A stretch of 43,618 nucleotides of DNA from a virus. The stretch is taken from positions 1-43,618 of the IMG/VR virus record IMGVR_UViG_3300031576_000112; one strand, given 5' to 3'. The position numbers were made by a program, and so were the translations under genes. Within the stretch, counting starts at the first letter, position 1. Each line of letters begins with the position of its first letter. This document shows positions 1 through 43,618 of this stretch, piece after piece. Under the pieces are notes generated by a model. The model made no database searches. It saw only the letters and a program-made list of their open reading frames with translations, and was not told the origin of the DNA.

Positions 1-127
1 AGAGAGAAGGGCGCGGTGAGCGCAGCCTATCGCAGATTTGGGCGGGCAGTCCGAGACATTTTGGCGTTGGCAAAGGATGATCCGATAGCAGCGCGGCGCG
101 GGATTGACGCGATAGGAGATCGGATGG
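1..127. repeat. Terminal direct repeat, left copy
   Basis: Bases 1-127 are identical to 43492-43618. A 127-base exact overlap is the size left by a k=127 de Bruijn assembler on a circular or circularly permuted molecule, so this is most simply an assembly signature rather than a packaging repeat. The gene across the junction stays in frame, which supports circularity. Confidence 0.95.
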
Positions 128-240
128 AGTCGAAGGGATTAAGCTGGAATTTGGACACCGTAGCTAAGTGGTTCCCAGATTGGGCAACAAATCCCGAAGG
201 ATTTGAAAATGAAACGAGAAACGGCACAACGAGGCGTTGA
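1..240 (+). CDS. 3' part of junction-spanning small zinc-motif protein
   Basis: This is the C-terminal part of the gene that starts at 43282. Position 1 is the first base of a codon, and joining 43282-43491 to 1-240 gives one frame of 149 residues ending in TGA at 238-240. This part contains basic, helical sequence with no recognised domain. An ATG at 16 does not exist; the only initiator in this piece is a GTG at 16 without a good ribosome binding site, so the upstream start is preferred. Function unknown. Confidence 0.8.
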   Translation, partial: REKGAVSAAYRRFGRAVRDILALAKDDPIAARRGIDAIGDRMESKGLSWNLDTVAKWFPDWATNPEGFENETRNGTTRR

Positions 241-736
241 AAACGAACGGCCTCTATACGAGGATCGTGGCTTAATTAGAATATGCGATGGAGCCGTGTA
301 CTCACAATGTCATACCATGCCGATCCTGGAGGGTCCTGTTTTTTATATGAACCAATCCGGCGCGGCCGAACAAGTCGGGATTGCATGGTACTGCCCGTGG
401 GACGAACCCAAATACACACACAACAGCGCCAGGTGTTTTAAGCTCTGCCACCGACACGCGCACTTCCAAAGCCGGATAAAGCGTTTTAAAAACTGCCCTG
501 ATGACGTGACCAGTGGTTTATTGGATCAGGCTGAAGCCGTCCTTGGAGATCATGGATTCGGCGTTTATTTCGGCCGTGACGCAAAAGGCGCTTTAAATGC
601 CCTACAAGGCGGCTTAGTGGTGCGGCCGCTGTTTACCCCTACCGAAGCAAAAACCTCAAGGACAGGCCGATTCCAGTTGAAAGTCGGTCCTCCGGGTGGG
701 ATGTTGCCAAGGTATTGTTGGAAGAACGCGATTTAA
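209..736 (+). CDS. Hypothetical Cys/His-rich protein, possibly frameshifted
   Basis: The ATG at 209 follows GAAGGA at a good distance, so it is chosen over the TTG at 203. It overlaps the end of the preceding gene. The protein has scattered cysteines and histidines (CDG, QCH, YCPW and a C..CHRHAH cluster) in its first half, suggesting a metal-binding fold, but I recognise no family. The last residues after about codon 150 look unnatural, whereas the -1 frame from there to 831 reads as a normal hydrophilic tail ending in an acidic tip. A slip at the A-run 649-653 would join the two. Whether this is a real frameshift, a sequence error or two genes is unresolved. Confidence 0.65.
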   Translation: MKRETAQRGVENERPLYEDRGLIRICDGAVYSQCHTMPILEGPVFYMNQSGAAEQVGIAWYCPWDEPKYTHNSARCFKLCHRHAHFQSRIKRFKNCPDDVTSGLLDQAEAVLGDHGFGVYFGRDAKGALNALQGGLVVRPLFTPTEAKTSRTGRFQLKVGPPGGMLPRYCWKNAI

Positions 737-831
737 AGGCCGCAAATGCCAATCAGCCGGAGCCCGTAGAAATACCTGGAGGGCCGGAAGAAGAACCCCC
801 GGACATGGAGACCGAGGAGGTCCCGTTCTAA
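580..831 (+). other. -1 frame continuation ending in an SSB-like acidic tip
   Basis: In the -1 frame relative to the gene at 209, codons are open from about 580 to the TAA at 829-831 and encode a plausible tail: a WDVAKVLLEERDLKAAN helix, a Pro/Glu-rich linker and the end METEEVPF. That end resembles the acidic, Pro-Phe-terminated tip of single-stranded DNA-binding proteins. There is no good independent start codon, which argues that it is reached by frameshift from the upstream frame. Confidence 0.45.
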
Positions 832-1070
832 TAGTAAAAACAGCGGCAGAACTTGAGGAGAGCTTTAAAGATGTTCCGCGACTCTCCAGGCTCCAAAAAT
901 TAGAGGCCATAAGATCGATCAGAAATGATATTATGGAGATCGAACGCCAAGCTTTCTACGATAAAAACATGAGCTATTCCGAGATCACCTTAGCCAGGAA
1001 CCTCTTAGAAAAAATTGATTCATCGATCCAGAAGTATGAAGGTCTGGCAAAAAGGTTCAACTGGAAATGA
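831..1070 (+). CDS. Small helical hypothetical protein, start codon uncertain
   Basis: A clear coding stretch of about 79 residues rich in Glu, Lys and Leu, predicted mostly helical, ending NWK at 1070 and overlapping the next gene by ATGA. A strong ribosome binding site (GAGGAGG, 814-820) lies just upstream, but no ATG, GTG or TTG is in frame within range; the frame there reads CTA ATA GTA AAA. The coordinate given uses ATA at 831, a rare initiator. The GTG at 696 is open but gives an unnatural arginine-rich leader. Function unknown. Confidence 0.55.
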   Translation: MVKTAAELEESFKDVPRLSRLQKLEAIRSIRNDIMEIERQAFYDKNMSYSEITLARNLLEKIDSSIQKYEGLAKRFNWK

Positions 1071-1519
1071 TATTAAAGAGAAAAAAACTCCCAACCCGTA
1101 GAAGTCTTGTCAATAAATTGGATTCGATTTATGCGTTTAAAATCAAGACCAGGGATTCTCTCATCCGCGGCCGCTGCCCGTTTCATGCTGACGTTATCTT
1201 CAGGCCTATTGAGCATGTTTTTCATTTCATTACTCGGGCAAAACACTCAGTCCGGTGGGACGACCGCAATGCCGTTGGGAGCTGCTCAAGATGCAATCTT
1301 TTGTACGAATACGATCAAACTTTTGTAGATCAAGTTCTAAATTGGTACAAAACGGAAGTCGGTCAAGGAGCCTGGGATCAGCTTGTGCTTGATAGCCATA
1401 AAATCGTGAAGCGAAGCCGGAGCGATCTAATGGAGCTTCTGGAGAAAATAGATGGACAAGTGCAACTCAAGAACTGGGGATCGCTTTACCCGGATGGGAG
1501 GCCCAAAATTTATGGGTAA
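1067..1519 (+). CDS. ninG: NinG-like recombination nuclease
   Basis: A 150-residue protein resembling the lambda NinG (Rap) recombination endonuclease family. Visible features are a basic N-terminus, a split metal site (C37 and H40, then C73-x2-C76 followed by N77), and a central HFITR motif (H53, R57) with downstream R63-W and N68, the layout of the NinG HNH-like core. Lambda Rap resolves recombination intermediates, which would fit the RecT/YqaJ system about 25 kb away on the circle. The start overlaps the upstream stop as ATGA. The first CxxC cysteine pair is replaced by C-x2-H, which still allows zinc binding. Confidence 0.65.
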   Translation: MILKRKKLPTRRSLVNKLDSIYAFKIKTRDSLIRGRCPFHADVIFRPIEHVFHFITRAKHSVRWDDRNAVGSCSRCNLLYEYDQTFVDQVLNWYKTEVGQGAWDQLVLDSHKIVKRSRSDLMELLEKIDGQVQLKNWGSLYPDGRPKIYG

Positions 1520-1640
1520 AGAAGTTGCCCGCCAGGTCGCGCTCGCGGGATGGTTTTACGATCACGGCTGTAGCTTAAAACAAGCGGTGAATCTTATCCG
1601 TGAATTGTCAGGGGGATCGGGACCGTGTGGCAAAAAATAA
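1512..1640 (+). CDS. Small hypothetical protein (42 aa)
   Basis: ATG at 1512 overlaps the end of the NinG-like gene, giving a 42-residue protein with an amphipathic helix (VARQVALAGWFYDHG) and a second helix (LKQAVNLIREL). There is no strong ribosome binding site, so translation would depend on coupling. It resembles short helix-turn-helix-like phage proteins but cannot be assigned. Confidence 0.45.
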   Translation: MGKEVARQVALAGWFYDHGCSLKQAVNLIRELSGGSGPCGKK

Positions 1641-1854
1641 AATCCATTTCCTCGACTGCCGGATGGGGCCGAATGGATTCATCCACTGGATTATCTGCGG
1701 AGCCGAAAGGACTGAAGAGTGTAGCACAAAGCTGAGATATGTGACGTGCCTGGAATGCAAGAGAACCGGAAAGGAGAAATTAAATGAGCGACGTAGAATC
1801 CAAAGACTTGTTCGTGATTCACAGAGAAGAGCCGACGAAGGGGGAAAAGTATGA
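1627..1854 (+). CDS. Small Cys-rich hypothetical protein
   Basis: GTG at 1627, preceded by AGGGGGATC, starts a 75-residue protein with cysteines in the pattern DCR, ICG, ECS and CLEC, suggesting zinc binding, and a strongly basic C-terminal tail. The tail overlaps the next gene by 71 bases. It sits among other small zinc-motif proteins. Function unknown. Confidence 0.55.
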   Translation: MAKNKIHFLDCRMGPNGFIHWIICGAERTEECSTKLRYVTCLECKRTGKEKLNERRRIQRLVRDSQRRADEGGKV

Positions 1855-2128
1855 TAAGGCCGGGGTCGTCCTTCGGGTCGTCAACTGGATATACGAAAAG
1901 AAAGACGGCTCAACCGGAAACAGTGTCCAGCTCGAAAAGCGGCAGCTTTATGTCCACGAAAACGGCGAGGTCCGGACCGGGAAGGCCAAAGGATTTACTC
2001 TTGACGATCTTGGGATGATCCGAGGCAAATGGACCGAGATCGTCAAGACGATGCGTAACGCGCCTAAAGTCGAGAAAGAGCAGAAGCTTTCAGAGGCTCC
2101 ACCCGAGATTGAAGAAGTGTCATTTTGA
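1784..2128 (+). CDS. Hypothetical protein with acidic C-terminal tip
   Basis: 114 residues, ATG with AAGGAGAAATTA just upstream, so the start is firm. The centre alternates hydrophobic and charged residues as in a beta-rich fold (VVLRVVNWIYEKK, RQLYVHENGEV). The C-terminus is linker-like and ends PPEIEEVSF, resembling the acidic tip by which single-stranded DNA-binding proteins recruit partners. It could be a small DNA-metabolism protein but no domain is recognised. The same frame stays open after its TGA for 44 more codons (see 2129-2263). Confidence 0.7.
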   Translation: MSDVESKDLFVIHREEPTKGEKYDKAGVVLRVVNWIYEKKDGSTGNSVQLEKRQLYVHENGEVRTGKAKGFTLDDLGMIRGKWTEIVKTMRNAPKVEKEQKLSEAPPEIEEVSF

Positions 2129-2263
2129 CATGGCTTCCAAACCGTCCGTTGCCCAGAGTGCGGTAATTGGCGATTAGTCGGCAAGAAATGTCGATCATGT
2201 AGCACCGCGGACAGAATGAAAAAAATTCTGAGAGGCCAGAGTGGCGAAAAACGTTGGCATTGA
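2129..2263 (+). other. In-frame zinc-ribbon extension after a TGA stop
   Basis: Directly after the TGA at 2126-2128, and in the same frame, 44 sense codons encode a textbook zinc ribbon (RCPECGNW, then KKCRSC) with a basic tail, ending in TGA at 2261-2263. No ATG, GTG or TTG lies in this frame before the first cysteine. It is therefore either made by stop readthrough of the upstream gene, started from a nonstandard codon, or is a decayed gene. Confidence 0.5.
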
Positions 2264-2491
2264 GTGGCTCGTATCCAGGCTGATCCAAATTTTTCGTTGG
2301 ATTGTTTTTGGACTTCAGGTAGAGTTGCTTTCTTGAGCACTATAAAAACAAGGTCCAGGGGAGAGCCGGCCCCAAAACAGCCTTACCTAGATTGCGGTCT
2401 GTGGCACGATGCAGGGAATGGATCGCGGGCACATCCAAGAGGCTCCTGTATTTATTGCCTAGCCACGCGCCTGGAAAAACAGAGGGGATGA
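2264..2491 (+). CDS. Small hypothetical protein with Cys/His cluster
   Basis: GTG at 2264 directly follows the preceding stop. The 75-residue product carries a possible zinc site near its end (DCGLWHDA, AHPRG, CIYC). There is no convincing ribosome binding site for the GTG, and the first 35 residues look less natural than the rest. Its stop overlaps the start of the MazG-like gene as ATGA. Confidence 0.45.
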   Translation: MARIQADPNFSLDCFWTSGRVAFLSTIKTRSRGEPAPKQPYLDCGLWHDAGNGSRAHPRGSCIYCLATRLEKQRG

Positions 2492-2784
2492 TGCCCTTAA
2501 TGATCTGCGAACATTCATATCAACTTAAGGAGATCGCCGCAGAGCGCGAGCGTCAGGATGAAAAATTTGGAATCCAAAACCATCCCGATCAGGTTTGGAA
2601 TAGCATCCTTGTTGAAGAAATCGGAGAAATTTCGAGAGCCCTTAATGAGATCAACTTTTCCCAGGATCACGCGGCCCTGGAGCTTTGGAAAGCCAATCTC
2701 AGGTCCGAGCTTATTCAGGTTTCGGCCGTTGCCGTTGCGTGGATAGAAGCAATCGATAGGAAAGGGAAAAAATGCAAGCCATAA
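2488..2784 (+). CDS. MazG-like nucleotide pyrophosphohydrolase
   Basis: 98 residues matching the short phage MazG-like family: an N-terminal helix ERERQDEKFG, then WNSILVEEIGE with metal-binding glutamates E43, E44 and E47, and a later helix RSELIQVSAVAVAWIEAI with E74. Such enzymes hydrolyse (d)NTPs to monophosphates; in phages they may cleanse the pool or lower ppGpp. The ATG overlaps the previous stop (ATGA); ATGs at 2491 and 2500 are alternatives and fit the AGAGGGG site better. The last EXXD motif of classical MazG is only partly matched. Confidence 0.75.
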   Translation: MMPLMICEHSYQLKEIAAERERQDEKFGIQNHPDQVWNSILVEEIGEISRALNEINFSQDHAALELWKANLRSELIQVSAVAVAWIEAIDRKGKKCKP

Positions 2785-2787
2785 CAA

Positions 2788-3015
2788 ATGAAGCCCCGCG
2801 ATAATCCTGATTTTGTAAAATACCAAAATGACAGCAAGCAGAAGCGGCTGACGGCGGCAACACTACGCAATCGAATAGAATCTATGAAACGCAGAATCAA
2901 GCATGATGAGGCATGGGTTGAAAGAGTGCGGGAGATGCTTCAAGAAAGTCGCGCAAAGTTAGCCGAGTTGGAGCGACAATTGTTTTGCTTTCACGCAAGA
3001 GCCCAGAGAGAATAA
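2788..3015 (+). CDS. Short coiled-coil protein
   Basis: 75 residues, highly charged, with a heptad-like stretch (LRNRIESMKRRIKHDEAWVERVREML and onward) that should form a long coiled coil. The end (CFHARAQRE) overlaps the phosphoesterase start as TAATG. Function unknown. Confidence 0.6.
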   Translation: MKPRDNPDFVKYQNDSKQKRLTAATLRNRIESMKRRIKHDEAWVERVREMLQESRAKLAELERQLFCFHARAQRE

Positions 3016-3509
3016 TGCCAATTATGGACTGGTTCACATCTGACACACATTTCAATCATCGGAACATTATCCAGTATTGCAACCGCCCATTCAAAGATGT
3101 CAACCACATGAACCTGGTGCTTATGCAAAACTGGAATGAGCGCGTGGCTCTGGACGATACCGTGTACCATCTTGGGGACTTCGCGCTTGGTCCGGTTATG
3201 CGATGGCCGGAGTTCGTTAAAAACCTGAATGGGTACAAAATTTTAGTGAGGGGCAACCATGATGGGTCAAAAGCCAAAATGCTACGGTGCGGTTTTAATG
3301 AAGTCCACGATTCGCTTGAATACCAAGGATGGAAACTTGTCCATGACCCCAATGGGCAAAATGGTAAAATCCTGTGTGGGCACGTTCACGATGCGTGGAA
3401 GCTCAAGCAAGACAATAATTGTCATATCGTGAACGTCGGAGTAGATCAATGGAATTTTAGGCCAGTTGCATTCGACGAGTTAATGCTTGTGAGTGAGAGT
3501 GCTCAGTAG
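3015..3509 (+). CDS. Calcineurin-type metallophosphoesterase
   Basis: 164 residues with every motif of a small metallophosphoesterase: D10-T-H12, G54-D55, G80-N81-H82-D83, H110 and G122-H123-V-H125. These ligate two metal ions. Close relatives in phages and bacteria are annotated as phosphoesterases acting on nucleotides or nucleic acid ends, with substrate unproven. ATG 3015 gives a start just before the DTH motif, as normal for the family; the longer upstream frame to 2985 adds residues overlapping the preceding gene. Confidence 0.88.
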   Translation: MPIMDWFTSDTHFNHRNIIQYCNRPFKDVNHMNLVLMQNWNERVALDDTVYHLGDFALGPVMRWPEFVKNLNGYKILVRGNHDGSKAKMLRCGFNEVHDSLEYQGWKLVHDPNGQNGKILCGHVHDAWKLKQDNNCHIVNVGVDQWNFRPVAFDELMLVSESAQ

Positions 3510-3656
3510 ATGATCTGCAATCATGAGTGGGAAATGTTCGTCGCGGAATCAACGCCGTATCAATTTTGCCGAAAATGCAAGCATACGATTTTTCGGGGTA
3601 TTGTGAAGGGGTTTATAAATTGTGAGGAGGACTGCCCATGTCGAAAGCCATCTTAG
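3510..3656 (+). CDS. Small zinc-motif protein (48 aa)
   Basis: ATG directly follows the previous TAG. The sequence MICNHEW...FCRKCKH and a second cluster CEEDCPC suggest a zinc-binding fold. Its N-terminal C-x-H followed by C-x2-C pattern recurs in several small proteins of this genome. It overlaps the next gene by 19 bases. Function unknown. Confidence 0.6.
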   Translation: MICNHEWEMFVAESTPYQFCRKCKHTIFRGIVKGFINCEEDCPCRKPS

Positions 3657-3847
3657 AATTTACTTTACCAGAGGACCAAGAGGCACACCTTGACGCCTTG
3701 CATGGCTCGGAGTGGAAATATGTTATACGGGAATTTGATGAATGGCTGAGGCGTGAGGCCAAGTACGGCGGCAAAACCAAGCTCGACATAACAACCATCA
3801 GATCAAAACTGCATGAGCTGATCTCTGAGCGTGGATTGGAGCTATGA
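3638..3847 (+). CDS. Conserved phage hypothetical protein (AILEFTLPED type)
   Basis: 69 residues, ATG preceded by GTGAGGAGGACTGCCC. It begins MSKAILEFTLPEDQEAHLDA and then GSEWKYVIREFDEWLR, a small protein type that is widespread in phages and has no known function. Predicted one strand and two helices. Translationally coupled to neighbours. Confidence 0.75.
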   Translation: MSKAILEFTLPEDQEAHLDALHGSEWKYVIREFDEWLRREAKYGGKTKLDITTIRSKLHELISERGLEL

Positions 3848-3875
3848 AAAATCTACTGCTGAATCAGGAGGAATA

Positions 3876-4145
3876 GTGAGTGTCTTTTATGCGGTGATCG
3901 TCGGTACTCAGGTGTTTTTGACTCGGGACCTATCTGAAGCTTGCGTCTGGCCAGGCCAGAAATTCCAGATTTCCGTGTCGGACTCGTGCCAGGCTCTTAA
4001 ATCGCGTAATTTTTTCCAGATCGAGGGGATTTTGCGCTCTCAAGAGATCAACGAATCTACACCACATTCAAGTCTAATGATGAAGCCAATCAAATGCAAG
4101 CTGAAGCCGCAGTTGCCCGCGTGGGTGATCGAAGACGGGCTATGA
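3876..4145 (+). CDS. Hypothetical protein
   Basis: GTG at 3876 follows AGGAGGAATA and is preferred over the GTG at 3831 that overlaps the previous gene. The product is 89 residues, beginning VSVFYAVIVGTQVFLTRD, beta-rich, with no recognised domain. A ten-codon reading frame starting at ATG 3844 ends at the TAG just before this start and could act as a coupling leader. Confidence 0.6.
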   Translation: MSVFYAVIVGTQVFLTRDLSEACVWPGQKFQISVSDSCQALKSRNFFQIEGILRSQEINESTPHSSLMMKPIKCKLKPQLPAWVIEDGL

Positions 4146-4246
4146 AAAATTTTGCGGACTTAGCCCTTCTCTGGGCGAGTGAAAAGGCGACAAGAGCCGC
4201 CTACGTCCCGCAACTTGCGGCTGAATTTATAAAGGCTTGCAAGTGA
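4142..4246 (+). CDS. Very small hypothetical protein (34 aa)
   Basis: ATG overlaps the previous TGA (ATGA). The 34-residue product is one or two amphipathic helices (FADLALLWASEKATRAAY) ending IKACK. Its TGA overlaps a GTG start for the next gene. Position and natural composition support it; function unknown. Confidence 0.5.
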   Translation: MKNFADLALLWASEKATRAAYVPQLAAEFIKACK

Positions 4247-4539
4247 TTTCAGTCAGCATCGCTATTAATGGTGTCGTTGTCCAGGCCAGGAGCGCGGTCA
4301 ATGTGTGCAAGTGTAACTGCGAGCGCGGCGGCGAAAGACACTTATGCACCTACAAGGTTGACGACGGAACAAGACTTAAGCACTGGCGTGGAGATGGAGC
4401 CGTAAAATTGGCTAAGATGATGCTGGATACGATCAATGAGATAAAATGGAAAAACCAGCCAAGGAGTTTAAGCCTGGGCAGATCATACGGATATTCTTTG
4501 AGCCCTCTGGCGGTGAATGTGAATACGCGGAATTTGTAA
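4243..4539 (+). CDS. Hypothetical Cys-containing protein
   Basis: GTG overlapping the preceding TGA (GTGA) starts a 98-residue frame. Residues VCKCNCERGGERHLC form a cysteine cluster, probably metal binding, followed by a helix (KLAKMMLDTINEIKWK). The last 30 residues overlap the next gene by 94 bases and look like a shadow, so the true end may be shorter or frameshifted. TTG at 4237 is an alternative start. Confidence 0.45.
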   Translation: MISVSIAINGVVVQARSAVNVCKCNCERGGERHLCTYKVDDGTRLKHWRGDGAVKLAKMMLDTINEIKWKNQPRSLSLGRSYGYSLSPLAVNVNTRNL

Positions 4540-4670
4540 AATTCACCGATCATGGCATAATTACCTGTGATATCCGAGACGTGGCGGTTGGGGAACCACC
4601 CACAGGGACTCACTTCCGCCCATGGCGAACAATCTCGCAATTATCTCATTACCCGGAGGATCAGGATTGA
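4446..4670 (+). CDS. Hypothetical protein, SH3-like small beta protein
   Basis: 74 residues beginning MEKPAKEFKPGQIIRIFFEP and containing YAEFVKFTDHGIITCDIRD, a strand pattern typical of small beta-barrel proteins. ATG lies inside the previous gene; GATAAA precedes it without a strong ribosome binding site. Function unknown. Confidence 0.6.
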   Translation: MEKPAKEFKPGQIIRIFFEPSGGECEYAEFVKFTDHGIITCDIRDVAVGEPPTGTHFRPWRTISQLSHYPEDQD

Positions 4671-4709
4671 TCTCCTAGGGAAGGCATGGGGGATTATTGG
4701 CAAAAATAA

Positions 4710-4790
4710 ATGGCAACATTGTTGTCAGAAAAAGGAGCGCGTATTCCTGACAAATCCGATTTTCCGCAACGACACTGGAAGGCGGGATAA
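4710..4790 (+). CDS. Possible micro-protein (26 aa)
   Basis: A short frame (MATLLSEKGARIPDKSDFPQ and onward) in the 134-base gap between two genes. Composition is natural, but there is no ribosome binding site. Kept as a weak candidate. Confidence 0.25.
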   Translation: MATLLSEKGARIPDKSDFPQRHWKAG

Positions 4791-4804
4791 AAAACGCACT
4801 CTTT

Positions 4805-5080
4805 ATGGTTTACACTAAACTATCAACACAGAAAAGATATTGGTTCAATGTCGTAGAGGAATCCGTGATGAACGAGGATTTCAGGGGCTACCGCGGTGGC
4901 CGCATTGAAGTTTATGATCGCAAGGCAAAAAGCGGATACGCCGTATATGAAGCCCGCTGGCTCGTGCCTGAAGAAATGGCCGACGAGTTCATTGAGGTAT
5001 TCGACATGAAAAAAACGGATAAGATGCCGTACTTGAAATGGGATTTCTCAGAGACCTTAGGGAGGAAAGGTGGGAAGTGA
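4805..5080 (+). CDS. Hypothetical protein
   Basis: 91 residues, beginning MVYTKLSTQKRYWFNVVEES; a second ATG at 4868 has a better upstream site (AGAGGA) and could be the true start. The region GGRIEVYDRKAKSGYAVYEARW suggests beta strands; the rest is acidic and helical. No family recognised. Confidence 0.55.
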   Translation: MVYTKLSTQKRYWFNVVEESVMNEDFRGYRGGRIEVYDRKAKSGYAVYEARWLVPEEMADEFIEVFDMKKTDKMPYLKWDFSETLGRKGGK

Positions 5081-5306
5081 AAAATCGCCGTATAAATCTA
5101 TGGGCATGACTGGCTCGAAAGTCCGGAGCTGGAAGGTCGGCTTCAAGGCAAAGCCCACGATCAAAATGACGACGAAGGAGTGGCGGCGCATCCGCGGCGA
5201 GGGTAAGGGCCACTACCAAAAACAATGTGCGATCAATGGATGCAAGCGAATGGCTGGCTCTGACTCGAAATACTGCGGACGGCCGCTGCATCAAAAAGGC
5301 TCTTGA
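5070..5306 (+). CDS. Small basic zinc-motif protein
   Basis: GTG at 5070 with GGGAGGAAAG in front. The 78-residue product is strongly basic and ends in a cysteine/histidine cluster (QCAINGCKRM, KYCGRPLHQ) likely to bind zinc. It lies just before the terminase block and could bind nucleic acid. Confidence 0.6.
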   Translation: MGSEKSPYKSMGMTGSKVRSWKVGFKAKPTIKMTTKEWRRIRGEGKGHYQKQCAINGCKRMAGSDSKYCGRPLHQKGS

Positions 5307-5364
5307 TTATAATTTGAAAACCTAGTAGAATTCTGGCGTAAGCCCGTTTGAAAAGGGAAAGGAA

Positions 5365-5673
5365 ATGGCTAACCCGAACGCCAGCAAAGAAACGCGATTT
5401 AAGAAAGGTCAATCCGGCGGCCCAGGTCGTCCGAAGGGCGTAAAGAACGGATCAACTTACGCGAAGGAATGGGCCGAGAAGCATGGCGGCCTTGAGCGGC
5501 TTACTGATATAGCTATGGGCCGCATCAAAGAGTTCCCCCCAGGTGTTCAGGCTCAAGTGGCGATGTATCTCGTTGATCGAGCTTACGGCCGCCCGAGCCA
5601 AGAATCTAAAATTTCCGTTGGTTTCAACTACGAAGATTTAATCGATGAGCTTAGAGCCGAACTCAAGCAATGA
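5365..5673 (+). CDS. DUF5681-like protein, candidate small terminase
   Basis: 102 residues, ATG after AAAGGGAAAGGAA. The N-terminus has the typical DUF5681 signature RFKKGQSGGPGRPKGVKNG, followed by helices ending DLIDELRAELKQ. Proteins of this type sit directly upstream of large terminases in many phages and are suspected DNA-recognition subunits; this role is inferred from position and basic N-terminus only. Confidence 0.7.
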   Translation: MANPNASKETRFKKGQSGGPGRPKGVKNGSTYAKEWAEKHGGLERLTDIAMGRIKEFPPGVQAQVAMYLVDRAYGRPSQESKISVGFNYEDLIDELRAELKQ

Positions 5674-5813
5674 TCCTTTACGTTTCAGGAGTCATAGCTG
5701 GCGTTGTGATCGGAGCGTTCTTTGCGTTCTCTTTTAAAATCGGCAAGACCATCGTTTCTAAAATGAAGCGTGATCCAAAGGATGGCCTGTGGGCTACTCA
5801 CATCCGAGAGTAA
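5670..5813 (+). CDS. Single-pass membrane micro-protein (47 aa)
   Basis: ATG overlaps the preceding TGA (ATGA). The product has one clear transmembrane segment (ILYVSGVIAGVVIGAFFAF) and a short basic cytoplasmic tail. It could assist lysis or anchor something at the membrane, but its position between terminase genes gives no firm clue. Confidence 0.6.
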   Translation: MILYVSGVIAGVVIGAFFAFSFKIGKTIVSKMKRDPKDGLWATHIRE

Positions 5814-5962
5814 GAGACGAAAGGACTCCGGTCAAACGCTCGAATCAAAAGGTTGTGCGCTACGTCTGTGGAGCCTGTGGTCTTATATATAGTGCTGACC
5901 GCTCGCTAGGCAAGAAGAAGCACGTCGGTTGTCCCGTCAGTCCATCCGGCAGATTTCAATGA
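5789..5962 (+). CDS. Small zinc-ribbon protein before TerL
   Basis: GTG at 5789 preceded by AAAGGATGGCCT gives 57 residues with a zinc ribbon-like cluster (YVCGACGLIYS, then HVGC). Its TGA overlaps the TerL start as ATGA, so the two are probably co-translated. Being stoichiometrically coupled to the packaging motor, it may be a packaging helper; this is inference from context. Confidence 0.6.
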   Translation: MGYSHPRVRDERTPVKRSNQKVVRYVCGACGLIYSADRSLGKKKHVGCPVSPSGRFQ

Positions 5963-7404
5963 CCCGCCCGATTATATCCAGGATGAAAGAATGGTTCCTC
6001 AATCCTGCCAAATTTGTCCATGAGGAGCTTCGTGTTGAGAACATCGACCCCTGGCAAGAGAAGGTTTTAAGAGACTTCGCTGATCCAGCCAAGCAGCGTA
6101 TTGCGATGCAAGCTTGCGCCGGACCCGGCAAGTCCGCGGTGCTGGCGTGGTGCGGCTGGCATTTCCTCGCGCTCCAAGGGGAGACAGGCCATCATCCTAA
6201 CGGCTACGCGATGTCGGTCACGTCCGACAACCTGAAGGACAATCTCTGGAAAGAGATGGCGGTGTGGCATGGCCGCTCAACATGGCTTCAGCACGTCTTC
6301 GAGTGGACGAAGGAGAGAATCTTTTGCAAGAACCATCCTGAGACTTGGTTCCTTTCAGCGCGGGCCTGGTCAAAGAGCTCTGATCCGGATACCCAAGGTC
6401 GGACGCTCTCTGGGCTTCACTCCAAGTACATCATCTATTTGATCGATGAGTCCGGCGACATTTCTCCGGCTGTCCTGAGAGCTGCCGAGCAAGGCTTAGG
6501 TAACTGCGTCTGGGGCAAGGTGCTTCAGGCCGGGAATCCTACGAGCCTCAATGGGATGCTTCACGCCGCGGCCACTCTCCAAGCGCATCTCTGGAGCATC
6601 CACCGTGTTACTGGCGATCCGAATGATCCAGACCGAAGCACCAGGATCAGCGTTGAGTGGGCCACAGAGCAGATCAAGACCTATGGCCGCGAGAATCCCT
6701 GGGTCATGGCCTACATCCTTGGGCTGTTCCCTCCTGCCTCAATCAATTCGCTCATGGGACCTGACGAAGTTCAGGAGGCAATGAATCGACACCTAAAAGA
6801 ACATCAGTACGATTTCGCCCAAAAACGTCTAGGAGTTGACGTTGCTCGTTTTGGAGATGATCGGACGGTCCTGTTCCCGCGGCAGGGCATGGCTGCCTTC
6901 TCGCCAGTCGAGATGCGTAACGCTCGCGGCAATGAGGTCGCGGCCCGGATCGCTATGGCGAAAGAGAAGTGGCATCACGAGCTTGAGTTTGTGGATGATA
7001 CCGGAGGCTACGGCGGCGCGGTAATAGATGCGATGATCCAATCCGGCGCTGCTCCAATCGCCGTCAATTTCTCCGGCAAGGCTGACGATCCAAGGTATTT
7101 AAATAAGCGAGCTGAGATGTGGTTCCGCTTGGCTGAATGGGTGAAGAAGGGCGGGGCGCTCCCGGCCGATCAAGAGCTGCTTCGAGAGCTTACGGCTCCA
7201 ACCTATACGTTCGTTGGCGGCAAGATGGCGATTGAGCCAAAAGAGAAAATCAAAGAACGGTTGCAGAGCTCTCCGGACAAGGCCGATGCGCTGGCGCTCA
7301 CCTTCGCTTTAGTTGAGATGCCGGGGAAGCCCTTGCATCCGGGGCTAGACAAAACTGGTAAGGTGCAATGGGAGTATGACCCCTTCGAGTCCTCAAGACT
7401 CTAA
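5959..7404 (+). CDS. terL: Terminase large subunit (TerL)
   Basis: 481 residues. The ATPase that drives DNA into the capsid and cuts concatemers. Walker A is C53-A-G-P-G-K58-S59, Walker B is the IIYLIDES segment with D163 and E164. The RNase H-like nuclease follows: D294 in LGVDVARFGDD, D346-D347 in VDDTGGYGG, and D440/D443 in SPDKADALAL. Length and layout are normal. ATG 5959 is chosen because it overlaps the upstream stop; the TTG at 5929 would add ten residues. The motif set resembles terminases of BPP-1/ P22-like headful phages, which would agree with a circularly permuted genome, but packaging type cannot be read directly. Confidence 0.93.
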   Translation: MTRPIISRMKEWFLNPAKFVHEELRVENIDPWQEKVLRDFADPAKQRIAMQACAGPGKSAVLAWCGWHFLALQGETGHHPNGYAMSVTSDNLKDNLWKEMAVWHGRSTWLQHVFEWTKERIFCKNHPETWFLSARAWSKSSDPDTQGRTLSGLHSKYIIYLIDESGDISPAVLRAAEQGLGNCVWGKVLQAGNPTSLNGMLHAAATLQAHLWSIHRVTGDPNDPDRSTRISVEWATEQIKTYGRENPWVMAYILGLFPPASINSLMGPDEVQEAMNRHLKEHQYDFAQKRLGVDVARFGDDRTVLFPRQGMAAFSPVEMRNARGNEVAARIAMAKEKWHHELEFVDDTGGYGGAVIDAMIQSGAAPIAVNFSGKADDPRYLNKRAEMWFRLAEWVKKGGALPADQELLRELTAPTYTFVGGKMAIEPKEKIKERLQSSPDKADALALTFALVEMPGKPLHPGLDKTGKVQWEYDPFESSRL

Positions 7405-7408
7405 AGCA

Positions 7409-7425
7409 TATAGCAATACGCTATA
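7409..7425. other. Small perfect inverted repeat before the cold-shock gene
   Basis: TATAGC, loop AATAC, GCTATA, followed by an A-run and AAGGAG. On the + strand it is not a terminator; it may fold in the leader of the cold-shock gene or bind a protein. Weak evidence for function. Confidence 0.4.
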
Positions 7426-7443
7426 AAAAAAAGGAGATCGACA

Positions 7444-7656
7444 ATGGCCGAAACAATGCAAGGAACGGTGAAATGGTTTGACGCAGCAAAGGGCTACGGA
7501 TTCGTTACTCCGGCTCTTGGCGGCAAGGATATTTTTATTCACTTCACCGGGATCAACGGGAAGGGATACCGCAGTCTCGAAGACGGAACGAAGGTGAACT
7601 TCGAGGTGGAGACGACCGACCGCGGCCCGAAGGCTGTGAATGTAACCCCGGTCTGA
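7444..7656 (+). CDS. Cold-shock domain protein
   Basis: 70 residues, full-length CspA-type OB fold that binds single-stranded RNA or DNA. RNP1 is K16-GYGFV and RNP2 is DIFIHF (29-34); W11 and F12 are also present. Ribosome binding site AAGGAG at normal distance. CSPs act as RNA chaperones and anti-terminators in bacteria. Finding one between TerL and the connector is uncommon and suggests it may tune late transcripts. Possibly acquired from a host. Confidence 0.93.
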   Translation: MAETMQGTVKWFDAAKGYGFVTPALGGKDIFIHFTGINGKGYRSLEDGTKVNFEVETTDRGPKAVNVTPV

Positions 7657-7667
7657 GTCTCAGGGTA

Positions 7668-7696
7668 TTGACATTTCTTCTGACACTTTGCACAAT
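7668..7696 (+). promoter_or_regulatory. Possible sigma70 promoter for the acetyltransferase
   Basis: Perfect TTGACA (7668-7673), 17-base spacer, CACAAT (7691-7696). The -10 matches four of six consensus bases. Transcription would start near 7703, almost at the ATG at 7705, giving a leaderless or very short-leader mRNA; no ribosome binding site precedes that ATG, which is consistent. Confidence 0.4.
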
Positions 7697-7704
7697 GCTT
7701 TTGG

Positions 7705-8196
7705 ATGTCGGAAGATTTCGGAGCACCGATACTTGAGGAGCAGACCATTGACAGCGACATCGTATTCGGCCGCGAGATCGCAGAAACATTGTTCCTCGAA
7801 ATTATCCCGCTCATTCTTGAGCATTACCGCGAGATCGCCGTGGACATGGGCCAACCTCTCGAACCTGATTGGGAGCAATATCGGCTTCAGGATCAAGCTG
7901 GCTTTCTCAGAGTCTACACGGCTCGGTCGAAAGTCGTACTCGTGGGATATGCCGTGTTCTTCCTCCGGCCTCATCAGCACTCTGTTCGGTCGATCCAGGC
8001 GTTTGCGGACGCTCTTTACATCGACCCCGAGCGCCGCGGAATTGGGGCCAAGTTCATCCGATGGTGTGACGATCAGCTCAAGCTTGACGGCGCTAAAGTG
8101 GTCTATCACTCCGTCACGCCCTATTGCGATTTCAGCCCTGTCCTAACTCGGATGGGTTACGAGTTGGCAAGCAAGGTTTTTGCGAGGAGGCTCTAA
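7705..8196 (+). CDS. GNAT-family N-acetyltransferase
   Basis: 163 residues. The acetyl-CoA binding signature is seen as ADALYIDPERRGIGAKFIRW (R110-R111-G112-I-G114), with the usual beta4 and a C-terminal FSPVLTRMGYE segment. GNAT proteins at this location, between terminase and connector, are common in T7-like and BPP-1-like podoviruses; their target is unknown. No ribosome binding site precedes the ATG. Confidence 0.85.
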   Translation: MSEDFGAPILEEQTIDSDIVFGREIAETLFLEIIPLILEHYREIAVDMGQPLEPDWEQYRLQDQAGFLRVYTARSKVVLVGYAVFFLRPHQHSVRSIQAFADALYIDPERRGIGAKFIRWCDDQLKLDGAKVVYHSVTPYCDFSPVLTRMGYELASKVFARRL

Positions 8197-8522
8197 TGGG
8201 TCCAGCGGCGATTCCTGCGATTCTTGCTTTCTCTGCGGCCACGGCCGCGGCAGGAGCGGGGTATCAAATTCATTCAAGCGAAGAAGCAAAAGAGGCGGCA
8301 AAAAGGCAGCAACGTGAGCAGGAAGAAAAAGCCAGGAGCCTTGAAGGTGCGGCTAAAACGCAGCAAGCCGAATCCGAATCCAAGTCCGCGGCGCTGGCCT
8401 TGAGTCAGGCCGCTCGGCGCAGACAGCGGAGTGGCGCGTCTTCCAGAGAGACTTTGCTGACCGGGCCGCTTGGACTCAGCAGCGAAGGCGGCGGGACTCA
8501 GAAGACTTTGCTCGGGCAATAG
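8196..8522 (+). CDS. Virion-associated hypothetical protein (TGPLGL...KTLLG type)
   Basis: ATG 8196 follows AGGAGGCTCTA, so the start is firm. 108 residues: a small hydrophobic, alanine-rich N-terminus, a charged coiled coil, and a C-terminal tail RETLLTGPLGL...KTLLGQ. That tail recurs in short proteins next to head-tail connector genes in many podoviruses. Probably structural; function unproven. Confidence 0.7.
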   Translation: MGPAAIPAILAFSAATAAAGAGYQIHSSEEAKEAAKRQQREQEEKARSLEGAAKTQQAESESKSAALALSQAARRRQRSGASSRETLLTGPLGLSSEGGGTQKTLLGQ

Positions 8523-8537
8523 GAGGAAAGTTTAATT

Positions 8538-8765
8538 ATGCCAACGCAATTAAACCCTAGGATCGAAATGTCGGGCGGCTTGATTTTCGAGAAGCAGCCG
8601 GACGGCCGGATCAAGGTCACGGTTCAGCCGACCGATGTCGTCCCGGCCATTTTCCACTCCGTCGTCAATTACCTGGACATGGCTTCGATTATGTCCGCTA
8701 TGTGTGTTCGCGGCGAGAGCGATGAGACTTACAAAGAAGCCTTTGAATTGCTGACGAGGAAATAG
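8538..8765 (+). CDS. Hypothetical protein
   Basis: 75 residues, ATG after AGGAGGAAAGTTTAATT. Contains RIKVTVQPTDVVPAIFHSVV and a C-terminal helix. No recognised domain; its place in the head block suggests a virion or assembly role. Confidence 0.6.
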   Translation: MPTQLNPRIEMSGGLIFEKQPDGRIKVTVQPTDVVPAIFHSVVNYLDMASIMSAMCVRGESDETYKEAFELLTRK

Positions 8766-8926
8766 TGGCGAGGTCGCGGAAGCAAAAGAACGTATTCGCT
8801 TGCAATCGCCGCGGTTTTGGGCAGCTCTGCGGTCACGATCCATCTAAAGATGGTCCGCATACGGTTGATCCTGGTCGCTTTGTAAAAGGCCACGGAAAGC
8901 CTCGCGGCGTAAGGATGGGGGGATAA
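8765..8926 (+). CDS. Small basic Cys/His protein (53 aa)
   Basis: GTG overlapping the previous TAG, with GAGGA upstream. Basic, with CNRRGFGQLCGH and further histidines. Its TAA overlaps the connector start (TAATG). Natural composition and tight coupling support it; function unknown. Confidence 0.55.
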   Translation: MARSRKQKNVFACNRRGFGQLCGHDPSKDGPHTVDPGRFVKGHGKPRGVRMGG

Positions 8927-10743
8927 TGGCTGGCTTCGGGGTAGCTCAGTATTTCGGCGGCCGCGGCGATGGCACGAACACTCTCAGCGCAGGAGACTTG
9001 ACGGAACGACGCAAGAGATACGAGCTGCTCTACAGCCAGCTCGACAGCGAGCGCGGGACTTTCCGGGCGCATTGGCAGGACCTAAACGACTACATCCTCC
9101 CGCGGAGAGCTCGGTTCTTTCTTTCCGATGCCAACAAAGGCGACAGGCGCAATCAGAAGATCATCGACTCCACAGCTTCGCTCGCGGCCAGGACTCTGCG
9201 ATCTGGGATGATGGCCGGGATCACGTCTCCTGCTCGGCCCTGGTTCCGGCTCACGACTCCAGACCCATTGTTTGAGGAAGTCCCTGCCATCCAAGCATGG
9301 CTGCATATTGTCGGTCAGGCCATGATAAATGTTTTCCTAAAATCTAATCTCTACAATACCTTGCCGATTCTTTATGGCGACATGGGAACCTTTGCATCCT
9401 CGGCTATGCTTGTTGAGGAGGATTTCGGTTACGTCATTCGGACCCAGGCGTTCCCGATTGGTTCCTACTTTCTGGCGAATGACGACAAAGGTCGTGTTCG
9501 AATCTTTTTCCGTGAGTTTAGAATGACGGTTCGCCAGCTCGTAGACAAGTTTGGCGAGAAGGACGAGAAGGGAGTCCTGACGAACAAGGAAATCTTTTCC
9601 ACGCACGTTATGAGCCAGTACGAGCTCGGCCAGCTCGAAACCTGGGTGGATGTTTGTCACGTCATTCATCCAAACGAGGACCACGATCCAAAAAAGCTGG
9701 AGGCCAAGTATAAGCTCTTTAGGTCGGTTTACTACGAAAAAGGCTATTCAGCTAAACACAGCGGAAAGTATCTTCAGGTCCATGACGATGGCCGATACTT
9801 GCGCGATTCAGGCTTTGATTATTTCCCGGTCTTGGCCGCCAGATGGGAAGTGACTGGTGAGGATGTCTACGGGACCGATTGCCCAGGCATGACTTCGCTA
9901 GGAGACATCAAGCAGCTTCAGGTCATGGAGAAACGTATTGCCCAAGGTATTGAGAAAAAAGTCAACCCCCCGATGGTCGGCCCGACTTCTCTCAAAGCGG
10001 CCAGAGCTTCGATACTCCCCGGCGACATCACTTACCAGGACGTGCGCGAGGGGATGCAGGGCTTCAGGACGGCCCATGAAGTCAATTTAGACCTGAGCCA
10101 TGCTGAGGCCAAGGAAGATCAGATCAGGGGCAGGATTCGCAGGGCTTTCTATGAGGACCTGTTCCTCATGCTATCCATGACGGATCGGCGCGAGATCACG
10201 GCGCGAGAGATCGACGAACGCCATGAAGAAAAATTGCTCGCCCTCGGCCCGGTGCTTGAGCAGTTGAATCAAGATGTTCTCGACCCCTTGATTGATATTA
10301 CGTTTGCCATCATGCTCAATCAGGGCCTCATTCCTGAGCCTCCCGAGGAGTTGCAGGGCATGGAGCTGAAGGTGGAATACTTGTCCATCATGGCCCAGGC
10401 CCAAAAGCTCATCGGCTTAGGCGGGATCGAGCGGTTTGCTGCCTTTGCCGGACAGATTGCTCAGGCGAGTCCTCAGTCCTTGGACAAGATTGACACGGAT
10501 CAGATGATCGATGTTTACGGCAACATGACCAGTATCCCTCCTGGGATCGTGCGCTCAGATGAGGACGTTGAGGCGATCAGGAGCCAGCGAGCTCAAGCTG
10601 CCCAGGCTAAGGCGATGGCCGAGGCCGCGCCAGCCATGGCCGGGGCCGCAAAGGATTTAAGCCAAGCCAACCTAGATGGGAATAACGCTCTAAACGCTCT
10701 TATAGGACAAGCTCAGGCAGGGCAAATCGCGCCAGGAGCGTAA
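8926..10743 (+). CDS. Head-tail connector (portal) protein
   Basis: 605 residues, of the podovirus head-to-tail connecting family (Pfam Head-tail_con). The family signature is visible early: LTERRKRYELLYSQLDSERG, WQDLNDYILPRRARF, IIDSTASLAARTLRSGMMAG and SPARPWFRL. The ring it forms is the packaging channel and the joint to the tail. Length is slightly above T7 gp8. C-terminus is alanine-rich and helical. Confidence 0.92.
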   Translation: MAGFGVAQYFGGRGDGTNTLSAGDLTERRKRYELLYSQLDSERGTFRAHWQDLNDYILPRRARFFLSDANKGDRRNQKIIDSTASLAARTLRSGMMAGITSPARPWFRLTTPDPLFEEVPAIQAWLHIVGQAMINVFLKSNLYNTLPILYGDMGTFASSAMLVEEDFGYVIRTQAFPIGSYFLANDDKGRVRIFFREFRMTVRQLVDKFGEKDEKGVLTNKEIFSTHVMSQYELGQLETWVDVCHVIHPNEDHDPKKLEAKYKLFRSVYYEKGYSAKHSGKYLQVHDDGRYLRDSGFDYFPVLAARWEVTGEDVYGTDCPGMTSLGDIKQLQVMEKRIAQGIEKKVNPPMVGPTSLKAARASILPGDITYQDVREGMQGFRTAHEVNLDLSHAEAKEDQIRGRIRRAFYEDLFLMLSMTDRREITAREIDERHEEKLLALGPVLEQLNQDVLDPLIDITFAIMLNQGLIPEPPEELQGMELKVEYLSIMAQAQKLIGLGGIERFAAFAGQIAQASPQSLDKIDTDQMIDVYGNMTSIPPGIVRSDEDVEAIRSQRAQAAQAKAMAEAAPAMAGAAKDLSQANLDGNNALNALIGQAQAGQIAPGA

Positions 10744-10746
10744 CCC

Positions 10747-11106
10747 GTGGCGGTCATAACTCCGACCATAACAGAGATCAAAACTCGGGGCGACCGAGGC
10801 CATCTTATCACATGGGGAACTCTGGGAGCTGGCGATGAGGGTTCGCCGATTTCCATGATAGGATCAACGATCCGGACGGCCCAGATCATCGGCACGTTCG
10901 GGGCCGGGTCGCGGGTAGCCATCGAAGGCTCAAATGATGGAGTGACTTACGCCACTTTAACGGATTCTCATGGAAACGCCCTGAGTTTTGCTGGCTCAGG
11001 AATTTCTACTGTTTCGGAATTGACGCTCTATATTAGACCCAGAGTAACGGCTGGCTCTCCATCTGCCTCGGTTAAATTGCTCATGCGAAAGACTGAGGAG
11101 CGGTGA
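10747..11106 (+). CDS. Beta-rich virion protein (IEGSNDG type)
   Basis: GTG 10747 after AGGAGCGTAACCC. 119 residues with a pattern seen in phage surface proteins: LITWGTLGAGDEG, IIGTFGAGSRVAIEGSNDG, then TLYIRPRVTAG. It is probably a small jelly-roll or Ig-like virion decoration. Unlike the four genes after it, it has no signal peptide. Confidence 0.65.
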   Translation: MAVITPTITEIKTRGDRGHLITWGTLGAGDEGSPISMIGSTIRTAQIIGTFGAGSRVAIEGSNDGVTYATLTDSHGNALSFAGSGISTVSELTLYIRPRVTAGSPSASVKLLMRKTEER

Positions 11107-11576
11107 AGATATTGCTGATAATGCTTCTCGCTTCTACCGCGGCCGCGGAACCACCGTGGCTGGAGGAGCAAACTTATGGAACGACCGCTGTCGAAGTCAA
11201 AAGGGGAACTATAACCATAAATTCAATGCCTCCTGTCTCGATAGCTGTTGGCTCGACCGTAACGGCCATAACAGAGGGATCGTTCCTATTGGTTTCCACA
11301 GACATCTCTGTCGTTAGTGGCAGTGGCTCTAGCGTATTCTCCGCGACCGGAACGATCAAAAATTGTTCATTTGTGCCGCCTTCCTCCTCATCGATTTATG
11401 ATTTCGAGATAGTGACGAACGACTCTGATGAGTTCCCTGTTTTCGGGAATGTTCGTAGATTGGTTGGAAAAACGGGCCTGATAGGTGATAGAATCCTTTT
11501 GGGGTCGCATAAGGCTAGGTTTGAAAACGCCTCGCCGGATGGGACTTACAAAGCTAGATGTGTGGTAAAAAAATAG
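11103..11576 (+). CDS. Secreted beta-rich protein with Sec signal peptide (1)
   Basis: GTG overlapping the previous TGA. 157 residues beginning KILLIMLLASTAAAEPP: a positive residue, a hydrophobic core and an AAA-E cleavage site, i.e. a Sec signal peptide. The mature part is strand-rich (SVTAITEGSF, STDISVVSGS) with two cysteines that could form a disulphide. First of four adjacent proteins with signal peptides. Function unknown. Confidence 0.65.
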   Translation: MKILLIMLLASTAAAEPPWLEEQTYGTTAVEVKRGTITINSMPPVSIAVGSTVTAITEGSFLLVSTDISVVSGSGSSVFSATGTIKNCSFVPPSSSSIYDFEIVTNDSDEFPVFGNVRRLVGKTGLIGDRILLGSHKARFENASPDGTYKARCVVKK

Positions 11577-11586
11577 GAGGATGAAA

Positions 11587-12426
11587 ATGAAAAAACTACT
11601 GTTAGCCTTGGCGCTGACCTTGGTCGGCTCGGAAGCCTTCGCGGTTTCCAGCTACCTAGGGACCGCGGTTCAAGACGTAAGCGGCTCCACCGTGAATATC
11701 GGTGGATCGCTTCCGGCCGGAACCAATAACATCGGCGATGTCGATGTGTTGACCCTGCCCTCGATCCCCACAGGGACCAATAACATTGGCACGGTGAGCG
11801 GATCAACCGTGACCATTGGGAGCCCTCTCCCCGCGGGAACGAACAACATCGGAGACGTGGACGTACTCACGTTGCCGAGCATCCCGACCGGGACGAACAA
11901 CATCGGAACCGTTAGCGGATCGACTGTTACGATTGGAAGTCCTTTGCCGACCGGAACAAACACCATTGGCGAAGTGAAGGTCACGGATGGGACTGACGAC
12001 CTAGCGATCAACGCCGACGGCTCTATCAATGCCGTCGTGACGAGCGCGAACGTGAGCGCATCCACGGTCGGAGTCCGCGGCGCAAGCGGTGGGACGATCA
12101 CGGATACTTCCGTTGGCTCAGGACTTGCCCTAGACGTTCTGGATGCCAGCCGAGCAAACCTGGATGGTAAAGCCTTGGTCTATAAGTCCTCAGACAACTT
12201 TGTTGTCGGCGGGGCCTTAACCTTGACCGGAATAGCGAACCAGGTTGACCTCCAGGCATTTACGAATGATTGCACCTTCAACCTGGCTGGCGGCGAGTCA
12301 ATCAACGTGGCGAAGAATACGTCGGAGTCGTTCAACTTCGACTATACATCCATAAACCTGACCGTGAACCTGACGGCCAAAAGCGCAGGTGCGACCTGCA
12401 AGGCCAGAATCACAGGGGCTAATTAG
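11587..12426 (+). CDS. Secreted repeat protein with Sec signal peptide (2)
   Basis: ATG 11587 lies six bases after AGGAGG; the ATG at 11581 touches the AGGAGG and is less likely. 279 residues: signal peptide MKKLLLALALTLVGSEAFA, then two complete 39-residue repeats (units starting LPAGTNNIGDVDV) and a degenerate third, then a strand-rich C-terminal half. GTNNIG repeats of this kind are known from phage structural proteins and should form a regular beta structure. A cleavable signal on such a protein is unexpected. Confidence 0.7.
   Translation: MKKLLLALALTLVGSEAFAVSSYLGTAVQDVSGSTVNIGGSLPAGTNNIGDVDVLTLPSIPTGTNNIGTVSGSTVTIGSPLPAGTNNIGDVDVLTLPSIPTGTNNIGTVSGSTVTIGSPLPTGTNTIGEVKVTDGTDDLAINADGSINAVVTSANVSASTVGVRGASGGTITDTSVGSGLALDVLDASRANLDGKALVYKSSDNFVVGGALTLTGIANQVDLQAFTNDCTFNLAGGESINVAKNTSESFNFDYTSINLTVNLTAKSAGATCKARITGAN
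11710..11943 (+). repeat. Two 117-bp tandem coding repeats
   Basis: Copies 11710-11826 and 11827-11943 encode the same 39 residues exactly, but differ at many third codon positions (for example ACCAATAACATT against ACGAACAACATC). The protein sequence has therefore been kept by selection, or the codons were deliberately diversified, after duplication. Confidence 0.85.
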
Positions 12427-13250
12427 TGCGTAGCCTCATCCTCCTATTGCTCCTAGCCCCCGCGCCCGCATGGGCGGGGGCCGCGAGCCTTGCTGACAAC
12501 TCCGTCGTCGGCTTATCCAGTAGCGGCGCGACGGTCAGCGTGACGGGAGGAAAATTGGACGTGAACGCAACGGTCAACGCCAATTCGCTCCAAGATATCA
12601 ATATCATCAGTACGTTTTCGGCGATGAATCCTGGCTATGTCAACGCGCAGGGGTTGTACTCGACAGGAACAGTTGCGAGCCCTAAACCTGTAATTGTCGG
12701 CGGGCTCACTTCGTCGGGCACAGTCAAAAATATACTGCTGGATTCAAACGGAGCCCTGCAAGTTTCCGTCGTCCCCGCTGTTGACACAGGCAATAAATAC
12801 TACATGGTGGACACGAGCATTAATCGGGCCGCGACAGGCGACGCGAATCTCGGGACCGATAACCCGATGCTCTTGATCGTCAATCCTTCAACATCTACCA
12901 AGACCCTCGGAATCGTTACCAGGATTTACGGGATTGCCGTGACAAACGTAATGGCGATGTTCCGGCTCTACGACTCCCCTGTTGTAACAAGCTCAGGGAC
13001 AGCCCTTTCCGTGAGGCCCGGTCTCTCAGGAAATTCAACGCCGTCCGTCGCACAAGCCTACAAACTCCCGACGGTAAGCTCGAAAGGCGATCTCCTAGAT
13101 TCCTACATCATCAGTCAAAATTCAAGCGGAGCGCCGATCCAAGAATCCCAAGTCCTGCAACTGCCACCAGGAAAGAAATGGCTCGTCACGGCGGCTCCAA
13201 GCTCAAACAACCGCGAGGTAGATATTTCCGTCAAATGGATAGAACAATGA
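12426..13250 (+). CDS. Secreted beta-rich protein with Sec signal peptide (3)
   Basis: GTG overlapping the previous TAG. 274 residues: signal peptide RSLILLLLLAPAPAWA-G, then a strand-rich N-domain (SGATVSVTGGKLDV) and a C-terminal domain containing NPSTSTK, YDSPVVTSSGTAL and LPPGKKWLVT. The C-terminal domain is clearly paralogous to the next gene. Domains of this type occur in phage virion surface proteins. Function unknown. Confidence 0.68.
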   Translation: MRSLILLLLLAPAPAWAGAASLADNSVVGLSSSGATVSVTGGKLDVNATVNANSLQDINIISTFSAMNPGYVNAQGLYSTGTVASPKPVIVGGLTSSGTVKNILLDSNGALQVSVVPAVDTGNKYYMVDTSINRAATGDANLGTDNPMLLIVNPSTSTKTLGIVTRIYGIAVTNVMAMFRLYDSPVVTSSGTALSVRPGLSGNSTPSVAQAYKLPTVSSKGDLLDSYIISQNSSGAPIQESQVLQLPPGKKWLVTAAPSSNNREVDISVKWIEQ

Positions 13251-13765
13251 CATTTTTAGTAATCCTCCTGCTATTTATGTGTCAGCCAGCCCACGCGCTA
13301 GATATGCGCGACGAGGCCGAATTAGGGACAAGATTCGCAGTTTCCTCTGGAAGCACGACGATCAATTCTACAGCCGAAGTTGATGCGTTGCTTCTGCTAA
13401 ATTTGTCCACCAGTACAATCAAGGTGTACATAGATAAAATCTATTTTTCCTCTCTGTCCAGCAACTCCAAAGTGATCGTTAATATCTACGGTCAGCCGAC
13501 CGTGACGGCTAACGGGACCAAACTAACGCCGCGCAATTCATACTTCGGACACGCAAGCGTCGCAAAAGCGGAGGTCTACAAGTCTCCAACAATTTCAAGC
13601 ATGGGGGCTTTGGTGGCCGTGTACTCCGTAAAAGATACGGTCATGTTGATTGACATCTTTGAAGGCAGAGTTATTATCCCGCCGGGATACCGGATGCTTT
13701 TGACCGTGCAGATGGACGCGGCTGGAAATTCCTTTAGCTCTACTTTTTCATGGGTGGAACGATGA
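13247..13765 (+). CDS. Secreted beta-rich protein with Sec signal peptide (4)
   Basis: ATG overlaps the preceding TGA (ATGA). 172 residues: signal peptide MTFLVILLLFMCQPAHA-L, then one domain that aligns with the C-terminal half of the gene before it (LNLSTST, YGQPTVTANGTKL, ASVAKAEVYKSPTISSMG, IPPGYRMLLT, FSWVE). A tandem duplication with loss of the N-domain explains this. Function unknown. Confidence 0.68.
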   Translation: MTFLVILLLFMCQPAHALDMRDEAELGTRFAVSSGSTTINSTAEVDALLLLNLSTSTIKVYIDKIYFSSLSSNSKVIVNIYGQPTVTANGTKLTPRNSYFGHASVAKAEVYKSPTISSMGALVAVYSVKDTVMLIDIFEGRVIIPPGYRMLLTVQMDAAGNSFSSTFSWVER

Positions 13766-13962
13766 GAACCATCACGGCGACCATTATCATTTCTACCGTC
13801 ATGGCCTGGATTGGATGGGACATCTACGCCGCCTTTAACCGTGAGGCTGGCGATACGATCAGCGAAGTCGTGCTGGCGGCGGCGCAGGGAAAACCCATTG
13901 TGCCGTTTGCGGTCGGCATGATTATTGGGCATTTATTCTGGCCTCAGAGCAAAGATGATTAA
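13762..13962 (+). CDS. Two-helix membrane protein, holin candidate
   Basis: ATG overlaps the preceding TGA. 66 residues with two hydrophobic segments (TITATIIISTVMAWIGWDIYAAF and PFAVGMIIGHLFW; each is visible within the first 25 and last 25 residues), a polar hinge with EAGDT and a charged tail QSKDD. Size and topology fit a class II holin, but similar short proteins with unknown function are frequent in phages. Confidence 0.55.
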   Translation: MRTITATIIISTVMAWIGWDIYAAFNREAGDTISEVVLAAAQGKPIVPFAVGMIIGHLFWPQSKDD

Positions 13963-14089
13963 TTTTTTTCAACGGCTGTTCGGTGGGAAAGGTTTTTTCT
14001 TCACCATCCGAATACCGATAAGCTGGACAGGAGGCTCAAATGTTCAAAATGATCGTAAATCTGGGAGCAAAGTTGACGGGTCTGAGTAA
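13955..14089 (+). CDS. Possible small protein (44 aa)
   Basis: A frame starting inside the end of the previous gene (MINFFQRLFGGKG...). The first half looks natural; the second half overlaps the next gene by 50 bases. No strong ribosome binding site. Weak call. Confidence 0.3.
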   Translation: MINFFQRLFGGKGFFFTIRIPISWTGGSNVQNDRKSGSKVDGSE

Positions 14090-14324
14090 GCTCTGGGAGA
14101 AAGCAAGCGGTTATAAAGCCTACGTCGGCGGCGCTTCGGCTCTACTAATGGGCGCGGCGCAGCTCCTTGAGCAGCTCTCTAAGCTCGGAAGTCCGGCCGA
14201 CTTCTTCGAGTTCGCCAAGAACATCCACACGAACCCGGCGATGGCCTTGATCTCTATGGGCCTGATTGCCGTCGGCTTGCGCCACAGCGATCAGAAGATC
14301 GAGGACAAGATTGCATCGAAATAG
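14040..14324 (+). CDS. Small membrane-associated protein
   Basis: 94 residues, ATG after ACAGGAGGCTCAA. Two moderately hydrophobic helices (YKAYVGGASALLMGAAQLL and AMALISMGLIAVGL) flank a polar stretch with KNIHTN. The end IEDKIASK is charged. Similar proteins occur with lysis or head genes of podoviruses; role uncertain. Confidence 0.6.
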   Translation: MFKMIVNLGAKLTGLSKLWEKASGYKAYVGGASALLMGAAQLLEQLSKLGSPADFFEFAKNIHTNPAMALISMGLIAVGLRHSDQKIEDKIASK

Positions 14325-14388
14325 GTCCTATGAAGTATTGACAAAAAAACAAGAATGATGCAGTATTGAATTGGTAGAATCCAAACAC

Positions 14389-14700
14389 ATGAACGTAGCA
14401 GACCCGGAAAGGATCAAGGATCAGAAGCATAAGGAGCGGCGCGTCCGCGAGCAGGAGCTATTCGATGTTCGCGCAGTTCTCTGTACGCCTGAAGGCCGGA
14501 GGTTTTTCTGGAGGCTTCTGAGTCTTTTTAAGGTGTTTGGTTCGATCTGGGAGAGCAGCGCCCGTATTCATTATAATTCGGGCCAACAGGATTGCGGCCA
14601 CTTCTTGCTGGCCGAAGCATCTGAAGCAGACCCGGAGGCTTACCTTCTCATGCAGAAGGAAGCTATGAAGCGCGAAAGAGAGGAATCTATCAATGCCTGA
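14389..14700 (+). CDS. Bbp19-like phage protein
   Basis: 103 residues from ATG 14389 (TTG 14371 is possible). It carries the Bbp19-type core: VRAVLCTPEGRRFFWRLLS, then FKVFGSIWE, HYNSGQQDCGHFLLAEAS and PEAYLLMQKEA. This family, named after Bordetella phage BPP-1, lies just upstream of scaffold and coat genes. Function unknown. No clear ribosome binding site. Confidence 0.72.
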   Translation: MNVADPERIKDQKHKERRVREQELFDVRAVLCTPEGRRFFWRLLSLFKVFGSIWESSARIHYNSGQQDCGHFLLAEASEADPEAYLLMQKEAMKREREESINA

Positions 14701-15322
14701 ACAAACTATCGATCCCGCAAAGGCTAACCCCGGCGCGGCAGCGAGTGTTGACGAAAAGACTTTCGGCTCCAAAGAACCCGAGCCGAAGGCAGAACCAAAA
14801 GCGAGTGCAGAAGGCGCGGCGGCGAAAGGTGCTGAAGGTGGGCAGCCAGTCGTAAAGCCGATTGAGCTGAAACTACCGGAGGGCTCATTACTGGAAGCGG
14901 GGGCCGTGGAAAGGGTCAAGACGCTTGCAAAAGAGCGCGGACTTTCCCAAGAACAAGCCCAAGAGCTTCTGGATAGAGAGCATCAAGTTCTTGCCTCCTA
15001 CGCTGAGGGCCAGAAGGCTACGCTGACGAAAACGATGAACGCTTGGGTTGAGGAGTTGAAGGGTGACAAGGAAGTTGGCGGCGAAAAGTTCAAAGAGAGC
15101 TCGGAGCTTGCCAAGCGTGTTATCCGGAGATTCGGGACCGAAGCGTTTCTAAAAGACCTGAACGAAAGTGGATTCGGGAACCATCCTGAGCTCGTGCGAA
15201 CTTTCGTCAGGATCGGGAAGGCCATGTCCGCGGATTCTTGGGTGACTCCTGGCGCGATGCCAGCGCCTAAGAAATCTTTGGCAGAGGCCCTCTACGGAAG
15301 CGAAACCTCAAAGGAGGAATAA
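14693..15322 (+). CDS. Capsid scaffolding protein
   Basis: 209 residues: a disordered Ala/Pro/Glu/Lys N-terminal third, then long charged helices (VERVKTLAKERGLSQEQAQE, EGQKATLTKTMNAWVEEL) and a small C-terminal region with FGNHPELVRTFVRIGKAM. This composition, plus location directly before the coat gene, matches scaffolding proteins of BPP-1-like phages. It would guide coat assembly and then leave. Confidence 0.78.
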   Translation: MPEQTIDPAKANPGAAASVDEKTFGSKEPEPKAEPKASAEGAAAKGAEGGQPVVKPIELKLPEGSLLEAGAVERVKTLAKERGLSQEQAQELLDREHQVLASYAEGQKATLTKTMNAWVEELKGDKEVGGEKFKESSELAKRVIRRFGTEAFLKDLNESGFGNHPELVRTFVRIGKAMSADSWVTPGAMPAPKKSLAEALYGSETSKEE

Positions 15323-15325
15323 ACA

Positions 15326-16336
15326 ATGGCAACGCTAGGCGCATCTGTACTGACCCTTGCCGATCACGCCAAAAGGCTTGATCCGGGTGGGAAGATTGAC
15401 ATGATCGTTGAGCTTCTCGGTCAGACGAACGAGATTCTGTCTGACATGATGTTCATGGAAGGGAACCTTCCGACCGGACACCGCATCACCGTCCGAACCG
15501 GGCTTCCCACCGTGGCATGGAGGCTCTTAAACCAGGGTGTTGCTCCGTCCAAGAGCACGACTGCTCAGATCGATGAGCAAGTCGGAATCCTGGAAGCCTG
15601 GTCCGAGGTTGACAAGGACTTGGCCGAGCTGAACGGGAACCAGGGCGCGTTCCGTCTCTCCGAAGCTTCTGGCTTTGTTGAAGCCATGAACGAGGAGATG
15701 GCGGGAACCCTGTTCTACGGAAACAGCGGCACAGCGCCGGAGGAGTTCACCGGATTGTCGGTTCGGTATTCCGACATCGGTTCCGGCTCTCCCGCGAACG
15801 CCCAGAACATCCTTGACGGGGGCGGGACTGGATCGGACAACAGTTCGATCTATCTCGTGGTTTGGGGCGCTCAGACCGTCTTCGGGGTCTTCCCGAAGGG
15901 TTCCAAGGCAGGGCTCGTGCATGAGGACCTGGGACTTCAGACCGTCGAAGTGACGGCCGGAATCGCAGGAAACCGCATGAGAGCCTACCAGGATCGCTGG
16001 CAATGGAAGCTCGGACTTGCGCTGAAGGACTGGCGCTATGTGGTCCGCATCGCCAACATCGACATCTCGAACTTGGTCGCCAAGACTTCCGCGGCTGACC
16101 TGATCGAGTTTATGATTAAGGCGATTCACCGCATCCCGAGCCTTCGGGCTGGCAGACCCGCGTTCTATATGAACCGGAGCTGCTTCCAGATGCTCGACAT
16201 CCAGCGCCGAGATGATGTGATCTCTGGCGGCGGCCTCGTCTACGCCAACGTGGACGGAGTTGCCATTCCGACGTTCCGAGGTATTCCTGTCCGGATTTGC
16301 GATCAGCTAACCGAGACGGAAGCCCAGGTCGCCTAA
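15326..16336 (+). CDS. Major capsid protein
   Basis: 336 residues, ATG after AAAGGAGGAATAAAC, the strongest ribosome binding site in the head block. It begins ASVLTLADHAKRLDPGGKI and contains LPTGHRITVRTGLP, VDKDLAELNG and LRAGRPAFYMNRSCFQMLD, features of the HK97-fold coats of BPP-1-like podoviruses. Position after scaffold and before cement supports the call. Confidence 0.88.
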   Translation: MATLGASVLTLADHAKRLDPGGKIDMIVELLGQTNEILSDMMFMEGNLPTGHRITVRTGLPTVAWRLLNQGVAPSKSTTAQIDEQVGILEAWSEVDKDLAELNGNQGAFRLSEASGFVEAMNEEMAGTLFYGNSGTAPEEFTGLSVRYSDIGSGSPANAQNILDGGGTGSDNSSIYLVVWGAQTVFGVFPKGSKAGLVHEDLGLQTVEVTAGIAGNRMRAYQDRWQWKLGLALKDWRYVVRIANIDISNLVAKTSAADLIEFMIKAIHRIPSLRAGRPAFYMNRSCFQMLDIQRRDDVISGGGLVYANVDGVAIPTFRGIPVRICDQLTETEAQVA

Positions 16337-16360
16337 CCCTAACGGGAGGAGGATAAAATC

Positions 16361-16807
16361 ATGTACTTAGACGCGCAGCAGTTGTTTTCGGATGCCCAGG
16401 CGCTCACCGCGACTGCGGTTTCCACGAACTTGATCGACCTTGGCTCCGATAGGAATATCGGGGTTGGGGAGCAGATGTGTGTGGTAATCAACTTCGACGT
16501 TGGAGCTGATTTTACCACGACCGATGAGACGTATCAGTTCGACCTTCAGACGGACGATAACAGTAGCTTCAGCTCCGCGACTGTTGTCAACCGCCGAGTG
16601 GTGGCGAACGCCGATGCCGCGTTAATCAACTCGGCCGGGAAGCGGCTCGTATTGGCGCTTCCTGCGGATAATAGTGTCGAGCGGTATCTTCGCTTGAACT
16701 TTACCCTGGCGGGAACTACGCCAAGCGCGACGGTTACGGCTCACTTGCAACCGATGAGCATGGTTCAGGCTGAGGCCGTGTACGCTGACGGTATCACCAT
16801 CAGCTAA
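16361..16807 (+). CDS. Bbp16-like capsid cement protein
   Basis: 148 residues, ATG after GGGAGGAGGATAAAATC. It begins MYLDAQQLFSDAQALTATAVSTN, followed by NIGVGEQMCVVINFDV and GKRLVLALP...RYLRLNFTL, matching the family of capsid decoration proteins typified by Bbp16. It should stabilise the capsid from outside, in amounts equal to the coat, so the strong site fits. Confidence 0.8.
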   Translation: MYLDAQQLFSDAQALTATAVSTNLIDLGSDRNIGVGEQMCVVINFDVGADFTTTDETYQFDLQTDDNSSFSSATVVNRRVVANADAALINSAGKRLVLALPADNSVERYLRLNFTLAGTTPSATVTAHLQPMSMVQAEAVYADGITIS

Positions 16808-16853
16808 AAGCTGATAGAATGGCAGGGGGGTGGCAAATTGCCCCCCTGCCATT
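16799..16853 (+). terminator. Two stem-loops after the cement gene
   Basis: ATCAGCT-AAA-AGCTGAT (16799-16815) spans the stop codon. A 13-bp perfect stem follows (16818-16830 with 16841-16853, GC-rich, 10-base loop). No U-run follows, so it is not a classical intrinsic terminator; it may stop RNA decay, cause partial termination, or mark an RNase III site between high-level capsid genes and the next genes. Confidence 0.65.
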
Positions 16854-16900
16854 GATCTGGGCTACACCTAACACGGTAAGCCCTAAAAAGGAGAAATTAA

Positions 16901-17245
16901 ATGGCAAAGGCAGCCGTCTTAGAAAAGCAGACTCAAGAAGTTGAAGACGTAATCAACGTCAGGGCAAAGCGGGTCGGGTATTACGACAATCGGCGGCATT
17001 ACCCGATTGACTTCAATCACCCGAGAGCCGGGGAAGTCTTTACCCTCCGGGAGAGGTCAGGCGGCCGGAGAAATAAAAAAGGGAAGGTTGAGCCGATCAC
17101 TTTAACCGCTCGACAGCAATTTGCACCTTCCTGGATGGAGGAAGTGACCGAACAGGAAGCCGAATCAGACGCTCAACTGAGGCGGCGAGTCCCTGCAAAA
17201 CGGCAGATCATCACGAAGCCAGCAGCCGACAGAAGCGTAATTTAG
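16901..17245 (+). CDS. Head-associated hypothetical protein
   Basis: 114 residues, ATG after AAGGAGAAATTA. Contains VRAKRVGYYDNRRHYPIDF and HPRAGEVFTLRER, found in short head or neck proteins of related phages. Strongly basic. Function unproven. Confidence 0.62.
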   Translation: MAKAAVLEKQTQEVEDVINVRAKRVGYYDNRRHYPIDFNHPRAGEVFTLRERSGGRRNKKGKVEPITLTARQQFAPSWMEEVTEQEAESDAQLRRRVPAKRQIITKPAADRSVI

Positions 17246-17254
17246 GAGGGACCG

Positions 17255-17581
17255 ATGTCCTATGGCGTTTATCCATATTCAACGGATTACGAGACGGTCG
17301 CAGCTTCTCAAACGAATCAGATATTGGGCGGCAATGGACATCTCGAAGATGTTCTTGAGCGGTTTATAATCATCCCGGCATCAGTATCCCCCGGAGCCGT
17401 CACGTTCACAGACGGCAACGGTTCCGCGATTACTGTGCTTCCTGGTGGCGCGTCCTCTTTAACTGAGCTCAAGCCAATTACTGTTGAGCTCGGCCTAAAG
17501 GCCAAGAACGCCACGACTCCGGGCTTTCGCGTGACGACTGGCGGGAGTGTGAGCGTTATCGCTGTTGGCAAATTCCTGTAA
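17255..17581 (+). CDS. Small virion protein
   Basis: 108 residues, ATG after TAGGAGGGACCG. Strand-rich (FIIIPASVSPGAVTFTDGNG, GGSVSVIAVGKFL) and similar in style to small decoration proteins that follow coat genes. Probably structural. Confidence 0.6.
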   Translation: MSYGVYPYSTDYETVAASQTNQILGGNGHLEDVLERFIIIPASVSPGAVTFTDGNGSAITVLPGGASSLTELKPITVELGLKAKNATTPGFRVTTGGSVSVIAVGKFL

Positions 17582-17591
17582 GGAGGATTAG

Positions 17592-17633
17592 ATGGCGAAG
17601 CGTAAGAAGCCTCGCAAGCCAAGGGGATATTGA
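17592..17633 (+). CDS. 13-residue basic peptide
   Basis: ATG after AAGGAGGATTAG, so the ribosome binding site is excellent. The product MAKRKKPRKPRGY is almost entirely basic. Its TGA overlaps the next ATG. It is either a genuine tiny nucleic-acid-binding peptide or a leader that couples translation of the next gene. Confidence 0.5.
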   Translation: MAKRKKPRKPRGY

Positions 17634-17785
17634 TGCCAATAAAAATGTGTAGCGTCAAGAGCACCGCTGGCTATAAATGGGGAGCTCATGGCAAATGTTA
17701 TACTGGCTCTGGCGCTCGGGCCAAGGCAGGGAGACAAGCGGCCGCGGCTTACGCCCACGGATACCGCGCTAAGGGAGGCAAATAA
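17633..17785 (+). CDS. Conserved phage micro-protein (YKWGxxGKCYTG type)
   Basis: 50 residues: MPIKMCSVKSTAGYKWGAHG, then KCYTGSGARAKAGRQ. This is a recurrent small phage protein type with a GKCYTG core and a basic, alanine-rich tail, usually near tail-tube genes. Function unknown. TAA overlaps the next ATG (TAATG). Confidence 0.65.
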   Translation: MPIKMCSVKSTAGYKWGAHGKCYTGSGARAKAGRQAAAAYAHGYRAKGGK

Positions 17786-18405
17786 TGGCCTCCAGCAGCA
17801 CCGAGATCGCCAATCTCGCAATCTCTCATCTTGGGGTCAGTAAGGAAATTGCCTCCTTAACTGAGAACAGCACGGAAGCTACGGCCATCAACCGCTTCTA
17901 CGAAACGGATCGGCGCATAGTCCTCAGAGCTTATCCCTGGCCGTTCGCGTCGAAGTTTGTGGCCCTCGGGCTCGTGGCTACGAATCCATCAGAGATCGAT
18001 CAGGAGTGGACCTATTCATACCGCTACCCTTCTGACTGCCTGAAATTTCGCAGGATCGTAGCCGGAGTGGTTGGCGGCCGCGAGACGCGCCAAAGTCGCA
18101 TCCCGTACAAAATTGGGCGGGATTCAACCGGATTGCTTATTTACACGAATCAATCCAACGCTGAGGCTGAGTACACGATCAACGAGACGGATGTCCAAAG
18201 GTTCCCGGACGATTTTGTGATGGCGTTATCTCTTTTGCTGGCGACCCATTCCGTGTCAAGAATTACTGGCGGCGATCCATTCGGCATCGGCAAAACCGTT
18301 TATGCCCTATACTTGAGCTCGTTAGGACTTGCAACGTCCGACGCTTTCAATGAGCAACAGGATCAGGAAGACCCTGAAAGCGAGTTCATCCGTGGGCGGG
18401 ATTAA
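17785..18405 (+). CDS. Tail tubular protein A (gp11-like adaptor)
   Basis: 206 residues. N-terminus SSTEIANLAISHLGVSKEIA and then INRFYETDRRIVLRAYPWPF are typical of T7 gp11/P22 gp4-type adaptors that sit below the connector. YRYPSDCLKFRRI and the helical C-terminus with LLLATHSVSRITGG fit too. Coupled to both neighbours. Confidence 0.85.
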   Translation: MASSSTEIANLAISHLGVSKEIASLTENSTEATAINRFYETDRRIVLRAYPWPFASKFVALGLVATNPSEIDQEWTYSYRYPSDCLKFRRIVAGVVGGRETRQSRIPYKIGRDSTGLLIYTNQSNAEAEYTINETDVQRFPDDFVMALSLLLATHSVSRITGGDPFGIGKTVYALYLSSLGLATSDAFNEQQDQEDPESEFIRGRD

Positions 18406-18650
18406 TGGACAAAGCCGAAGCAGAAGCGATCAAGGAAAAGAACAGAAATATAACTATGGGGCTCGGCCTCATTTTCAATAATGTTCAAGATGCCGTGGTT
18501 CTCTATACCGGACCGGACGGGAACTTTCATTGGGCAACCGAGAATCGAACCTGGGCTATAGGCGCAGTTCGCAGAGCGTCCGTGACATTCGATGAGTGCG
18601 AGAAAATAGATGCGCGTAATTTGAACAGAACGGAGCACGAGGAGGAATAA
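18405..18650 (+). CDS. Hypothetical protein
   Basis: 81 residues; ATG overlaps the previous TAA. A charged N-terminal helix precedes a hydrophobic, strand-like middle (AVVLYTGPDGNFHWATENRTW). Unknown; likely a minor head-tail protein from context. Confidence 0.6.
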   Translation: MDKAEAEAIKEKNRNITMGLGLIFNNVQDAVVLYTGPDGNFHWATENRTWAIGAVRRASVTFDECEKIDARNLNRTEHEEE

Positions 18651-19018
18651 TGCCACAACATCAAATGGTGAGCATGAAGCTCGACGCGAGCGAGAAGCAG
18701 AATACGGCCCCAACGGTCATGGCCGAAGCGCCTGATTATCCCTATGGCCTGCGGCTGGACCTGGACAAATCAGCTTTGAGCAAATTGGGCATTGAGAGCC
18801 TCCCTGAGCTCGGCTCAAAAATGGAGCTCCATGCTGTCGCTGAGGTTGTCGGAGTATCTCAAAGCGAGAGTTCTCCCGGAGGCGAGCATAAATCCGTGGC
18901 CCTTCAAATAGTCGAGCTCGGAGTAGGGCCTTCGGCAAAAATGTCCGAGAATCAGCAAGCCGAGGTCCTTTACGGTAAAGCGCCAAGTCCTTTAAAGACT
19001 GGCGGCTACGCTGACTAG
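18650..19018 (+). CDS. Capsid staple protein
   Basis: 122 residues with the pattern of phage capsid staple proteins: MVSMKLDASEKQN, then YPYGLRLDLDKSALSKLGIE, LPELGSKMELHAVAEVVGVS and a VALQIVELGV strand. Such proteins are thought to clamp coat subunits. ATG after GAGGAGGAATA. Confidence 0.72.
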   Translation: MPQHQMVSMKLDASEKQNTAPTVMAEAPDYPYGLRLDLDKSALSKLGIESLPELGSKMELHAVAEVVGVSQSESSPGGEHKSVALQIVELGVGPSAKMSENQQAEVLYGKAPSPLKTGGYAD

Positions 19019-19027
19019 GAGGGCGGG

Positions 19028-21874
19028 TTGACAACCATTGCCCAACGAAGTTTCGCTGGCGGCGAGATCAGCCCCGCGCTCTATGGCCGGGTTGATATTG
19101 TCAAATACTCGACGGGCCTCCGGACTTGCAGGAACTTCATCGTCGCTCGCCATGGGGGGGTCTATAACCGGGCAGGAACAACCTTCGTCGGAGAAGTGAA
19201 GGATTCGACCAAAACTGTCCGGCTCATCCCTTTTATTTTCAACTCGGATCAAACCTATGTCCTGGAGTTCGGCAATCTCTATATGCGCGTCGTTCGCAAC
19301 GGTGCTCAGGTCACGGAGACGGCACAGGCGATAACGGGTATAACGAACGCGAACCCCGCCGTTTTGACCTATTCTGGCGCAGATAACTACGCCAACGGCG
19401 ACGAAGTGTACATTTCCGGCGTTATCGGGGCGATGGCTCCATACGTCAACGGCAGGAATTTCAAGGTCGCAAACCTAAATGCCGGGGCCAATACCTTCGA
19501 GCTTCAATATATGGATGCGGCCACGAACGTCAATTCTACTGGCTTCGGGGCCTACACTTCCGGCGGGACCATAGCCGAAGTGCATACCATCGTGACCCCT
19601 TACGTTGAGGCCGATCTTCAGGACCTTCAATACGTTCAGTCGGCCGACGTGATTACGATTGTCCATCCGAACTACGCGCCGAGGGAATTGAGCCGAACCG
19701 GGCATACAAGCTGGACGCTCTCGGTGATTTCATTCGATCCTAGCATCGCTCGGCCGACGGCCGTGGCCGTGGTTGCCGGAGGTGCTGGAACCGGGACCTA
19801 TCGCTACAAAATAACTGCCATCAAAGCAGAGACTTTTGAGGAATCTCTTTCCGGGACCGAGGCAGCGGATACGATTACGGCTATCACTCAGGCCAATCCA
19901 GCCGTCGTGAGCGCGGCCGCGCATGGCTACGCCAATGGAGATGAGGTCTTAATAACTGGCGTGGTCGGAATGACTCAGGTGAATAACAGGGTTTTTATCG
20001 TGGCCGGAGTGACGGCCGGGACCTTCCAGCTTAAAGACGTGGATTCGACTGGCTACACAGCCTATTCTTCTGGCGGCTCCTCATTCCGGACTTCCGGAGT
20101 GGTGACGGCGGCCGCGGCTCCTACTCCAGCAGCTCCTCATGTGATTACCTGGACGGCCGTAACGAACGCCATAGAATACAATGTCTACAAAGAGACGAAC
20201 GGCATTTATGGATTTATCGCGGTGGCTCCGGCGGCGACTTTTTCTGATACTGGCATCACTCCTGATACGAGCGATACGCCGCCTGTTGCCACGAATCTTT
20301 TTAAACTGACTGGCGATTTCCCGTCGGCAGTCTCCTATTTCCAACAGAGGAGAATCTTCGCCAACACGGACAATGACCCCGAGAAGATACTTTGCTCTCG
20401 GAGCGCACAGCAAAAGAACTTTACGACCCATCAGCCCTTGACAGATGATGATGCGGTTATTTTTGAGATCACAGGAAGACAGGTCAATGAGATCAAGCAC
20501 ATTGTTGACATTGGGGCTCTCGTGGTTTTTACGAGCGGAGGAGAATGGACTATCGAAGGTGATCCGTCTGGAATCTTGACTCCCACTGACATCAACCCAA
20601 AGCAGCGATCCTACAATGGATCAGGCTCCCTGTCTCCACTTATCGTCGGAGGAAATGCGCTCTATCTCCAAAGCCGCAGCTCAATTATCCGGGACTTGGC
20701 TTTCGATTTCCAGGTTGAGAGCTACCGCGGGAATGACCTGACCATTTTCGCTCCTCATCTTTTCGAGGGCTATACGATCCGGGATTGGGCCTATCAGCAA
20801 ATCCCTCACTCGATTGTCTGGGCCGTCCGCTCAGATGGCAAGCTTATTGGCCTCACCTATGTCCGCGAGCATCAGGTTTGGGGCTGGCATCGGCACGATT
20901 TTGACGGGACCGTTGAACAAGTGTGCGTGGTTCCTGAAGGAACGGAGGACTTTCTTTACGTCGTAATCAAGCGAACGATCTCGGGGCTGGCTTCTCTTGG
21001 CGGCTCAACTCGAAGATATGTCGAGCGTTTTGCGACCCGCCGGGTAGCCGATATCCAGGATTCGATATTCGCCGACTCAGCTTTGAGCTATGACGGTCGT
21101 CATACTGGCGCTACGACAATGACGTTGAGCGGAGGAACGAGTTGGGTATCAACTGAGACCTTAACTTTGACGGCAAGCGCGGCGACTTTCGCATCTTCAG
21201 ACGTTGGAAACGCCATTCATTTAACAGGATCAGGCGGGACCTTAATTCGATTCACGATTGACGCTTTTTCCAGCACTACAGTCGTTACCGGGCGGCCGCA
21301 CAAGACGGTTCCTGTTTCCATGCGGAGTGTGGCGATCACGGTCTGGGCCAAAGCCGTTGACGAGGTTACGGGGCTCTGGCACATCGAAGGGAAGACTGTC
21401 TCGGTTCTTGGAGACGGCTTTGTTGCTGCCAATCCGAATAACAGCGCCTACGGAGTTGTCACGGTTGCGAACGGGGTTGCGACTCTGGATCGTCCTTACG
21501 GCGTGGTCCGAGCTGGACTCCCGTATACATCAGACTTCGAGACGTTGGATGTTGACACTCCCTCCGGAGAATCTATCGCCGACAAGAAGAAGCAGATCAG
21601 CCGAGTCACTTTATTTGTAGAATCATCGAGGGGTATCTGGATCGGCGGTTCGACTCCGGCTTCGGACAGCACTCTCGGGCCTGGGTTGACTGAGGTAAAA
21701 TTGAGGGATACCGAGGCTTATGATGAGCCAGTCGATCTTGAGACGGGTCCGGTTGACGTGAACATTCGCTCAGAATGGAACAGCAATGGCCGCATATTTA
21801 TACGTCAGACAGACCCAATCCCGCTCTCGGTTTTGGCGGTGATCCCTAGCGGTCTGATACCGATTGGGAGGTAA
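19028..21874 (+). CDS. Tail tubular protein B (gp12-like / stabilisation protein)
   Basis: 948 residues. The start is TTG at 19028 with AGGAGGGCGGG in front; no ATG fits. The N-terminus AQRSFAGGEISPALYGRVDI and CRNFIVARHGGVYNRAG is diagnostic of nozzle-type proteins in podoviruses. Two similar inserts follow (AITGITNANPAVLTYSGADN and AITQANPAVVSAAAHGYANG), then a propeller-like region (PSAVSYFQQRRIFANTDN) and a C-terminal FVESSRGIWIGG. It forms the tail tip nozzle. Confidence 0.88.
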   Translation: MTTIAQRSFAGGEISPALYGRVDIVKYSTGLRTCRNFIVARHGGVYNRAGTTFVGEVKDSTKTVRLIPFIFNSDQTYVLEFGNLYMRVVRNGAQVTETAQAITGITNANPAVLTYSGADNYANGDEVYISGVIGAMAPYVNGRNFKVANLNAGANTFELQYMDAATNVNSTGFGAYTSGGTIAEVHTIVTPYVEADLQDLQYVQSADVITIVHPNYAPRELSRTGHTSWTLSVISFDPSIARPTAVAVVAGGAGTGTYRYKITAIKAETFEESLSGTEAADTITAITQANPAVVSAAAHGYANGDEVLITGVVGMTQVNNRVFIVAGVTAGTFQLKDVDSTGYTAYSSGGSSFRTSGVVTAAAAPTPAAPHVITWTAVTNAIEYNVYKETNGIYGFIAVAPAATFSDTGITPDTSDTPPVATNLFKLTGDFPSAVSYFQQRRIFANTDNDPEKILCSRSAQQKNFTTHQPLTDDDAVIFEITGRQVNEIKHIVDIGALVVFTSGGEWTIEGDPSGILTPTDINPKQRSYNGSGSLSPLIVGGNALYLQSRSSIIRDLAFDFQVESYRGNDLTIFAPHLFEGYTIRDWAYQQIPHSIVWAVRSDGKLIGLTYVREHQVWGWHRHDFDGTVEQVCVVPEGTEDFLYVVIKRTISGLASLGGSTRRYVERFATRRVADIQDSIFADSALSYDGRHTGATTMTLSGGTSWVSTETLTLTASAATFASSDVGNAIHLTGSGGTLIRFTIDAFSSTTVVTGRPHKTVPVSMRSVAITVWAKAVDEVTGLWHIEGKTVSVLGDGFVAANPNNSAYGVVTVANGVATLDRPYGVVRAGLPYTSDFETLDVDTPSGESIADKKKQISRVTLFVESSRGIWIGGSTPASDSTLGPGLTEVKLRDTEAYDEPVDLETGPVDVNIRSEWNSNGRIFIRQTDPIPLSVLAVIPSGLIPIGR

Positions 21875-21875
21875 T

Positions 21876-22391
21876 ATGGGATTAGAAGCAGCGCCCTTTG
21901 CGATCAGCGCCGCGGCTTCAGCGGCTCAGGGGATCAGCCAAGCCTCGGCGTTCGAGGCCAAGGCCGGATATGACGAAAGCATTGCCGGAATCAACGCACG
22001 TTTCGCGGAGCTTAAAGCAGAGGATGCTTTGCGGCGCGGCGGTAAAGAGGCTGGCGTGGTCAGGGGCAGGGCGAGACAGGCCCTAGGCCGCCAGAGGGCA
22101 GCCCTTGCCGCTCAGGGCATTTCTTTAAGCGAGGGAACCCCCTTGGAAGCCCTTGAGGATACTCGGGCCATAGCTGAACAGGACATTTTAACAGTTCAAA
22201 ACAACGCCTGGAGGGAAGCCTGGGGATTTAGGGCAGAAGCCCAGGAATCCCGAGCTCGCGGCGCTTTCGCCGGGATTGCCGGGAGAGCTCAGGCTGGAAG
22301 CACTCTTTTGACCGGAGGACTTCGGGCAGTTGAAGACATAGCTCGCGGGGCGACGGCCTATCAGTCTAAATCAAAAAGGAAAACAACGTAA
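21876..22391 (+). CDS. Internal virion protein, gp14-like
   Basis: 171 residues from ATG 21876 after TGGGAGGTAAT. Helical and Ala-rich, with RARQALGRQRAALAAQGISL and NNAWREAWGFRAEAQ, features shared by gp14-type internal virion proteins. Probably ejected into the outer membrane at infection, forming the start of the DNA conduit. Confidence 0.75.
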   Translation: MGLEAAPFAISAAASAAQGISQASAFEAKAGYDESIAGINARFAELKAEDALRRGGKEAGVVRGRARQALGRQRAALAAQGISLSEGTPLEALEDTRAIAEQDILTVQNNAWREAWGFRAEAQESRARGAFAGIAGRAQAGSTLLTGGLRAVEDIARGATAYQSKSKRKTT

Positions 22392-23866
22392 TGCCAACCG
22401 TGCCAAGAATCACAGAGAGAACCGTAGCAGATCGGCCATTGCCGAGCGTTCAGATACAGCCAGCAGCTCCTCTTGAGGCTTTTGGAGGAGGTCAGGCCGC
22501 GGGGCAAGCCGTAGAAACGGCCAGAGGACTTCTGCATACTGTCGGAGAAATAGCCATTAAAGAAAGGCAGCGAGCCGATGATGTCGCTGTTCAGGATGCT
22601 TATAGCCGATTTGTTCCACAGACGAACAGCCTTCTTTATGATGAGAAAGCAGGAGCTCTTTCGAGGCGCGGGAAGGATGCGATGGGAGTCCTGGATAGCC
22701 ATGCTCCGATGTACGATAAGGCTGCCCAGGAGATTGAGGAAGGTCTTGCAAATCAAACTCAGCGCGATATGTTCAAGCAGATCGCGTCAAAGCGTAAAGG
22801 CGAATTTTTAGAGGCGATCCAAAGGCATACTTTCAAAGAGCGCCTGTCTTTGGAGGAAGGGACTTTCAACGGCCTGGTTCAAAATCTACAGGAAGATGCC
22901 GCCGTCAATTCTAATTTGAAAGGCAAGATCGCCGACAACATGAGGCAGATGGAAGGAGCTGCCAAAAACTTTGCAGCCAATCGCGGAATCAGCAAGGAAG
23001 AAACTGACGCGATGCTTGCGAAAATCAGGAGCGGAACCCATGCGAGCGTTCTGCGCCGGATGCTCGTTGAGGGCCAGGTCGATGAGGCAGAGAAGTATGA
23101 AAAAGTTGTTTCAAAAGAAATCCTCGACGACGATTTAAGGGTTTTGGATTTGGTCAAATCAAAAGCAGATCATGCTAGGGCCGAGGCGGCAGATGAGGGA
23201 AGCCGAGAACTCTACATGAGGGCCGTCAATGGGCAACTTCCCTTAGCGGAGGTTGACAACCTATTCGCTTTGGGAAGAATAGATCGATCCTTTTTTAAAG
23301 AACTTCGCTCCAGGGTTTTAAGCCCTAATGATGATCCAGCCATTGCTCCGGATCAAAAGACAGAGAAATTCCTTGCCCTGCTTGATGAATTTAAGAATCT
23401 TCGCGGATCGGAACTGGACAAAAATGGCAAATTGATTAAGCCAGCGACAAAAAATGATCTAAAAACCTTAACGGCTTTTAGAAGTAAAGTCGCTCAGTCT
23501 TCTGGGTTTTTGACAGAAGAGCAGGAGAGGGCTTTCTATAATTATACTCAGAGGAATTTCAATGAAGCCAGAAGCCCAAAGGTCGGGATTTTTGATGGAC
23601 TTTTGGCTGCCTTAAAGTCTATGCCACTGTCTCCCGAGAAGCTTAACGCGGCCGTGACGGGGGCTGTTCTTAGAATCTTCGACAGCGGAACATCGGTGAG
23701 CCAAGCCAGCGCAGCTTCCGCTGAGATTGCTCAGTCGGCGGCGATAGCAACGAACCCAAATCGAAGCCTGTATCAAATCGGGCAAATTCTCAATATGTCG
23801 AATGGATCGGTCAAGGTTGTTGGATTCGATACGGACGGAGAGCCTCTCGTCGAGAGGCTCAAATGA
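22391..23866 (+). CDS. Internal virion protein, gp15-like
   Basis: 491 residues, mostly helical, charged, beginning PTVPRITERTVADRPLPSVQ and continuing with a long coiled region. Location between gp14-like and giant gp16-like genes, and length, suggest the second ejection protein. No enzymatic motif found. Its stop overlaps the next start (ATGA). Confidence 0.68.
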   Translation: MPTVPRITERTVADRPLPSVQIQPAAPLEAFGGGQAAGQAVETARGLLHTVGEIAIKERQRADDVAVQDAYSRFVPQTNSLLYDEKAGALSRRGKDAMGVLDSHAPMYDKAAQEIEEGLANQTQRDMFKQIASKRKGEFLEAIQRHTFKERLSLEEGTFNGLVQNLQEDAAVNSNLKGKIADNMRQMEGAAKNFAANRGISKEETDAMLAKIRSGTHASVLRRMLVEGQVDEAEKYEKVVSKEILDDDLRVLDLVKSKADHARAEAADEGSRELYMRAVNGQLPLAEVDNLFALGRIDRSFFKELRSRVLSPNDDPAIAPDQKTEKFLALLDEFKNLRGSELDKNGKLIKPATKNDLKTLTAFRSKVAQSSGFLTEEQERAFYNYTQRNFNEARSPKVGIFDGLLAALKSMPLSPEKLNAAVTGAVLRIFDSGTSVSQASAASAEIAQSAAIATNPNRSLYQIGQILNMSNGSVKVVGFDTDGEPLVERLK

Positions 23867-26800
23867 GCGAGCGTCTATCAGATGTTCTAGCGTCTCAGGG
23901 AGAGGCTCCGGAGGTTCCCCCGAGCGCAATGCGATTGGGAGATTTTACCAGTCTTCCGAGAGAACAGAGCGTTCCATTCTCAGACGATATTTTAGAGATT
24001 TCGGAAGAGCAAAAATCAGCCTGGAAAGCTCGTGGTCCAATAGGATTCATGGAGGCTTTCAGAAGGGAAAATAAAGCCGAAATTCTACCATTTAACTTGG
24101 GCTCATTGATTTCTAAAGAGCCCGTTGGACTTTTTAAATCCTTTTCTCTTATGCGAGCAGTCAATCGATTACATGATCCGACGACTTCTCAAGATCAACG
24201 CGCTAAAGATGAATCCTTGGTCGGCGATTATCTCGTGCAGCTAGAGGAGGAGCGTATTCGCACTTTCTCTACACGAGGCAAGATCGCTAAAGGCATCGTG
24301 AATTTGCCGCCTTACATGATCGAGTTCTTGGCTACTGGCGGCGCGGCTTCTTTAGGTAAGGCTGCTATCAGAAAAAGTATCTCAGGAGTCGCTCGCAAAA
24401 TTGTTGAAAGTGGGACCTTAAAAGCTACGACGCGAGTGGCCGGCGGCGTTGCCGGAGCGGTCGCCAGGACTGCGGCTATGCCTCATAGACTGGCTCAAGG
24501 CTTCGCAGAGAGACAATTAGCTGCCGGACTTGAACTGACTGATGAAGGAATCAAACTCGCTGATGAGGTCAGTGAACAGCCCCATGTTTCAGCGTTAAAA
24601 GCTTTTGGCGACGTAATGATCGAGAACTTCAGTGAAGTGACTGGTCCGGCCATAGGAAGGACCGCGGGCTATTTGATTCCACAACAGCTTAAACAGGGAC
24701 TTGAGAAGCTTTTTGTAAAACTACATCCTTCCGAATCAGTCAGGAAATTATGGACTAAAGCTGGATATCATGGGTTCTTGGAAGAACTCGGCGAAGAGCG
24801 GGTTGGCGATTTTTTAAGAGCCGTTACGGGAGTAGAGGATTTTGGAGCCAAAGACCCTGACAGCATTTTTGATCGAGTTGTATCCTCAATCCCGAATGCT
24901 GAGGAGTTGCTTGTTGAGGCCGCCGTTTTAAGTATTCCTGGTGCAGCTCGTATGACAACTTCTCAGATCATTAATTTGATACAGACGCGCAAAAAGGAAG
25001 ATGGAGCTATTGAGCCTGAGCTTCAGAATATTCCGGATGAAAGGATTTACGAGATTCTCCAGGGTCCTAAAAAAGAAGAAGTCCGGGCTCCAGCCGAACC
25101 TCTCGATATTCTGGGCCAAGCAGAGGAGAGCCTTGAGGCCGCAGCCGAAGTCCTGCCTATCGAGCTAAAGGACCAAATTGAGGCCGTCGGGGTCAATCCT
25201 TCCTTAGTTGAGGATGCTATTAGGACCTTTAGGGAGGCTGAGGCTACAGGAGAGGGGCCGGGAACCATCCAAGCCGCCCTACAGAATCTAGGAATCGAGC
25301 TTCCTCCGGAGGTATCGGAATCGCTGCAAAAGGTCCTCCTGGAGCCAGCGGAGGCCGTAAAAGCCCAAATTCCAGCCCAGGTAGTCCCCTGGGAGGCTAT
25401 CCCAAGCAAAAGCTTGGGAGCCTTGATAGTCGATGCGCCTTTTGAAGAAAGAACTGCTTTCAGCCAAAAAGCCATTCAGTTGATCCGCGGATCGGCCGGA
25501 CAGGACCTTTTAGCGGAGGAGCTCGGGATCGCTCAGGCCAAGACCGATCCAAGTACAGGAGCTTATGCTGGAGGGATTAATCCCAACGCGGTCACAATCC
25601 TGTCAGCAGACACGCCGATTGAGAAGGTCAGGGCTTACGCGAGAGCAATCCAATATATCTACAAGCAAGATGCGGTCCCGTTTTTTAAGGCTTCAGAGAA
25701 GGGTCCGACCCCTGGAGTGGTCTTCCGTTTTGGAGAATCCCTAACCCCGGAAATGGAGGAGAAGTTCTTCTCCGTGTTACGAGGGGCCTTGACAGAATCG
25801 GCCGGATACACTAAACTAAATGACAAGGAAATTACGGTCCTTGATTTCGAGGGTTTACCTAAATTCCTTGAAAGAATCAGAACTCTGGACGAAGAAAATG
25901 GCGAATCAATCGGAATCGAATCGTGGCGAGACTTCTCAGCCGAATCAGAATACGGCCCAACCCATGATTGGAAATCAGACCCAAAAGGCGAGTCGCTACG
26001 CGGGGCCGCTTCCGAAGGATCACCCTCTTTACAAGCAGGGCTGGATAGTCGGCGCAAAGCGTTTGAAAGACTCCTCTCCGAATCCAGCGCAACCATCAAC
26101 GCAGAAACCGCTCTCCGAAGCGGACTGATCCTCCAGTATACTCCCTATCCTGGCTTAACCCCCGAGCAAAGAGAAGTTGAAACCCGTCTTGCTGATAGTC
26201 TTTCAAGACCCAATGCTATTGAAAAATATGAGTTCATGCCAGCGACTCTCGACGGGAAAATGCTCAATGCTGATCTTGTCAGATTTGTGTCAAAAGAATT
26301 TGCCGCAAACAAAGAAAGCGCAACGCTTCATACTCTCAGCACTCAAAAACCATCTACAGCCTGGATCAAGAAGCATTATCTTGAAAAGCTCGCACAACCG
26401 GGATCAGGACGAGTTCTTTTCTTCGCTGGCGGCGGCGGTAGCGGTAAAACTACTACGGCGACAGGTCCTCTTGCAAGCATCGCAGATGAATCGGACATTA
26501 TTTTCGATGGAGTTATGTCGGATGCTATTAAATCAGCAGAACAAATCGATGCTGCTTTGGCGAGCGGCCGTCCAGTCACAATCGCCTATGTCCATCGTCC
26601 TCTAAAAAATGCTGCCGAGGCAGTCCGGGAAAGGTATTTACTTACCGGGCGCTATGTTCCGTCGGAAGTCCTGACTGAAGATCACGTCAGATCGCAGCAG
26701 ACTATTCTCCAGCTTGCAGATCAATATAAAGACAATCCGGCAGTAGACATTCGCATCTACGACACTTCTTCCGGAACGCCAAAAACATCGAGCCTTGACA

Positions 26801-29766
26801 CGATCAGGAATCTCAGTTATACTAAAGGCGGTGAGTCAGTTGAGGAAACTGTAGCTCGCCTCCTGCCGAAAGTAAGAGAGGTACTCCAAGATGTCGAAGA
26901 AGAAGCAGAAAGAATCATCGCACGAGGAACAGAGGAAAAAGAGTTCGGACTTCGGGAAGCGGCTGGACGAGGTGGTGTTAGCCTCGTTGCAGAAGGCATC
27001 CCAGGAAGGCCCGAAGGCGTTGCCCTAAAATCATCGCCGCTCAAGCGGACTATCCGTGAATTGACGGGGCAGTACCACAAAGAGCTTCCTACCATAAAGG
27101 CGTACCAGGCCCTCAAAGAATCCCTCAGAGTCCAAGCCAAAGCAGCGCGGGAAGCAGCTCGCATGACCCGCGAAGAAATTAAGGCTGCTCAAACGCAGCT
27201 CGTCGAGTTATTGGAAAAATCCGGCCTTGCGCCGGAAGACAAAGCAAAGTTCATTCGCACGATCAAGAACATTCAATCTCAGGAACAGCTTTCCGGCTCG
27301 CTCCCGGAGATCGAGGCTCGGGTTGACGCGCTCATCGAAGCCTCAGCCAAACGCAAAACAATTTCCGCAATCCATGAGGAGCTCCGCGCCGTCACTCCGA
27401 AACGCCAAGCGGGTCGCCTTGTCGGGCGTTTTACTCCAGAGATACAGGCAGCCTTAGACCGGATGCGCCGAGCAGAGCGTCTGACCCAGGCGGCGGCCGC
27501 GGCAAAGCTCGAAGAAAATCTTTCCAAGAACAATTCCGGGAATACTTTCATCCCTGATCCGTTGACGGCTCTCGAAAATAAGATGCTCAACCTTGTCGCC
27601 AGCCGAGAGGCTCTTTCCAGCAAGGAGCTCGGAGAGATGCTTTTTCTGATCCGGACCCTGAAGCTGGCTGGCAAAGAAGCTCGGCTTGTGAAAGAATTGC
27701 GGGATCAAGCAGACCTGACTCAGAAGCAGCAGATCGCTTTATCCATAATCGACAGCCGTCCAAAAGACAAAATCCCGACCACGGCCGATGAGAGTGCAGA
27801 TGATACCAAGTGGGGATGGTACAACCGTGCAACGTCCTGGCTCCTGGGCTGGAATAATATCCTAAATCGTCTCTCCAGAAATGACAAATTCACGACGACG
27901 AATAGAAGCCTTTTGAATCAACACGCCAGCGTTTCAGAGGAAGAAATAGTTGAGAAGCGCGGCATCCGTTTGAATCTGAAAAAGCTCCGCAAGATGTGGG
28001 TCCAGCATTTCGGAGAGATGAACGATTGGGAGCTGACTAAGCGATGGGCCGAAGACTCGAAGCAGCGGTCGCTAGGACAGTTCACAAATGTCCGCGGCGA
28101 GAAGATTGAGCTCGTCATTTCACGCGCAGAAGCCCGTAAGCGGTGGATGGAGTTCCAGGACCCAACCCTCAATGAGACTATTTTCGGAGAACAGGGAATG
28201 GCCTGGAGCCAGGATATGCGTAAGGCCGTAGAGAATTTGCTGTCTCCACAGGACATCGCCTTTGCTCGGGATCAGATGAGTTTTTATCAGAACTATTACA
28301 ATGATTTTAATAAGGTCTTCAGCAGCATCAACGGGGTAAACCTTCCGCAAAACAAAGCCTACAGCCCTATCCGGAGAGTGGTTTTAGAGCGGGAGGTTCT
28401 TGAAAACGAGCTCCTGGGTGAAATGACTCATCGCAGGGCGATCACTCCTTCGGCCGGGAAATTCCGCGTCAAGAACATCCGGGCGCTACAGCAGCTCAAT
28501 GACATCGATATAATCCAGAGGCATATCCAACAGGTCGAGCATTACAAGGCATGGGCCGAGAAGATAAGAGTCCTAAATGGAATCTTTAACGATCCGAAGG
28601 TCAGAGAGGCTATCCAAACCAATTTCGGGAAAGGATTGCTCGCGGCCGTGGATCGCAACATCGAGGACTTTACTCGTGGAGGGATCGACAGGTCCAGCGA
28701 CAGCGCCGTTCTGAACGTCATTAAAAATAACTACACCGTCTCAGTTTTAGCAGCCAAAGGAGCCATCGCCATCAAGCAGTTTATGGCGTTCCCGGCGTTC
28801 GCTGACGCAATTCCTACGAAGGATTTTATAACTGGACTTCTTGACTTCGGCATTGACTCCAGGAAGAAAATGATGATCCTCGCGTCTTCCGAGGTCATGC
28901 GCTCCCGCGGTCTTGCGATTACGCCGGAGATGAAAGAGGCTATCGAGTCAAGCGAGTGGGCTTCCTTCCAGATGAATCCGAATCTGAGGAATATGCTGCT
29001 TACTATGACGCGCTTCGGCGACCGAGCCTCCATCTTTTTAGGAGGCTGGCCTGTTTATCGGTATCATCGAGAGGTCCTCGGCAAGCCTCACTCCGAGGCG
29101 ATCAAGGCGTTTGAGATCGCGCTTTCAGACAGCCAACAATCCGCTGACTTGTCCCAGGCTTCGATGTTCCAGCGCGGGAACTCTTGGCAGCGGCTTTTCT
29201 CTGTTTTCCTCTCAGCTCCAAATCAATACTTCCGGAAGGAATTAATGGCTACTGAGGATATGTTGGCCGGGAGATTGAGCAAACAGCAATGGGCCAAGAC
29301 CATAGCGATTTACCACTTCATTCTTCCGATGATGTTCCAATGGGCCGCGGATGGCCTTGAGTACAGGGTGAAGGATCAGATCAGGGCCGGATTGCTTGGA
29401 TCGTTTAACGGAGTTTTTATTTTGGGCGAGGTCCTAAACGCCATGCTCGGTCAAGTCCTCGGCCTCAAGGTGTGGCAATCCAAGACGATCATCGACAGCA
29501 TCTCCAGAGAGGCAATGGATTTCATCAAGAAGCTGAACCCAGAAGACCTGGATGCGGAATCCTTCTTCGATGCCATTAAGCAGGGGCTCACGCTCTCCGG
29601 CCTCGTGAAAGGATTGCCTATGGATCAGGCAATCAATATCACGGAAGGCATGAAGCAGATGGGCGAGGCCGACACCACAGAAGAATTTTGGAAAGGCTTT
29701 CGCCGAGTGGCCGGGTGGTCTAAATATGTGGTCGATGAAGGTGGAAAAAATAAGGGTCCGTTTTGA
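23863..29766 (+). CDS. Giant ejection protein with zeta-toxin-like kinase domain
   Basis: 1967 residues. In place of T7 gp16. The N-terminal 450 residues are helical with amphipathic membrane-active stretches. Residues about 830-1000 form a P-loop kinase like zeta toxin (UDP-GlcNAc kinase): Walker A G856-GGGSGKT with K862, acidic strand IIFDGVMSD (D882), and VHRPLKN...RYLLTGRYVP. Long helical segments follow, then a C-terminal region (WYNRATSWLLGWNNILNRLS, QNKAYSPIRR, LLTMTRFGDRASIF) resembling ejected polyvalent phage proteins. It would cross the cell envelope with the DNA and could act on host metabolites. I found no obvious lytic transglycosylase motif. Confidence 0.82.
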   Translation: MSERLSDVLASQGEAPEVPPSAMRLGDFTSLPREQSVPFSDDILEISEEQKSAWKARGPIGFMEAFRRENKAEILPFNLGSLISKEPVGLFKSFSLMRAVNRLHDPTTSQDQRAKDESLVGDYLVQLEEERIRTFSTRGKIAKGIVNLPPYMIEFLATGGAASLGKAAIRKSISGVARKIVESGTLKATTRVAGGVAGAVARTAAMPHRLAQGFAERQLAAGLELTDEGIKLADEVSEQPHVSALKAFGDVMIENFSEVTGPAIGRTAGYLIPQQLKQGLEKLFVKLHPSESVRKLWTKAGYHGFLEELGEERVGDFLRAVTGVEDFGAKDPDSIFDRVVSSIPNAEELLVEAAVLSIPGAARMTTSQIINLIQTRKKEDGAIEPELQNIPDERIYEILQGPKKEEVRAPAEPLDILGQAEESLEAAAEVLPIELKDQIEAVGVNPSLVEDAIRTFREAEATGEGPGTIQAALQNLGIELPPEVSESLQKVLLEPAEAVKAQIPAQVVPWEAIPSKSLGALIVDAPFEERTAFSQKAIQLIRGSAGQDLLAEELGIAQAKTDPSTGAYAGGINPNAVTILSADTPIEKVRAYARAIQYIYKQDAVPFFKASEKGPTPGVVFRFGESLTPEMEEKFFSVLRGALTESAGYTKLNDKEITVLDFEGLPKFLERIRTLDEENGESIGIESWRDFSAESEYGPTHDWKSDPKGESLRGAASEGSPSLQAGLDSRRKAFERLLSESSATINAETALRSGLILQYTPYPGLTPEQREVETRLADSLSRPNAIEKYEFMPATLDGKMLNADLVRFVSKEFAANKESATLHTLSTQKPSTAWIKKHYLEKLAQPGSGRVLFFAGGGGSGKTTTATGPLASIADESDIIFDGVMSDAIKSAEQIDAALASGRPVTIAYVHRPLKNAAEAVRERYLLTGRYVPSEVLTEDHVRSQQTILQLADQYKDNPAVDIRIYDTSSGTPKTSSLDTIRNLSYTKGGESVEETVARLLPKVREVLQDVEEEAERIIARGTEEKEFGLREAAGRGGVSLVAEGIPGRPEGVALKSSPLKRTIRELTGQYHKELPTIKAYQALKESLRVQAKAAREAARMTREEIKAAQTQLVELLEKSGLAPEDKAKFIRTIKNIQSQEQLSGSLPEIEARVDALIEASAKRKTISAIHEELRAVTPKRQAGRLVGRFTPEIQAALDRMRRAERLTQAAAAAKLEENLSKNNSGNTFIPDPLTALENKMLNLVASREALSSKELGEMLFLIRTLKLAGKEARLVKELRDQADLTQKQQIALSIIDSRPKDKIPTTADESADDTKWGWYNRATSWLLGWNNILNRLSRNDKFTTTNRSLLNQHASVSEEEIVEKRGIRLNLKKLRKMWVQHFGEMNDWELTKRWAEDSKQRSLGQFTNVRGEKIELVISRAEARKRWMEFQDPTLNETIFGEQGMAWSQDMRKAVENLLSPQDIAFARDQMSFYQNYYNDFNKVFSSINGVNLPQNKAYSPIRRVVLEREVLENELLGEMTHRRAITPSAGKFRVKNIRALQQLNDIDIIQRHIQQVEHYKAWAEKIRVLNGIFNDPKVREAIQTNFGKGLLAAVDRNIEDFTRGGIDRSSDSAVLNVIKNNYTVSVLAAKGAIAIKQFMAFPAFADAIPTKDFITGLLDFGIDSRKKMMILASSEVMRSRGLAITPEMKEAIESSEWASFQMNPNLRNMLLTMTRFGDRASIFLGGWPVYRYHREVLGKPHSEAIKAFEIALSDSQQSADLSQASMFQRGNSWQRLFSVFLSAPNQYFRKELMATEDMLAGRLSKQQWAKTIAIYHFILPMMFQWAADGLEYRVKDQIRAGLLGSFNGVFILGEVLNAMLGQVLGLKVWQSKTIIDSISREAMDFIKKLNPEDLDAESFFDAIKQGLTLSGLVKGLPMDQAINITEGMKQMGEADTTEEFWKGFRRVAGWSKYVVDEGGKNKGPF
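25898..26128 (+). CDS. Possible overprinted gene inside the giant protein
   Basis: In another frame of the giant gene, ATG 25898 opens 76 residues with natural composition: a Gln/Asn/Ser-rich start, then KASRYAGPLPKDHPLYKQGW and IVGAKRLKD. In the host frame this same stretch is a low-complexity linker just before the zeta-like domain. There is only a weak ribosome binding site (GAAGAAA). It may be a genuine overlapping gene or chance. Confidence 0.3.
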   Translation: MANQSESNRGETSQPNQNTAQPMIGNQTQKASRYAGPLPKDHPLYKQGWIVGAKRLKDSSPNPAQPSTQKPLSEAD

Positions 29767-29797
29767 GAGAAATGAAGTATAATCCTGGGAGGTAAAC

Positions 29798-30499
29798 ATG
29801 GCGCTTTCATCGGCAACAAGTCGAAATGATTATACGGGGAACGGAGCGGCGAGCGTTTACGCCTACAGCTTTAGGATTACGGATCAGTCTCACCTTGTCG
29901 TCACAGTCAAGGATACTTCAGACGTAGAGACCTCTCTTTCTTTAACCACTGACTACACTGTTTCCGGCGTGAACTCTGCGAGCGGCGGGAACGTCACTTT
30001 AGTGAACTCAAGTCAATCGTGGCTCACTGGAGGAAATTTAAAAAGCAACTACAAGCTGACGATCCGGCGCTCGGTTCCTTTGACTCAACTTACCGACATA
30101 AGAAACCAAGGCTCTTTTTTGCCCGAGACACATGAGGATCAGTTTGACAGGCATACGATGGCAGATCAGCAGCAGCAAGACGAGATCAACCGATCCGTCA
30201 AGCTGCCTGAGACCATTCCGAGCTCAACCTTCGATCCGGAGCTTCCAGCTACAATAACTCAAGTGGCTGATCGAGTTCTTCAGGTGAACTCAACGAAGAA
30301 TGGATGGGCGCTAGGAGCATCTGCCACGGTTGACGTAGCCAGAATGTTTACATCGGATACCTATGCCAGTCTCAAGACAGCGGCGCTTGCTGCTCCAACT
30401 TTGCTCAGATGGGGATGGGCAACTGATATTAAGCAGCTAGTTTTTTATACGGCTGATACCACAGTCGGTGATGCTGGCTGGATTTCGGTGGGGGGATAA
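29798..30499 (+). CDS. T7-type tail fibre, N-terminal attachment protein
   Basis: 233 residues, ATG after GGGAGGTAAAC. The first 150 residues match the T7 gp17 N-terminal domain that docks fibres on the tail: SRNDYTGNGAASVYAYSFRI, TDYTVSGVNSASGGNVTLV, and LPETHEDQFDRHTMADQQQQ. The C-terminal end is short, so this is probably only the adaptor, with receptor binding supplied by another protein, perhaps the next. Confidence 0.85.
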   Translation: MALSSATSRNDYTGNGAASVYAYSFRITDQSHLVVTVKDTSDVETSLSLTTDYTVSGVNSASGGNVTLVNSSQSWLTGGNLKSNYKLTIRRSVPLTQLTDIRNQGSFLPETHEDQFDRHTMADQQQQDEINRSVKLPETIPSSTFDPELPATITQVADRVLQVNSTKNGWALGASATVDVARMFTSDTYASLKTAALAAPTLLRWGWATDIKQLVFYTADTTVGDAGWISVGG

Positions 30500-30500
30500 C

Positions 30501-31733
30501 ATGAATCTTCTTTTCAAAACCTTAGTGCTCTTGCTCCTCGCGGCCCCCGCGCTGGCTGGACCTTATGAGGGCTCGTCCATATCGACGGCCACAGGAAAGG
30601 CCACGCGGAATCTAAGCGGCTCCTTTGGCATCGCCGCCAGCTCAGGGACATCTTCCGCTTATACGATTCACATGGACGGTCAATCCGGTTCAATCCAAGC
30701 CTCAAGCGGAACCTTTGTCTACAGCGTTAAATCCGCGACTGCGGCCTTCGGCCCCGCGGGGACGACTCTCCCATCTGGCGCGGCCGTCATTTCAAGCGGA
30801 ACCGTTGTTATCCAATCGACTTCCTCGGCGGCGACTCATCAGGCATTTAAAATTCAAAACCAGTCTGGCACGGAGTTATTCCGAGTCCAGCAAGATGGCA
30901 AAGTGGCTGTTTCATCTAGCACTCCGACCGATGAGTTTAGCGTCCAAGGCAATATAAATGCAAACGGCTATAAAGCCGGAACCACGGCGGGAACTAGCGT
31001 CACCTGTACCGCGGGCCAATATCTCAATTCCTCTCAGGTCAAAAACGGCATTACAGTCGCCGGGACGTGTGCCACGGCCGGAACTGGTGACGCTATTTTA
31101 AGCGCCACGCAGACATTCACCGGGGACAACACCTTTTCGACCGTCAGAATAAAAGGGTCACAGGGCATCGGGATCGGACCGGGCCTCATGGTCCTGGTTT
31201 CCAGCCAATCATTTTCTGCCGTACATATTGCGACAGTGACGATACCCTCGACAGGGACTTATAAAAGCTACTACATAACAGCCGATGTTCAGAATGTCAA
31301 CGCCGCGGCACGGTCTTTCCTGGTTTATGTCGGGACCGAAACGTCAACGGGCCACGCCTTCGGCATGGCTTCGGCCGCCAGCAACGCGTCAAACAATGCA
31401 AGCGGATGCGTTTTTTCAGCCGGTGCCGTTGCTCTATCATACACGGCGGCCAATGCCACGAATGTGGGCATTAACGCTGACGGACACTTCAGGATGGAAC
31501 TGAACTATATCAGCACGAACATCGTCATGGGAAGCTGGCGTTATTCACATCATACCGGAGCAGTTGGAAGCATCTTTGTTGAGGACCACGGAGGGTTTTA
31601 TTACCGCGGCGGGGCGGTCCCCGCCTTCGGGGATATGCATTTTTTCATGGGAACGACAACGTCCTGCACGGTATCCACGCCAAGCGCGGCATCGTTGACA
31701 GGGACATTCTATGTCTATGCAATGCCCTTTTAA
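30501..31733 (+). CDS. Tail-fibre-like protein with Sec signal peptide
   Basis: 410 residues from ATG 30501 after GGGGGGATAAC. It begins MNLLFKTLVLLLLAAPALA-G, a typical signal peptide. The body is Ser/Thr/Gly-rich and strand-rich (ISSGTVVIQSTSS, FRVQQDGKVAVSS) like trimeric fibres, ending in a globular domain with TASNAS... and HGGFYYRGGAV (C1q/TNF-like in appearance). Signal peptides are abnormal for virion fibres; see findings. Confidence 0.68.
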   Translation: MNLLFKTLVLLLLAAPALAGPYEGSSISTATGKATRNLSGSFGIAASSGTSSAYTIHMDGQSGSIQASSGTFVYSVKSATAAFGPAGTTLPSGAAVISSGTVVIQSTSSAATHQAFKIQNQSGTELFRVQQDGKVAVSSSTPTDEFSVQGNINANGYKAGTTAGTSVTCTAGQYLNSSQVKNGITVAGTCATAGTGDAILSATQTFTGDNTFSTVRIKGSQGIGIGPGLMVLVSSQSFSAVHIATVTIPSTGTYKSYYITADVQNVNAAARSFLVYVGTETSTGHAFGMASAASNASNNASGCVFSAGAVALSYTAANATNVGINADGHFRMELNYISTNIVMGSWRYSHHTGAVGSIFVEDHGGFYYRGGAVPAFGDMHFFMGTTTSCTVSTPSAASLTGTFYVYAMPF

Positions 31734-32166
31734 AAATTTATCACTCATGCCAGAAGTTTACCGGGTCCGCAGACCACTTCACGACGATTGGGGAATTTGG
31801 CCGTTGACCAGGATTCCACGATCATGGACCTTTTGGTCCTTCCCCATGCCCCCGCACAGGTTTGCCGGAAACGCCGAACCCGAATGGATCAAAATTCAGC
31901 CGGGATACCCGCTTGCGCCGGACGCAAAGATCGAAGGCGACTCGGTGATGTCCATGCACCCCGTCCACCGCGCCGGACAGTGGAGCGTCCAGAGCGTGTA
32001 TTTCCTTAGGAAACGCTGGCCCTGTTACTTCACGATTTCATTCAATGCCTTTGGCCGCCGGGTCCATTTCAACGGCGGGATCAAGCCCGATGTTACCCTA
32101 GGCGATTGGTCCTGGTGGTTCCCAGATGCAAGCGCGACCTTCAATAAGGCGGTGCAGAATGGATAA
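31711..32166 (+). CDS. Hypothetical protein
   Basis: 151 residues if started at ATG 31711 (31717 and 31747 are alternatives). Aromatic-rich: WGIWPLTRIPRSWTFWSF and WSVQSVYFLRKRWPCYFTI. Similar short proteins lie downstream of fibre genes in other phages, but I cannot name the family. Confidence 0.55.
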   Translation: MSMQCPFKNLSLMPEVYRVRRPLHDDWGIWPLTRIPRSWTFWSFPMPPHRFAGNAEPEWIKIQPGYPLAPDAKIEGDSVMSMHPVHRAGQWSVQSVYFLRKRWPCYFTISFNAFGRRVHFNGGIKPDVTLGDWSWWFPDASATFNKAVQNG

Positions 32167-32365
32167 ACTGATCCTTATTTTTCTGCTTGCAATACTCGGT
32201 TTTATGAGCAATCAGTATCTCGGCCTTACAAATCATCGGCTCCACGCCGGATGTGTTCCAGAAGCCAAATACGTCGAGCTCCAACGGAAGCACAACCTCC
32301 TGATCGCCGCCCACGCGCACATGATGAGCCAAGTGGAAGTTCTCATGGAAGCGGGACACTTATGA
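32159..32365 (+). CDS. Small signal-anchored protein, i-spanin-like
   Basis: 68 residues. One N-terminal hydrophobic helix (LILIFLLAILGFM) then a short periplasmic helix (YVELQRKHNLLIAAHAHMM). This topology resembles a small inner-membrane spanin, but length is below normal and no outer partner was identified. The next gene is XhlA-like, so a lysis cassette is plausible. Confidence 0.5.
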   Translation: MDKLILIFLLAILGFMSNQYLGLTNHRLHAGCVPEAKYVELQRKHNLLIAAHAHMMSQVEVLMEAGHL

Positions 32366-32607
32366 GCATATCAAACGATCAAATTTATAAAGTTCTTCTT
32401 GATCTTCGCGGCGACGTTGGCGCTGTAATGGCTATTGCCAAAAATGCCCATGAGTTCGCGGCGGCCGTCAGTAAGAAAGCCGACGGAATCCGCGAGGAAG
32501 TCAATGAGCACAAAAAGGACCCCACAGCGCATCTTGCTTCAATCGTTGGGGCTTTGATCGCCGGGACAGCTTCGGCCATAGGAATTTTCAAATTCTTTTA
32601 TAACTGA
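32362..32607 (+). CDS. XhlA-like protein, probable holin component
   Basis: 81 residues. An N-terminal coiled coil (LLDLRGDVGAVMAIAKNA, VSKKADGIREEVNEHKKD) and one C-terminal transmembrane helix (SIVGALIAGTASAIGIFKF), the layout of haemolysin XhlA/holin-accessory proteins. ATGA coupling to the gene before. Likely part of lysis. Confidence 0.62.
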   Translation: MSISNDQIYKVLLDLRGDVGAVMAIAKNAHEFAAAVSKKADGIREEVNEHKKDPTAHLASIVGALIAGTASAIGIFKFFYN

Positions 32608-32609
32608 AT

Positions 32610-33101
32610 ATGCGAGTGGCTTCTCTAGTCCGTTTCGCTACGGGCAATGAGGGAACCTTCGGGACCATGACGCTCGATTCAGGATTCTACTGCTTCACTC
32701 TTGAGCTCCCATGGAGCGCCAATCAGCGCGGCAAGTCCTGTATTCCAGAGGGGAAATATGATGTTGTGTGGGCAGAATCTCCCGGCCGGAAGGAGCATAC
32801 CTATAGGCTCATGAATGTCCCTGGCCGGGACGGTATTTTGATCCATTCTGCGAATCTGGCCGGGGATAAAGACCAGGGCTTCGTCTCTCAGCTTGAGGGC
32901 TGTATCGCTCCTGGGCTGGCCGTGGTGAAGTTCAGAGCCGGACTCAAGCCAGCAGGAGCCAGGAATCAGCGCGGCGTGGCGGCCTCCCGGACGGCGCTGG
33001 CGAAGCTCCTGGCTGAATTAGGGACCAAGCCCTGGACGCTTGCTATCAAGTGGGCCGAAGGAATTAAGCCAGATGGCAAACTAAATGATCCTAGTTCTTG
33101 A
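32610..33101 (+). CDS. DUF5675-family protein, lysis cassette candidate
   Basis: 163 residues with the DUF5675 pattern: LDSGFYCFTLELPW, KSCIPEGKYDVVW, LMNVPGRDGILIHSAN and GCIAPG. The family has no proven function but often sits where an endolysin would be. Here no other peptidoglycan hydrolase is recognisable, so it is the best candidate for a lysis-related enzyme by context; that is inference. Confidence 0.72.
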   Translation: MRVASLVRFATGNEGTFGTMTLDSGFYCFTLELPWSANQRGKSCIPEGKYDVVWAESPGRKEHTYRLMNVPGRDGILIHSANLAGDKDQGFVSQLEGCIAPGLAVVKFRAGLKPAGARNQRGVAASRTALAKLLAELGTKPWTLAIKWAEGIKPDGKLNDPSS

Positions 33102-33279
33102 GCAGGACCTTACCACAAAATTGTCCAGGCCGAAAATCCTGACGCGAGTCCTGCTGGAAAAGAATGAGGCGAAGCCAACGGATTTAGACGAAATCAGGCG
33201 GTTGCTCCAGGCGGCAATCATGGACCTTCCCAAGAAAATCGAGGACATTATTGTAATTGCGCCGGAGGAGAAAGAATAG
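33085..33279 (+). CDS. Hypothetical protein (64 aa)
   Basis: ATG lies inside the end of the DUF5675 gene. The product has a helix (DLDEIRRLLQAAIMDLPKKI) and a short C-terminal strand. Function unknown. Confidence 0.5.
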   Translation: MILVLEQDLTTKLSRPKILTRVLLEKNEAKPTDLDEIRRLLQAAIMDLPKKIEDIIVIAPEEKE

Positions 33280-33294
33280 TATGCTCGTGGAGAG

Positions 33295-33468
33295 ATGGTC
33301 AAAAACATGGCTTTAGAGCGCCGCGAGGGACCGATCTATACTAACAATAAAAGAGATCGACGGCTCGTTGGCGCTTCTTCTTTATCTTCAAAGAATCGCC
33401 TGGATTCGCTCGGCCGTTTCGAGCCAACAGGCAGTCGAATCCGAATCACCGGAATTATGCGCTCATAG
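33295..33468 (+). CDS. Hypothetical basic protein (57 aa)
   Basis: ATG 33295 (or 33307) opens a basic frame containing LERREGPIYTNNKRDRRLVG and PTGSRIRITGIMRS. Its TAG overlaps the following GTG. Composition is natural but no domain is recognised. Confidence 0.45.
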   Translation: MVKNMALERREGPIYTNNKRDRRLVGASSLSSKNRLDSLGRFEPTGSRIRITGIMRS

Positions 33469-33722
33469 TGAGATGGCTCACTCGTTGGTTAAAAAGCAAG
33501 CGAGGCTCCGGCATCGACATCGTTTTGAATCAAGATCACGCGACAATTCGTGAGTATGTTTGTGCTGATTGTGGCGTAGACCGCTGCGGACATTCTGCGT
33601 CTCATCCTTGGAGATCATACCGTGAACCTAGGGGTAGGCATGGCATGGTACATCGAGTCGGATCAGGAGTTCGAGAAATCTTGCAGGATTACCTTACATC
33701 CGTTAGGCGACTTCCAGTTTGA
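33468..33722 (+). CDS. Small zinc-motif protein
   Basis: GTG overlapping the previous TAG. 84 residues with basic N-terminus RWLTRWLKSKRG and a cysteine/histidine cluster CADCGVDRCGHSASH. The last 30 residues overlap the phosphoesterase gene by about 100 bases and may be a shadow. Confidence 0.45.
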   Translation: MRWLTRWLKSKRGSGIDIVLNQDHATIREYVCADCGVDRCGHSASHPWRSYREPRGRHGMVHRVGSGVREILQDYLTSVRRLPV

Positions 33723-34539
33723 GAGCGATTCTTGCGACCGCCGCCTGATTAAGTACGCAGTCGAGGAGGTCTGCGACGATCCCTCTGGAGGGATGTCAGT
33801 CTTCCTCGGTGATATTGAGGACAATGATAGACCTTCCACGCGGGTACGCAAGCGCAGGGAGTTCGCCGACCGACCGGAAGTTCTCAGCGTGGCGGCAAAA
33901 GAACACTTGGACTTTCTTGATAGAGAGATTGTCCCGCTCCTGCTGCCGCTGGCGAATACCAAGCGCGGCATCCTGGGTATGCTGGCCGGACACCATTGGA
34001 CCGAGATAACGCCGACATTCAATTCTGTCCAATATATTGCCCATCAACTGTTCCTTAAAAGCGGGAAAAATATACCGTATCTAGGCCAGATGAGCGCCTG
34101 GATTAAGTTCCAGTTCCGTGCAAAGGGTCGGCAACGCGCTGATATAACGTCACTCCTTCATATACAGCATGGCATCGGAGGTGGTCAAACGCTGGCATCA
34201 GCTCTTAATAAGCTGGAGATGGCCTCCAGAAGCTTCGAGGCCAACGCCTTGATCCGGGCGCATGACTGCAAGCTCGTGGCCGCCAAGTTCGACAGGCTCG
34301 GTCCGAAGGAGCTGCACGGCGGCGACCCGTTGCTTCTCTCAAAGACCGTGACTCTCCTTAATGTTGGCAGCGCGACCCGCGGCTACAACATGACCTTGAA
34401 TAACCCCGATTACGTTGAACAGGCCATGATGCGGCCAACGACTTTGGGGTGGGGCAAGCTTCACTACAATATAAGGAAGTCCTACGCGCATGAGGACCCA
34501 AACAACAACTGGACGGTCAAGATCAGCGCCGAGATATAG
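33622..34539 (+). CDS. Mre11/SbcD-like metallophosphoesterase
   Basis: 305 residues from GTG 33622 (ATG 33640 is an alternative with a better upstream GGGGTAGG). Core motifs are present in order: G29-D30-F-Q32, FLGDIEDND (D64, D67), LAGHH (H124, H125), IQHGIGGG (H183) and RAHDCK (H214). The first motif has Q where most members have DxH, and the last lacks the second His of GHTH. Phage members of this family are assumed to process DNA ends. It is the second phosphoesterase of the genome. Confidence 0.7.
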   Translation: MNLGVGMAWYIESDQEFEKSCRITLHPLGDFQFESDSCDRRLIKYAVEEVCDDPSGGMSVFLGDIEDNDRPSTRVRKRREFADRPEVLSVAAKEHLDFLDREIVPLLLPLANTKRGILGMLAGHHWTEITPTFNSVQYIAHQLFLKSGKNIPYLGQMSAWIKFQFRAKGRQRADITSLLHIQHGIGGGQTLASALNKLEMASRSFEANALIRAHDCKLVAAKFDRLGPKELHGGDPLLLSKTVTLLNVGSATRGYNMTLNNPDYVEQAMMRPTTLGWGKLHYNIRKSYAHEDPNNNWTVKISAEI

Positions 34540-34746
34540 ATGGCTAAGTTTGCTGTTTCTCAGGATAGACACCTGACCATTCTTTTTGACGACAAAGCTG
34601 ATTTCATGGAAACGACCCAGGACATCATGGACTCATTCGAGCGGCTGCAAAGGAAGTACGGCGGCGGCGCTGACGATATGAGGATTCTGCTTGTTCTGAA
34701 CATTCCAATAATGGACGAAGAAGTTTCTCCGTACACCGGGCCATGA
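34540..34746 (+). CDS. Hypothetical protein (68 aa)
   Basis: ATG right after the phosphoesterase stop. Contains DRHLTILFDDKADFMETTQDI and an acidic end. Adjacent and coupled, so possibly a partner. Function unknown. Confidence 0.6.
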   Translation: MAKFAVSQDRHLTILFDDKADFMETTQDIMDSFERLQRKYGGGADDMRILLVLNIPIMDEEVSPYTGP

Positions 34747-34862
34747 TTTGCCAACATCTAATCGATTCAAAGGAAGACATCTGCGAACGCTGCTTCGATC
34801 TTGATTTTGTTCTCCTCAAACGCCATGCCGAAAACATAATCGCTCTCGTTAAAAAGCTCTGA
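34743..34862 (+). CDS. 39-residue zinc-knuckle protein
   Basis: ATG overlaps the previous TGA (ATGA). MICQHLIDSKEDICERC gives a compact C-x-H and C-x2-C set, followed by an amphipathic helix. It shares this N-terminal pattern with the proteins at 3510, 39333 and 43282. Confidence 0.55.
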   Translation: MICQHLIDSKEDICERCFDLDFVLLKRHAENIIALVKKL

Positions 34863-34869
34863 CCAAAAC

Positions 34870-34895
34870 ACCTTTAGATCGGAATATCTAAAGGT
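34870..34895. other. 10-bp perfect inverted repeat between gene blocks
   Basis: ACCTTTAGAT, loop CGGAAT, ATCTAAAGGT. It lies between the last late-type gene and the first early promoter. AT-rich with no U-run, so a weak terminator or more likely a protein-binding operator. No second copy was noticed. Confidence 0.5.
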
Positions 34896-34930
34896 AAAAT
34901 TATCCATTCCTCGTCGTGGAACACCCCCCC

Positions 34931-34959
34931 TTGACAGATTGGGTATGTACTGCTATACT
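34931..34959 (+). promoter_or_regulatory. Sigma70 promoter P1
   Basis: TTGACA (34931-34936), 17-base spacer, TATACT (34954-34959), then GT. Essentially a consensus vegetative promoter. Shares ATGTNCNGC before the -10 with the promoters at 36392 and 37942. Drives the gene at 34985 and beyond. Confidence 0.88.
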
Positions 34960-34984
34960 GTTCTTGCAGACAGGAGGTAGAGAA

Positions 34985-35149
34985 ATGAGGAACCACGGAG
35001 CGGAGGCGGGACGGCGGCGGGAAGCTGCGTTGATCGCTGAGGCTTTCCTTGCCGAGATGCAGAAGTTGGCACGGAAGGAGCGGATGGCTCTGGAGTTCCC
35101 AGAGTACAAACCGATAGCGGGGTTCCGGTTAGCGCAGGAGGCACTATGA
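34985..35149 (+). CDS. Small helical early protein A (54 aa)
   Basis: ATG after GACAGGAGGTAGAGA, about 26 bases downstream of promoter P1. RNHGAEAGRRREAALIAEAF and LAEMQKLARKE form a basic amphipathic helix. It is paralogous to the next protein (shared MRxHG and xAExQKxAR). First gene of the early operon, therefore likely an early host-interaction peptide; inference. Confidence 0.65.
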   Translation: MRNHGAEAGRRREAALIAEAFLAEMQKLARKERMALEFPEYKPIAGFRLAQEAL

Positions 35150-35268
35150 GAAAGCATGGAAGGAAAGCAGAGTTCACCTTCCGCGAGATCGATGAGTTCA
35201 TCGCGGAGATTCAAAAGATGGCCCGAACAATCCAGATCACGAGAACGCAAGAGGAGGCCGCGAAATGA
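35146..35268 (+). CDS. Small helical early protein B (40 aa)
   Basis: ATG overlaps the stop of the gene before. MRKHGRKAEFTFREIDEFIA and EIQKMART mirror the preceding protein, so the pair arose by tandem duplication. Function unknown. Confidence 0.6.
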   Translation: MRKHGRKAEFTFREIDEFIAEIQKMARTIQITRTQEEAAK

Positions 35269-35462
35269 AGACCTTGAAAAAAGAGAGATACGATCACGTT
35301 GGGGCGATCATCGCCTTTGAGTCCGGCGAGCTTGACGAGGCCTTGACTCTTGAGCTGTTCCAGCATCTTGTGGATACCGGGCTTGCCTGGAGTCTTCAAG
35401 GAAGCTATGGCCGGATGGCTGATGCCTTAATCCAAGGCGGCCATATCCAGAGGAGGTCCTAA
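35265..35462 (+). CDS. Conserved phage protein, DUF7417-like
   Basis: 65 residues: IIAFESGELDEALTLELFQH, then LVDTGLAWSLQGSYGRMADALIQ. The FESGEL...LVxTGLAWSLQGSYGR pattern is very common in phage early genes and has no assigned function. ATGA overlap and AGAGGAGG site support the start. Confidence 0.78.
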   Translation: MKTLKKERYDHVGAIIAFESGELDEALTLELFQHLVDTGLAWSLQGSYGRMADALIQGGHIQRRS

Positions 35463-35665
35463 TGAATCGTTGCGAAGATTACCCATGCTGCGGTCACGGT
35501 CCAGGGCCTATGGGCGATGGCGGCGGCTGTCCTGATGCTCAAGGGCGATTTAACTGTGTGACGTGCGGACGCAAGATGCCGAAAAACGCACCTTCGGCGA
35601 TTTGCTTGACTTGCCGGAAACGACGGTCATGGAGACAGTCAGAGCAGGACCCGCAGGAGGATTAA
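35462..35665 (+). CDS. Small zinc-ribbon protein
   Basis: 67 residues, ATG after AGGAGGTCCTA. Cysteines in DYPCCGHGPG, GGGCPDAQGRFNCVTCGRKM and ICLTCRKR can hold one or two zinc ions. Basic and acidic clusters follow. Likely nucleic-acid or protein binding. Confidence 0.65.
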   Translation: MNRCEDYPCCGHGPGPMGDGGGCPDAQGRFNCVTCGRKMPKNAPSAICLTCRKRRSWRQSEQDPQED

Positions 35666-35666
35666 A

Positions 35667-35807
35667 ATGGAAGAACCAAGCGAGGAGACGCTGATGGAGT
35701 GGATGGACGAAGGTGGTGCTGAAGCGACTGATGGATGTTGGGTTGAGCCGGATGGAACTTGCCAGCATGGAAAAAAATCTTGGCTCCTCATCATGGGGCT
35801 GATATGA
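35667..35807 (+). CDS. Conserved micro-protein (GCWVEPDGTCQHG type)
   Basis: 46 residues with ATG after GCAGGAGGATTAAA. It contains EATDGCWVEPDGTCQHGKKS and WLLIMGLI at the end, a motif that recurs as small proteins in many phage and bacterial genomes; the two Cys and His probably bind metal. Function unknown. Its TGA overlaps the next ATG. Confidence 0.68.
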   Translation: MEEPSEETLMEWMDEGGAEATDGCWVEPDGTCQHGKKSWLLIMGLI

Positions 35808-36208
35808 TCCCTGATTTCCAGGAGATCGTGACGGCCGAGCTGATGGCTCACAACATCAAGCTCTGCCGAGGCGGTTGCTTTCTTAAGCAGAGTCATTCCC
35901 GCGGGTTCGCCGTTCCGGATCACAGAACAATCCATTACTCAAAAAGGTGCGCGACCCGATCCACGCTTCTTGGGTTCCTCCACGAGATCGGACATATCGT
36001 GAAAGGCCACGGCCACTCCTGCCAGCTTCAGAGGTGGGAGAAGGAATCTCAGGCCGAGGAATACGCTAAGGAAAGCCTAAGAGCTCTGGGGATCACGGTC
36101 CCGCGAAAGAGAGCTGGAAGGGGTCGGAGATACATTTTAAGGATGAAGCGATGGGGCAACAGAATAGCGGCCGGAAGGAGGTCACATGACGAAGCAAGAA
36201 CAGCGTAA
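35804..36208 (+). CDS. ImmA/IrrE-like metallopeptidase
   Basis: 134 residues from ATG 35804 (ATGA overlap). Zinc-peptidase motif H60-E61-x2-H64 in LLGFLHEIGHIVKGHGH, followed by an acidic helix ESQAEEYAKESLRALGI supplying the third ligand (an E or the D/E region), as in the IrrE/ImmA family. In temperate elements such peptidases cleave a repressor; here no repressor is evident. Basic C-terminal tail may bind DNA. Confidence 0.75.
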   Translation: MIPDFQEIVTAELMAHNIKLCRGGCFLKQSHSRGFAVPDHRTIHYSKRCATRSTLLGFLHEIGHIVKGHGHSCQLQRWEKESQAEEYAKESLRALGITVPRKRAGRGRRYILRMKRWGNRIAAGRRSHDEARTA

Positions 36209-36386
36209 GTTGGATGAGAGGATAGAGGAGTCGTACTACAGGCAAGCTCAGGGAACCCAGATTATGATTCTGAATATCCAAAAGTTATTCCGCGAGGCTA
36301 GAGAGGCAGTCCAGAGCGGAGCAGACTTGGACGCTTCCGTGAAAGCAGCCATCGAGAAATACGATGCGAAAAAGAAATTCGCGTAG
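36186..36386 (+). CDS. Helical hypothetical protein (66 aa)
   Basis: ATG after GGAAGGAGGTCAC. Helical and charged (ERIEESYYRQAQGTQIMILN, SVKAAIEKYDAKKK). Unknown. Confidence 0.6.
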   Translation: MTKQEQRKLDERIEESYYRQAQGTQIMILNIQKLFREAREAVQSGADLDASVKAAIEKYDAKKKFA

Positions 36387-36391
36387 ACCCC

Positions 36392-36420
36392 TTGACAAAA
36401 TCAGTATGTTCCGCTATACT
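36392..36420 (+). promoter_or_regulatory. Sigma70 promoter P2
   Basis: TTGACA (36392-36397), 17-base spacer, TATACT (36415-36420), GT. Sequence before the -10 (ATGTTCCGC) matches the pattern of the other two promoters. Followed by AAAGGAGG and ATG at 36449. Confidence 0.88.
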
Positions 36421-36448
36421 GTATTGCAGGGAGAAAGGAGGTAGGAAA

Positions 36449-36709
36449 ATGAAGACAGCCAAGGCGCTCGGGTTCCAGAAGGGAGACTTCGTGTTCAGCG
36501 GAGCTTTCCCTGGAATCCTCATCGGAAACGCTCACACGGCAACGCCGCTTATCGAGGCATGGGGCTTCGAGCATGAGATGGGGTCGGCGTATGCGGAGCA
36601 CTTAAGGAAGCTCACCTTCGCGGAGTTCAAAGCGATGGCCGAGCAGTACGGGTTCGATGGGACTGCGGACTCGAAAATCGCACAGGAGGCAATTAACCAT
36701 GCAAAATAA
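36449..36709 (+). CDS. Early hypothetical protein
   Basis: 86 residues, ATG after AAAGGAGGTAGGAAA, just downstream of promoter P2. Contains FQKGDFVFSGAFPGILIGN and YAEHLRKLTFAEFKAMAEQY. No family recognised. Probably highly expressed early. Confidence 0.7.
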   Translation: MKTAKALGFQKGDFVFSGAFPGILIGNAHTATPLIEAWGFEHEMGSAYAEHLRKLTFAEFKAMAEQYGFDGTADSKIAQEAINHAK

Positions 36710-36785
36710 ACACGAGGAGCTTCTGCCGACAACGGGACCCAACAAGTTCCTGTCGGTGGAGGTGTATTATAACCTGGGGGGATGA
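36699..36785 (+). CDS. N-terminal half of split phage protein (frameshift 5' frame)
   Basis: 28 residues, ATG after CACAGGAGGCAATTAACC: a real start. The sequence ends KFLSVEVYYNLGG at a TGA. In related phage proteins the motif YYxxGGxNyFTG is continuous; here the rest is in the -1 frame. The slippery heptamer G GGG GGA sits exactly at the end, so the full product would be read by -1 frameshifting. Confidence 0.65.
   Translation: MQNKHEELLPTTGPNKFLSVEVYYNLGG
36776..36782 (+). promoter_or_regulatory. Candidate -1 ribosomal frameshift site (GGGGGGA)
   Basis: The heptamer reads G GGG GGA in the zero frame of the gene at 36699, followed directly by TGA. After a -1 slip the next codon is ATG of the second half, so the joined protein reads ...NLGG-MNFF..., the expected family sequence. 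The upstream AGGAGG-type site GGAGGTG (about 36758-36764) could stimulate slipping as in other bacterial frameshifts. Confidence 0.6.
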
Positions 36786-37060
36786 ACTTCTTCACCGGGA
36801 ACGGGGAACCTCGGGCCTACTACCTGAGCGTGACCCCCGTTGAGATAACCCATGAGACTTATGGCGGAAAGGTTGTAAAGAGCAGGTGCACCACAGCCTT
36901 CTCCGGGACTAAACAAGTCGTCCTTCAGGTCAAGAGGCAGTCGCCGAAAGGACTTGCTGAGGCGCTGAAGCTTGCCGAGCCTCTCAAGGCCAACCTGATC
37001 GCTCATGTCCTAGCCAAGAATAAGCTGACGCTGGCCCAGGCCCAGGGGGTGAAAGCATGA
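36782..37060 (+). CDS. C-terminal half of split conserved phage protein
   Basis: 92 residues starting MNFFTGNGEPRAYYLSVTPV, with FSGTKQVVLQVKRQSPKGL and a helical tail. This is a frequent phage early protein type with unknown function; members I recall are single proteins that include the part at 36699. The ATG overlaps the TGA (ATGA), so re-initiation could also make this half alone. Confidence 0.72.
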   Translation: MNFFTGNGEPRAYYLSVTPVEITHETYGGKVVKSRCTTAFSGTKQVVLQVKRQSPKGLAEALKLAEPLKANLIAHVLAKNKLTLAQAQGVKA

Positions 37061-37530
37061 GCGCCTTTATGGTCGGAAGGGATCATATTCGGTTCCTTGT
37101 GTCCGCGGCAGAGCGATTTCAATTCATACAAGGGATTGGGAAGGAAAAATTCTCATGGTATTGGAGTGGAGCGCGTCATTATGTGGAAGACAGAGATGAT
37201 TTCTCAAGGATTGGACAAGTCTTGTGGGGAGAGAATCTCGAAAGTATCCACGCAAGATATCCGGATACCATTAAGCGGCCAGATCGAACTCCTGGGCCAA
37301 TCGGCGAGACGTACATCTACACTCACTCTCGTCCCTGGAAAGGGCAAATCAATCCGATTGCAGTTCTTAAAGCGATAGCTTGCTTGAGGTATCAGTCCTG
37401 CGAACATGACGGATGGGGAAAATCCGAGGCATACGCGATCCTGCAAGCACTTGAAAACGACGCGATCCGGTCCTTGCCTGGATACAATGATGCCGAGTGG
37501 GAAGTCGAAGAAAAAAAGGAGGTCCGCTAA
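37057..37530 (+). CDS. Conserved phage early protein (MSAFMV type)
   Basis: 157 residues beginning MSAFMVGRDHIRFLVSAAER with GQVLWGENLESIHARYPD and a late motif AIACLRYQSCEHDGWGKSEA. These are typical of a widespread phage protein family with no known function, seen alongside DUF7417-like proteins. Coupled by overlap to the gene before. Confidence 0.72.
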   Translation: MSAFMVGRDHIRFLVSAAERFQFIQGIGKEKFSWYWSGARHYVEDRDDFSRIGQVLWGENLESIHARYPDTIKRPDRTPGPIGETYIYTHSRPWKGQINPIAVLKAIACLRYQSCEHDGWGKSEAYAILQALENDAIRSLPGYNDAEWEVEEKKEVR

Positions 37531-37531
37531 C

Positions 37532-37882
37532 ATGGGCTACTCATGCACGAAGGCTGCTGGAGACACGCTGGATAGGCTTAAAGAGCTCTTGAGTCCGCGG
37601 TCGGCCGGAGGGCCATCTAACGGATTCAAGCTCAAGGACGGCCGGGAGGGGTTCTGGGAGATTGGCCGGGAGAACGCTGACGGAGCAATCACCGGGAGTG
37701 TATTCATAACGTCTCAGCCAGGAGTTTCTTCCGGATGGATTGTCGAGCCTTCTGGGGCGAGCTTCCGAAAGGCCGGGACATTCAGGGTCGATCCTGACGG
37801 TAAGATCGGGAGATTCTCGCTGATCCCAGGAGAGACGCTTAGAAAGGCAGAGGAGGTCTTAGATGGAATACAAAACCGATAA
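37532..37882 (+). CDS. Hypothetical protein
   Basis: 116 residues, ATG after AAGGAGGTCCGCTAAC. Beta-rich core (GFKLKDGREGFWEIGRENA, TGSVFITSQPGV) and a helical end. No domain recognised. Confidence 0.65.
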   Translation: MGYSCTKAAGDTLDRLKELLSPRSAGGPSNGFKLKDGREGFWEIGRENADGAITGSVFITSQPGVSSGWIVEPSGASFRKAGTFRVDPDGKIGRFSLIPGETLRKAEEVLDGIQNR

Positions 37883-37994
37883 GGGCCGCGAGCGAATCGC
37901 GGCACAGCGCCTATTGACCAGGCCAAAGGCAAAAATGGGTCTTGACAAATCGGTGATGTCCTGCTATACTGTAATGGAGGTGGCAAGGAAATGA
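37863..37994 (+). CDS. Small protein (43 aa) overlapping promoter P3
   Basis: ATG with an excellent GAGGAGGTCTTAG site. Basic product (YKTDKGRERIAAQRLLTRPK). The promoter for the RadC-like gene lies inside its 3' half, so the last 18 residues are dictated by promoter sequence. Its TGA overlaps the next ATG. Confidence 0.5.
   Translation: MEYKTDKGRERIAAQRLLTRPKAKMGLDKSVMSCYTVMEVARK
37942..37970 (+). promoter_or_regulatory. Sigma70 promoter P3
   Basis: TTGACA (37942-37947), 17-base spacer ending ATGTCCTGC, TATACT (37965-37970), GT. Third member of the near-identical set. Drives the RadC-like gene and the recombination operon. Confidence 0.88.
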
Positions 37995-38455
37995 GAATCC
38001 AAAATGACGGAAACGAAAGGACGAGCGTCCAGTCTTATGAAATCCAGCTCGTCAAGGATCGCGCCGTGTCTGTGCTTTCTGATGAATGTGATAACCCGGC
38101 TAAAATCGCGGCAGTTTTAAAAGAGTATCTTGGCAGCCCGACCAAGGAGCACTTCGTTGTTGCCCTGCTCAATTCCAGGCAAAAAGTTGTTGGCCTAAGC
38201 ACAATAAGCGTTGGGACTCTTACGGCCTCTTTGGTTCATCCGAGAGAGGTATTCCAGCCAGCGATTCTCTTGAGCGCAGCGACAATAATCATCGCGCATA
38301 ATCATCCATCATTCGATCCGACCCCAAGCCCGGAAGATAAAGAGACAACGCGCCGGATGATTGAAGCCGGAAAGCTCTTAGGGATTCCTGTTTCAGATCA
38401 CATAATCCTTGGAGGAGAAACTTTTTATAGTTTTATGGAGCACGGTCTTCTATGA
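37991..38455 (+). CDS. radC: RadC-like JAB/JAMM-domain protein
   Basis: 154 residues, about the C-terminal catalytic domain of RadC. The metal motif is intact: H103-N-H105-P, then S113-P-E-D116; the family's FVVALLNSRQKVVG and VHPREVF strands are present. The helix-hairpin-helix part of full-length RadC is missing, as in most phage and plasmid copies. Thought to take part in DNA repair or recombination, mechanism unproven. ATG with TGGAGGTGGCAAGGAA in front. Confidence 0.88.
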   Translation: MRIQNDGNERTSVQSYEIQLVKDRAVSVLSDECDNPAKIAAVLKEYLGSPTKEHFVVALLNSRQKVVGLSTISVGTLTASLVHPREVFQPAILLSAATIIIAHNHPSFDPTPSPEDKETTRRMIEAGKLLGIPVSDHIILGGETFYSFMEHGLL

Positions 38456-38480
38456 TTAGAAAACAAAAATTGGAGGTTAA

Positions 38481-38630
38481 ATGACTCAACGATACGCCGG
38501 ATGCGATGCTGTCGTAGAAGTCTTCCCAGAATGGAAAGCGTGCGAGCGGCCAGTAAGATTCGACAGAAACGCAGCGTTTCATCGATGCGAGTTGCATCCA
38601 TTCAAGCGATTGTGGCCGGAGGAGGGATAA
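38481..38630 (+). CDS. Small zinc-motif protein (49 aa)
   Basis: ATG after TTGGAGGTTAA. Sequence includes YAGCDAVVEVFPEWKACERP and HRCELHPFKRLW, a four-ligand Cys/His set likely to bind zinc. TAATG coupling to the next gene. Function unknown. Confidence 0.62.
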   Translation: MTQRYAGCDAVVEVFPEWKACERPVRFDRNAAFHRCELHPFKRLWPEEG

Positions 38631-38773
38631 TGTTGCTCTGGATTCATCTCAAGGACGGGCGCTCTCTCTCTGGGCTGTATGAGGGCAAAATGCTTTGGTC
38701 AAGGGTTTATGATGCCATGATGAGGCCGGAGGTCACAAATTGGGGATTAGGTCAAGAGCCTAACGGAAAATGA
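38630..38773 (+). CDS. Hypothetical protein (47 aa)
   Basis: ATG overlaps the previous TAA, with GGAGGAGGGATA upstream. LLWIHLKDGRSLSGLYEGKM suggests a small strand pair and helix. Unknown. Confidence 0.55.
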   Translation: MLLWIHLKDGRSLSGLYEGKMLWSRVYDAMMRPEVTNWGLGQEPNGK

Positions 38774-38961
38774 AAAATAAAAAACTGCCGACAAGAGATG
38801 AGGTGTGGGCTAAATATAAACTCATCGATGATCCTGCGTGGTCCGAATACTGGCGCATCCACAATCAAGCGCTGGCTAAGTACGAGCATATTCACAGGCG
38901 GGCATGGGCCGAATGTTGGCGTACACTAGCCCTCATCGAAAAGGCCAAGAGGGGGAAATAG
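38770..38961 (+). CDS. Small Trp-rich repeat protein (63 aa)
   Basis: ATGA overlap. Contains a degenerate internal repeat: DPAWSEYWRIHNQALAKYEH followed by RRAWAECWRTLALIEKAK, as in phage proteins made of AWxEYxRI helical units. Function unknown. Confidence 0.6.
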   Translation: MKNKKLPTRDEVWAKYKLIDDPAWSEYWRIHNQALAKYEHIHRRAWAECWRTLALIEKAKRGK

Positions 38962-38962
38962 C

Positions 38963-39118
38963 ATGGCAAAGCATAGACATTACTGGCGGTGTTCTGACAC
39001 GACCTATTCTAAACATGGAGACTTAACCCGCATTACTGAGCCATGCGCTTGCGGGAAGAAGCGAATTATAACGGCATGGTCGCAAACCATAATTCTTGCC
39101 GAAGGAAAAATGAAATGA
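38963..39118 (+). CDS. Small Cys/His protein (51 aa)
   Basis: ATG after GAGGGGGAAATAGC. KHRHYWRCSDTTYSKHGD and CACGKKRI suggest a zinc site. Its TGA overlaps the next ATG. Unknown. Confidence 0.55.
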   Translation: MAKHRHYWRCSDTTYSKHGDLTRITEPCACGKKRIITAWSQTIILAEGKMK

Positions 39119-39336
39119 CTCAGCCGACGACGAATATGACCCCAGAAAAACAAAGCGAAATTGACCTTCAGGAAGTCAAAATCAGGACCATTACAAATGG
39201 GTGGCTCGTCAAAACTACAAAAGGATGGTGGGCGTATCCTACTCTTGAAAAAGTGTACGAACATATCAGCTACCACTATTTGAAGCTGGCGCAGGAACCC
39301 AAAAAAGAAAGTGGGATGAAAGGAGAAACAAAATGA
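39115..39336 (+). CDS. Hypothetical protein (73 aa)
   Basis: ATG 39115 (ATGA). Acidic start, then VKIRTITNGWLVKTTKGWWA and a helix. The longer upstream frame from 39043 is not used. Unknown. Confidence 0.58.
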   Translation: MTQPTTNMTPEKQSEIDLQEVKIRTITNGWLVKTTKGWWAYPTLEKVYEHISYHYLKLAQEPKKESGMKGETK

Positions 39337-39518
39337 ACGTATGCGAACACCATGCAAAGGACGTTTTCGTGTTGCACGAAAGCTATAATTGCCCGCTGTG
39401 TGCAGCGGAGAAGCGGATTGAAGTTCTGGAAAAAATAGAGCTCGATCAGGACAATGAGATCGCAAATCTCCAGGAAGAAATCAACGCTATCGATGCGAGG
39501 CAAACAGGCCATGTCTAG
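39333..39518 (+). CDS. Small zinc-knuckle coiled-coil protein
   Basis: 61 residues. MNVCEHHAKDVFVLHESYNC-PLC gives Cys and His ligands at the N-terminus; the rest is a heptad coiled coil (IEVLEKIELDQDNEIANLQE). The N-terminal pattern closely resembles the junction-spanning gene at 43282 (HGEAVLVVHELASCPFC). Likely a zinc-anchored dimer. Confidence 0.62.
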   Translation: MNVCEHHAKDVFVLHESYNCPLCAAEKRIEVLEKIELDQDNEIANLQEEINAIDARQTGHV

Positions 39519-39810
39519 GGTTGAGGTCGGGATTAAGTGGAAGATCGAAGGAAAGCTTGTCGATCTCACTGTGTCGGGGAATGTTATCCCGTATTGGCCT
39601 GGGGTTCGATACTACAAAGATGGTTCCGGCGCTCCACCTGAAGGCGGGTACTTGGAGGATATAGAGATTCTGAAGGCTGACGGAACGCACTTGCCCGAGG
39701 ATGTTGAGAACCGCCTTGCTGATGATGAAATTTTCAATGAATCAGTCTGGGCAAAGATTGAGGAGCTCGCTCAGGATGAAAAGGAATTATCCGATGAATT
39801 GGAAAAATAG
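39511..39810 (+). CDS. Hypothetical acidic protein
   Basis: 99 residues from ATG 39511, overlapping the preceding TAG. Strand-rich first half (VGIKWKIEGKLVDLTVSGNV) and an acidic helical end. No family recognised. Confidence 0.58.
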   Translation: MSRVEVGIKWKIEGKLVDLTVSGNVIPYWPGVRYYKDGSGAPPEGGYLEDIEILKADGTHLPEDVENRLADDEIFNESVWAKIEELAQDEKELSDELEK

Positions 39811-39961
39811 GCTGTATGTCAGGCTCCTCCTGGCGGCCGCGATTTGCCTTGGGATTGGATGGTATGCAACGATCCTTTTGCTCGTGAGCTGTCGCTTGAC
39901 TATTTCTAAAAACTGTGGCACTCTATACAGTACCGGAGGATTAAATGGGCAAAAAAAATAG
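39794..39961 (+). CDS. Small membrane protein (55 aa)
   Basis: ATG inside the end of the previous gene. One or two close hydrophobic helices (LLLAAAICLGIGWYATILLL) and a short tail with two cysteines. Could be a small lipoprotein or holin-like protein; LVSC might act as a lipobox but lies far from the N-terminus. Confidence 0.5.
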   Translation: MNWKNRLYVRLLLAAAICLGIGWYATILLLVSCRLTISKNCGTLYSTGGLNGQKK

Positions 39962-40184
39962 GAACGTAATCGACGCAAAATTAGCCGATGTTAGGGAAAA
40001 TTGGCTGAAACAAAAAAAGCTCACGGTTTCTAAGTTTACGCTGGAGCTGAAGAAATCAACATTGCCTTTCGTTGATTACAATGTAACTGTCAGGTGGTTT
40101 AAATACGGCAAGATGCCAGAAGGAGAAAAGATGGGAGCAATCCTAAAAGTATTTCCTGATTTCCCTTACGAGCGTCCAGTATGA
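39945..40184 (+). CDS. Possible HTH DNA-binding protein
   Basis: 79 residues, ATG after ACCGGAGGATTAA. The stretch TVSKFTLELKKSTLPFVDYN then VRWFKYGKMPEGEKMGAILK and VFPDFP looks like a Cro/XRE-type domain (helices, short turn, and the terminal FPD motif). Basic. It would be the only plausible transcription regulator seen here. Family assignment is tentative. Confidence 0.45.
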   Translation: MGKKNRNVIDAKLADVRENWLKQKKLTVSKFTLELKKSTLPFVDYNVTVRWFKYGKMPEGEKMGAILKVFPDFPYERPV

Positions 40185-40543
40185 AAGAAATCTGGAGGCC
40201 AGTGGTCGGGTATAAAGGTTTGTATGAAGTGAGCGATCTTGGCCGAATACGCTCAGTGTCCCGACTTGTGCGCGGTCCTCGTGTATTGCGCGTTGCCTAC
40301 GGGCGAATGATGTCATTACATAGAGAGAAAGGGGATTACTTTAAGGTCAATCTCTGGAAGGATGGGTTCGGACATAAATTTTATGTCCATCGTCTAGTCG
40401 CCGCCACATTCTGCCGTGGAACTGGACATGACGTTAATCACCTTGATTTGAATAAGGGGAATAATTTGGCGACTAATTTAGAATGGTGTAGCCGACAGGA
40501 TAATATGAAGCACTATTTTAGGAGGATTCGTGGCAATAACTGA
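40181..40543 (+). CDS. HNH homing endonuclease with NUMOD4 motif
   Basis: 120 residues. NUMOD4: EIWRPVVGYKGLYEVSDLGR-IRS at the N-terminus. HNH: YVHRLVAATF (H70), DVNHLDLNKGNN (H87), then NLEWCSRQDN (N108). Complete and plausible as a free-standing mobile endonuclease. ATGA overlap with the previous gene; its stop overlaps the exonuclease start. Confidence 0.9.
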   Translation: MKEIWRPVVGYKGLYEVSDLGRIRSVSRLVRGPRVLRVAYGRMMSLHREKGDYFKVNLWKDGFGHKFYVHRLVAATFCRGTGHDVNHLDLNKGNNLATNLEWCSRQDNMKHYFRRIRGNN

Positions 40544-41456
40544 AACGCAACGCGACGATCGCGTAAACTACATTGGGGGTTCTGATATTGCGGGGGTTCT
40601 TGGACTGTCTCGCTGGATGAGCCCCTTAAAAATTTGGGCACAAAAAACAAAACAAATACCCGCTGACGATCTCAGCGATAGCCAAGCCGTCGAGTTAGGA
40701 AACGAGCTGGAAGACGTTGTTTGCCGATTATTCACGAAGCGCACAGGCAAGAAGGTTTATCGCGTAAACGAAACATTGTTCCATCCGAACTACCCGTTCA
40801 TTGGTGCAAATATCGACAGGCGGGTTGTCGGCGAGGACGCAATCTTCGAGGCCAAGACTTGTTCAGCATGGCGGGCCAAGGAGTTTGATGGCGAGGAATT
40901 GCCAGTTGAATATATTCTTCAGGTGCTCCACTACCTCGCTGTTTCTGGAAAGAGCGTTGGCTACCTAGGTGTTCTGATTGGGGGACAAGATTTCCGCTGG
41001 CGATCAATTCAACGCGACGATAAAGTTATTCAGGATATGCTTCGTAAAGCGGTGCATTTCTGGAAAAACTTTGTTGAGACCAAAGAGATGCCATCTCAGA
41101 TCACGAAGAACGACGCTGAAACTCTTTACGGCCTATTCCCTGTTGGCGATGAATCAGCTCCAATCGAGTTGACGGATCAAGCCAATATCATCCTTGAAAA
41201 CCTTGACGCTTATAAGGCCGATCTTAGGGTCCTGGAAGGCAATATCGACCGATCAGAGAATGAGCTGAAGGCCATGCTTGGGGACAACGCTGTGGGGCTG
41301 ACGGAAAAGTATCGTGTGACCTGGAAGAATCAAATCCAGAAGCGCGTCGATACAAAGAGGCTCAAAGAGGAGCTGCCCGATGTCTCGGAAAAATATAGCA
41401 AGACGATAGAGAGCCGTGTCCTGAGAGTGTCTGGAATCAAAAGCAAGGAGAAATAA
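40530..41456 (+). CDS. YqaJ-type phage exonuclease
   Basis: 308 residues. GTG start with AGGAGGATTC. It has the lambda-exonuclease/YqaJ core: N-terminal IGGSDIAGVLGLSRW, D96 in IGANIDRR, E107-A-K109 in IFEAKT, and Q131-x2-H134-Y135 in YILQVLHYLAV. It degrades one strand from double-strand ends so that RecT can load. The C-terminal third is a helical extension. Confidence 0.92.
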   Translation: MAITETQRDDRVNYIGGSDIAGVLGLSRWMSPLKIWAQKTKQIPADDLSDSQAVELGNELEDVVCRLFTKRTGKKVYRVNETLFHPNYPFIGANIDRRVVGEDAIFEAKTCSAWRAKEFDGEELPVEYILQVLHYLAVSGKSVGYLGVLIGGQDFRWRSIQRDDKVIQDMLRKAVHFWKNFVETKEMPSQITKNDAETLYGLFPVGDESAPIELTDQANIILENLDAYKADLRVLEGNIDRSENELKAMLGDNAVGLTEKYRVTWKNQIQKRVDTKRLKEELPDVSEKYSKTIESRVLRVSGIKSKEK

Positions 41457-41457
41457 A

Positions 41458-42300
41458 ATGGCGACGACCGCGGAAGTTGGGAAGCAGTTGGCGAAGACGG
41501 AGCAGCCGAAGGGCTTGAGGGAATTGATTGAGAGCTCGGTAAAGGAGCTGGCTCGGGCGCTGCCTGAGCACATGAGGCCGGAGCGCCTGGTTCGGATCGC
41601 GCTGACTTGCATCCGGACGACCCCGGAGCTGGCGAATTGTACCCAGGAATCTTTCCTCGGGGCCTTATTCACGGCCGCGCAGATCGGGATAGAGCCCGTC
41701 GCTGGACAAGCCTATATCCTGCCATTCAATAATTCACGCAAGAAGGCTGACGGCTCTTGGCATAGCGTCAAAGAGGCTCAGTTTATCCTTGGTTATAAGG
41801 GACTTGCAGCCTTATTCTATCGCCATGAAAAGGCGGTTCAGCTCTCCTGGGGAGTCGTCTACGTTGGCGATGATTTCACCTATGAATATGGGACCGATCC
41901 GAAGCTTCGGCACATCCCGGCCATTAAGGACCGCGGGGCCGTCACCGGATATTATGTCGTGGCCCATCTAGCGAACGGCGGTAAGCCGTTTATGTACATG
42001 AGCCGAGAGGACTGTTTGGATCACGGCCGGAAGCACTCGAAAACCTTTGATAAAAAGAAAGGAGAGTTCTACGAAAAAAGTCCTTGGCGAACCAGCGAAG
42101 AACCTATGTGTCTAAAGACCGTCCTTATCCAGCTCGGGAAACTCCTTCCTCTATCGGTTGAAATCCAGAGTGCGATTGCAGCGGACGAGACGAGCAGAGA
42201 TTACCGGAATGGAATCGACAATGCGCTGGACCTGGTTCCTACTACAACCTGGGACGAGCCTCCAGCGGCCGTGGAGCCCGAGCAAGCGCCAGGGGCTTAA
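41458..42300 (+). CDS. recT: RecT single-strand annealing protein
   Basis: 280 residues with the RecT core: ARALPEHMRPERLVRIALTC, CTQESFLGALFTAAQIGIEP, GQAYILPFNN, QFILGYKGLAALFYR and SPWRT...MCLKTVLIQL. It anneals complementary strands and works with the exonuclease just upstream. The ATG lies one base after the exonuclease stop, with AAGGAGAAATAAA in front. C-terminal tail is acidic and Pro-rich. Confidence 0.94.
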   Translation: MATTAEVGKQLAKTEQPKGLRELIESSVKELARALPEHMRPERLVRIALTCIRTTPELANCTQESFLGALFTAAQIGIEPVAGQAYILPFNNSRKKADGSWHSVKEAQFILGYKGLAALFYRHEKAVQLSWGVVYVGDDFTYEYGTDPKLRHIPAIKDRGAVTGYYVVAHLANGGKPFMYMSREDCLDHGRKHSKTFDKKKGEFYEKSPWRTSEEPMCLKTVLIQLGKLLPLSVEIQSAIAADETSRDYRNGIDNALDLVPTTTWDEPPAAVEPEQAPGA

Positions 42301-42539
42301 TGCCTTTTGACAAGCAAGCGTATTGGGAAAATAAGGGGAAGAAACAACCTAGGACCTTTGACAACTATTTGGTCTGTGGACCCTGCATGGATGCGGCCAA
42401 AAAGATCAAAATTCAGCCGGATCGTCAGATGGCATTTAAGGTAGCTTTTAAGGGTCCTTTCATTAAAGTGCCTGATGGATATTATCACAAAGGATGCCCC
42501 AACTCCAGCTCCGAGCGAGCAGGTCTTGAGTTACCATAG
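42300..42539 (+). CDS. Hypothetical Cys-containing protein
   Basis: 79 residues; ATG overlaps the RecT stop (TAATG). Contains DNYLVCGPCMDAAKKI, then YYHKGCP, a possible zinc site. Coupled to RecT, so perhaps a recombination accessory protein. Unknown family. Confidence 0.6.
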   Translation: MPFDKQAYWENKGKKQPRTFDNYLVCGPCMDAAKKIKIQPDRQMAFKVAFKGPFIKVPDGYYHKGCPNSSSERAGLELP

Positions 42540-42681
42540 AACAAGACAATGGGAAACTCAAATCAGGATGCAGCGACACTCTCATCTTTGCGTTCAATGC
42601 CGGATAAAATTTGTTTGCGAGCGTCCGTTCTGCGTTTCCGGAACAAGTGTTTGCGATTCATGTTTTGAAAAATTAGCCTAG
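42526..42681 (+). CDS. Small zinc-motif protein, start uncertain
   Basis: TTG at 42526 or ATG at 42568 is possible. The product carries HLCVQCRIKFVCERPFC and CDSCFEKLA, six cysteines, clearly metal-binding. Overlaps the previous gene slightly. Function unknown. Confidence 0.5.
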   Translation: MSYHRTRQWETQIRMQRHSHLCVQCRIKFVCERPFCVSGTSVCDSCFEKLA

Positions 42682-42689
42682 GAGGATTC

Positions 42690-42896
42690 ATGCCAAAAGT
42701 GGTTATCGAAATCGAAGATGCGCTTCACGGAAAAGTCCAGGTGAAAGCGACTCCAAATCTTGCGACGCTGGCGAAGCTGCGGATCGACGGAGATAATTTT
42801 TCTCCGGCCGAGTCCGTGGCGATCATAGCTCTGCGCGAGATTCACAAGCAATTTAAAAAATCCGAGGAGTTGTATCGGAAGGGATTGATCCAATAA
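42690..42896 (+). CDS. Small early protein (68 aa)
   Basis: ATG after TAGGAGGATTC. A strand pair (KVVIEIEDALHGKVQVKATP) is followed by two helices (AESVAIIALREIHKQFKKSE). Common phage layout, unknown function. Last gene before the noncoding region. Confidence 0.65.
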   Translation: MPKVVIEIEDALHGKVQVKATPNLATLAKLRIDGDNFSPAESVAIIALREIHKQFKKSEELYRKGLIQ

Positions 42897-42904
42897 AATT
42901 TTTC

Positions 42905-42934
42905 TTGACATGAAAATGCTCTTTGTGCTTTAAT
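42905..42934 (+). promoter_or_regulatory. Sigma70 promoter upstream of the structured RNA
   Basis: TTGACA (42905-42910), 18-base spacer, TTTAAT (42929-42934). Predicted start near 42941-42942, which places the RNA 5' end right at the first stem of the pseudoknot. A second TTGACA at 42936 lacks a good -10. Confidence 0.7.
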
Positions 42935-42941
42935 GTTGACA

Positions 42942-43036
42942 TCGTTTGCCATGAACAAAAATAGATATGCGCCTCTGGCGCAGAAAAGTCCCGGTTCCAA
43001 TTCTAATGGCGAACGAGGAGCCGGGCATTTCTTTTT
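42942..43036 (+). ncRNA. Candidate pseudoknotted small RNA
   Basis: Two nine-pair helices interleave. S1: GTTTGCCAT (42944-42952) with ATGGCGAAC (43006-43014), one G-U pair. S2: CCCGGTTCC (42990-42998) with GGAGCCGGG (43017-43025), one G-U pair. S1's 3' arm lies in S2's loop, so this is a true pseudoknot. A five-pair hairpin GCGCC-TCT-GGCGC (42969-42981) sits between. ATTTCTTTTT follows S2, as in an intrinsic terminator. A frame from ATG 42951 (39 codons) has no ribosome binding site and starts within S1, so it is not called. Family unknown. Confidence 0.62.
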
Positions 43037-43281
43037 GGGCGCTTGGAAGTCGCCCAGACGCATACGTTAGATAATAGCTCCAATCTGGGACCTGGCCCTA
43101 CGAGATTTCCAGGCAGTAGTTCTTGGGGAACTCCCGACGAGATAAAACGGGTATAACCTGTCGGCCCCGGCTTGATTGTAGAAAGTAATTAAGCCATCCC
43201 TAAAGACTGCTCTGAAGTTCAGCGCTTAGAGGCTATCAAGCATAAAGCGTTTGCCCCGGAATTAATAGAAGGAAAAAAGAA
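43037..43281 (+). other. Structured noncoding region after the small RNA
   Basis: No credible gene. Several stems are visible: GGGCG/CGCCC (43037-43055), CCTGG/CCAGG (43091-43113), ACGGGT/ACCTGT (43147-43161) inside CCGAC/GTCGG, and a nine-pair stem GGCTTGATT/AATTAAGCC (43169-43195) with loop GTAGAAAGT. The octamer CGTTTGCC of stem S1 (42943) recurs at 43248. It may be leader RNA for the gene at 43282, a second RNA, or a replication or packaging site. Confidence 0.5.
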
Positions 43282-43618
43282 ATGAAATGTTGCACCTTGC
43301 ATGGCGAAGCCGTCCTGGTGGTCCACGAATTAGCCTCCTGCCCATTTTGCCCCAATCTACTAGCAAGCGCGGGCGAACTCAAGCTCTTAGAAGCAGAACC
43401 TTCGATCCCAAAACGCAAAGAAACTTTTCAGGCTCTCATGGATGGGATTCTCCGAGATTACATGAAGCTTACTCCTGGGAACCCAGACCCGAGAGAGAAG
43501 GGCGCGGTGAGCGCAGCCTATCGCAGATTTGGGCGGGCAGTCCGAGACATTTTGGCGTTGGCAAAGGATGATCCGATAGCAGCGCGGCGCGGGATTGACG
43601 CGATAGGAGATCGGATGG
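43282..43618 (+). CDS. 5' part of junction-spanning small zinc-motif protein
   Basis: ATG after AGAAGGAAAAAAGAA. Begins MKCCTLHGEAVLVVHELASC-PFCP: cysteines and histidines for a zinc site. The frame continues through the repeat to the stop at 238-240 after wrapping (149 residues in total). The N-terminus resembles the protein at 39333. The sequence after it is helical and basic. Function unknown. Confidence 0.75.
   Translation, partial: MKCCTLHGEAVLVVHELASCPFCPNLLASAGELKLLEAEPSIPKRKETFQALMDGILRDYMKLTPGNPDPREKGAVSAAYRRFGRAVRDILALAKDDPIAARRGIDAIGDRM
43492..43618. repeat. Terminal direct repeat, right copy
   Basis: Identical to bases 1-127; see that entry. Counting it once gives 43,491 bp. Confidence 0.95.

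Follow-up and report, generated by a model that had tools for sequence, protein, structure and literature searches.

Why would a tailed phage carry genes for secreted proteins in the midst of those that build its head? Tailed phages, in the textbook view, assemble fully in the cytoplasm; we know of none that exports a fibre before assembly, and a literature search, mostly of papers readable without subscription, brought up no description of a Sec signal on the fibre of a tailed phage. The question arises from a virus record of 43,618 bases, the whole of which is analysed here (hereafter the window), for which a first-pass annotation described four tandem genes for secreted proteins at 11103-13765. 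Four consecutive genes bearing a signal peptide (SP), here called A to D, are indeed present there, with the starts of B and D shifted relative to that annotation (Table 1).

Table 1. Features of the head-gene block and the tail-fibre locus of the window. A slash separates the SP from the mature part.
Feature	Coordinates	Strand	Evidence and remarks
Portal / head-tail connector	8926..10743	+	PF12236 E 1.9e-156, phrog_332
Z, 119 aa, conserved, without SP	10747..11106	+	Homologues in 14/80 portal loci
A, SP protein, 157 aa	11103..11576	+	SP 11103-11147 (MKILLIMLLASTAAA/EPPW); 2 Cys in mature part
B, SP protein with PAGTNNIGDVDVLTLPSIPTGTNNIG repeats	11587..12426	+	SP 11587-11643 (MKKLLLALALTLVGSEAFA/VSS); 2 mature Cys
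C, SP protein, 274 aa	12426..13250	+	SP 12426-12476 (MRSLILLLLLAPAPAWA/GAAS); paralogue of D through its C-terminal domain
D, SP protein, 172 aa	13247..13765	+	SP 13247-13297 (MTFLVILLLFMCQPAHA/LDMR)
E, small, hydrophobic stretches	13762..13962	+	PF24202 sub-threshold; conserved in L029
F, small, hydrophobic stretches	14040..14324	+	No family match (profile searches)
Small conserved protein preceding protease	14371..14700	+	phrog_528
Capsid protease, epsilon15-type	14693..15322	+	phrog_458 E 2e-45
Major capsid protein (MCP), GP7 family	15326..16336	+	PF20911 E 1.1e-129
Tail-fibre adapter, 233 aa, without SP, T7 gp17-type N-terminal domain	29798..30499	+	phrog_1640 E 9.7e-45, residues 1-137
Fifth SP protein, 410 aa, fibre-like	30501..31733	+	SP 30501-30557 (MNLLFKTLVLLLLAAPALA/GPYE); 4 mature Cys

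The window begins and ends with an identical direct repeat of 127 bp (1-127 and 43492-43618), and the record is therefore probably a complete genome. Its portal (PF12236), capsid protease (phrog_458) and GP7-family MCP (PF20911) mark it as an epsilon15-like podovirus, with head genes in the order portal, Z, A, B, C, D, E, F, small conserved gene, protease and MCP. The upstream neighbour had been labelled the connector, correctly as judged from its PF12236 match (E 2e-156), while the supposed scaffold gene downstream turns out to be the epsilon15-type capsid protease (phrog_458), with the GP7 MCP next in line. From Z to E each stop codon overlaps or abuts the next start, beginning with a GTGA overlap between the stop of Z and the start of A, and A-D are translationally coupled. 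Homologues of Z (33-61% identity) occur in the head-gene region, after either the portal or the MCP; family profile and PDB sequence searches gave no match for Z, which we regard as a candidate head adapter. At the other end of the run, E is a putative, unproven holin-like protein. Elsewhere in the window, an internal (ejection-type) protein of 1967 aa encoded at 23863-29766 contains a Zeta_toxin-like kinase domain (residues 877-969; PF06414, E 8e-9), so that the protein may be delivered into the host. Searches of the complete window genome for integrase or resolvase genes (PF00589, PF00239) gave no match, and a reading of A-D as lysogenic-conversion genes thus finds no support.

Signal peptides were scored with a home-made scorer that tries several starts per open reading frame and that, in a calibration against proteins from a 100-kb stretch of E. 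coli K-12, gave values of at least 7.5 to 0/51 cytosolic and 9/13 known exported proteins. On this scale A-D reach 9.69-10.14, and whole-protein shuffles attain the score of the parent protein in 0-2 of 2000 cases. Each N-terminus has a short n-region, an unbroken hydrophobic core and an A-X-A-type end, in agreement with what is expected of a Sec signal (charged n-region, hydrophobic core, small residues at -3/-1), save that the n-region of D contains no positive residue. B most likely starts at 11587 (MKKLLLALAL..., with AGGAGG upstream) rather than at 11581, and D at 13247 (MTFLVILLLF..., with an ATGA overlap with the stop of C) rather than at 13178. None of the four has a lipobox, there being no Cys at +1 in A-C and D reading LFMC, which is not a lipobox; a reading of A-D as phage lipoproteins of the Llp/Bor type, for which a lipobox with Cys at +1 would be expected, is not supported on this basis. 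In the mature parts no second transmembrane stretch was seen (mean hydropathy over 19 residues peaks at 0.97-1.51), and S, T, G and N make up 33-47% of the residues, a composition that would fit the beta-rich bodies first proposed for them. With 31% identity (E 2e-14), C and D are paralogues of each other, and both weakly match phrog_5335, a family of unknown function (E 2e-4 and 4e-4, respectively). Profile searches with A-D found no T7-type attachment domain (PF03906/phrog_1640), no phage cement protein (PF09956) and no lysis family, and PDB sequence searches returned nothing useful (best E 0.11). A has no relatives in IMG/VR, and C as a single query found none, its relatives emerging only once an alignment was used. 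Strong SPs, their conservation across relatives and paired cysteines make Sec export of A-D a well-supported prediction from sequence.

The interval between portal and protease is variable in content among 80 related portal loci, being either empty or occupied, in some cases by SP proteins and in others by fibre/beta-type proteins lacking an SP. It is thus an accessory slot, in which four SP genes in a row are exceptional. An unbiased set comprising the 64 loci that have both anchors includes seven with an SP gene in this position, and by our crude scorer the enrichment over the rest of the same loci is not significant (odds ratio 2.6, p = 0.06). SP genes are absent from the portal-MCP gap of all 12 annotated or deposited phages examined, including epsilon15 and BPP-1. 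The portal scan of genomes yielded 13 relatives, mostly distant; most of the sequences compared are metagenomic, and the genome counts are small. One related locus (L029) contains a C/D orthologue directly after Z, with the SP kept at about 35% identity (37% for D). A second fibre-like SP family, unrelated to A-D, also uses the slot in uncultivated phages, 27 of its 38 non-redundant members lying directly behind the portal gene. In this family, gathered by patterns from the C-terminal domain only, an SP is present in every member with a complete 5' end (43/43, or 38/38 non-redundant). The number of mature cysteines is even in 37/38, and 19 aligned mature members have four invariant cysteines and few other invariant residues, as would be expected for disulfides formed after export. 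A genome scan with this family found no relatives. SP genes in the operons of uncultivated relatives are recurrent and not a matter of chance. A gammaproteobacterial symbiont prophage (L134:10617-12188) has an amidase-like-looking gene and two SP genes in its portal slot, which may thus also carry lysis-type genes.

The first-pass annotation placed A-D within the head operon, and this location stands, whereas head-specificity does not, as SP-bearing fibre-like proteins are encoded at the tail-fibre locus as well. There, the tail-fibre gene of the window consists of an attachment domain and a short tail only, and directly 3' of this adapter lies the gene of the fifth SP protein, which has a strong SP by the same home-made scorer and no relatives in IMG/VR. 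An SP-bearing, mostly fibre-like gene directly follows the T7-type adapter in 12/15 genomes (the window, G015, G020, G004, G005, G001, G010, G008, G013, G014, G006 and G012, the exceptions being G003, G009 and G007), while G022, G023, G025 and G027 have SP genes neither in the head slot nor directly after the adapter. Head and tail slots tend to agree in whether they carry SP genes (11/2 versus 3/6, Fisher p = 0.026), in a table assembled by hand after the fact from few and phylogenetically linked genomes. The metagenome-assembled phage MW202898 (GenBank) has an adapter followed by an SP gene, as in the window. The annotated start of this gene (MW202898.1, ct8d5349, 35733-38486, UOF83102.1) hides the SP, and the likely start lies 33 bases downstream (MFNKILIAIVFIITCLNAFS/DGN). 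On a contig binned with Pelotomaculum (L189:1476-6600), the tail-fibre adapter is followed by a run of six SP-like genes, one of them with a LamG-type lectin domain, and the portal slot is devoid of SP genes.

A further arrangement is that of L165, where a complete T7-type fibre (phrog_1640 E 1e-42, PF03906) is preceded by an SP of 23 aa with an ideal ribosome site, the one case in which the attachment domain itself carries an SP. Residue 24 of this protein aligns with residue 2 of its homologues, placing the end of the SP exactly at the start of the virion-attachment domain, and the sole alternative start near the domain border is a GTG without a ribosome site.

Domains found behind SPs also occur without them. 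The N-terminal domain of the SP proteins of L016 and L024 recurs in slot proteins lacking an SP (L006, L037, L038, L072 and L036; E 1e-11 to 1e-13, with hmmsearch values of 7e-12 and 3e-13 and hhalign 97.5%), and the L006 protein ends in a Peptidase_S74 intramolecular fibre chaperone. D has a homologue without SP in L126 (33% identity, the homology covering C/D), and the repeat of B recurs in a protein without SP that phage MW202601 encodes in its head/tail gene cluster (68% over 73 aa). Similarly, the SP protein of L185 shows homology to gp36 and gp37 from the cultured pelagiphage HTVC034P, both without SP, and SP proteins of a head slot (L024) and a tail slot (L183) have a C-terminal domain in common (E 1e-9). 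These observations indicate that SPs have been gained or lost several times in front of fibre/virion-type domains. L126 also contains an ORF with a long WDSVRASVGASV-type repeat (L126:5-1201), where a second frame is open too.

We propose that distal parts of head or tail appendages are exported, folded outside the cytoplasm, often with disulfides, and bound to virion adapters after lysis, a reading whose chances of being right or wrong we hold to be evenly balanced. A-D would be distal appendage proteins of the virion, of the head-fibre or decoration type, co-translated with the head genes and presumably expressed late in infection. In the real host they would leave the cytoplasm via the Sec pathway, lose their SPs by cleavage, and fold in the periplasm or outside the cell, with disulfides forming where cysteines exist. 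At lysis, the mature proteins would encounter completed particles and attach to an adapter that these already carry, which for the head set may be Z; the fifth SP protein would join the tail-fibre adapter likewise. The best argument for export followed by joining to the virion, a step that would then be possible only after lysis, is the attachment domain retained on the L165 fibre. For A-D themselves, we infer virion attachment. Four roles had been suggested at the outset, and attachment to virions after lysis gains most from these results because the same domains occur without SP in fibre/virion-type genes and an SP precedes a complete T7-type fibre; superinfection block, receptor binding and coating of the infected cell gain less.

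The main rival to post-lysis attachment is an envelope- or receptor-directed role, in which exported A-D would occupy or mask receptors, exclude other phages or keep progeny off debris. The strong SPs of A-D are in line with such a role, as are the lectin-like LamG domains that some of the relatives' SP proteins carry; binding domains of the fibre type would be suited to the task, and variable cargo at one slot fits an arms race. Such a role would parallel that of the T5 lipoprotein Llp towards FhuA, and exported receptor blockers are known in phages (T5 Llp, PMC9586334). However, A-D have neither a lipobox nor a membrane anchor, and an attachment domain would be useless on the envelope to the exported L165 fibre. 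Moreover, the genes lie within the structural block, where expression is presumably late and thus late for exclusion, and we consider this role unlikely, if with an appreciable chance. Another suggestion is that A-D are free secreted factors, binding for instance glycans or matrix, or captured host surface proteins that benefit the cell, with no part in the virion. Among the SP proteins of relatives, some have a LamG match or a sub-threshold ricin-type similarity, which favours it, as does unrelated cargo in tandem. Against this, an integrase is present in only 2/20 related contigs and neither integrase nor resolvase in the complete window genome, making a lasting benefit to a lysogen unlikely, and the domains are shared with fibre/virion-type genes; we regard this explanation as improbable.

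A different objection is that the SP-like N-termini do not lead to export at all: signal peptidase would leave them in place as membrane anchors or for docking, or the phage's own protease would take them off at a later stage, with assembly at the inner membrane face. Capsid proteins must assemble in the cytoplasm, and MCPs cannot be exported, yet SP-like in-frame N-terminal extensions with good ribosome sites precede 3/110 GP7-type MCPs (L131:11701-12807, from a Herminiimonas prophage, L132:15723 and L059:6928), such that an SP-like N-terminus in these phages need not mean export. In these three cases the extension possibly serves in membrane docking of proheads or is a propeptide that is removed, and a head protease gene is at hand in the window. 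On the other hand, small-residue -3/-1 motifs end nearly all the SPs, that of L165 stops exactly at a domain border, and invariant, paired cysteines fit an oxidising compartment, leaving docking a rather small chance of being the general explanation. That A-D belong to a lysis cassette, for example as spanin-like proteins, is very improbable: the small hydrophobic genes E and F directly follow, and the L134 prophage combines its amidase-like-looking gene with SP genes in the same slot, but A-D contain no lipobox, no second transmembrane stretch and no match to a lysis family. An artefact of wrong start codons or chance hydrophobic N-termini, to which a home-made scorer trying several starts per ORF could give rise, is barely credible given SPs in 4/4 genes, their rarity among shuffles, the ribosome sites or stop-start overlaps at the starts, and conservation in relatives.

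Extending the proposal of post-lysis attachment to the group, we tentatively picture a large group of uncultivated podoviruses that divide virion building between the cytoplasm, for heads and tail adapters, and the periplasm, where the distal fibres of head and tail would arrive via Sec and fold oxidatively, the two sets being joined only after lysis and the fibres being exchangeable among particles of one lysate; the probability of this fuller picture we put a little short of even. Should receptor-binding parts be exported and join the particle only after lysis, the inheritance of host range would change, and fibres could be shareable between co-infecting phages. Disulfide-rich fibres would be explained, and annotators would gain a route to receptor-binding proteins that are now called hypothetical. 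Post-lysis joining is, in addition, a clear and testable prediction obtained from sequence alone.

Several known systems resemble parts of this arrangement. The head block of epsilon15 and BPP-1 has the same order of portal, small gene, protease and GP7 MCP as the window, whereas in these phages and ten other relatives the portal-MCP gap is without an SP gene. Phage cement or head decoration proteins (PF09956) are approached by the slot SP protein of L016, whose C-terminal match (E 1e-4, 22.9 bits) falls just under the cut-off of 24; A-D do not match this family, and cement proteins are not known to be exported. T5 Llp is phage-encoded and sent to the envelope, as is proposed for A-D, and Lom and Bor are further phage-encoded proteins with this destination. 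A-D, however, are not lipoproteins by the lipobox test, and they have domains in common with fibre/virion-type proteins. The addition of tailspikes or fibres to particles in vitro is classical for P22 and T4. Filamentous phages have virion coat proteins with a Sec signal that is present prior to assembly. These coats, however, are assembled in the membrane during extrusion, while the window represents a tailed dsDNA phage for which release by lysis is expected. Filamentous phage has also been used for secretome display (PMC4823517). The T7 gp17-type fibre (PF03906, phrog_1640) shares its N-terminal virion-attachment domain with both the adapter of the window and the L165 fibre. To our knowledge, T7 gp17-type tail fibres have no signal peptide, whereas in the phages described here the distal part comes from an SP-bearing gene of its own or, in L165, the whole fibre carries the SP.

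Follow-up and report, generated by a model that had tools for sequence, protein, structure and literature searches.

Two overlapping reading frames in the genome of an uncultured phage are, as sequence comparison strongly supports, the two halves of one small protein that is made in one piece in its relatives. They lie in the virus record IMGVR_UViG_3300031576_000112, the 43,618 bases of which constitute the window analysed here, and a stretch of six Gs marks the point where one frame gives way to the other. Profile and alignment evidence show that the two frames carry a single protein, which every motif-bearing relative found encodes without a break; as the cause of the frame change we infer an indel. 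The reading that we favour, and that we consider narrowly probable, is that of a single gene broken by a one-nucleotide change in the length of the G run, whether by real mutation or by sequence error.

Results

Arrangement of the two frames

The upstream ORF begins at ATG 36699 and ends with TAT TAT AAC CTG GGG GGA TGA, the stop codon occupying 36783-36785 (Table 1). The G6 run, at 36776-36781, is the longest homopolymer in the gene, and its register, G_GGG_GGA, fits a -1 slip. The initial annotation had stated that the upstream frame stops right after a GGGGGGA heptamer in the correct register and that a -1 slip gives YYNLGG-MNFFTG; both statements agree with the sequence. The -1 frame is open between the G run and the TGA at 37058-37060 and comprises 92 amino acids when counted from ATG 36782. 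This ATG is directly abutted by the G run and shares an ATGA overlap with the upstream stop. Each half had also been credited with its own start signals, which is true of the upstream half, with its AGGAGG at a spacing of 9 nt, but not of the downstream half: no Shine-Dalgarno sequence was found 5-9 nt before ATG 36782, and the closest candidate, GGAGG at 36758-36762, is 19 nt off.

Table 1 Features of the two-frame gene and its surroundings. Positions are those of the window.
Feature	Position	Strand	Basis
Sigma-70-like promoter, TTGACA-17 nt-TATACT, 5' of small-gene cluster	36392..36420	+	11/12 consensus, match only
Shine-Dalgarno AGGAGG of upstream half	36684..36689	+	read directly; 9 nt 5' of ATG 36699
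Upstream half, first 28 residues of phrog_28052-like protein, to TGA	36699..36785	+	read directly; profile match; codon bias
RNA hairpin in upstream coding region, GGAGG in 3' arm	36720..36762	+	MFE -21.8 kcal/mol
SD-like GGAGG, 13 nt 5' of heptamer; stimulator or chance	36758..36762	+	sequence; unshifted L014 has GAGG at same place
G_GGG_GGA heptamer, meeting point of two frames	36776..36782	+	read directly
Downstream half, residues 29-120 of same phrog_28052-like protein, -1 frame	36782..37060	+	profile E 7.1e-22
Possible downstream hairpin, begins 8 nt past heptamer	36791..36844	+	MFE -21.9 kcal/mol; lowest 4.3% of 60-nt stretches

A second near-consensus sigma-70 promoter (TTGACA-17-TATACT, 11/12) was identified at 37942-37970 (+), in the small-gene region. 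Elsewhere in the window, a RecE-like exonuclease adjoins a RecT-like annealing protein at 40530-42300 (+) (phrog_434, phrog_148), and the ORF at 23863-29766 (+), 1967 residues long, includes a P-loop-like stretch, RVLFFAGGGGSGKTTTATGPLA, and may encode a large, polyvalent virion protein of the internal kind.

The two frames encode halves of one protein

The joined protein matched phrog_28052 with an E value of 3.9e-4 over residues 17-88, a region that spans the junction, and neither half alone gave a match to this family at the cut-off used. A profile was then built from 12 relatives with the window sequence omitted. Against this profile the joined protein scored 90.0 bits, the downstream frame taken from the G run 71.9 bits and the upstream half 10.4 bits. 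The upstream half matched profile positions 7-22 and the downstream half positions 21/23-100, such that the two matches are adjacent and non-redundant and meet at LGG|M. Codon bias supported coding in the upstream frame as far as the G run and in the -1 frame from there on, each half in its own frame only. Because a profile made without the window matches both halves in adjacent register, and because each half is coding only in its own frame, these analyses place the join far beyond chance.

The motif YxLGGxN[YFH]FT...R[GA]YY is present, though only across the frame change (Y24, G27, G28, N30, F32, T33, R39, Y41 and Y42). The joined protein could be aligned along its length with single-ORF relatives at 24-43% identity (45% in the best tblastn segment), and at the LGG-M junction no residue was gained or lost. 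By profile and alignment, the joined protein is a genuine phrog_28052-like family member. It shares with its closest relatives, which are phrog_28052 (e.g. YP_009226701.1 of a Staphylococcus SPbeta-like phage) and the IMG/VR loci L011, L012, L014, L016 and L018-L021, the YxLGGxN[YFH]FTGxxxxR[GA]YY motif, a similar length and homology that is continuous over the junction. Unlike these relatives, each of which is a single ORF, the window carries the two parts in different frames, and the continuous reading frame of the family is interrupted here by TGA 36783 in the upstream frame.

Relatives are unbroken at the junction

Relatives in IMG/VR were collected with the motif pattern GG.N[YF]FT...R[GA]YY (8 loci) and then with the profile (15 loci), the contigs being partly shared; tblastn added four Staphylococcus SPbeta-like phage records and an Alteromonas plasmid gene. 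All motif-bearing relatives found, in the IMG/VR contigs, the four phage records and the one plasmid, were single ORFs across the junction. This bears out the statement in the initial annotation that single-protein members of the family have the motif uninterrupted. Fused and split forms were also compared, and the relatives are always joined, which is the opposite of the outcome that the annotation had named as telling against it, namely halves that are always separate genes. No split or shift-using relative occurred among the motif-bearing relatives found, all of which are distant (at most 45% identity).

The junction is spelled in diverse ways in the relatives, as CTG GGC GGC ATG, TTA GGC GGT ATG, ATT GGA GGT ATG, CTA GGC GGC ATG, TTA GGT GGA ATG, CTT GGT GGG CAG, CTA GGA GGC TAT or TTA GGT GGT CAT. 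Two loci, L019 and L021, have TTG GGG GGA TAT at this place and thus carry the heptamer of the window, in frame and with no shift. The heptamer is not conserved among the distinct relatives otherwise, these two being the ones that have it.

Several further searches returned no additional copies. Patterns for close copies with any number of Gs found none in the collections searched, and none was found in 48 contigs with a related portal protein (approximately 50-64% identity), many of which are fragmentary. Scanning viral and genome collections with a single protein as query yielded no relatives, although motif patterns and the profile did find some, and the motif pattern gave no match in the genome contig collection. 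The pattern GGGGGATGAA... gave seven matches, none from the phrog_28052-like family. Pfam and NCBIfam held no meaningful match to the protein. A Butyrivibrio match (L119) was set aside as a junction test, its motif region being too divergent, and sequence matches to vinculin (E ~0.02) were regarded as chance.

Predicted fold and position of the break

The AlphaFold model of the relative L011 (mean pLDDT 84, pTM 0.73) is a single domain with strands at residues 2-11, 16-25, 40-52, 58-62 and 68-74 and a helix at 80-102. When mapped onto this model, the break between residues 28 and 29 falls in the loop linking strands 2 and 3, so that the upstream piece would amount to two sheet strands, both of which would be missing from the downstream piece. 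With the split inside a loop of a single domain, neither piece looks self-sufficient in the model. In a fold search the sole strong match was an uncharacterised viral protein, A0A8S5SIF3 (E 6.2e-7). Matches to PDB folds were weak, with Z scores of about 5 or less; PC4-like and PUR-alpha chains were two kinds out of many, so binding of nucleic acids is no more than a lead.

The heptamer as a spelling of Leu-Gly-Gly

Since L019 and L021 encode the same residues with TTG GGG GGA and show no shift, the codon comparison identifies the G_GGG_GGA heptamer as an incidental outcome of Leu-Gly-Gly conservation. From the codon use of the phage, NTG GGG GGG is expected at approximately 2% of Leu-Gly-Gly sites and NTG GGG GGA at 2.5%. 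The other ORFs of the window contain 30 in-frame X_XXY_YYZ heptamers, and those ORFs read through or end normally.

Among these heptamers is a second in-frame G_GGG_GGA, located at 30490-30501 (+), in GTG GGG GGA TAA, with the stop at about 30497; there the -1 frame shuts at once. This site lies 5 nt before the next ATG, and its G run may act as a Shine-Dalgarno sequence. A similar site, GGGGGGATAATG, is found 5' of the portal gene at 8926.

A probable length change in the G run

Under the favoured reading, a small phage protein of about 120 residues, with a predicted beta-sheet and C-terminal helix, would have had its gene interrupted in mid-frame. The G run would differ by 1 nt in length from the uninterrupted form, which would put the gene in two frames, and the change would be either a real, recent indel in the phage or a mistake in the sequence as assembled. 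Translation of this copy would terminate at residue 28, and a full-length product would require ribosomes to slip now and then on the G run, by way of accidental rescue and not through a programmed signal. The break coincides exactly with the gene's longest homopolymer, a kind of tract in which indels and errors cluster, and the normal codon bias of both halves fits a recent change. The length change is the more economical reading, since it needs nothing else and agrees with the relatives being unbroken and with the codon bias being intact. Against it, ORFs of 491 to 1967 amino acids are intact in the window, one of them containing a G7 run, which argues that the sequence is not generally indel-prone; the combination of SD-like sequence and hairpin at the site, uncommon in this phage, also counts against a length change.

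Sequence context and alternative readings

That combination is the main argument for programmed -1 frameshifting, which we regard as a tentative alternative, less probable than a length change. Ribosomes would pause at CTG GGG GGA through contact of GGAGG with the anti-Shine-Dalgarno sequence and through the downstream hairpin; some would slip back one base to make the 120-residue protein and the rest would release a 28-residue peptide. The heptamer stands in the right register just before the 0-frame stop and is followed by a long open -1 frame. SD-like sequences (GGTGG/GGAG/GAGG/AGGTG) sit 12-17 nt before the second base of the heptamer motif, within the 6-17 nt upstream range used in the survey of Sharma et al. 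(PMC4066793), and the downstream hairpin begins at a short distance. Intact genes of the phage contain 29 in-frame heptamers, not one of which has both an SD-like sequence and a hairpin; an SD-like sequence by itself occurs at 21% of in-frame positions. Both flanks are also more structured than synonymous recoding predicts, with z -5.3 for the in-frame stretch 36720-36764 (only 1 of 192 stretches tested was more extreme) and z -2.8 for the downstream flank, but the boundaries of these stretches were picked after inspection. The 36720-36762 hairpin, which falls in the first third of the gene, has a single copy in the window, and Rfam gave no matches. A hairpin in the major head protein gene, at 15821-15865 (+), has z -6.8 against synonymous recoding, beyond the value for 36720-36764.

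Several observations weigh against a programmed site. No relative is split, and the two that have the heptamer are unshifted; moreover, a similar hairpin occurs downstream in the unshifted L011, as GAGG does in the unshifted L014. Heptamers of the GGN type shift poorly in E. coli (PMC4066793), the strong upstream hairpin would sequester GGAGG, and no use is apparent for the 28-residue 0-frame product. The initial annotation had called the heptamer a textbook frameshift site fusing two halves of a phage protein. The profile upholds the single protein; the working slip site finds no such backing in the unsplit relatives and the unshifted L019 and L021, and a 1-nt change in the length of a G run would by itself produce this very arrangement.

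A more specific form of recoding, which we consider unlikely though worth stating, is that this phage lineage put an otherwise always-unbroken small gene under -1 frameshift control, so that the full-length protein would be made at a low and possibly regulated level. The signal would then consist of the G_GGG_GGA run, the SD-like sequence once freed from the upstream hairpin, and the downstream hairpin.

Separate translation of two polypeptides, coupled through the ATGA stop-start overlap and re-associating into the domain, is improbable: such overlaps are common among the genes of the phage (23863, 37057, 39333, 40181) and the break lies in an inter-strand loop of the L011 model, but ATG 36782 has no Shine-Dalgarno sequence at the right spacing, split relatives were not found and a mere pair of beta strands would make up the upstream piece. 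The re-initiated form suggested by the initial annotation has no correctly spaced Shine-Dalgarno sequence, and its product would lack two beta strands of the domain.

Discussion

The site resembles the -1 frameshifting of bacteria and phages, of the dnaX, IS911 and lambda G-GT type, in that an X_XXY_YYZ heptamer stands in register, preceded at 6-17 nt by an SD-like sequence and followed after 8 nt by a possible hairpin. It differs from those systems in that its heptamer belongs to a weak class, neither heptamer nor split is conserved, and the 0-frame product would be just 28 residues long. The length change that we favour has a parallel in the compensated indels in the run of seven Gs of the herpesvirus thymidine kinase gene (reviewed in PMC5009743), in which a 1-nt change in a G run could likewise be bridged in part by low-level slippage. 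For the thymidine kinase, selection and rescue were demonstrated experimentally (PMC5009743), whereas any rescue of the present gene would be hypothetical.

At first glance the site would pass for a phage frameshift gene. An in-register heptamer is weak evidence, however, where a conserved Leu-Gly-Gly motif and a homopolymer coincide. If frameshifting were nevertheless true, it would mean that recoding was recently acquired by a gene that gets by without it in related genomes, and would offer a good case for watching the origin of such a signal.

Follow-up and report, generated by a model that had tools for sequence, protein, structure and literature searches.

A putative phage leader RNA with an intrinsic terminator built into a pseudoknot upstream of replication genes

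The element at positions 42905-43036 of the window, by which we mean the whole stretch of 43,618 nucleotides analysed here (IMG/VR record IMGVR_UViG_3300031576_000112), has a layout and a position that are common to the window phage and at least six distantly related phages, while the letters are unrelated. Judged from its sequence features, it is probably a leader RNA that is conserved in structure and has an intrinsic terminator built into a pseudoknot, which would attenuate the expression of a replication gene. The preliminary description of this DNA had reported a promoter-driven pseudoknot with a U-tract at 42905-43036, and this observation was confirmed.

The first and last 127 bases of the window are identical (1-127 = 43492-43618, a direct repeat), so the contig is circular, with a length of 43491 bp. 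The element is located on the plus strand inside a 385-nt gap between the ORFs 42690-42896 and 43282 onward. On the upstream side, a 68-aa ORF ends at 42896. The downstream ORF, also on the plus strand, runs from 43282 to 43618 and then crosses the circle join to 128-240 (149 aa). The sole overlapping ORF of at least 60 aa, 42842-43063 on the minus strand (73 aa), was judged mechanical, and the claim that no gene explains the element therefore holds. A RecE-like gene is found at 40530, a RecT-like gene at 41458 and the portal gene at 8926. A larger structured RNA over 43036-43281 was suggested by a low energy z-score but was unremarkable against windowed controls and was discarded.

The promoter consists of the -35 hexamer TTGACA at 42905-42910 (6/6 consensus) and an extended -10 element, TGC-TTTAAT, at 42926-42934 (hexamer 42929-42934, 5/6 consensus plus TGN). 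The sigma-70 match is thus 11/12, with an 18-nt spacer that ends in TGC. One promoter scan skipped it because that scan demands an A at position 2 of the -10 hexamer. Transcription is predicted to start at about 42941, at or beside the first strand of helix A, A1 (42942-42952, TCGTTTGCCAT), in line with the near-consensus promoter and start point that had been proposed. A1 forms 11 pairs, including one G-U, with A2 at 43006-43016 (ATGGCGAACGA). Helix B is formed by B1 (42990-42998, CCCGGTTCC) and B2 (43017-43025, GGAGCCGGG) and has 9 pairs, one of them G-U and seven G-C. The two helices interleave and B has nine pairs, as described earlier, whereas A was found to be longer than the nine pairs given for it. 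The small hairpin that had been noticed between the helices, TGCGCC-TCT-GGCGCA at 42968-42982 in the A1-B1 loop, is perfect, with 6 bp and a 3-nt loop; L249, one of the related leaders described below, also has a hairpin at that place. A 7-nt linker, L2 (42999-43005), connects B1 to A2, and B2 abuts A2 directly (L3 = 0 nt). The U-run was likewise found where it had been placed after the helices, as a U-tract directly 3' of B2 at 43026-43036 (CATTTCTTTTT = CAUUUCUUUUU), which is the predicted zone of intrinsic termination; the comparable tract in G058, another of the related leaders, reads TTTCTTTTT. With a stem of 7/9 G-C followed by a U-tract, B matches an intrinsic terminator, although its loop of 18 nt is longer than typical; together, helix B and the U-tract make more sense as an intrinsic terminator within the pseudoknot. 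Eight nucleotides of A1 (CGTTTGCC) recur at 43246-43253, and in a transcript that reads through the terminator this copy, which precedes the 43282 start codon by 28 nt, could pair with A2.

How unusual such a site is was examined within the window. Interleaved pairings of 9+9 bp (G-U allowed, within 110 nt) occur 62 times, which makes the topology by itself weak evidence. The element is the unique site on either strand at which both stems reach at least 20.5 kcal/mol of stacking, and whole-window shuffles gave 0.17 such strong sites per strand. Of 2000 local shuffles, one reached the summed stem energy. The nested fold by itself is not conspicuous (z -1.4), and a search by nested folding would miss the element. 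The lowest nested-fold z-score in a sparse plus-strand scan was observed elsewhere, at 16801-17050 around the genes 16361-17245 (-5.5 for the 250-nt stretch).

The searches for known families agreed with the claim that no named family has this arrangement. No Rfam 15 covariance model scored above its gathering threshold in the window, which gave weak chance matches only, and ten related leaders had zero matches. An HDV-like ribozyme was rejected, as its internal hairpin would fall between B1 and A2. Sequence relatives of the element were not found by blastn against 50,697 phage records, by matching an exact degenerate pattern to 2.9 million viral contigs, by a DNA search of 50 portal relatives or by a search with the neighbouring 68-aa gene.

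Recurrence was tested with the layout itself, promoter, A1, B1, A2, 0-1 nt, B2 and U-tract, at loci that were taken from IMG/VR and GTDB through relatives of the portal, RecE and replication genes. Early matches were L116 and L113/G058, in phages whose RecT is 61% and 64% identical to the window RecT; both have a near-consensus promoter right before A1 and a replication initiation gene directly downstream. Searches for initiator relatives added L249, L446 (= L381, promoter 12/12), L378, L401, L393 and L404, and the RecE set added L133. In L250 (G054), both stems are present and a clear promoter is missing. A promoter-first descriptor was then run over 2.93 Mb on both strands, with a promoter of at least 10/12 near A1, an A2-B2 gap of at most 1, a U-tract and E <=-34. 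It gave 9 matches against 0.25 per shuffled set, and 16 against 4.0 when bulges were allowed, which correspond to 8 unique sites; a more permissive bulged-helix model proved too loose and was tightened. The seven strongest sites all head replication operons, within loci that overlap partly and of which some were picked around initiators; three of the seven (window, G058 and L116) come from loci fetched for other genes. The eighth, L125 minus-strand 503-594, passes the descriptor but is antisense in RecE and was taken as chance. Membership amounts to seven strict members (window, G058 (L113/L248), L249, L116, L381 = L446, L401 and L393) and about four relaxed ones. Most initiator loci are without the element, and most of the sampled initiators of cultured phages sit inside operons without such a leader. 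No common primary sequence was noticed among the layout members. Since they were found by pairing and are otherwise unalignable, covariation counts would be circular, and the support is the recurrence of the architecture, not covariation within an alignment. In L447, both stems are apparently kept without a U-tract, as read by eye, which would fit a role other than or beyond termination.

The strongest evidence for a real helix A and for its selected abutment on B was obtained in a test that did not use helix A for selection. Leaders were chosen among 269 initiator loci by a promoter of at least 10/12 and then a U-tailed stem, which gave nine unique leaders. The best-pairing A helix was then sought with the gap left free and compared with 300 shuffles per leader. 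For five of the nine (G058, L249, L116, L446 and the window, where the pairing found was that of A1 and A2, p=1/301), the best A helix beat 300/300 shuffles, and in all five A2 ends 0 or 1 nt before B2. L401 had a gap of 0 at p 0.07, L404 and L445 were negative, and in L459 (p 0.04) A2 lies at the opposite end of the loop. The L459 leader (1020-1200) is a variant with an 11/12 promoter, a 19-bp U-tailed stem and a 6-7-bp pairing, CTAGGA/TCCTAG, in which A2 abuts B1 instead of B2.

The distances between the strands would be compatible with an H-type pseudoknot of interleaved A and B. Argued from A-form geometry, loops of 37 (L1), 7 (L2) and 0 nt (L3) should be feasible when A2 and B2 form a continuous strand. 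As L3 is also 0-1 nt in the remaining strict members, A2 and B2 can be one fully paired strand of about 20 nt, with A and B coaxially stacked. By the same argument, an L2 of 7 nt (window and L446) to 9 nt (G058 and L249) would suffice to span helix A. In the strict members, the two helices use separate bases, unlike the pairings of a classical terminator/antiterminator, which favours coexistence over mutually exclusive pairing; this separation is partly built in, as the descriptor barred A/B overlap, and L401 has a possible alternative pairing.

The downstream genes were assigned by PHROG. G058 and L249 precede a replication initiation protein (phrog_9474) and L116 precedes phrog_1408. DnaD-like helicase loaders (phrog_8489/5708) follow in L401, L378, L446, L390 and L459, and replisome organizers (phrog_13246/4880) in L133, L393 and L404, with one other gene in between in L393. 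The start codon is located 14-25 nt after B2 in most members, in which the leader thus makes up the entire 5' UTR, and in L116, L249 and L459 a Shine-Dalgarno sequence lies immediately 3' of the U-tract. The string TTTTT(T)ATTTGGAG recurs at the junction of U-tract and Shine-Dalgarno in otherwise unrelated leaders (L373:1479-1500, L249:1977-2000 and L459:1165-1200). The window has 245 nt between the U-tract and the 43282 ORF, and this ORF matches the G058/G054 initiators weakly, at the C-terminal motif KGLSWNLDTVAKWFPDW only (E 0.0015-0.0034; hhalign prob 75, E 2.4e-5 over 35 columns). The assignment to replication in the window therefore leans on synteny in the relatives. The earlier idea of a phage regulatory RNA with promoter and pseudoknot gained support from the recurrence of the layout, and both this idea and a link to replication fit because the genes downstream are replication initiators; no support was found for a packaging RNA, which had been considered as well.

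Other candidate structures were observed in these loci. Upstream of RecE in another phage (L115:3132-3310), a promoter TTGACA-17-TATACT is followed by a 16-bp pairing that shares its 3' strand with a U-tailed terminator, where this strand is the left arm; the arrangement is that of a classical attenuator with antiterminator and terminator. It is followed by a second pseudoknot-like terminator at L115:3327-3424. The replication-gene leader L002:1945-2067 has a different structure at the same place, an apparent three-way junction in which GGGTGGTTGC...GCGACCACCC enclose two hairpins. Non-coding stretches after recombination genes, L105:7075-7858 and L114:8500-8580, contain tRNA T-arm-like pieces (GGGGTTCGAATCCCCG), for which ARAGORN, run on L105, called no tRNA.

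In the mechanism that we favour, the strong promoter would start the RNA at or near A1 and helix A would fold first. Helix B and the U-tract would then terminate transcription, and most transcripts would stop at around 43035, giving a pseudoknotted RNA some 95 nt long. Read-through transcripts alone would reach the replication gene, and the fraction of read-through would set the initiator supply. Since A forms first in this scheme and B2 follows A2 without a gap, coaxial stacking of B on A is expected, and A would set the efficiency of the terminator, which it may either support or gate. The A/B balance, and with it the dose of the initiator, could be shifted by the released RNA itself, by an antitermination factor of host or phage origin, or by the initiator protein. 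Termination in the window may be inefficient, as the U-tract starts with CA and the B loop has 18 nt.

An RNA feedback or immunity circuit like that of P4 is an unlikely alternative. The terminated RNA would expose A2 and pair in trans with A1 of new transcripts, shifting the A/B balance towards premature termination before the replication gene, and would so limit the copy number or give self-immunity. The position in the leader of replication genes, the terminated leader and the cis repeat-complement pair all agree with this, as do the pairing that is kept while sequences turn over completely, as self-specific RNAs should, and the downstream A1 copy at 43246. That copy occurs in the window only, however, and no third copy was seen on inspection of L249; of the two-site complementarity of the P4 seqB type, the upstream site is present. 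No trans target was better than shuffled RNA, A and B abut without competing for the same bases, and no lysogeny gene was recognised among the ORFs tested.

It is also rather improbable that the pseudoknot is a protein-binding operator, at which the initiator or another phage protein would repress the translation or transcription of its own mRNA. T4 gp32 represses its own mRNA through a leader pseudoknot, and the element adjoins the gene to be controlled in all strict members except the window and L393; the Shine-Dalgarno sequence directly after the U-tract in L116, L249 and L459 would suit an operator as well. One architecture, however, precedes initiators of several PHROG families without a common primary sequence for a protein to read, and an operator leaves the U-tract unexplained.

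It is very unlikely that the upstream early operon simply ends here in a plain intrinsic terminator, next to an unrelated promoter and with a coincidental helix A. B and the U-tract by themselves are acceptable as a terminator and interleaved 9+9 pairings are common by chance, but the promoter lies upstream of the terminator and would fire into it. The helix A result in five of the nine leaders chosen without A, always with an L3 of 0-1, and the enrichment of the layout over shuffles also contradict coincidence. A pseudoknot riboswitch that senses a metabolite and uses the terminator as its expression platform, a proposal with precedents in pseudoknot leaders with terminators (preQ1, SAM-II and HMP-PP), is scarcely credible, as aptamers conserve their binding-site nucleotides whereas the members here have no core sequence in common, and no Rfam riboswitch matched.

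The control of replication initiators sets the timing and the copy number of a phage infection. Conservation of the leader only as promoter, pseudoknot and terminator makes it invisible to sequence and covariance searches, and RNA databases would lack such leaders, which the present layout descriptor does detect. It is conceivable, though doubtful, that they form a widespread, self-specific class of phage RNAs in which the terminated leader with its pseudoknot exerts feedback on its own transcript while this is being made, and controls copy number and superinfection immunity, with the sequence free to diverge and each phage recognising only itself. If confirmed, the favoured terminator-pseudoknot leader would make it possible to study, in a testable system, a terminator that needs its hairpin to form within a pseudoknot, as well as the rationing of replication proteins by phages.

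The literature searched, with few subscription papers in its scope, yielded no description of phage replication operons at which a pseudoknot terminator is conserved in layout alone, and the leader was compared with known systems that are alike in part. The order of promoter, pseudoknot RNA, terminator and gene is that of Type III toxin-antitoxin systems (ToxI). There, a ToxN/AbiQ-like toxin gene is adjacent, whereas here the downstream genes are replication initiators by PHROG, and the four leaders checked had none of the tandem or direct repeats expected of a ToxI RNA. Terminator read-through in a leader, as proposed here, sets initiator expression in the antisense-controlled rep attenuators of the pT181/pIP501 type. 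These attenuators of Gram-positive plasmids need a convergent antisense promoter, and the best reverse promoter was no better than shuffles in nine of ten members (L401, 3/60). The CI RNA of P4 pairs with seqA and seqC and terminates transcription of the P4 replication genes early (PMC4825925). Alike are the untranslated leader of replication genes, the internal complementary segments and the premature termination, which is predicted here; in P4 the RNA is processed, acts in trans and has two target copies, whereas the present leader has one pair and a cis pseudoknot with a terminator. IsrK of Gifsy-1 is the leader RNA of a prophage and exists in a short and a read-through form (PMC4825925), and there too an intrinsic terminator in the leader yields a short RNA and a read-through mRNA. 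It precedes anti-repressor genes and acts by activating translation, and no such structure or target was found here. In the HMP-PP (thiS) riboswitches, the aptamer is embedded in the terminator (PMC6478431), so that pseudoknot and intrinsic terminator likewise share one compact leader. Their alternative structures are mutually exclusive and their core is conserved, whereas A and B can coexist and have no conserved sequence. Each ingredient is already known from P4, IsrK and HMP-PP, and the leader looks like an apparently unrecorded way for phages to limit the amount of their replication starter.
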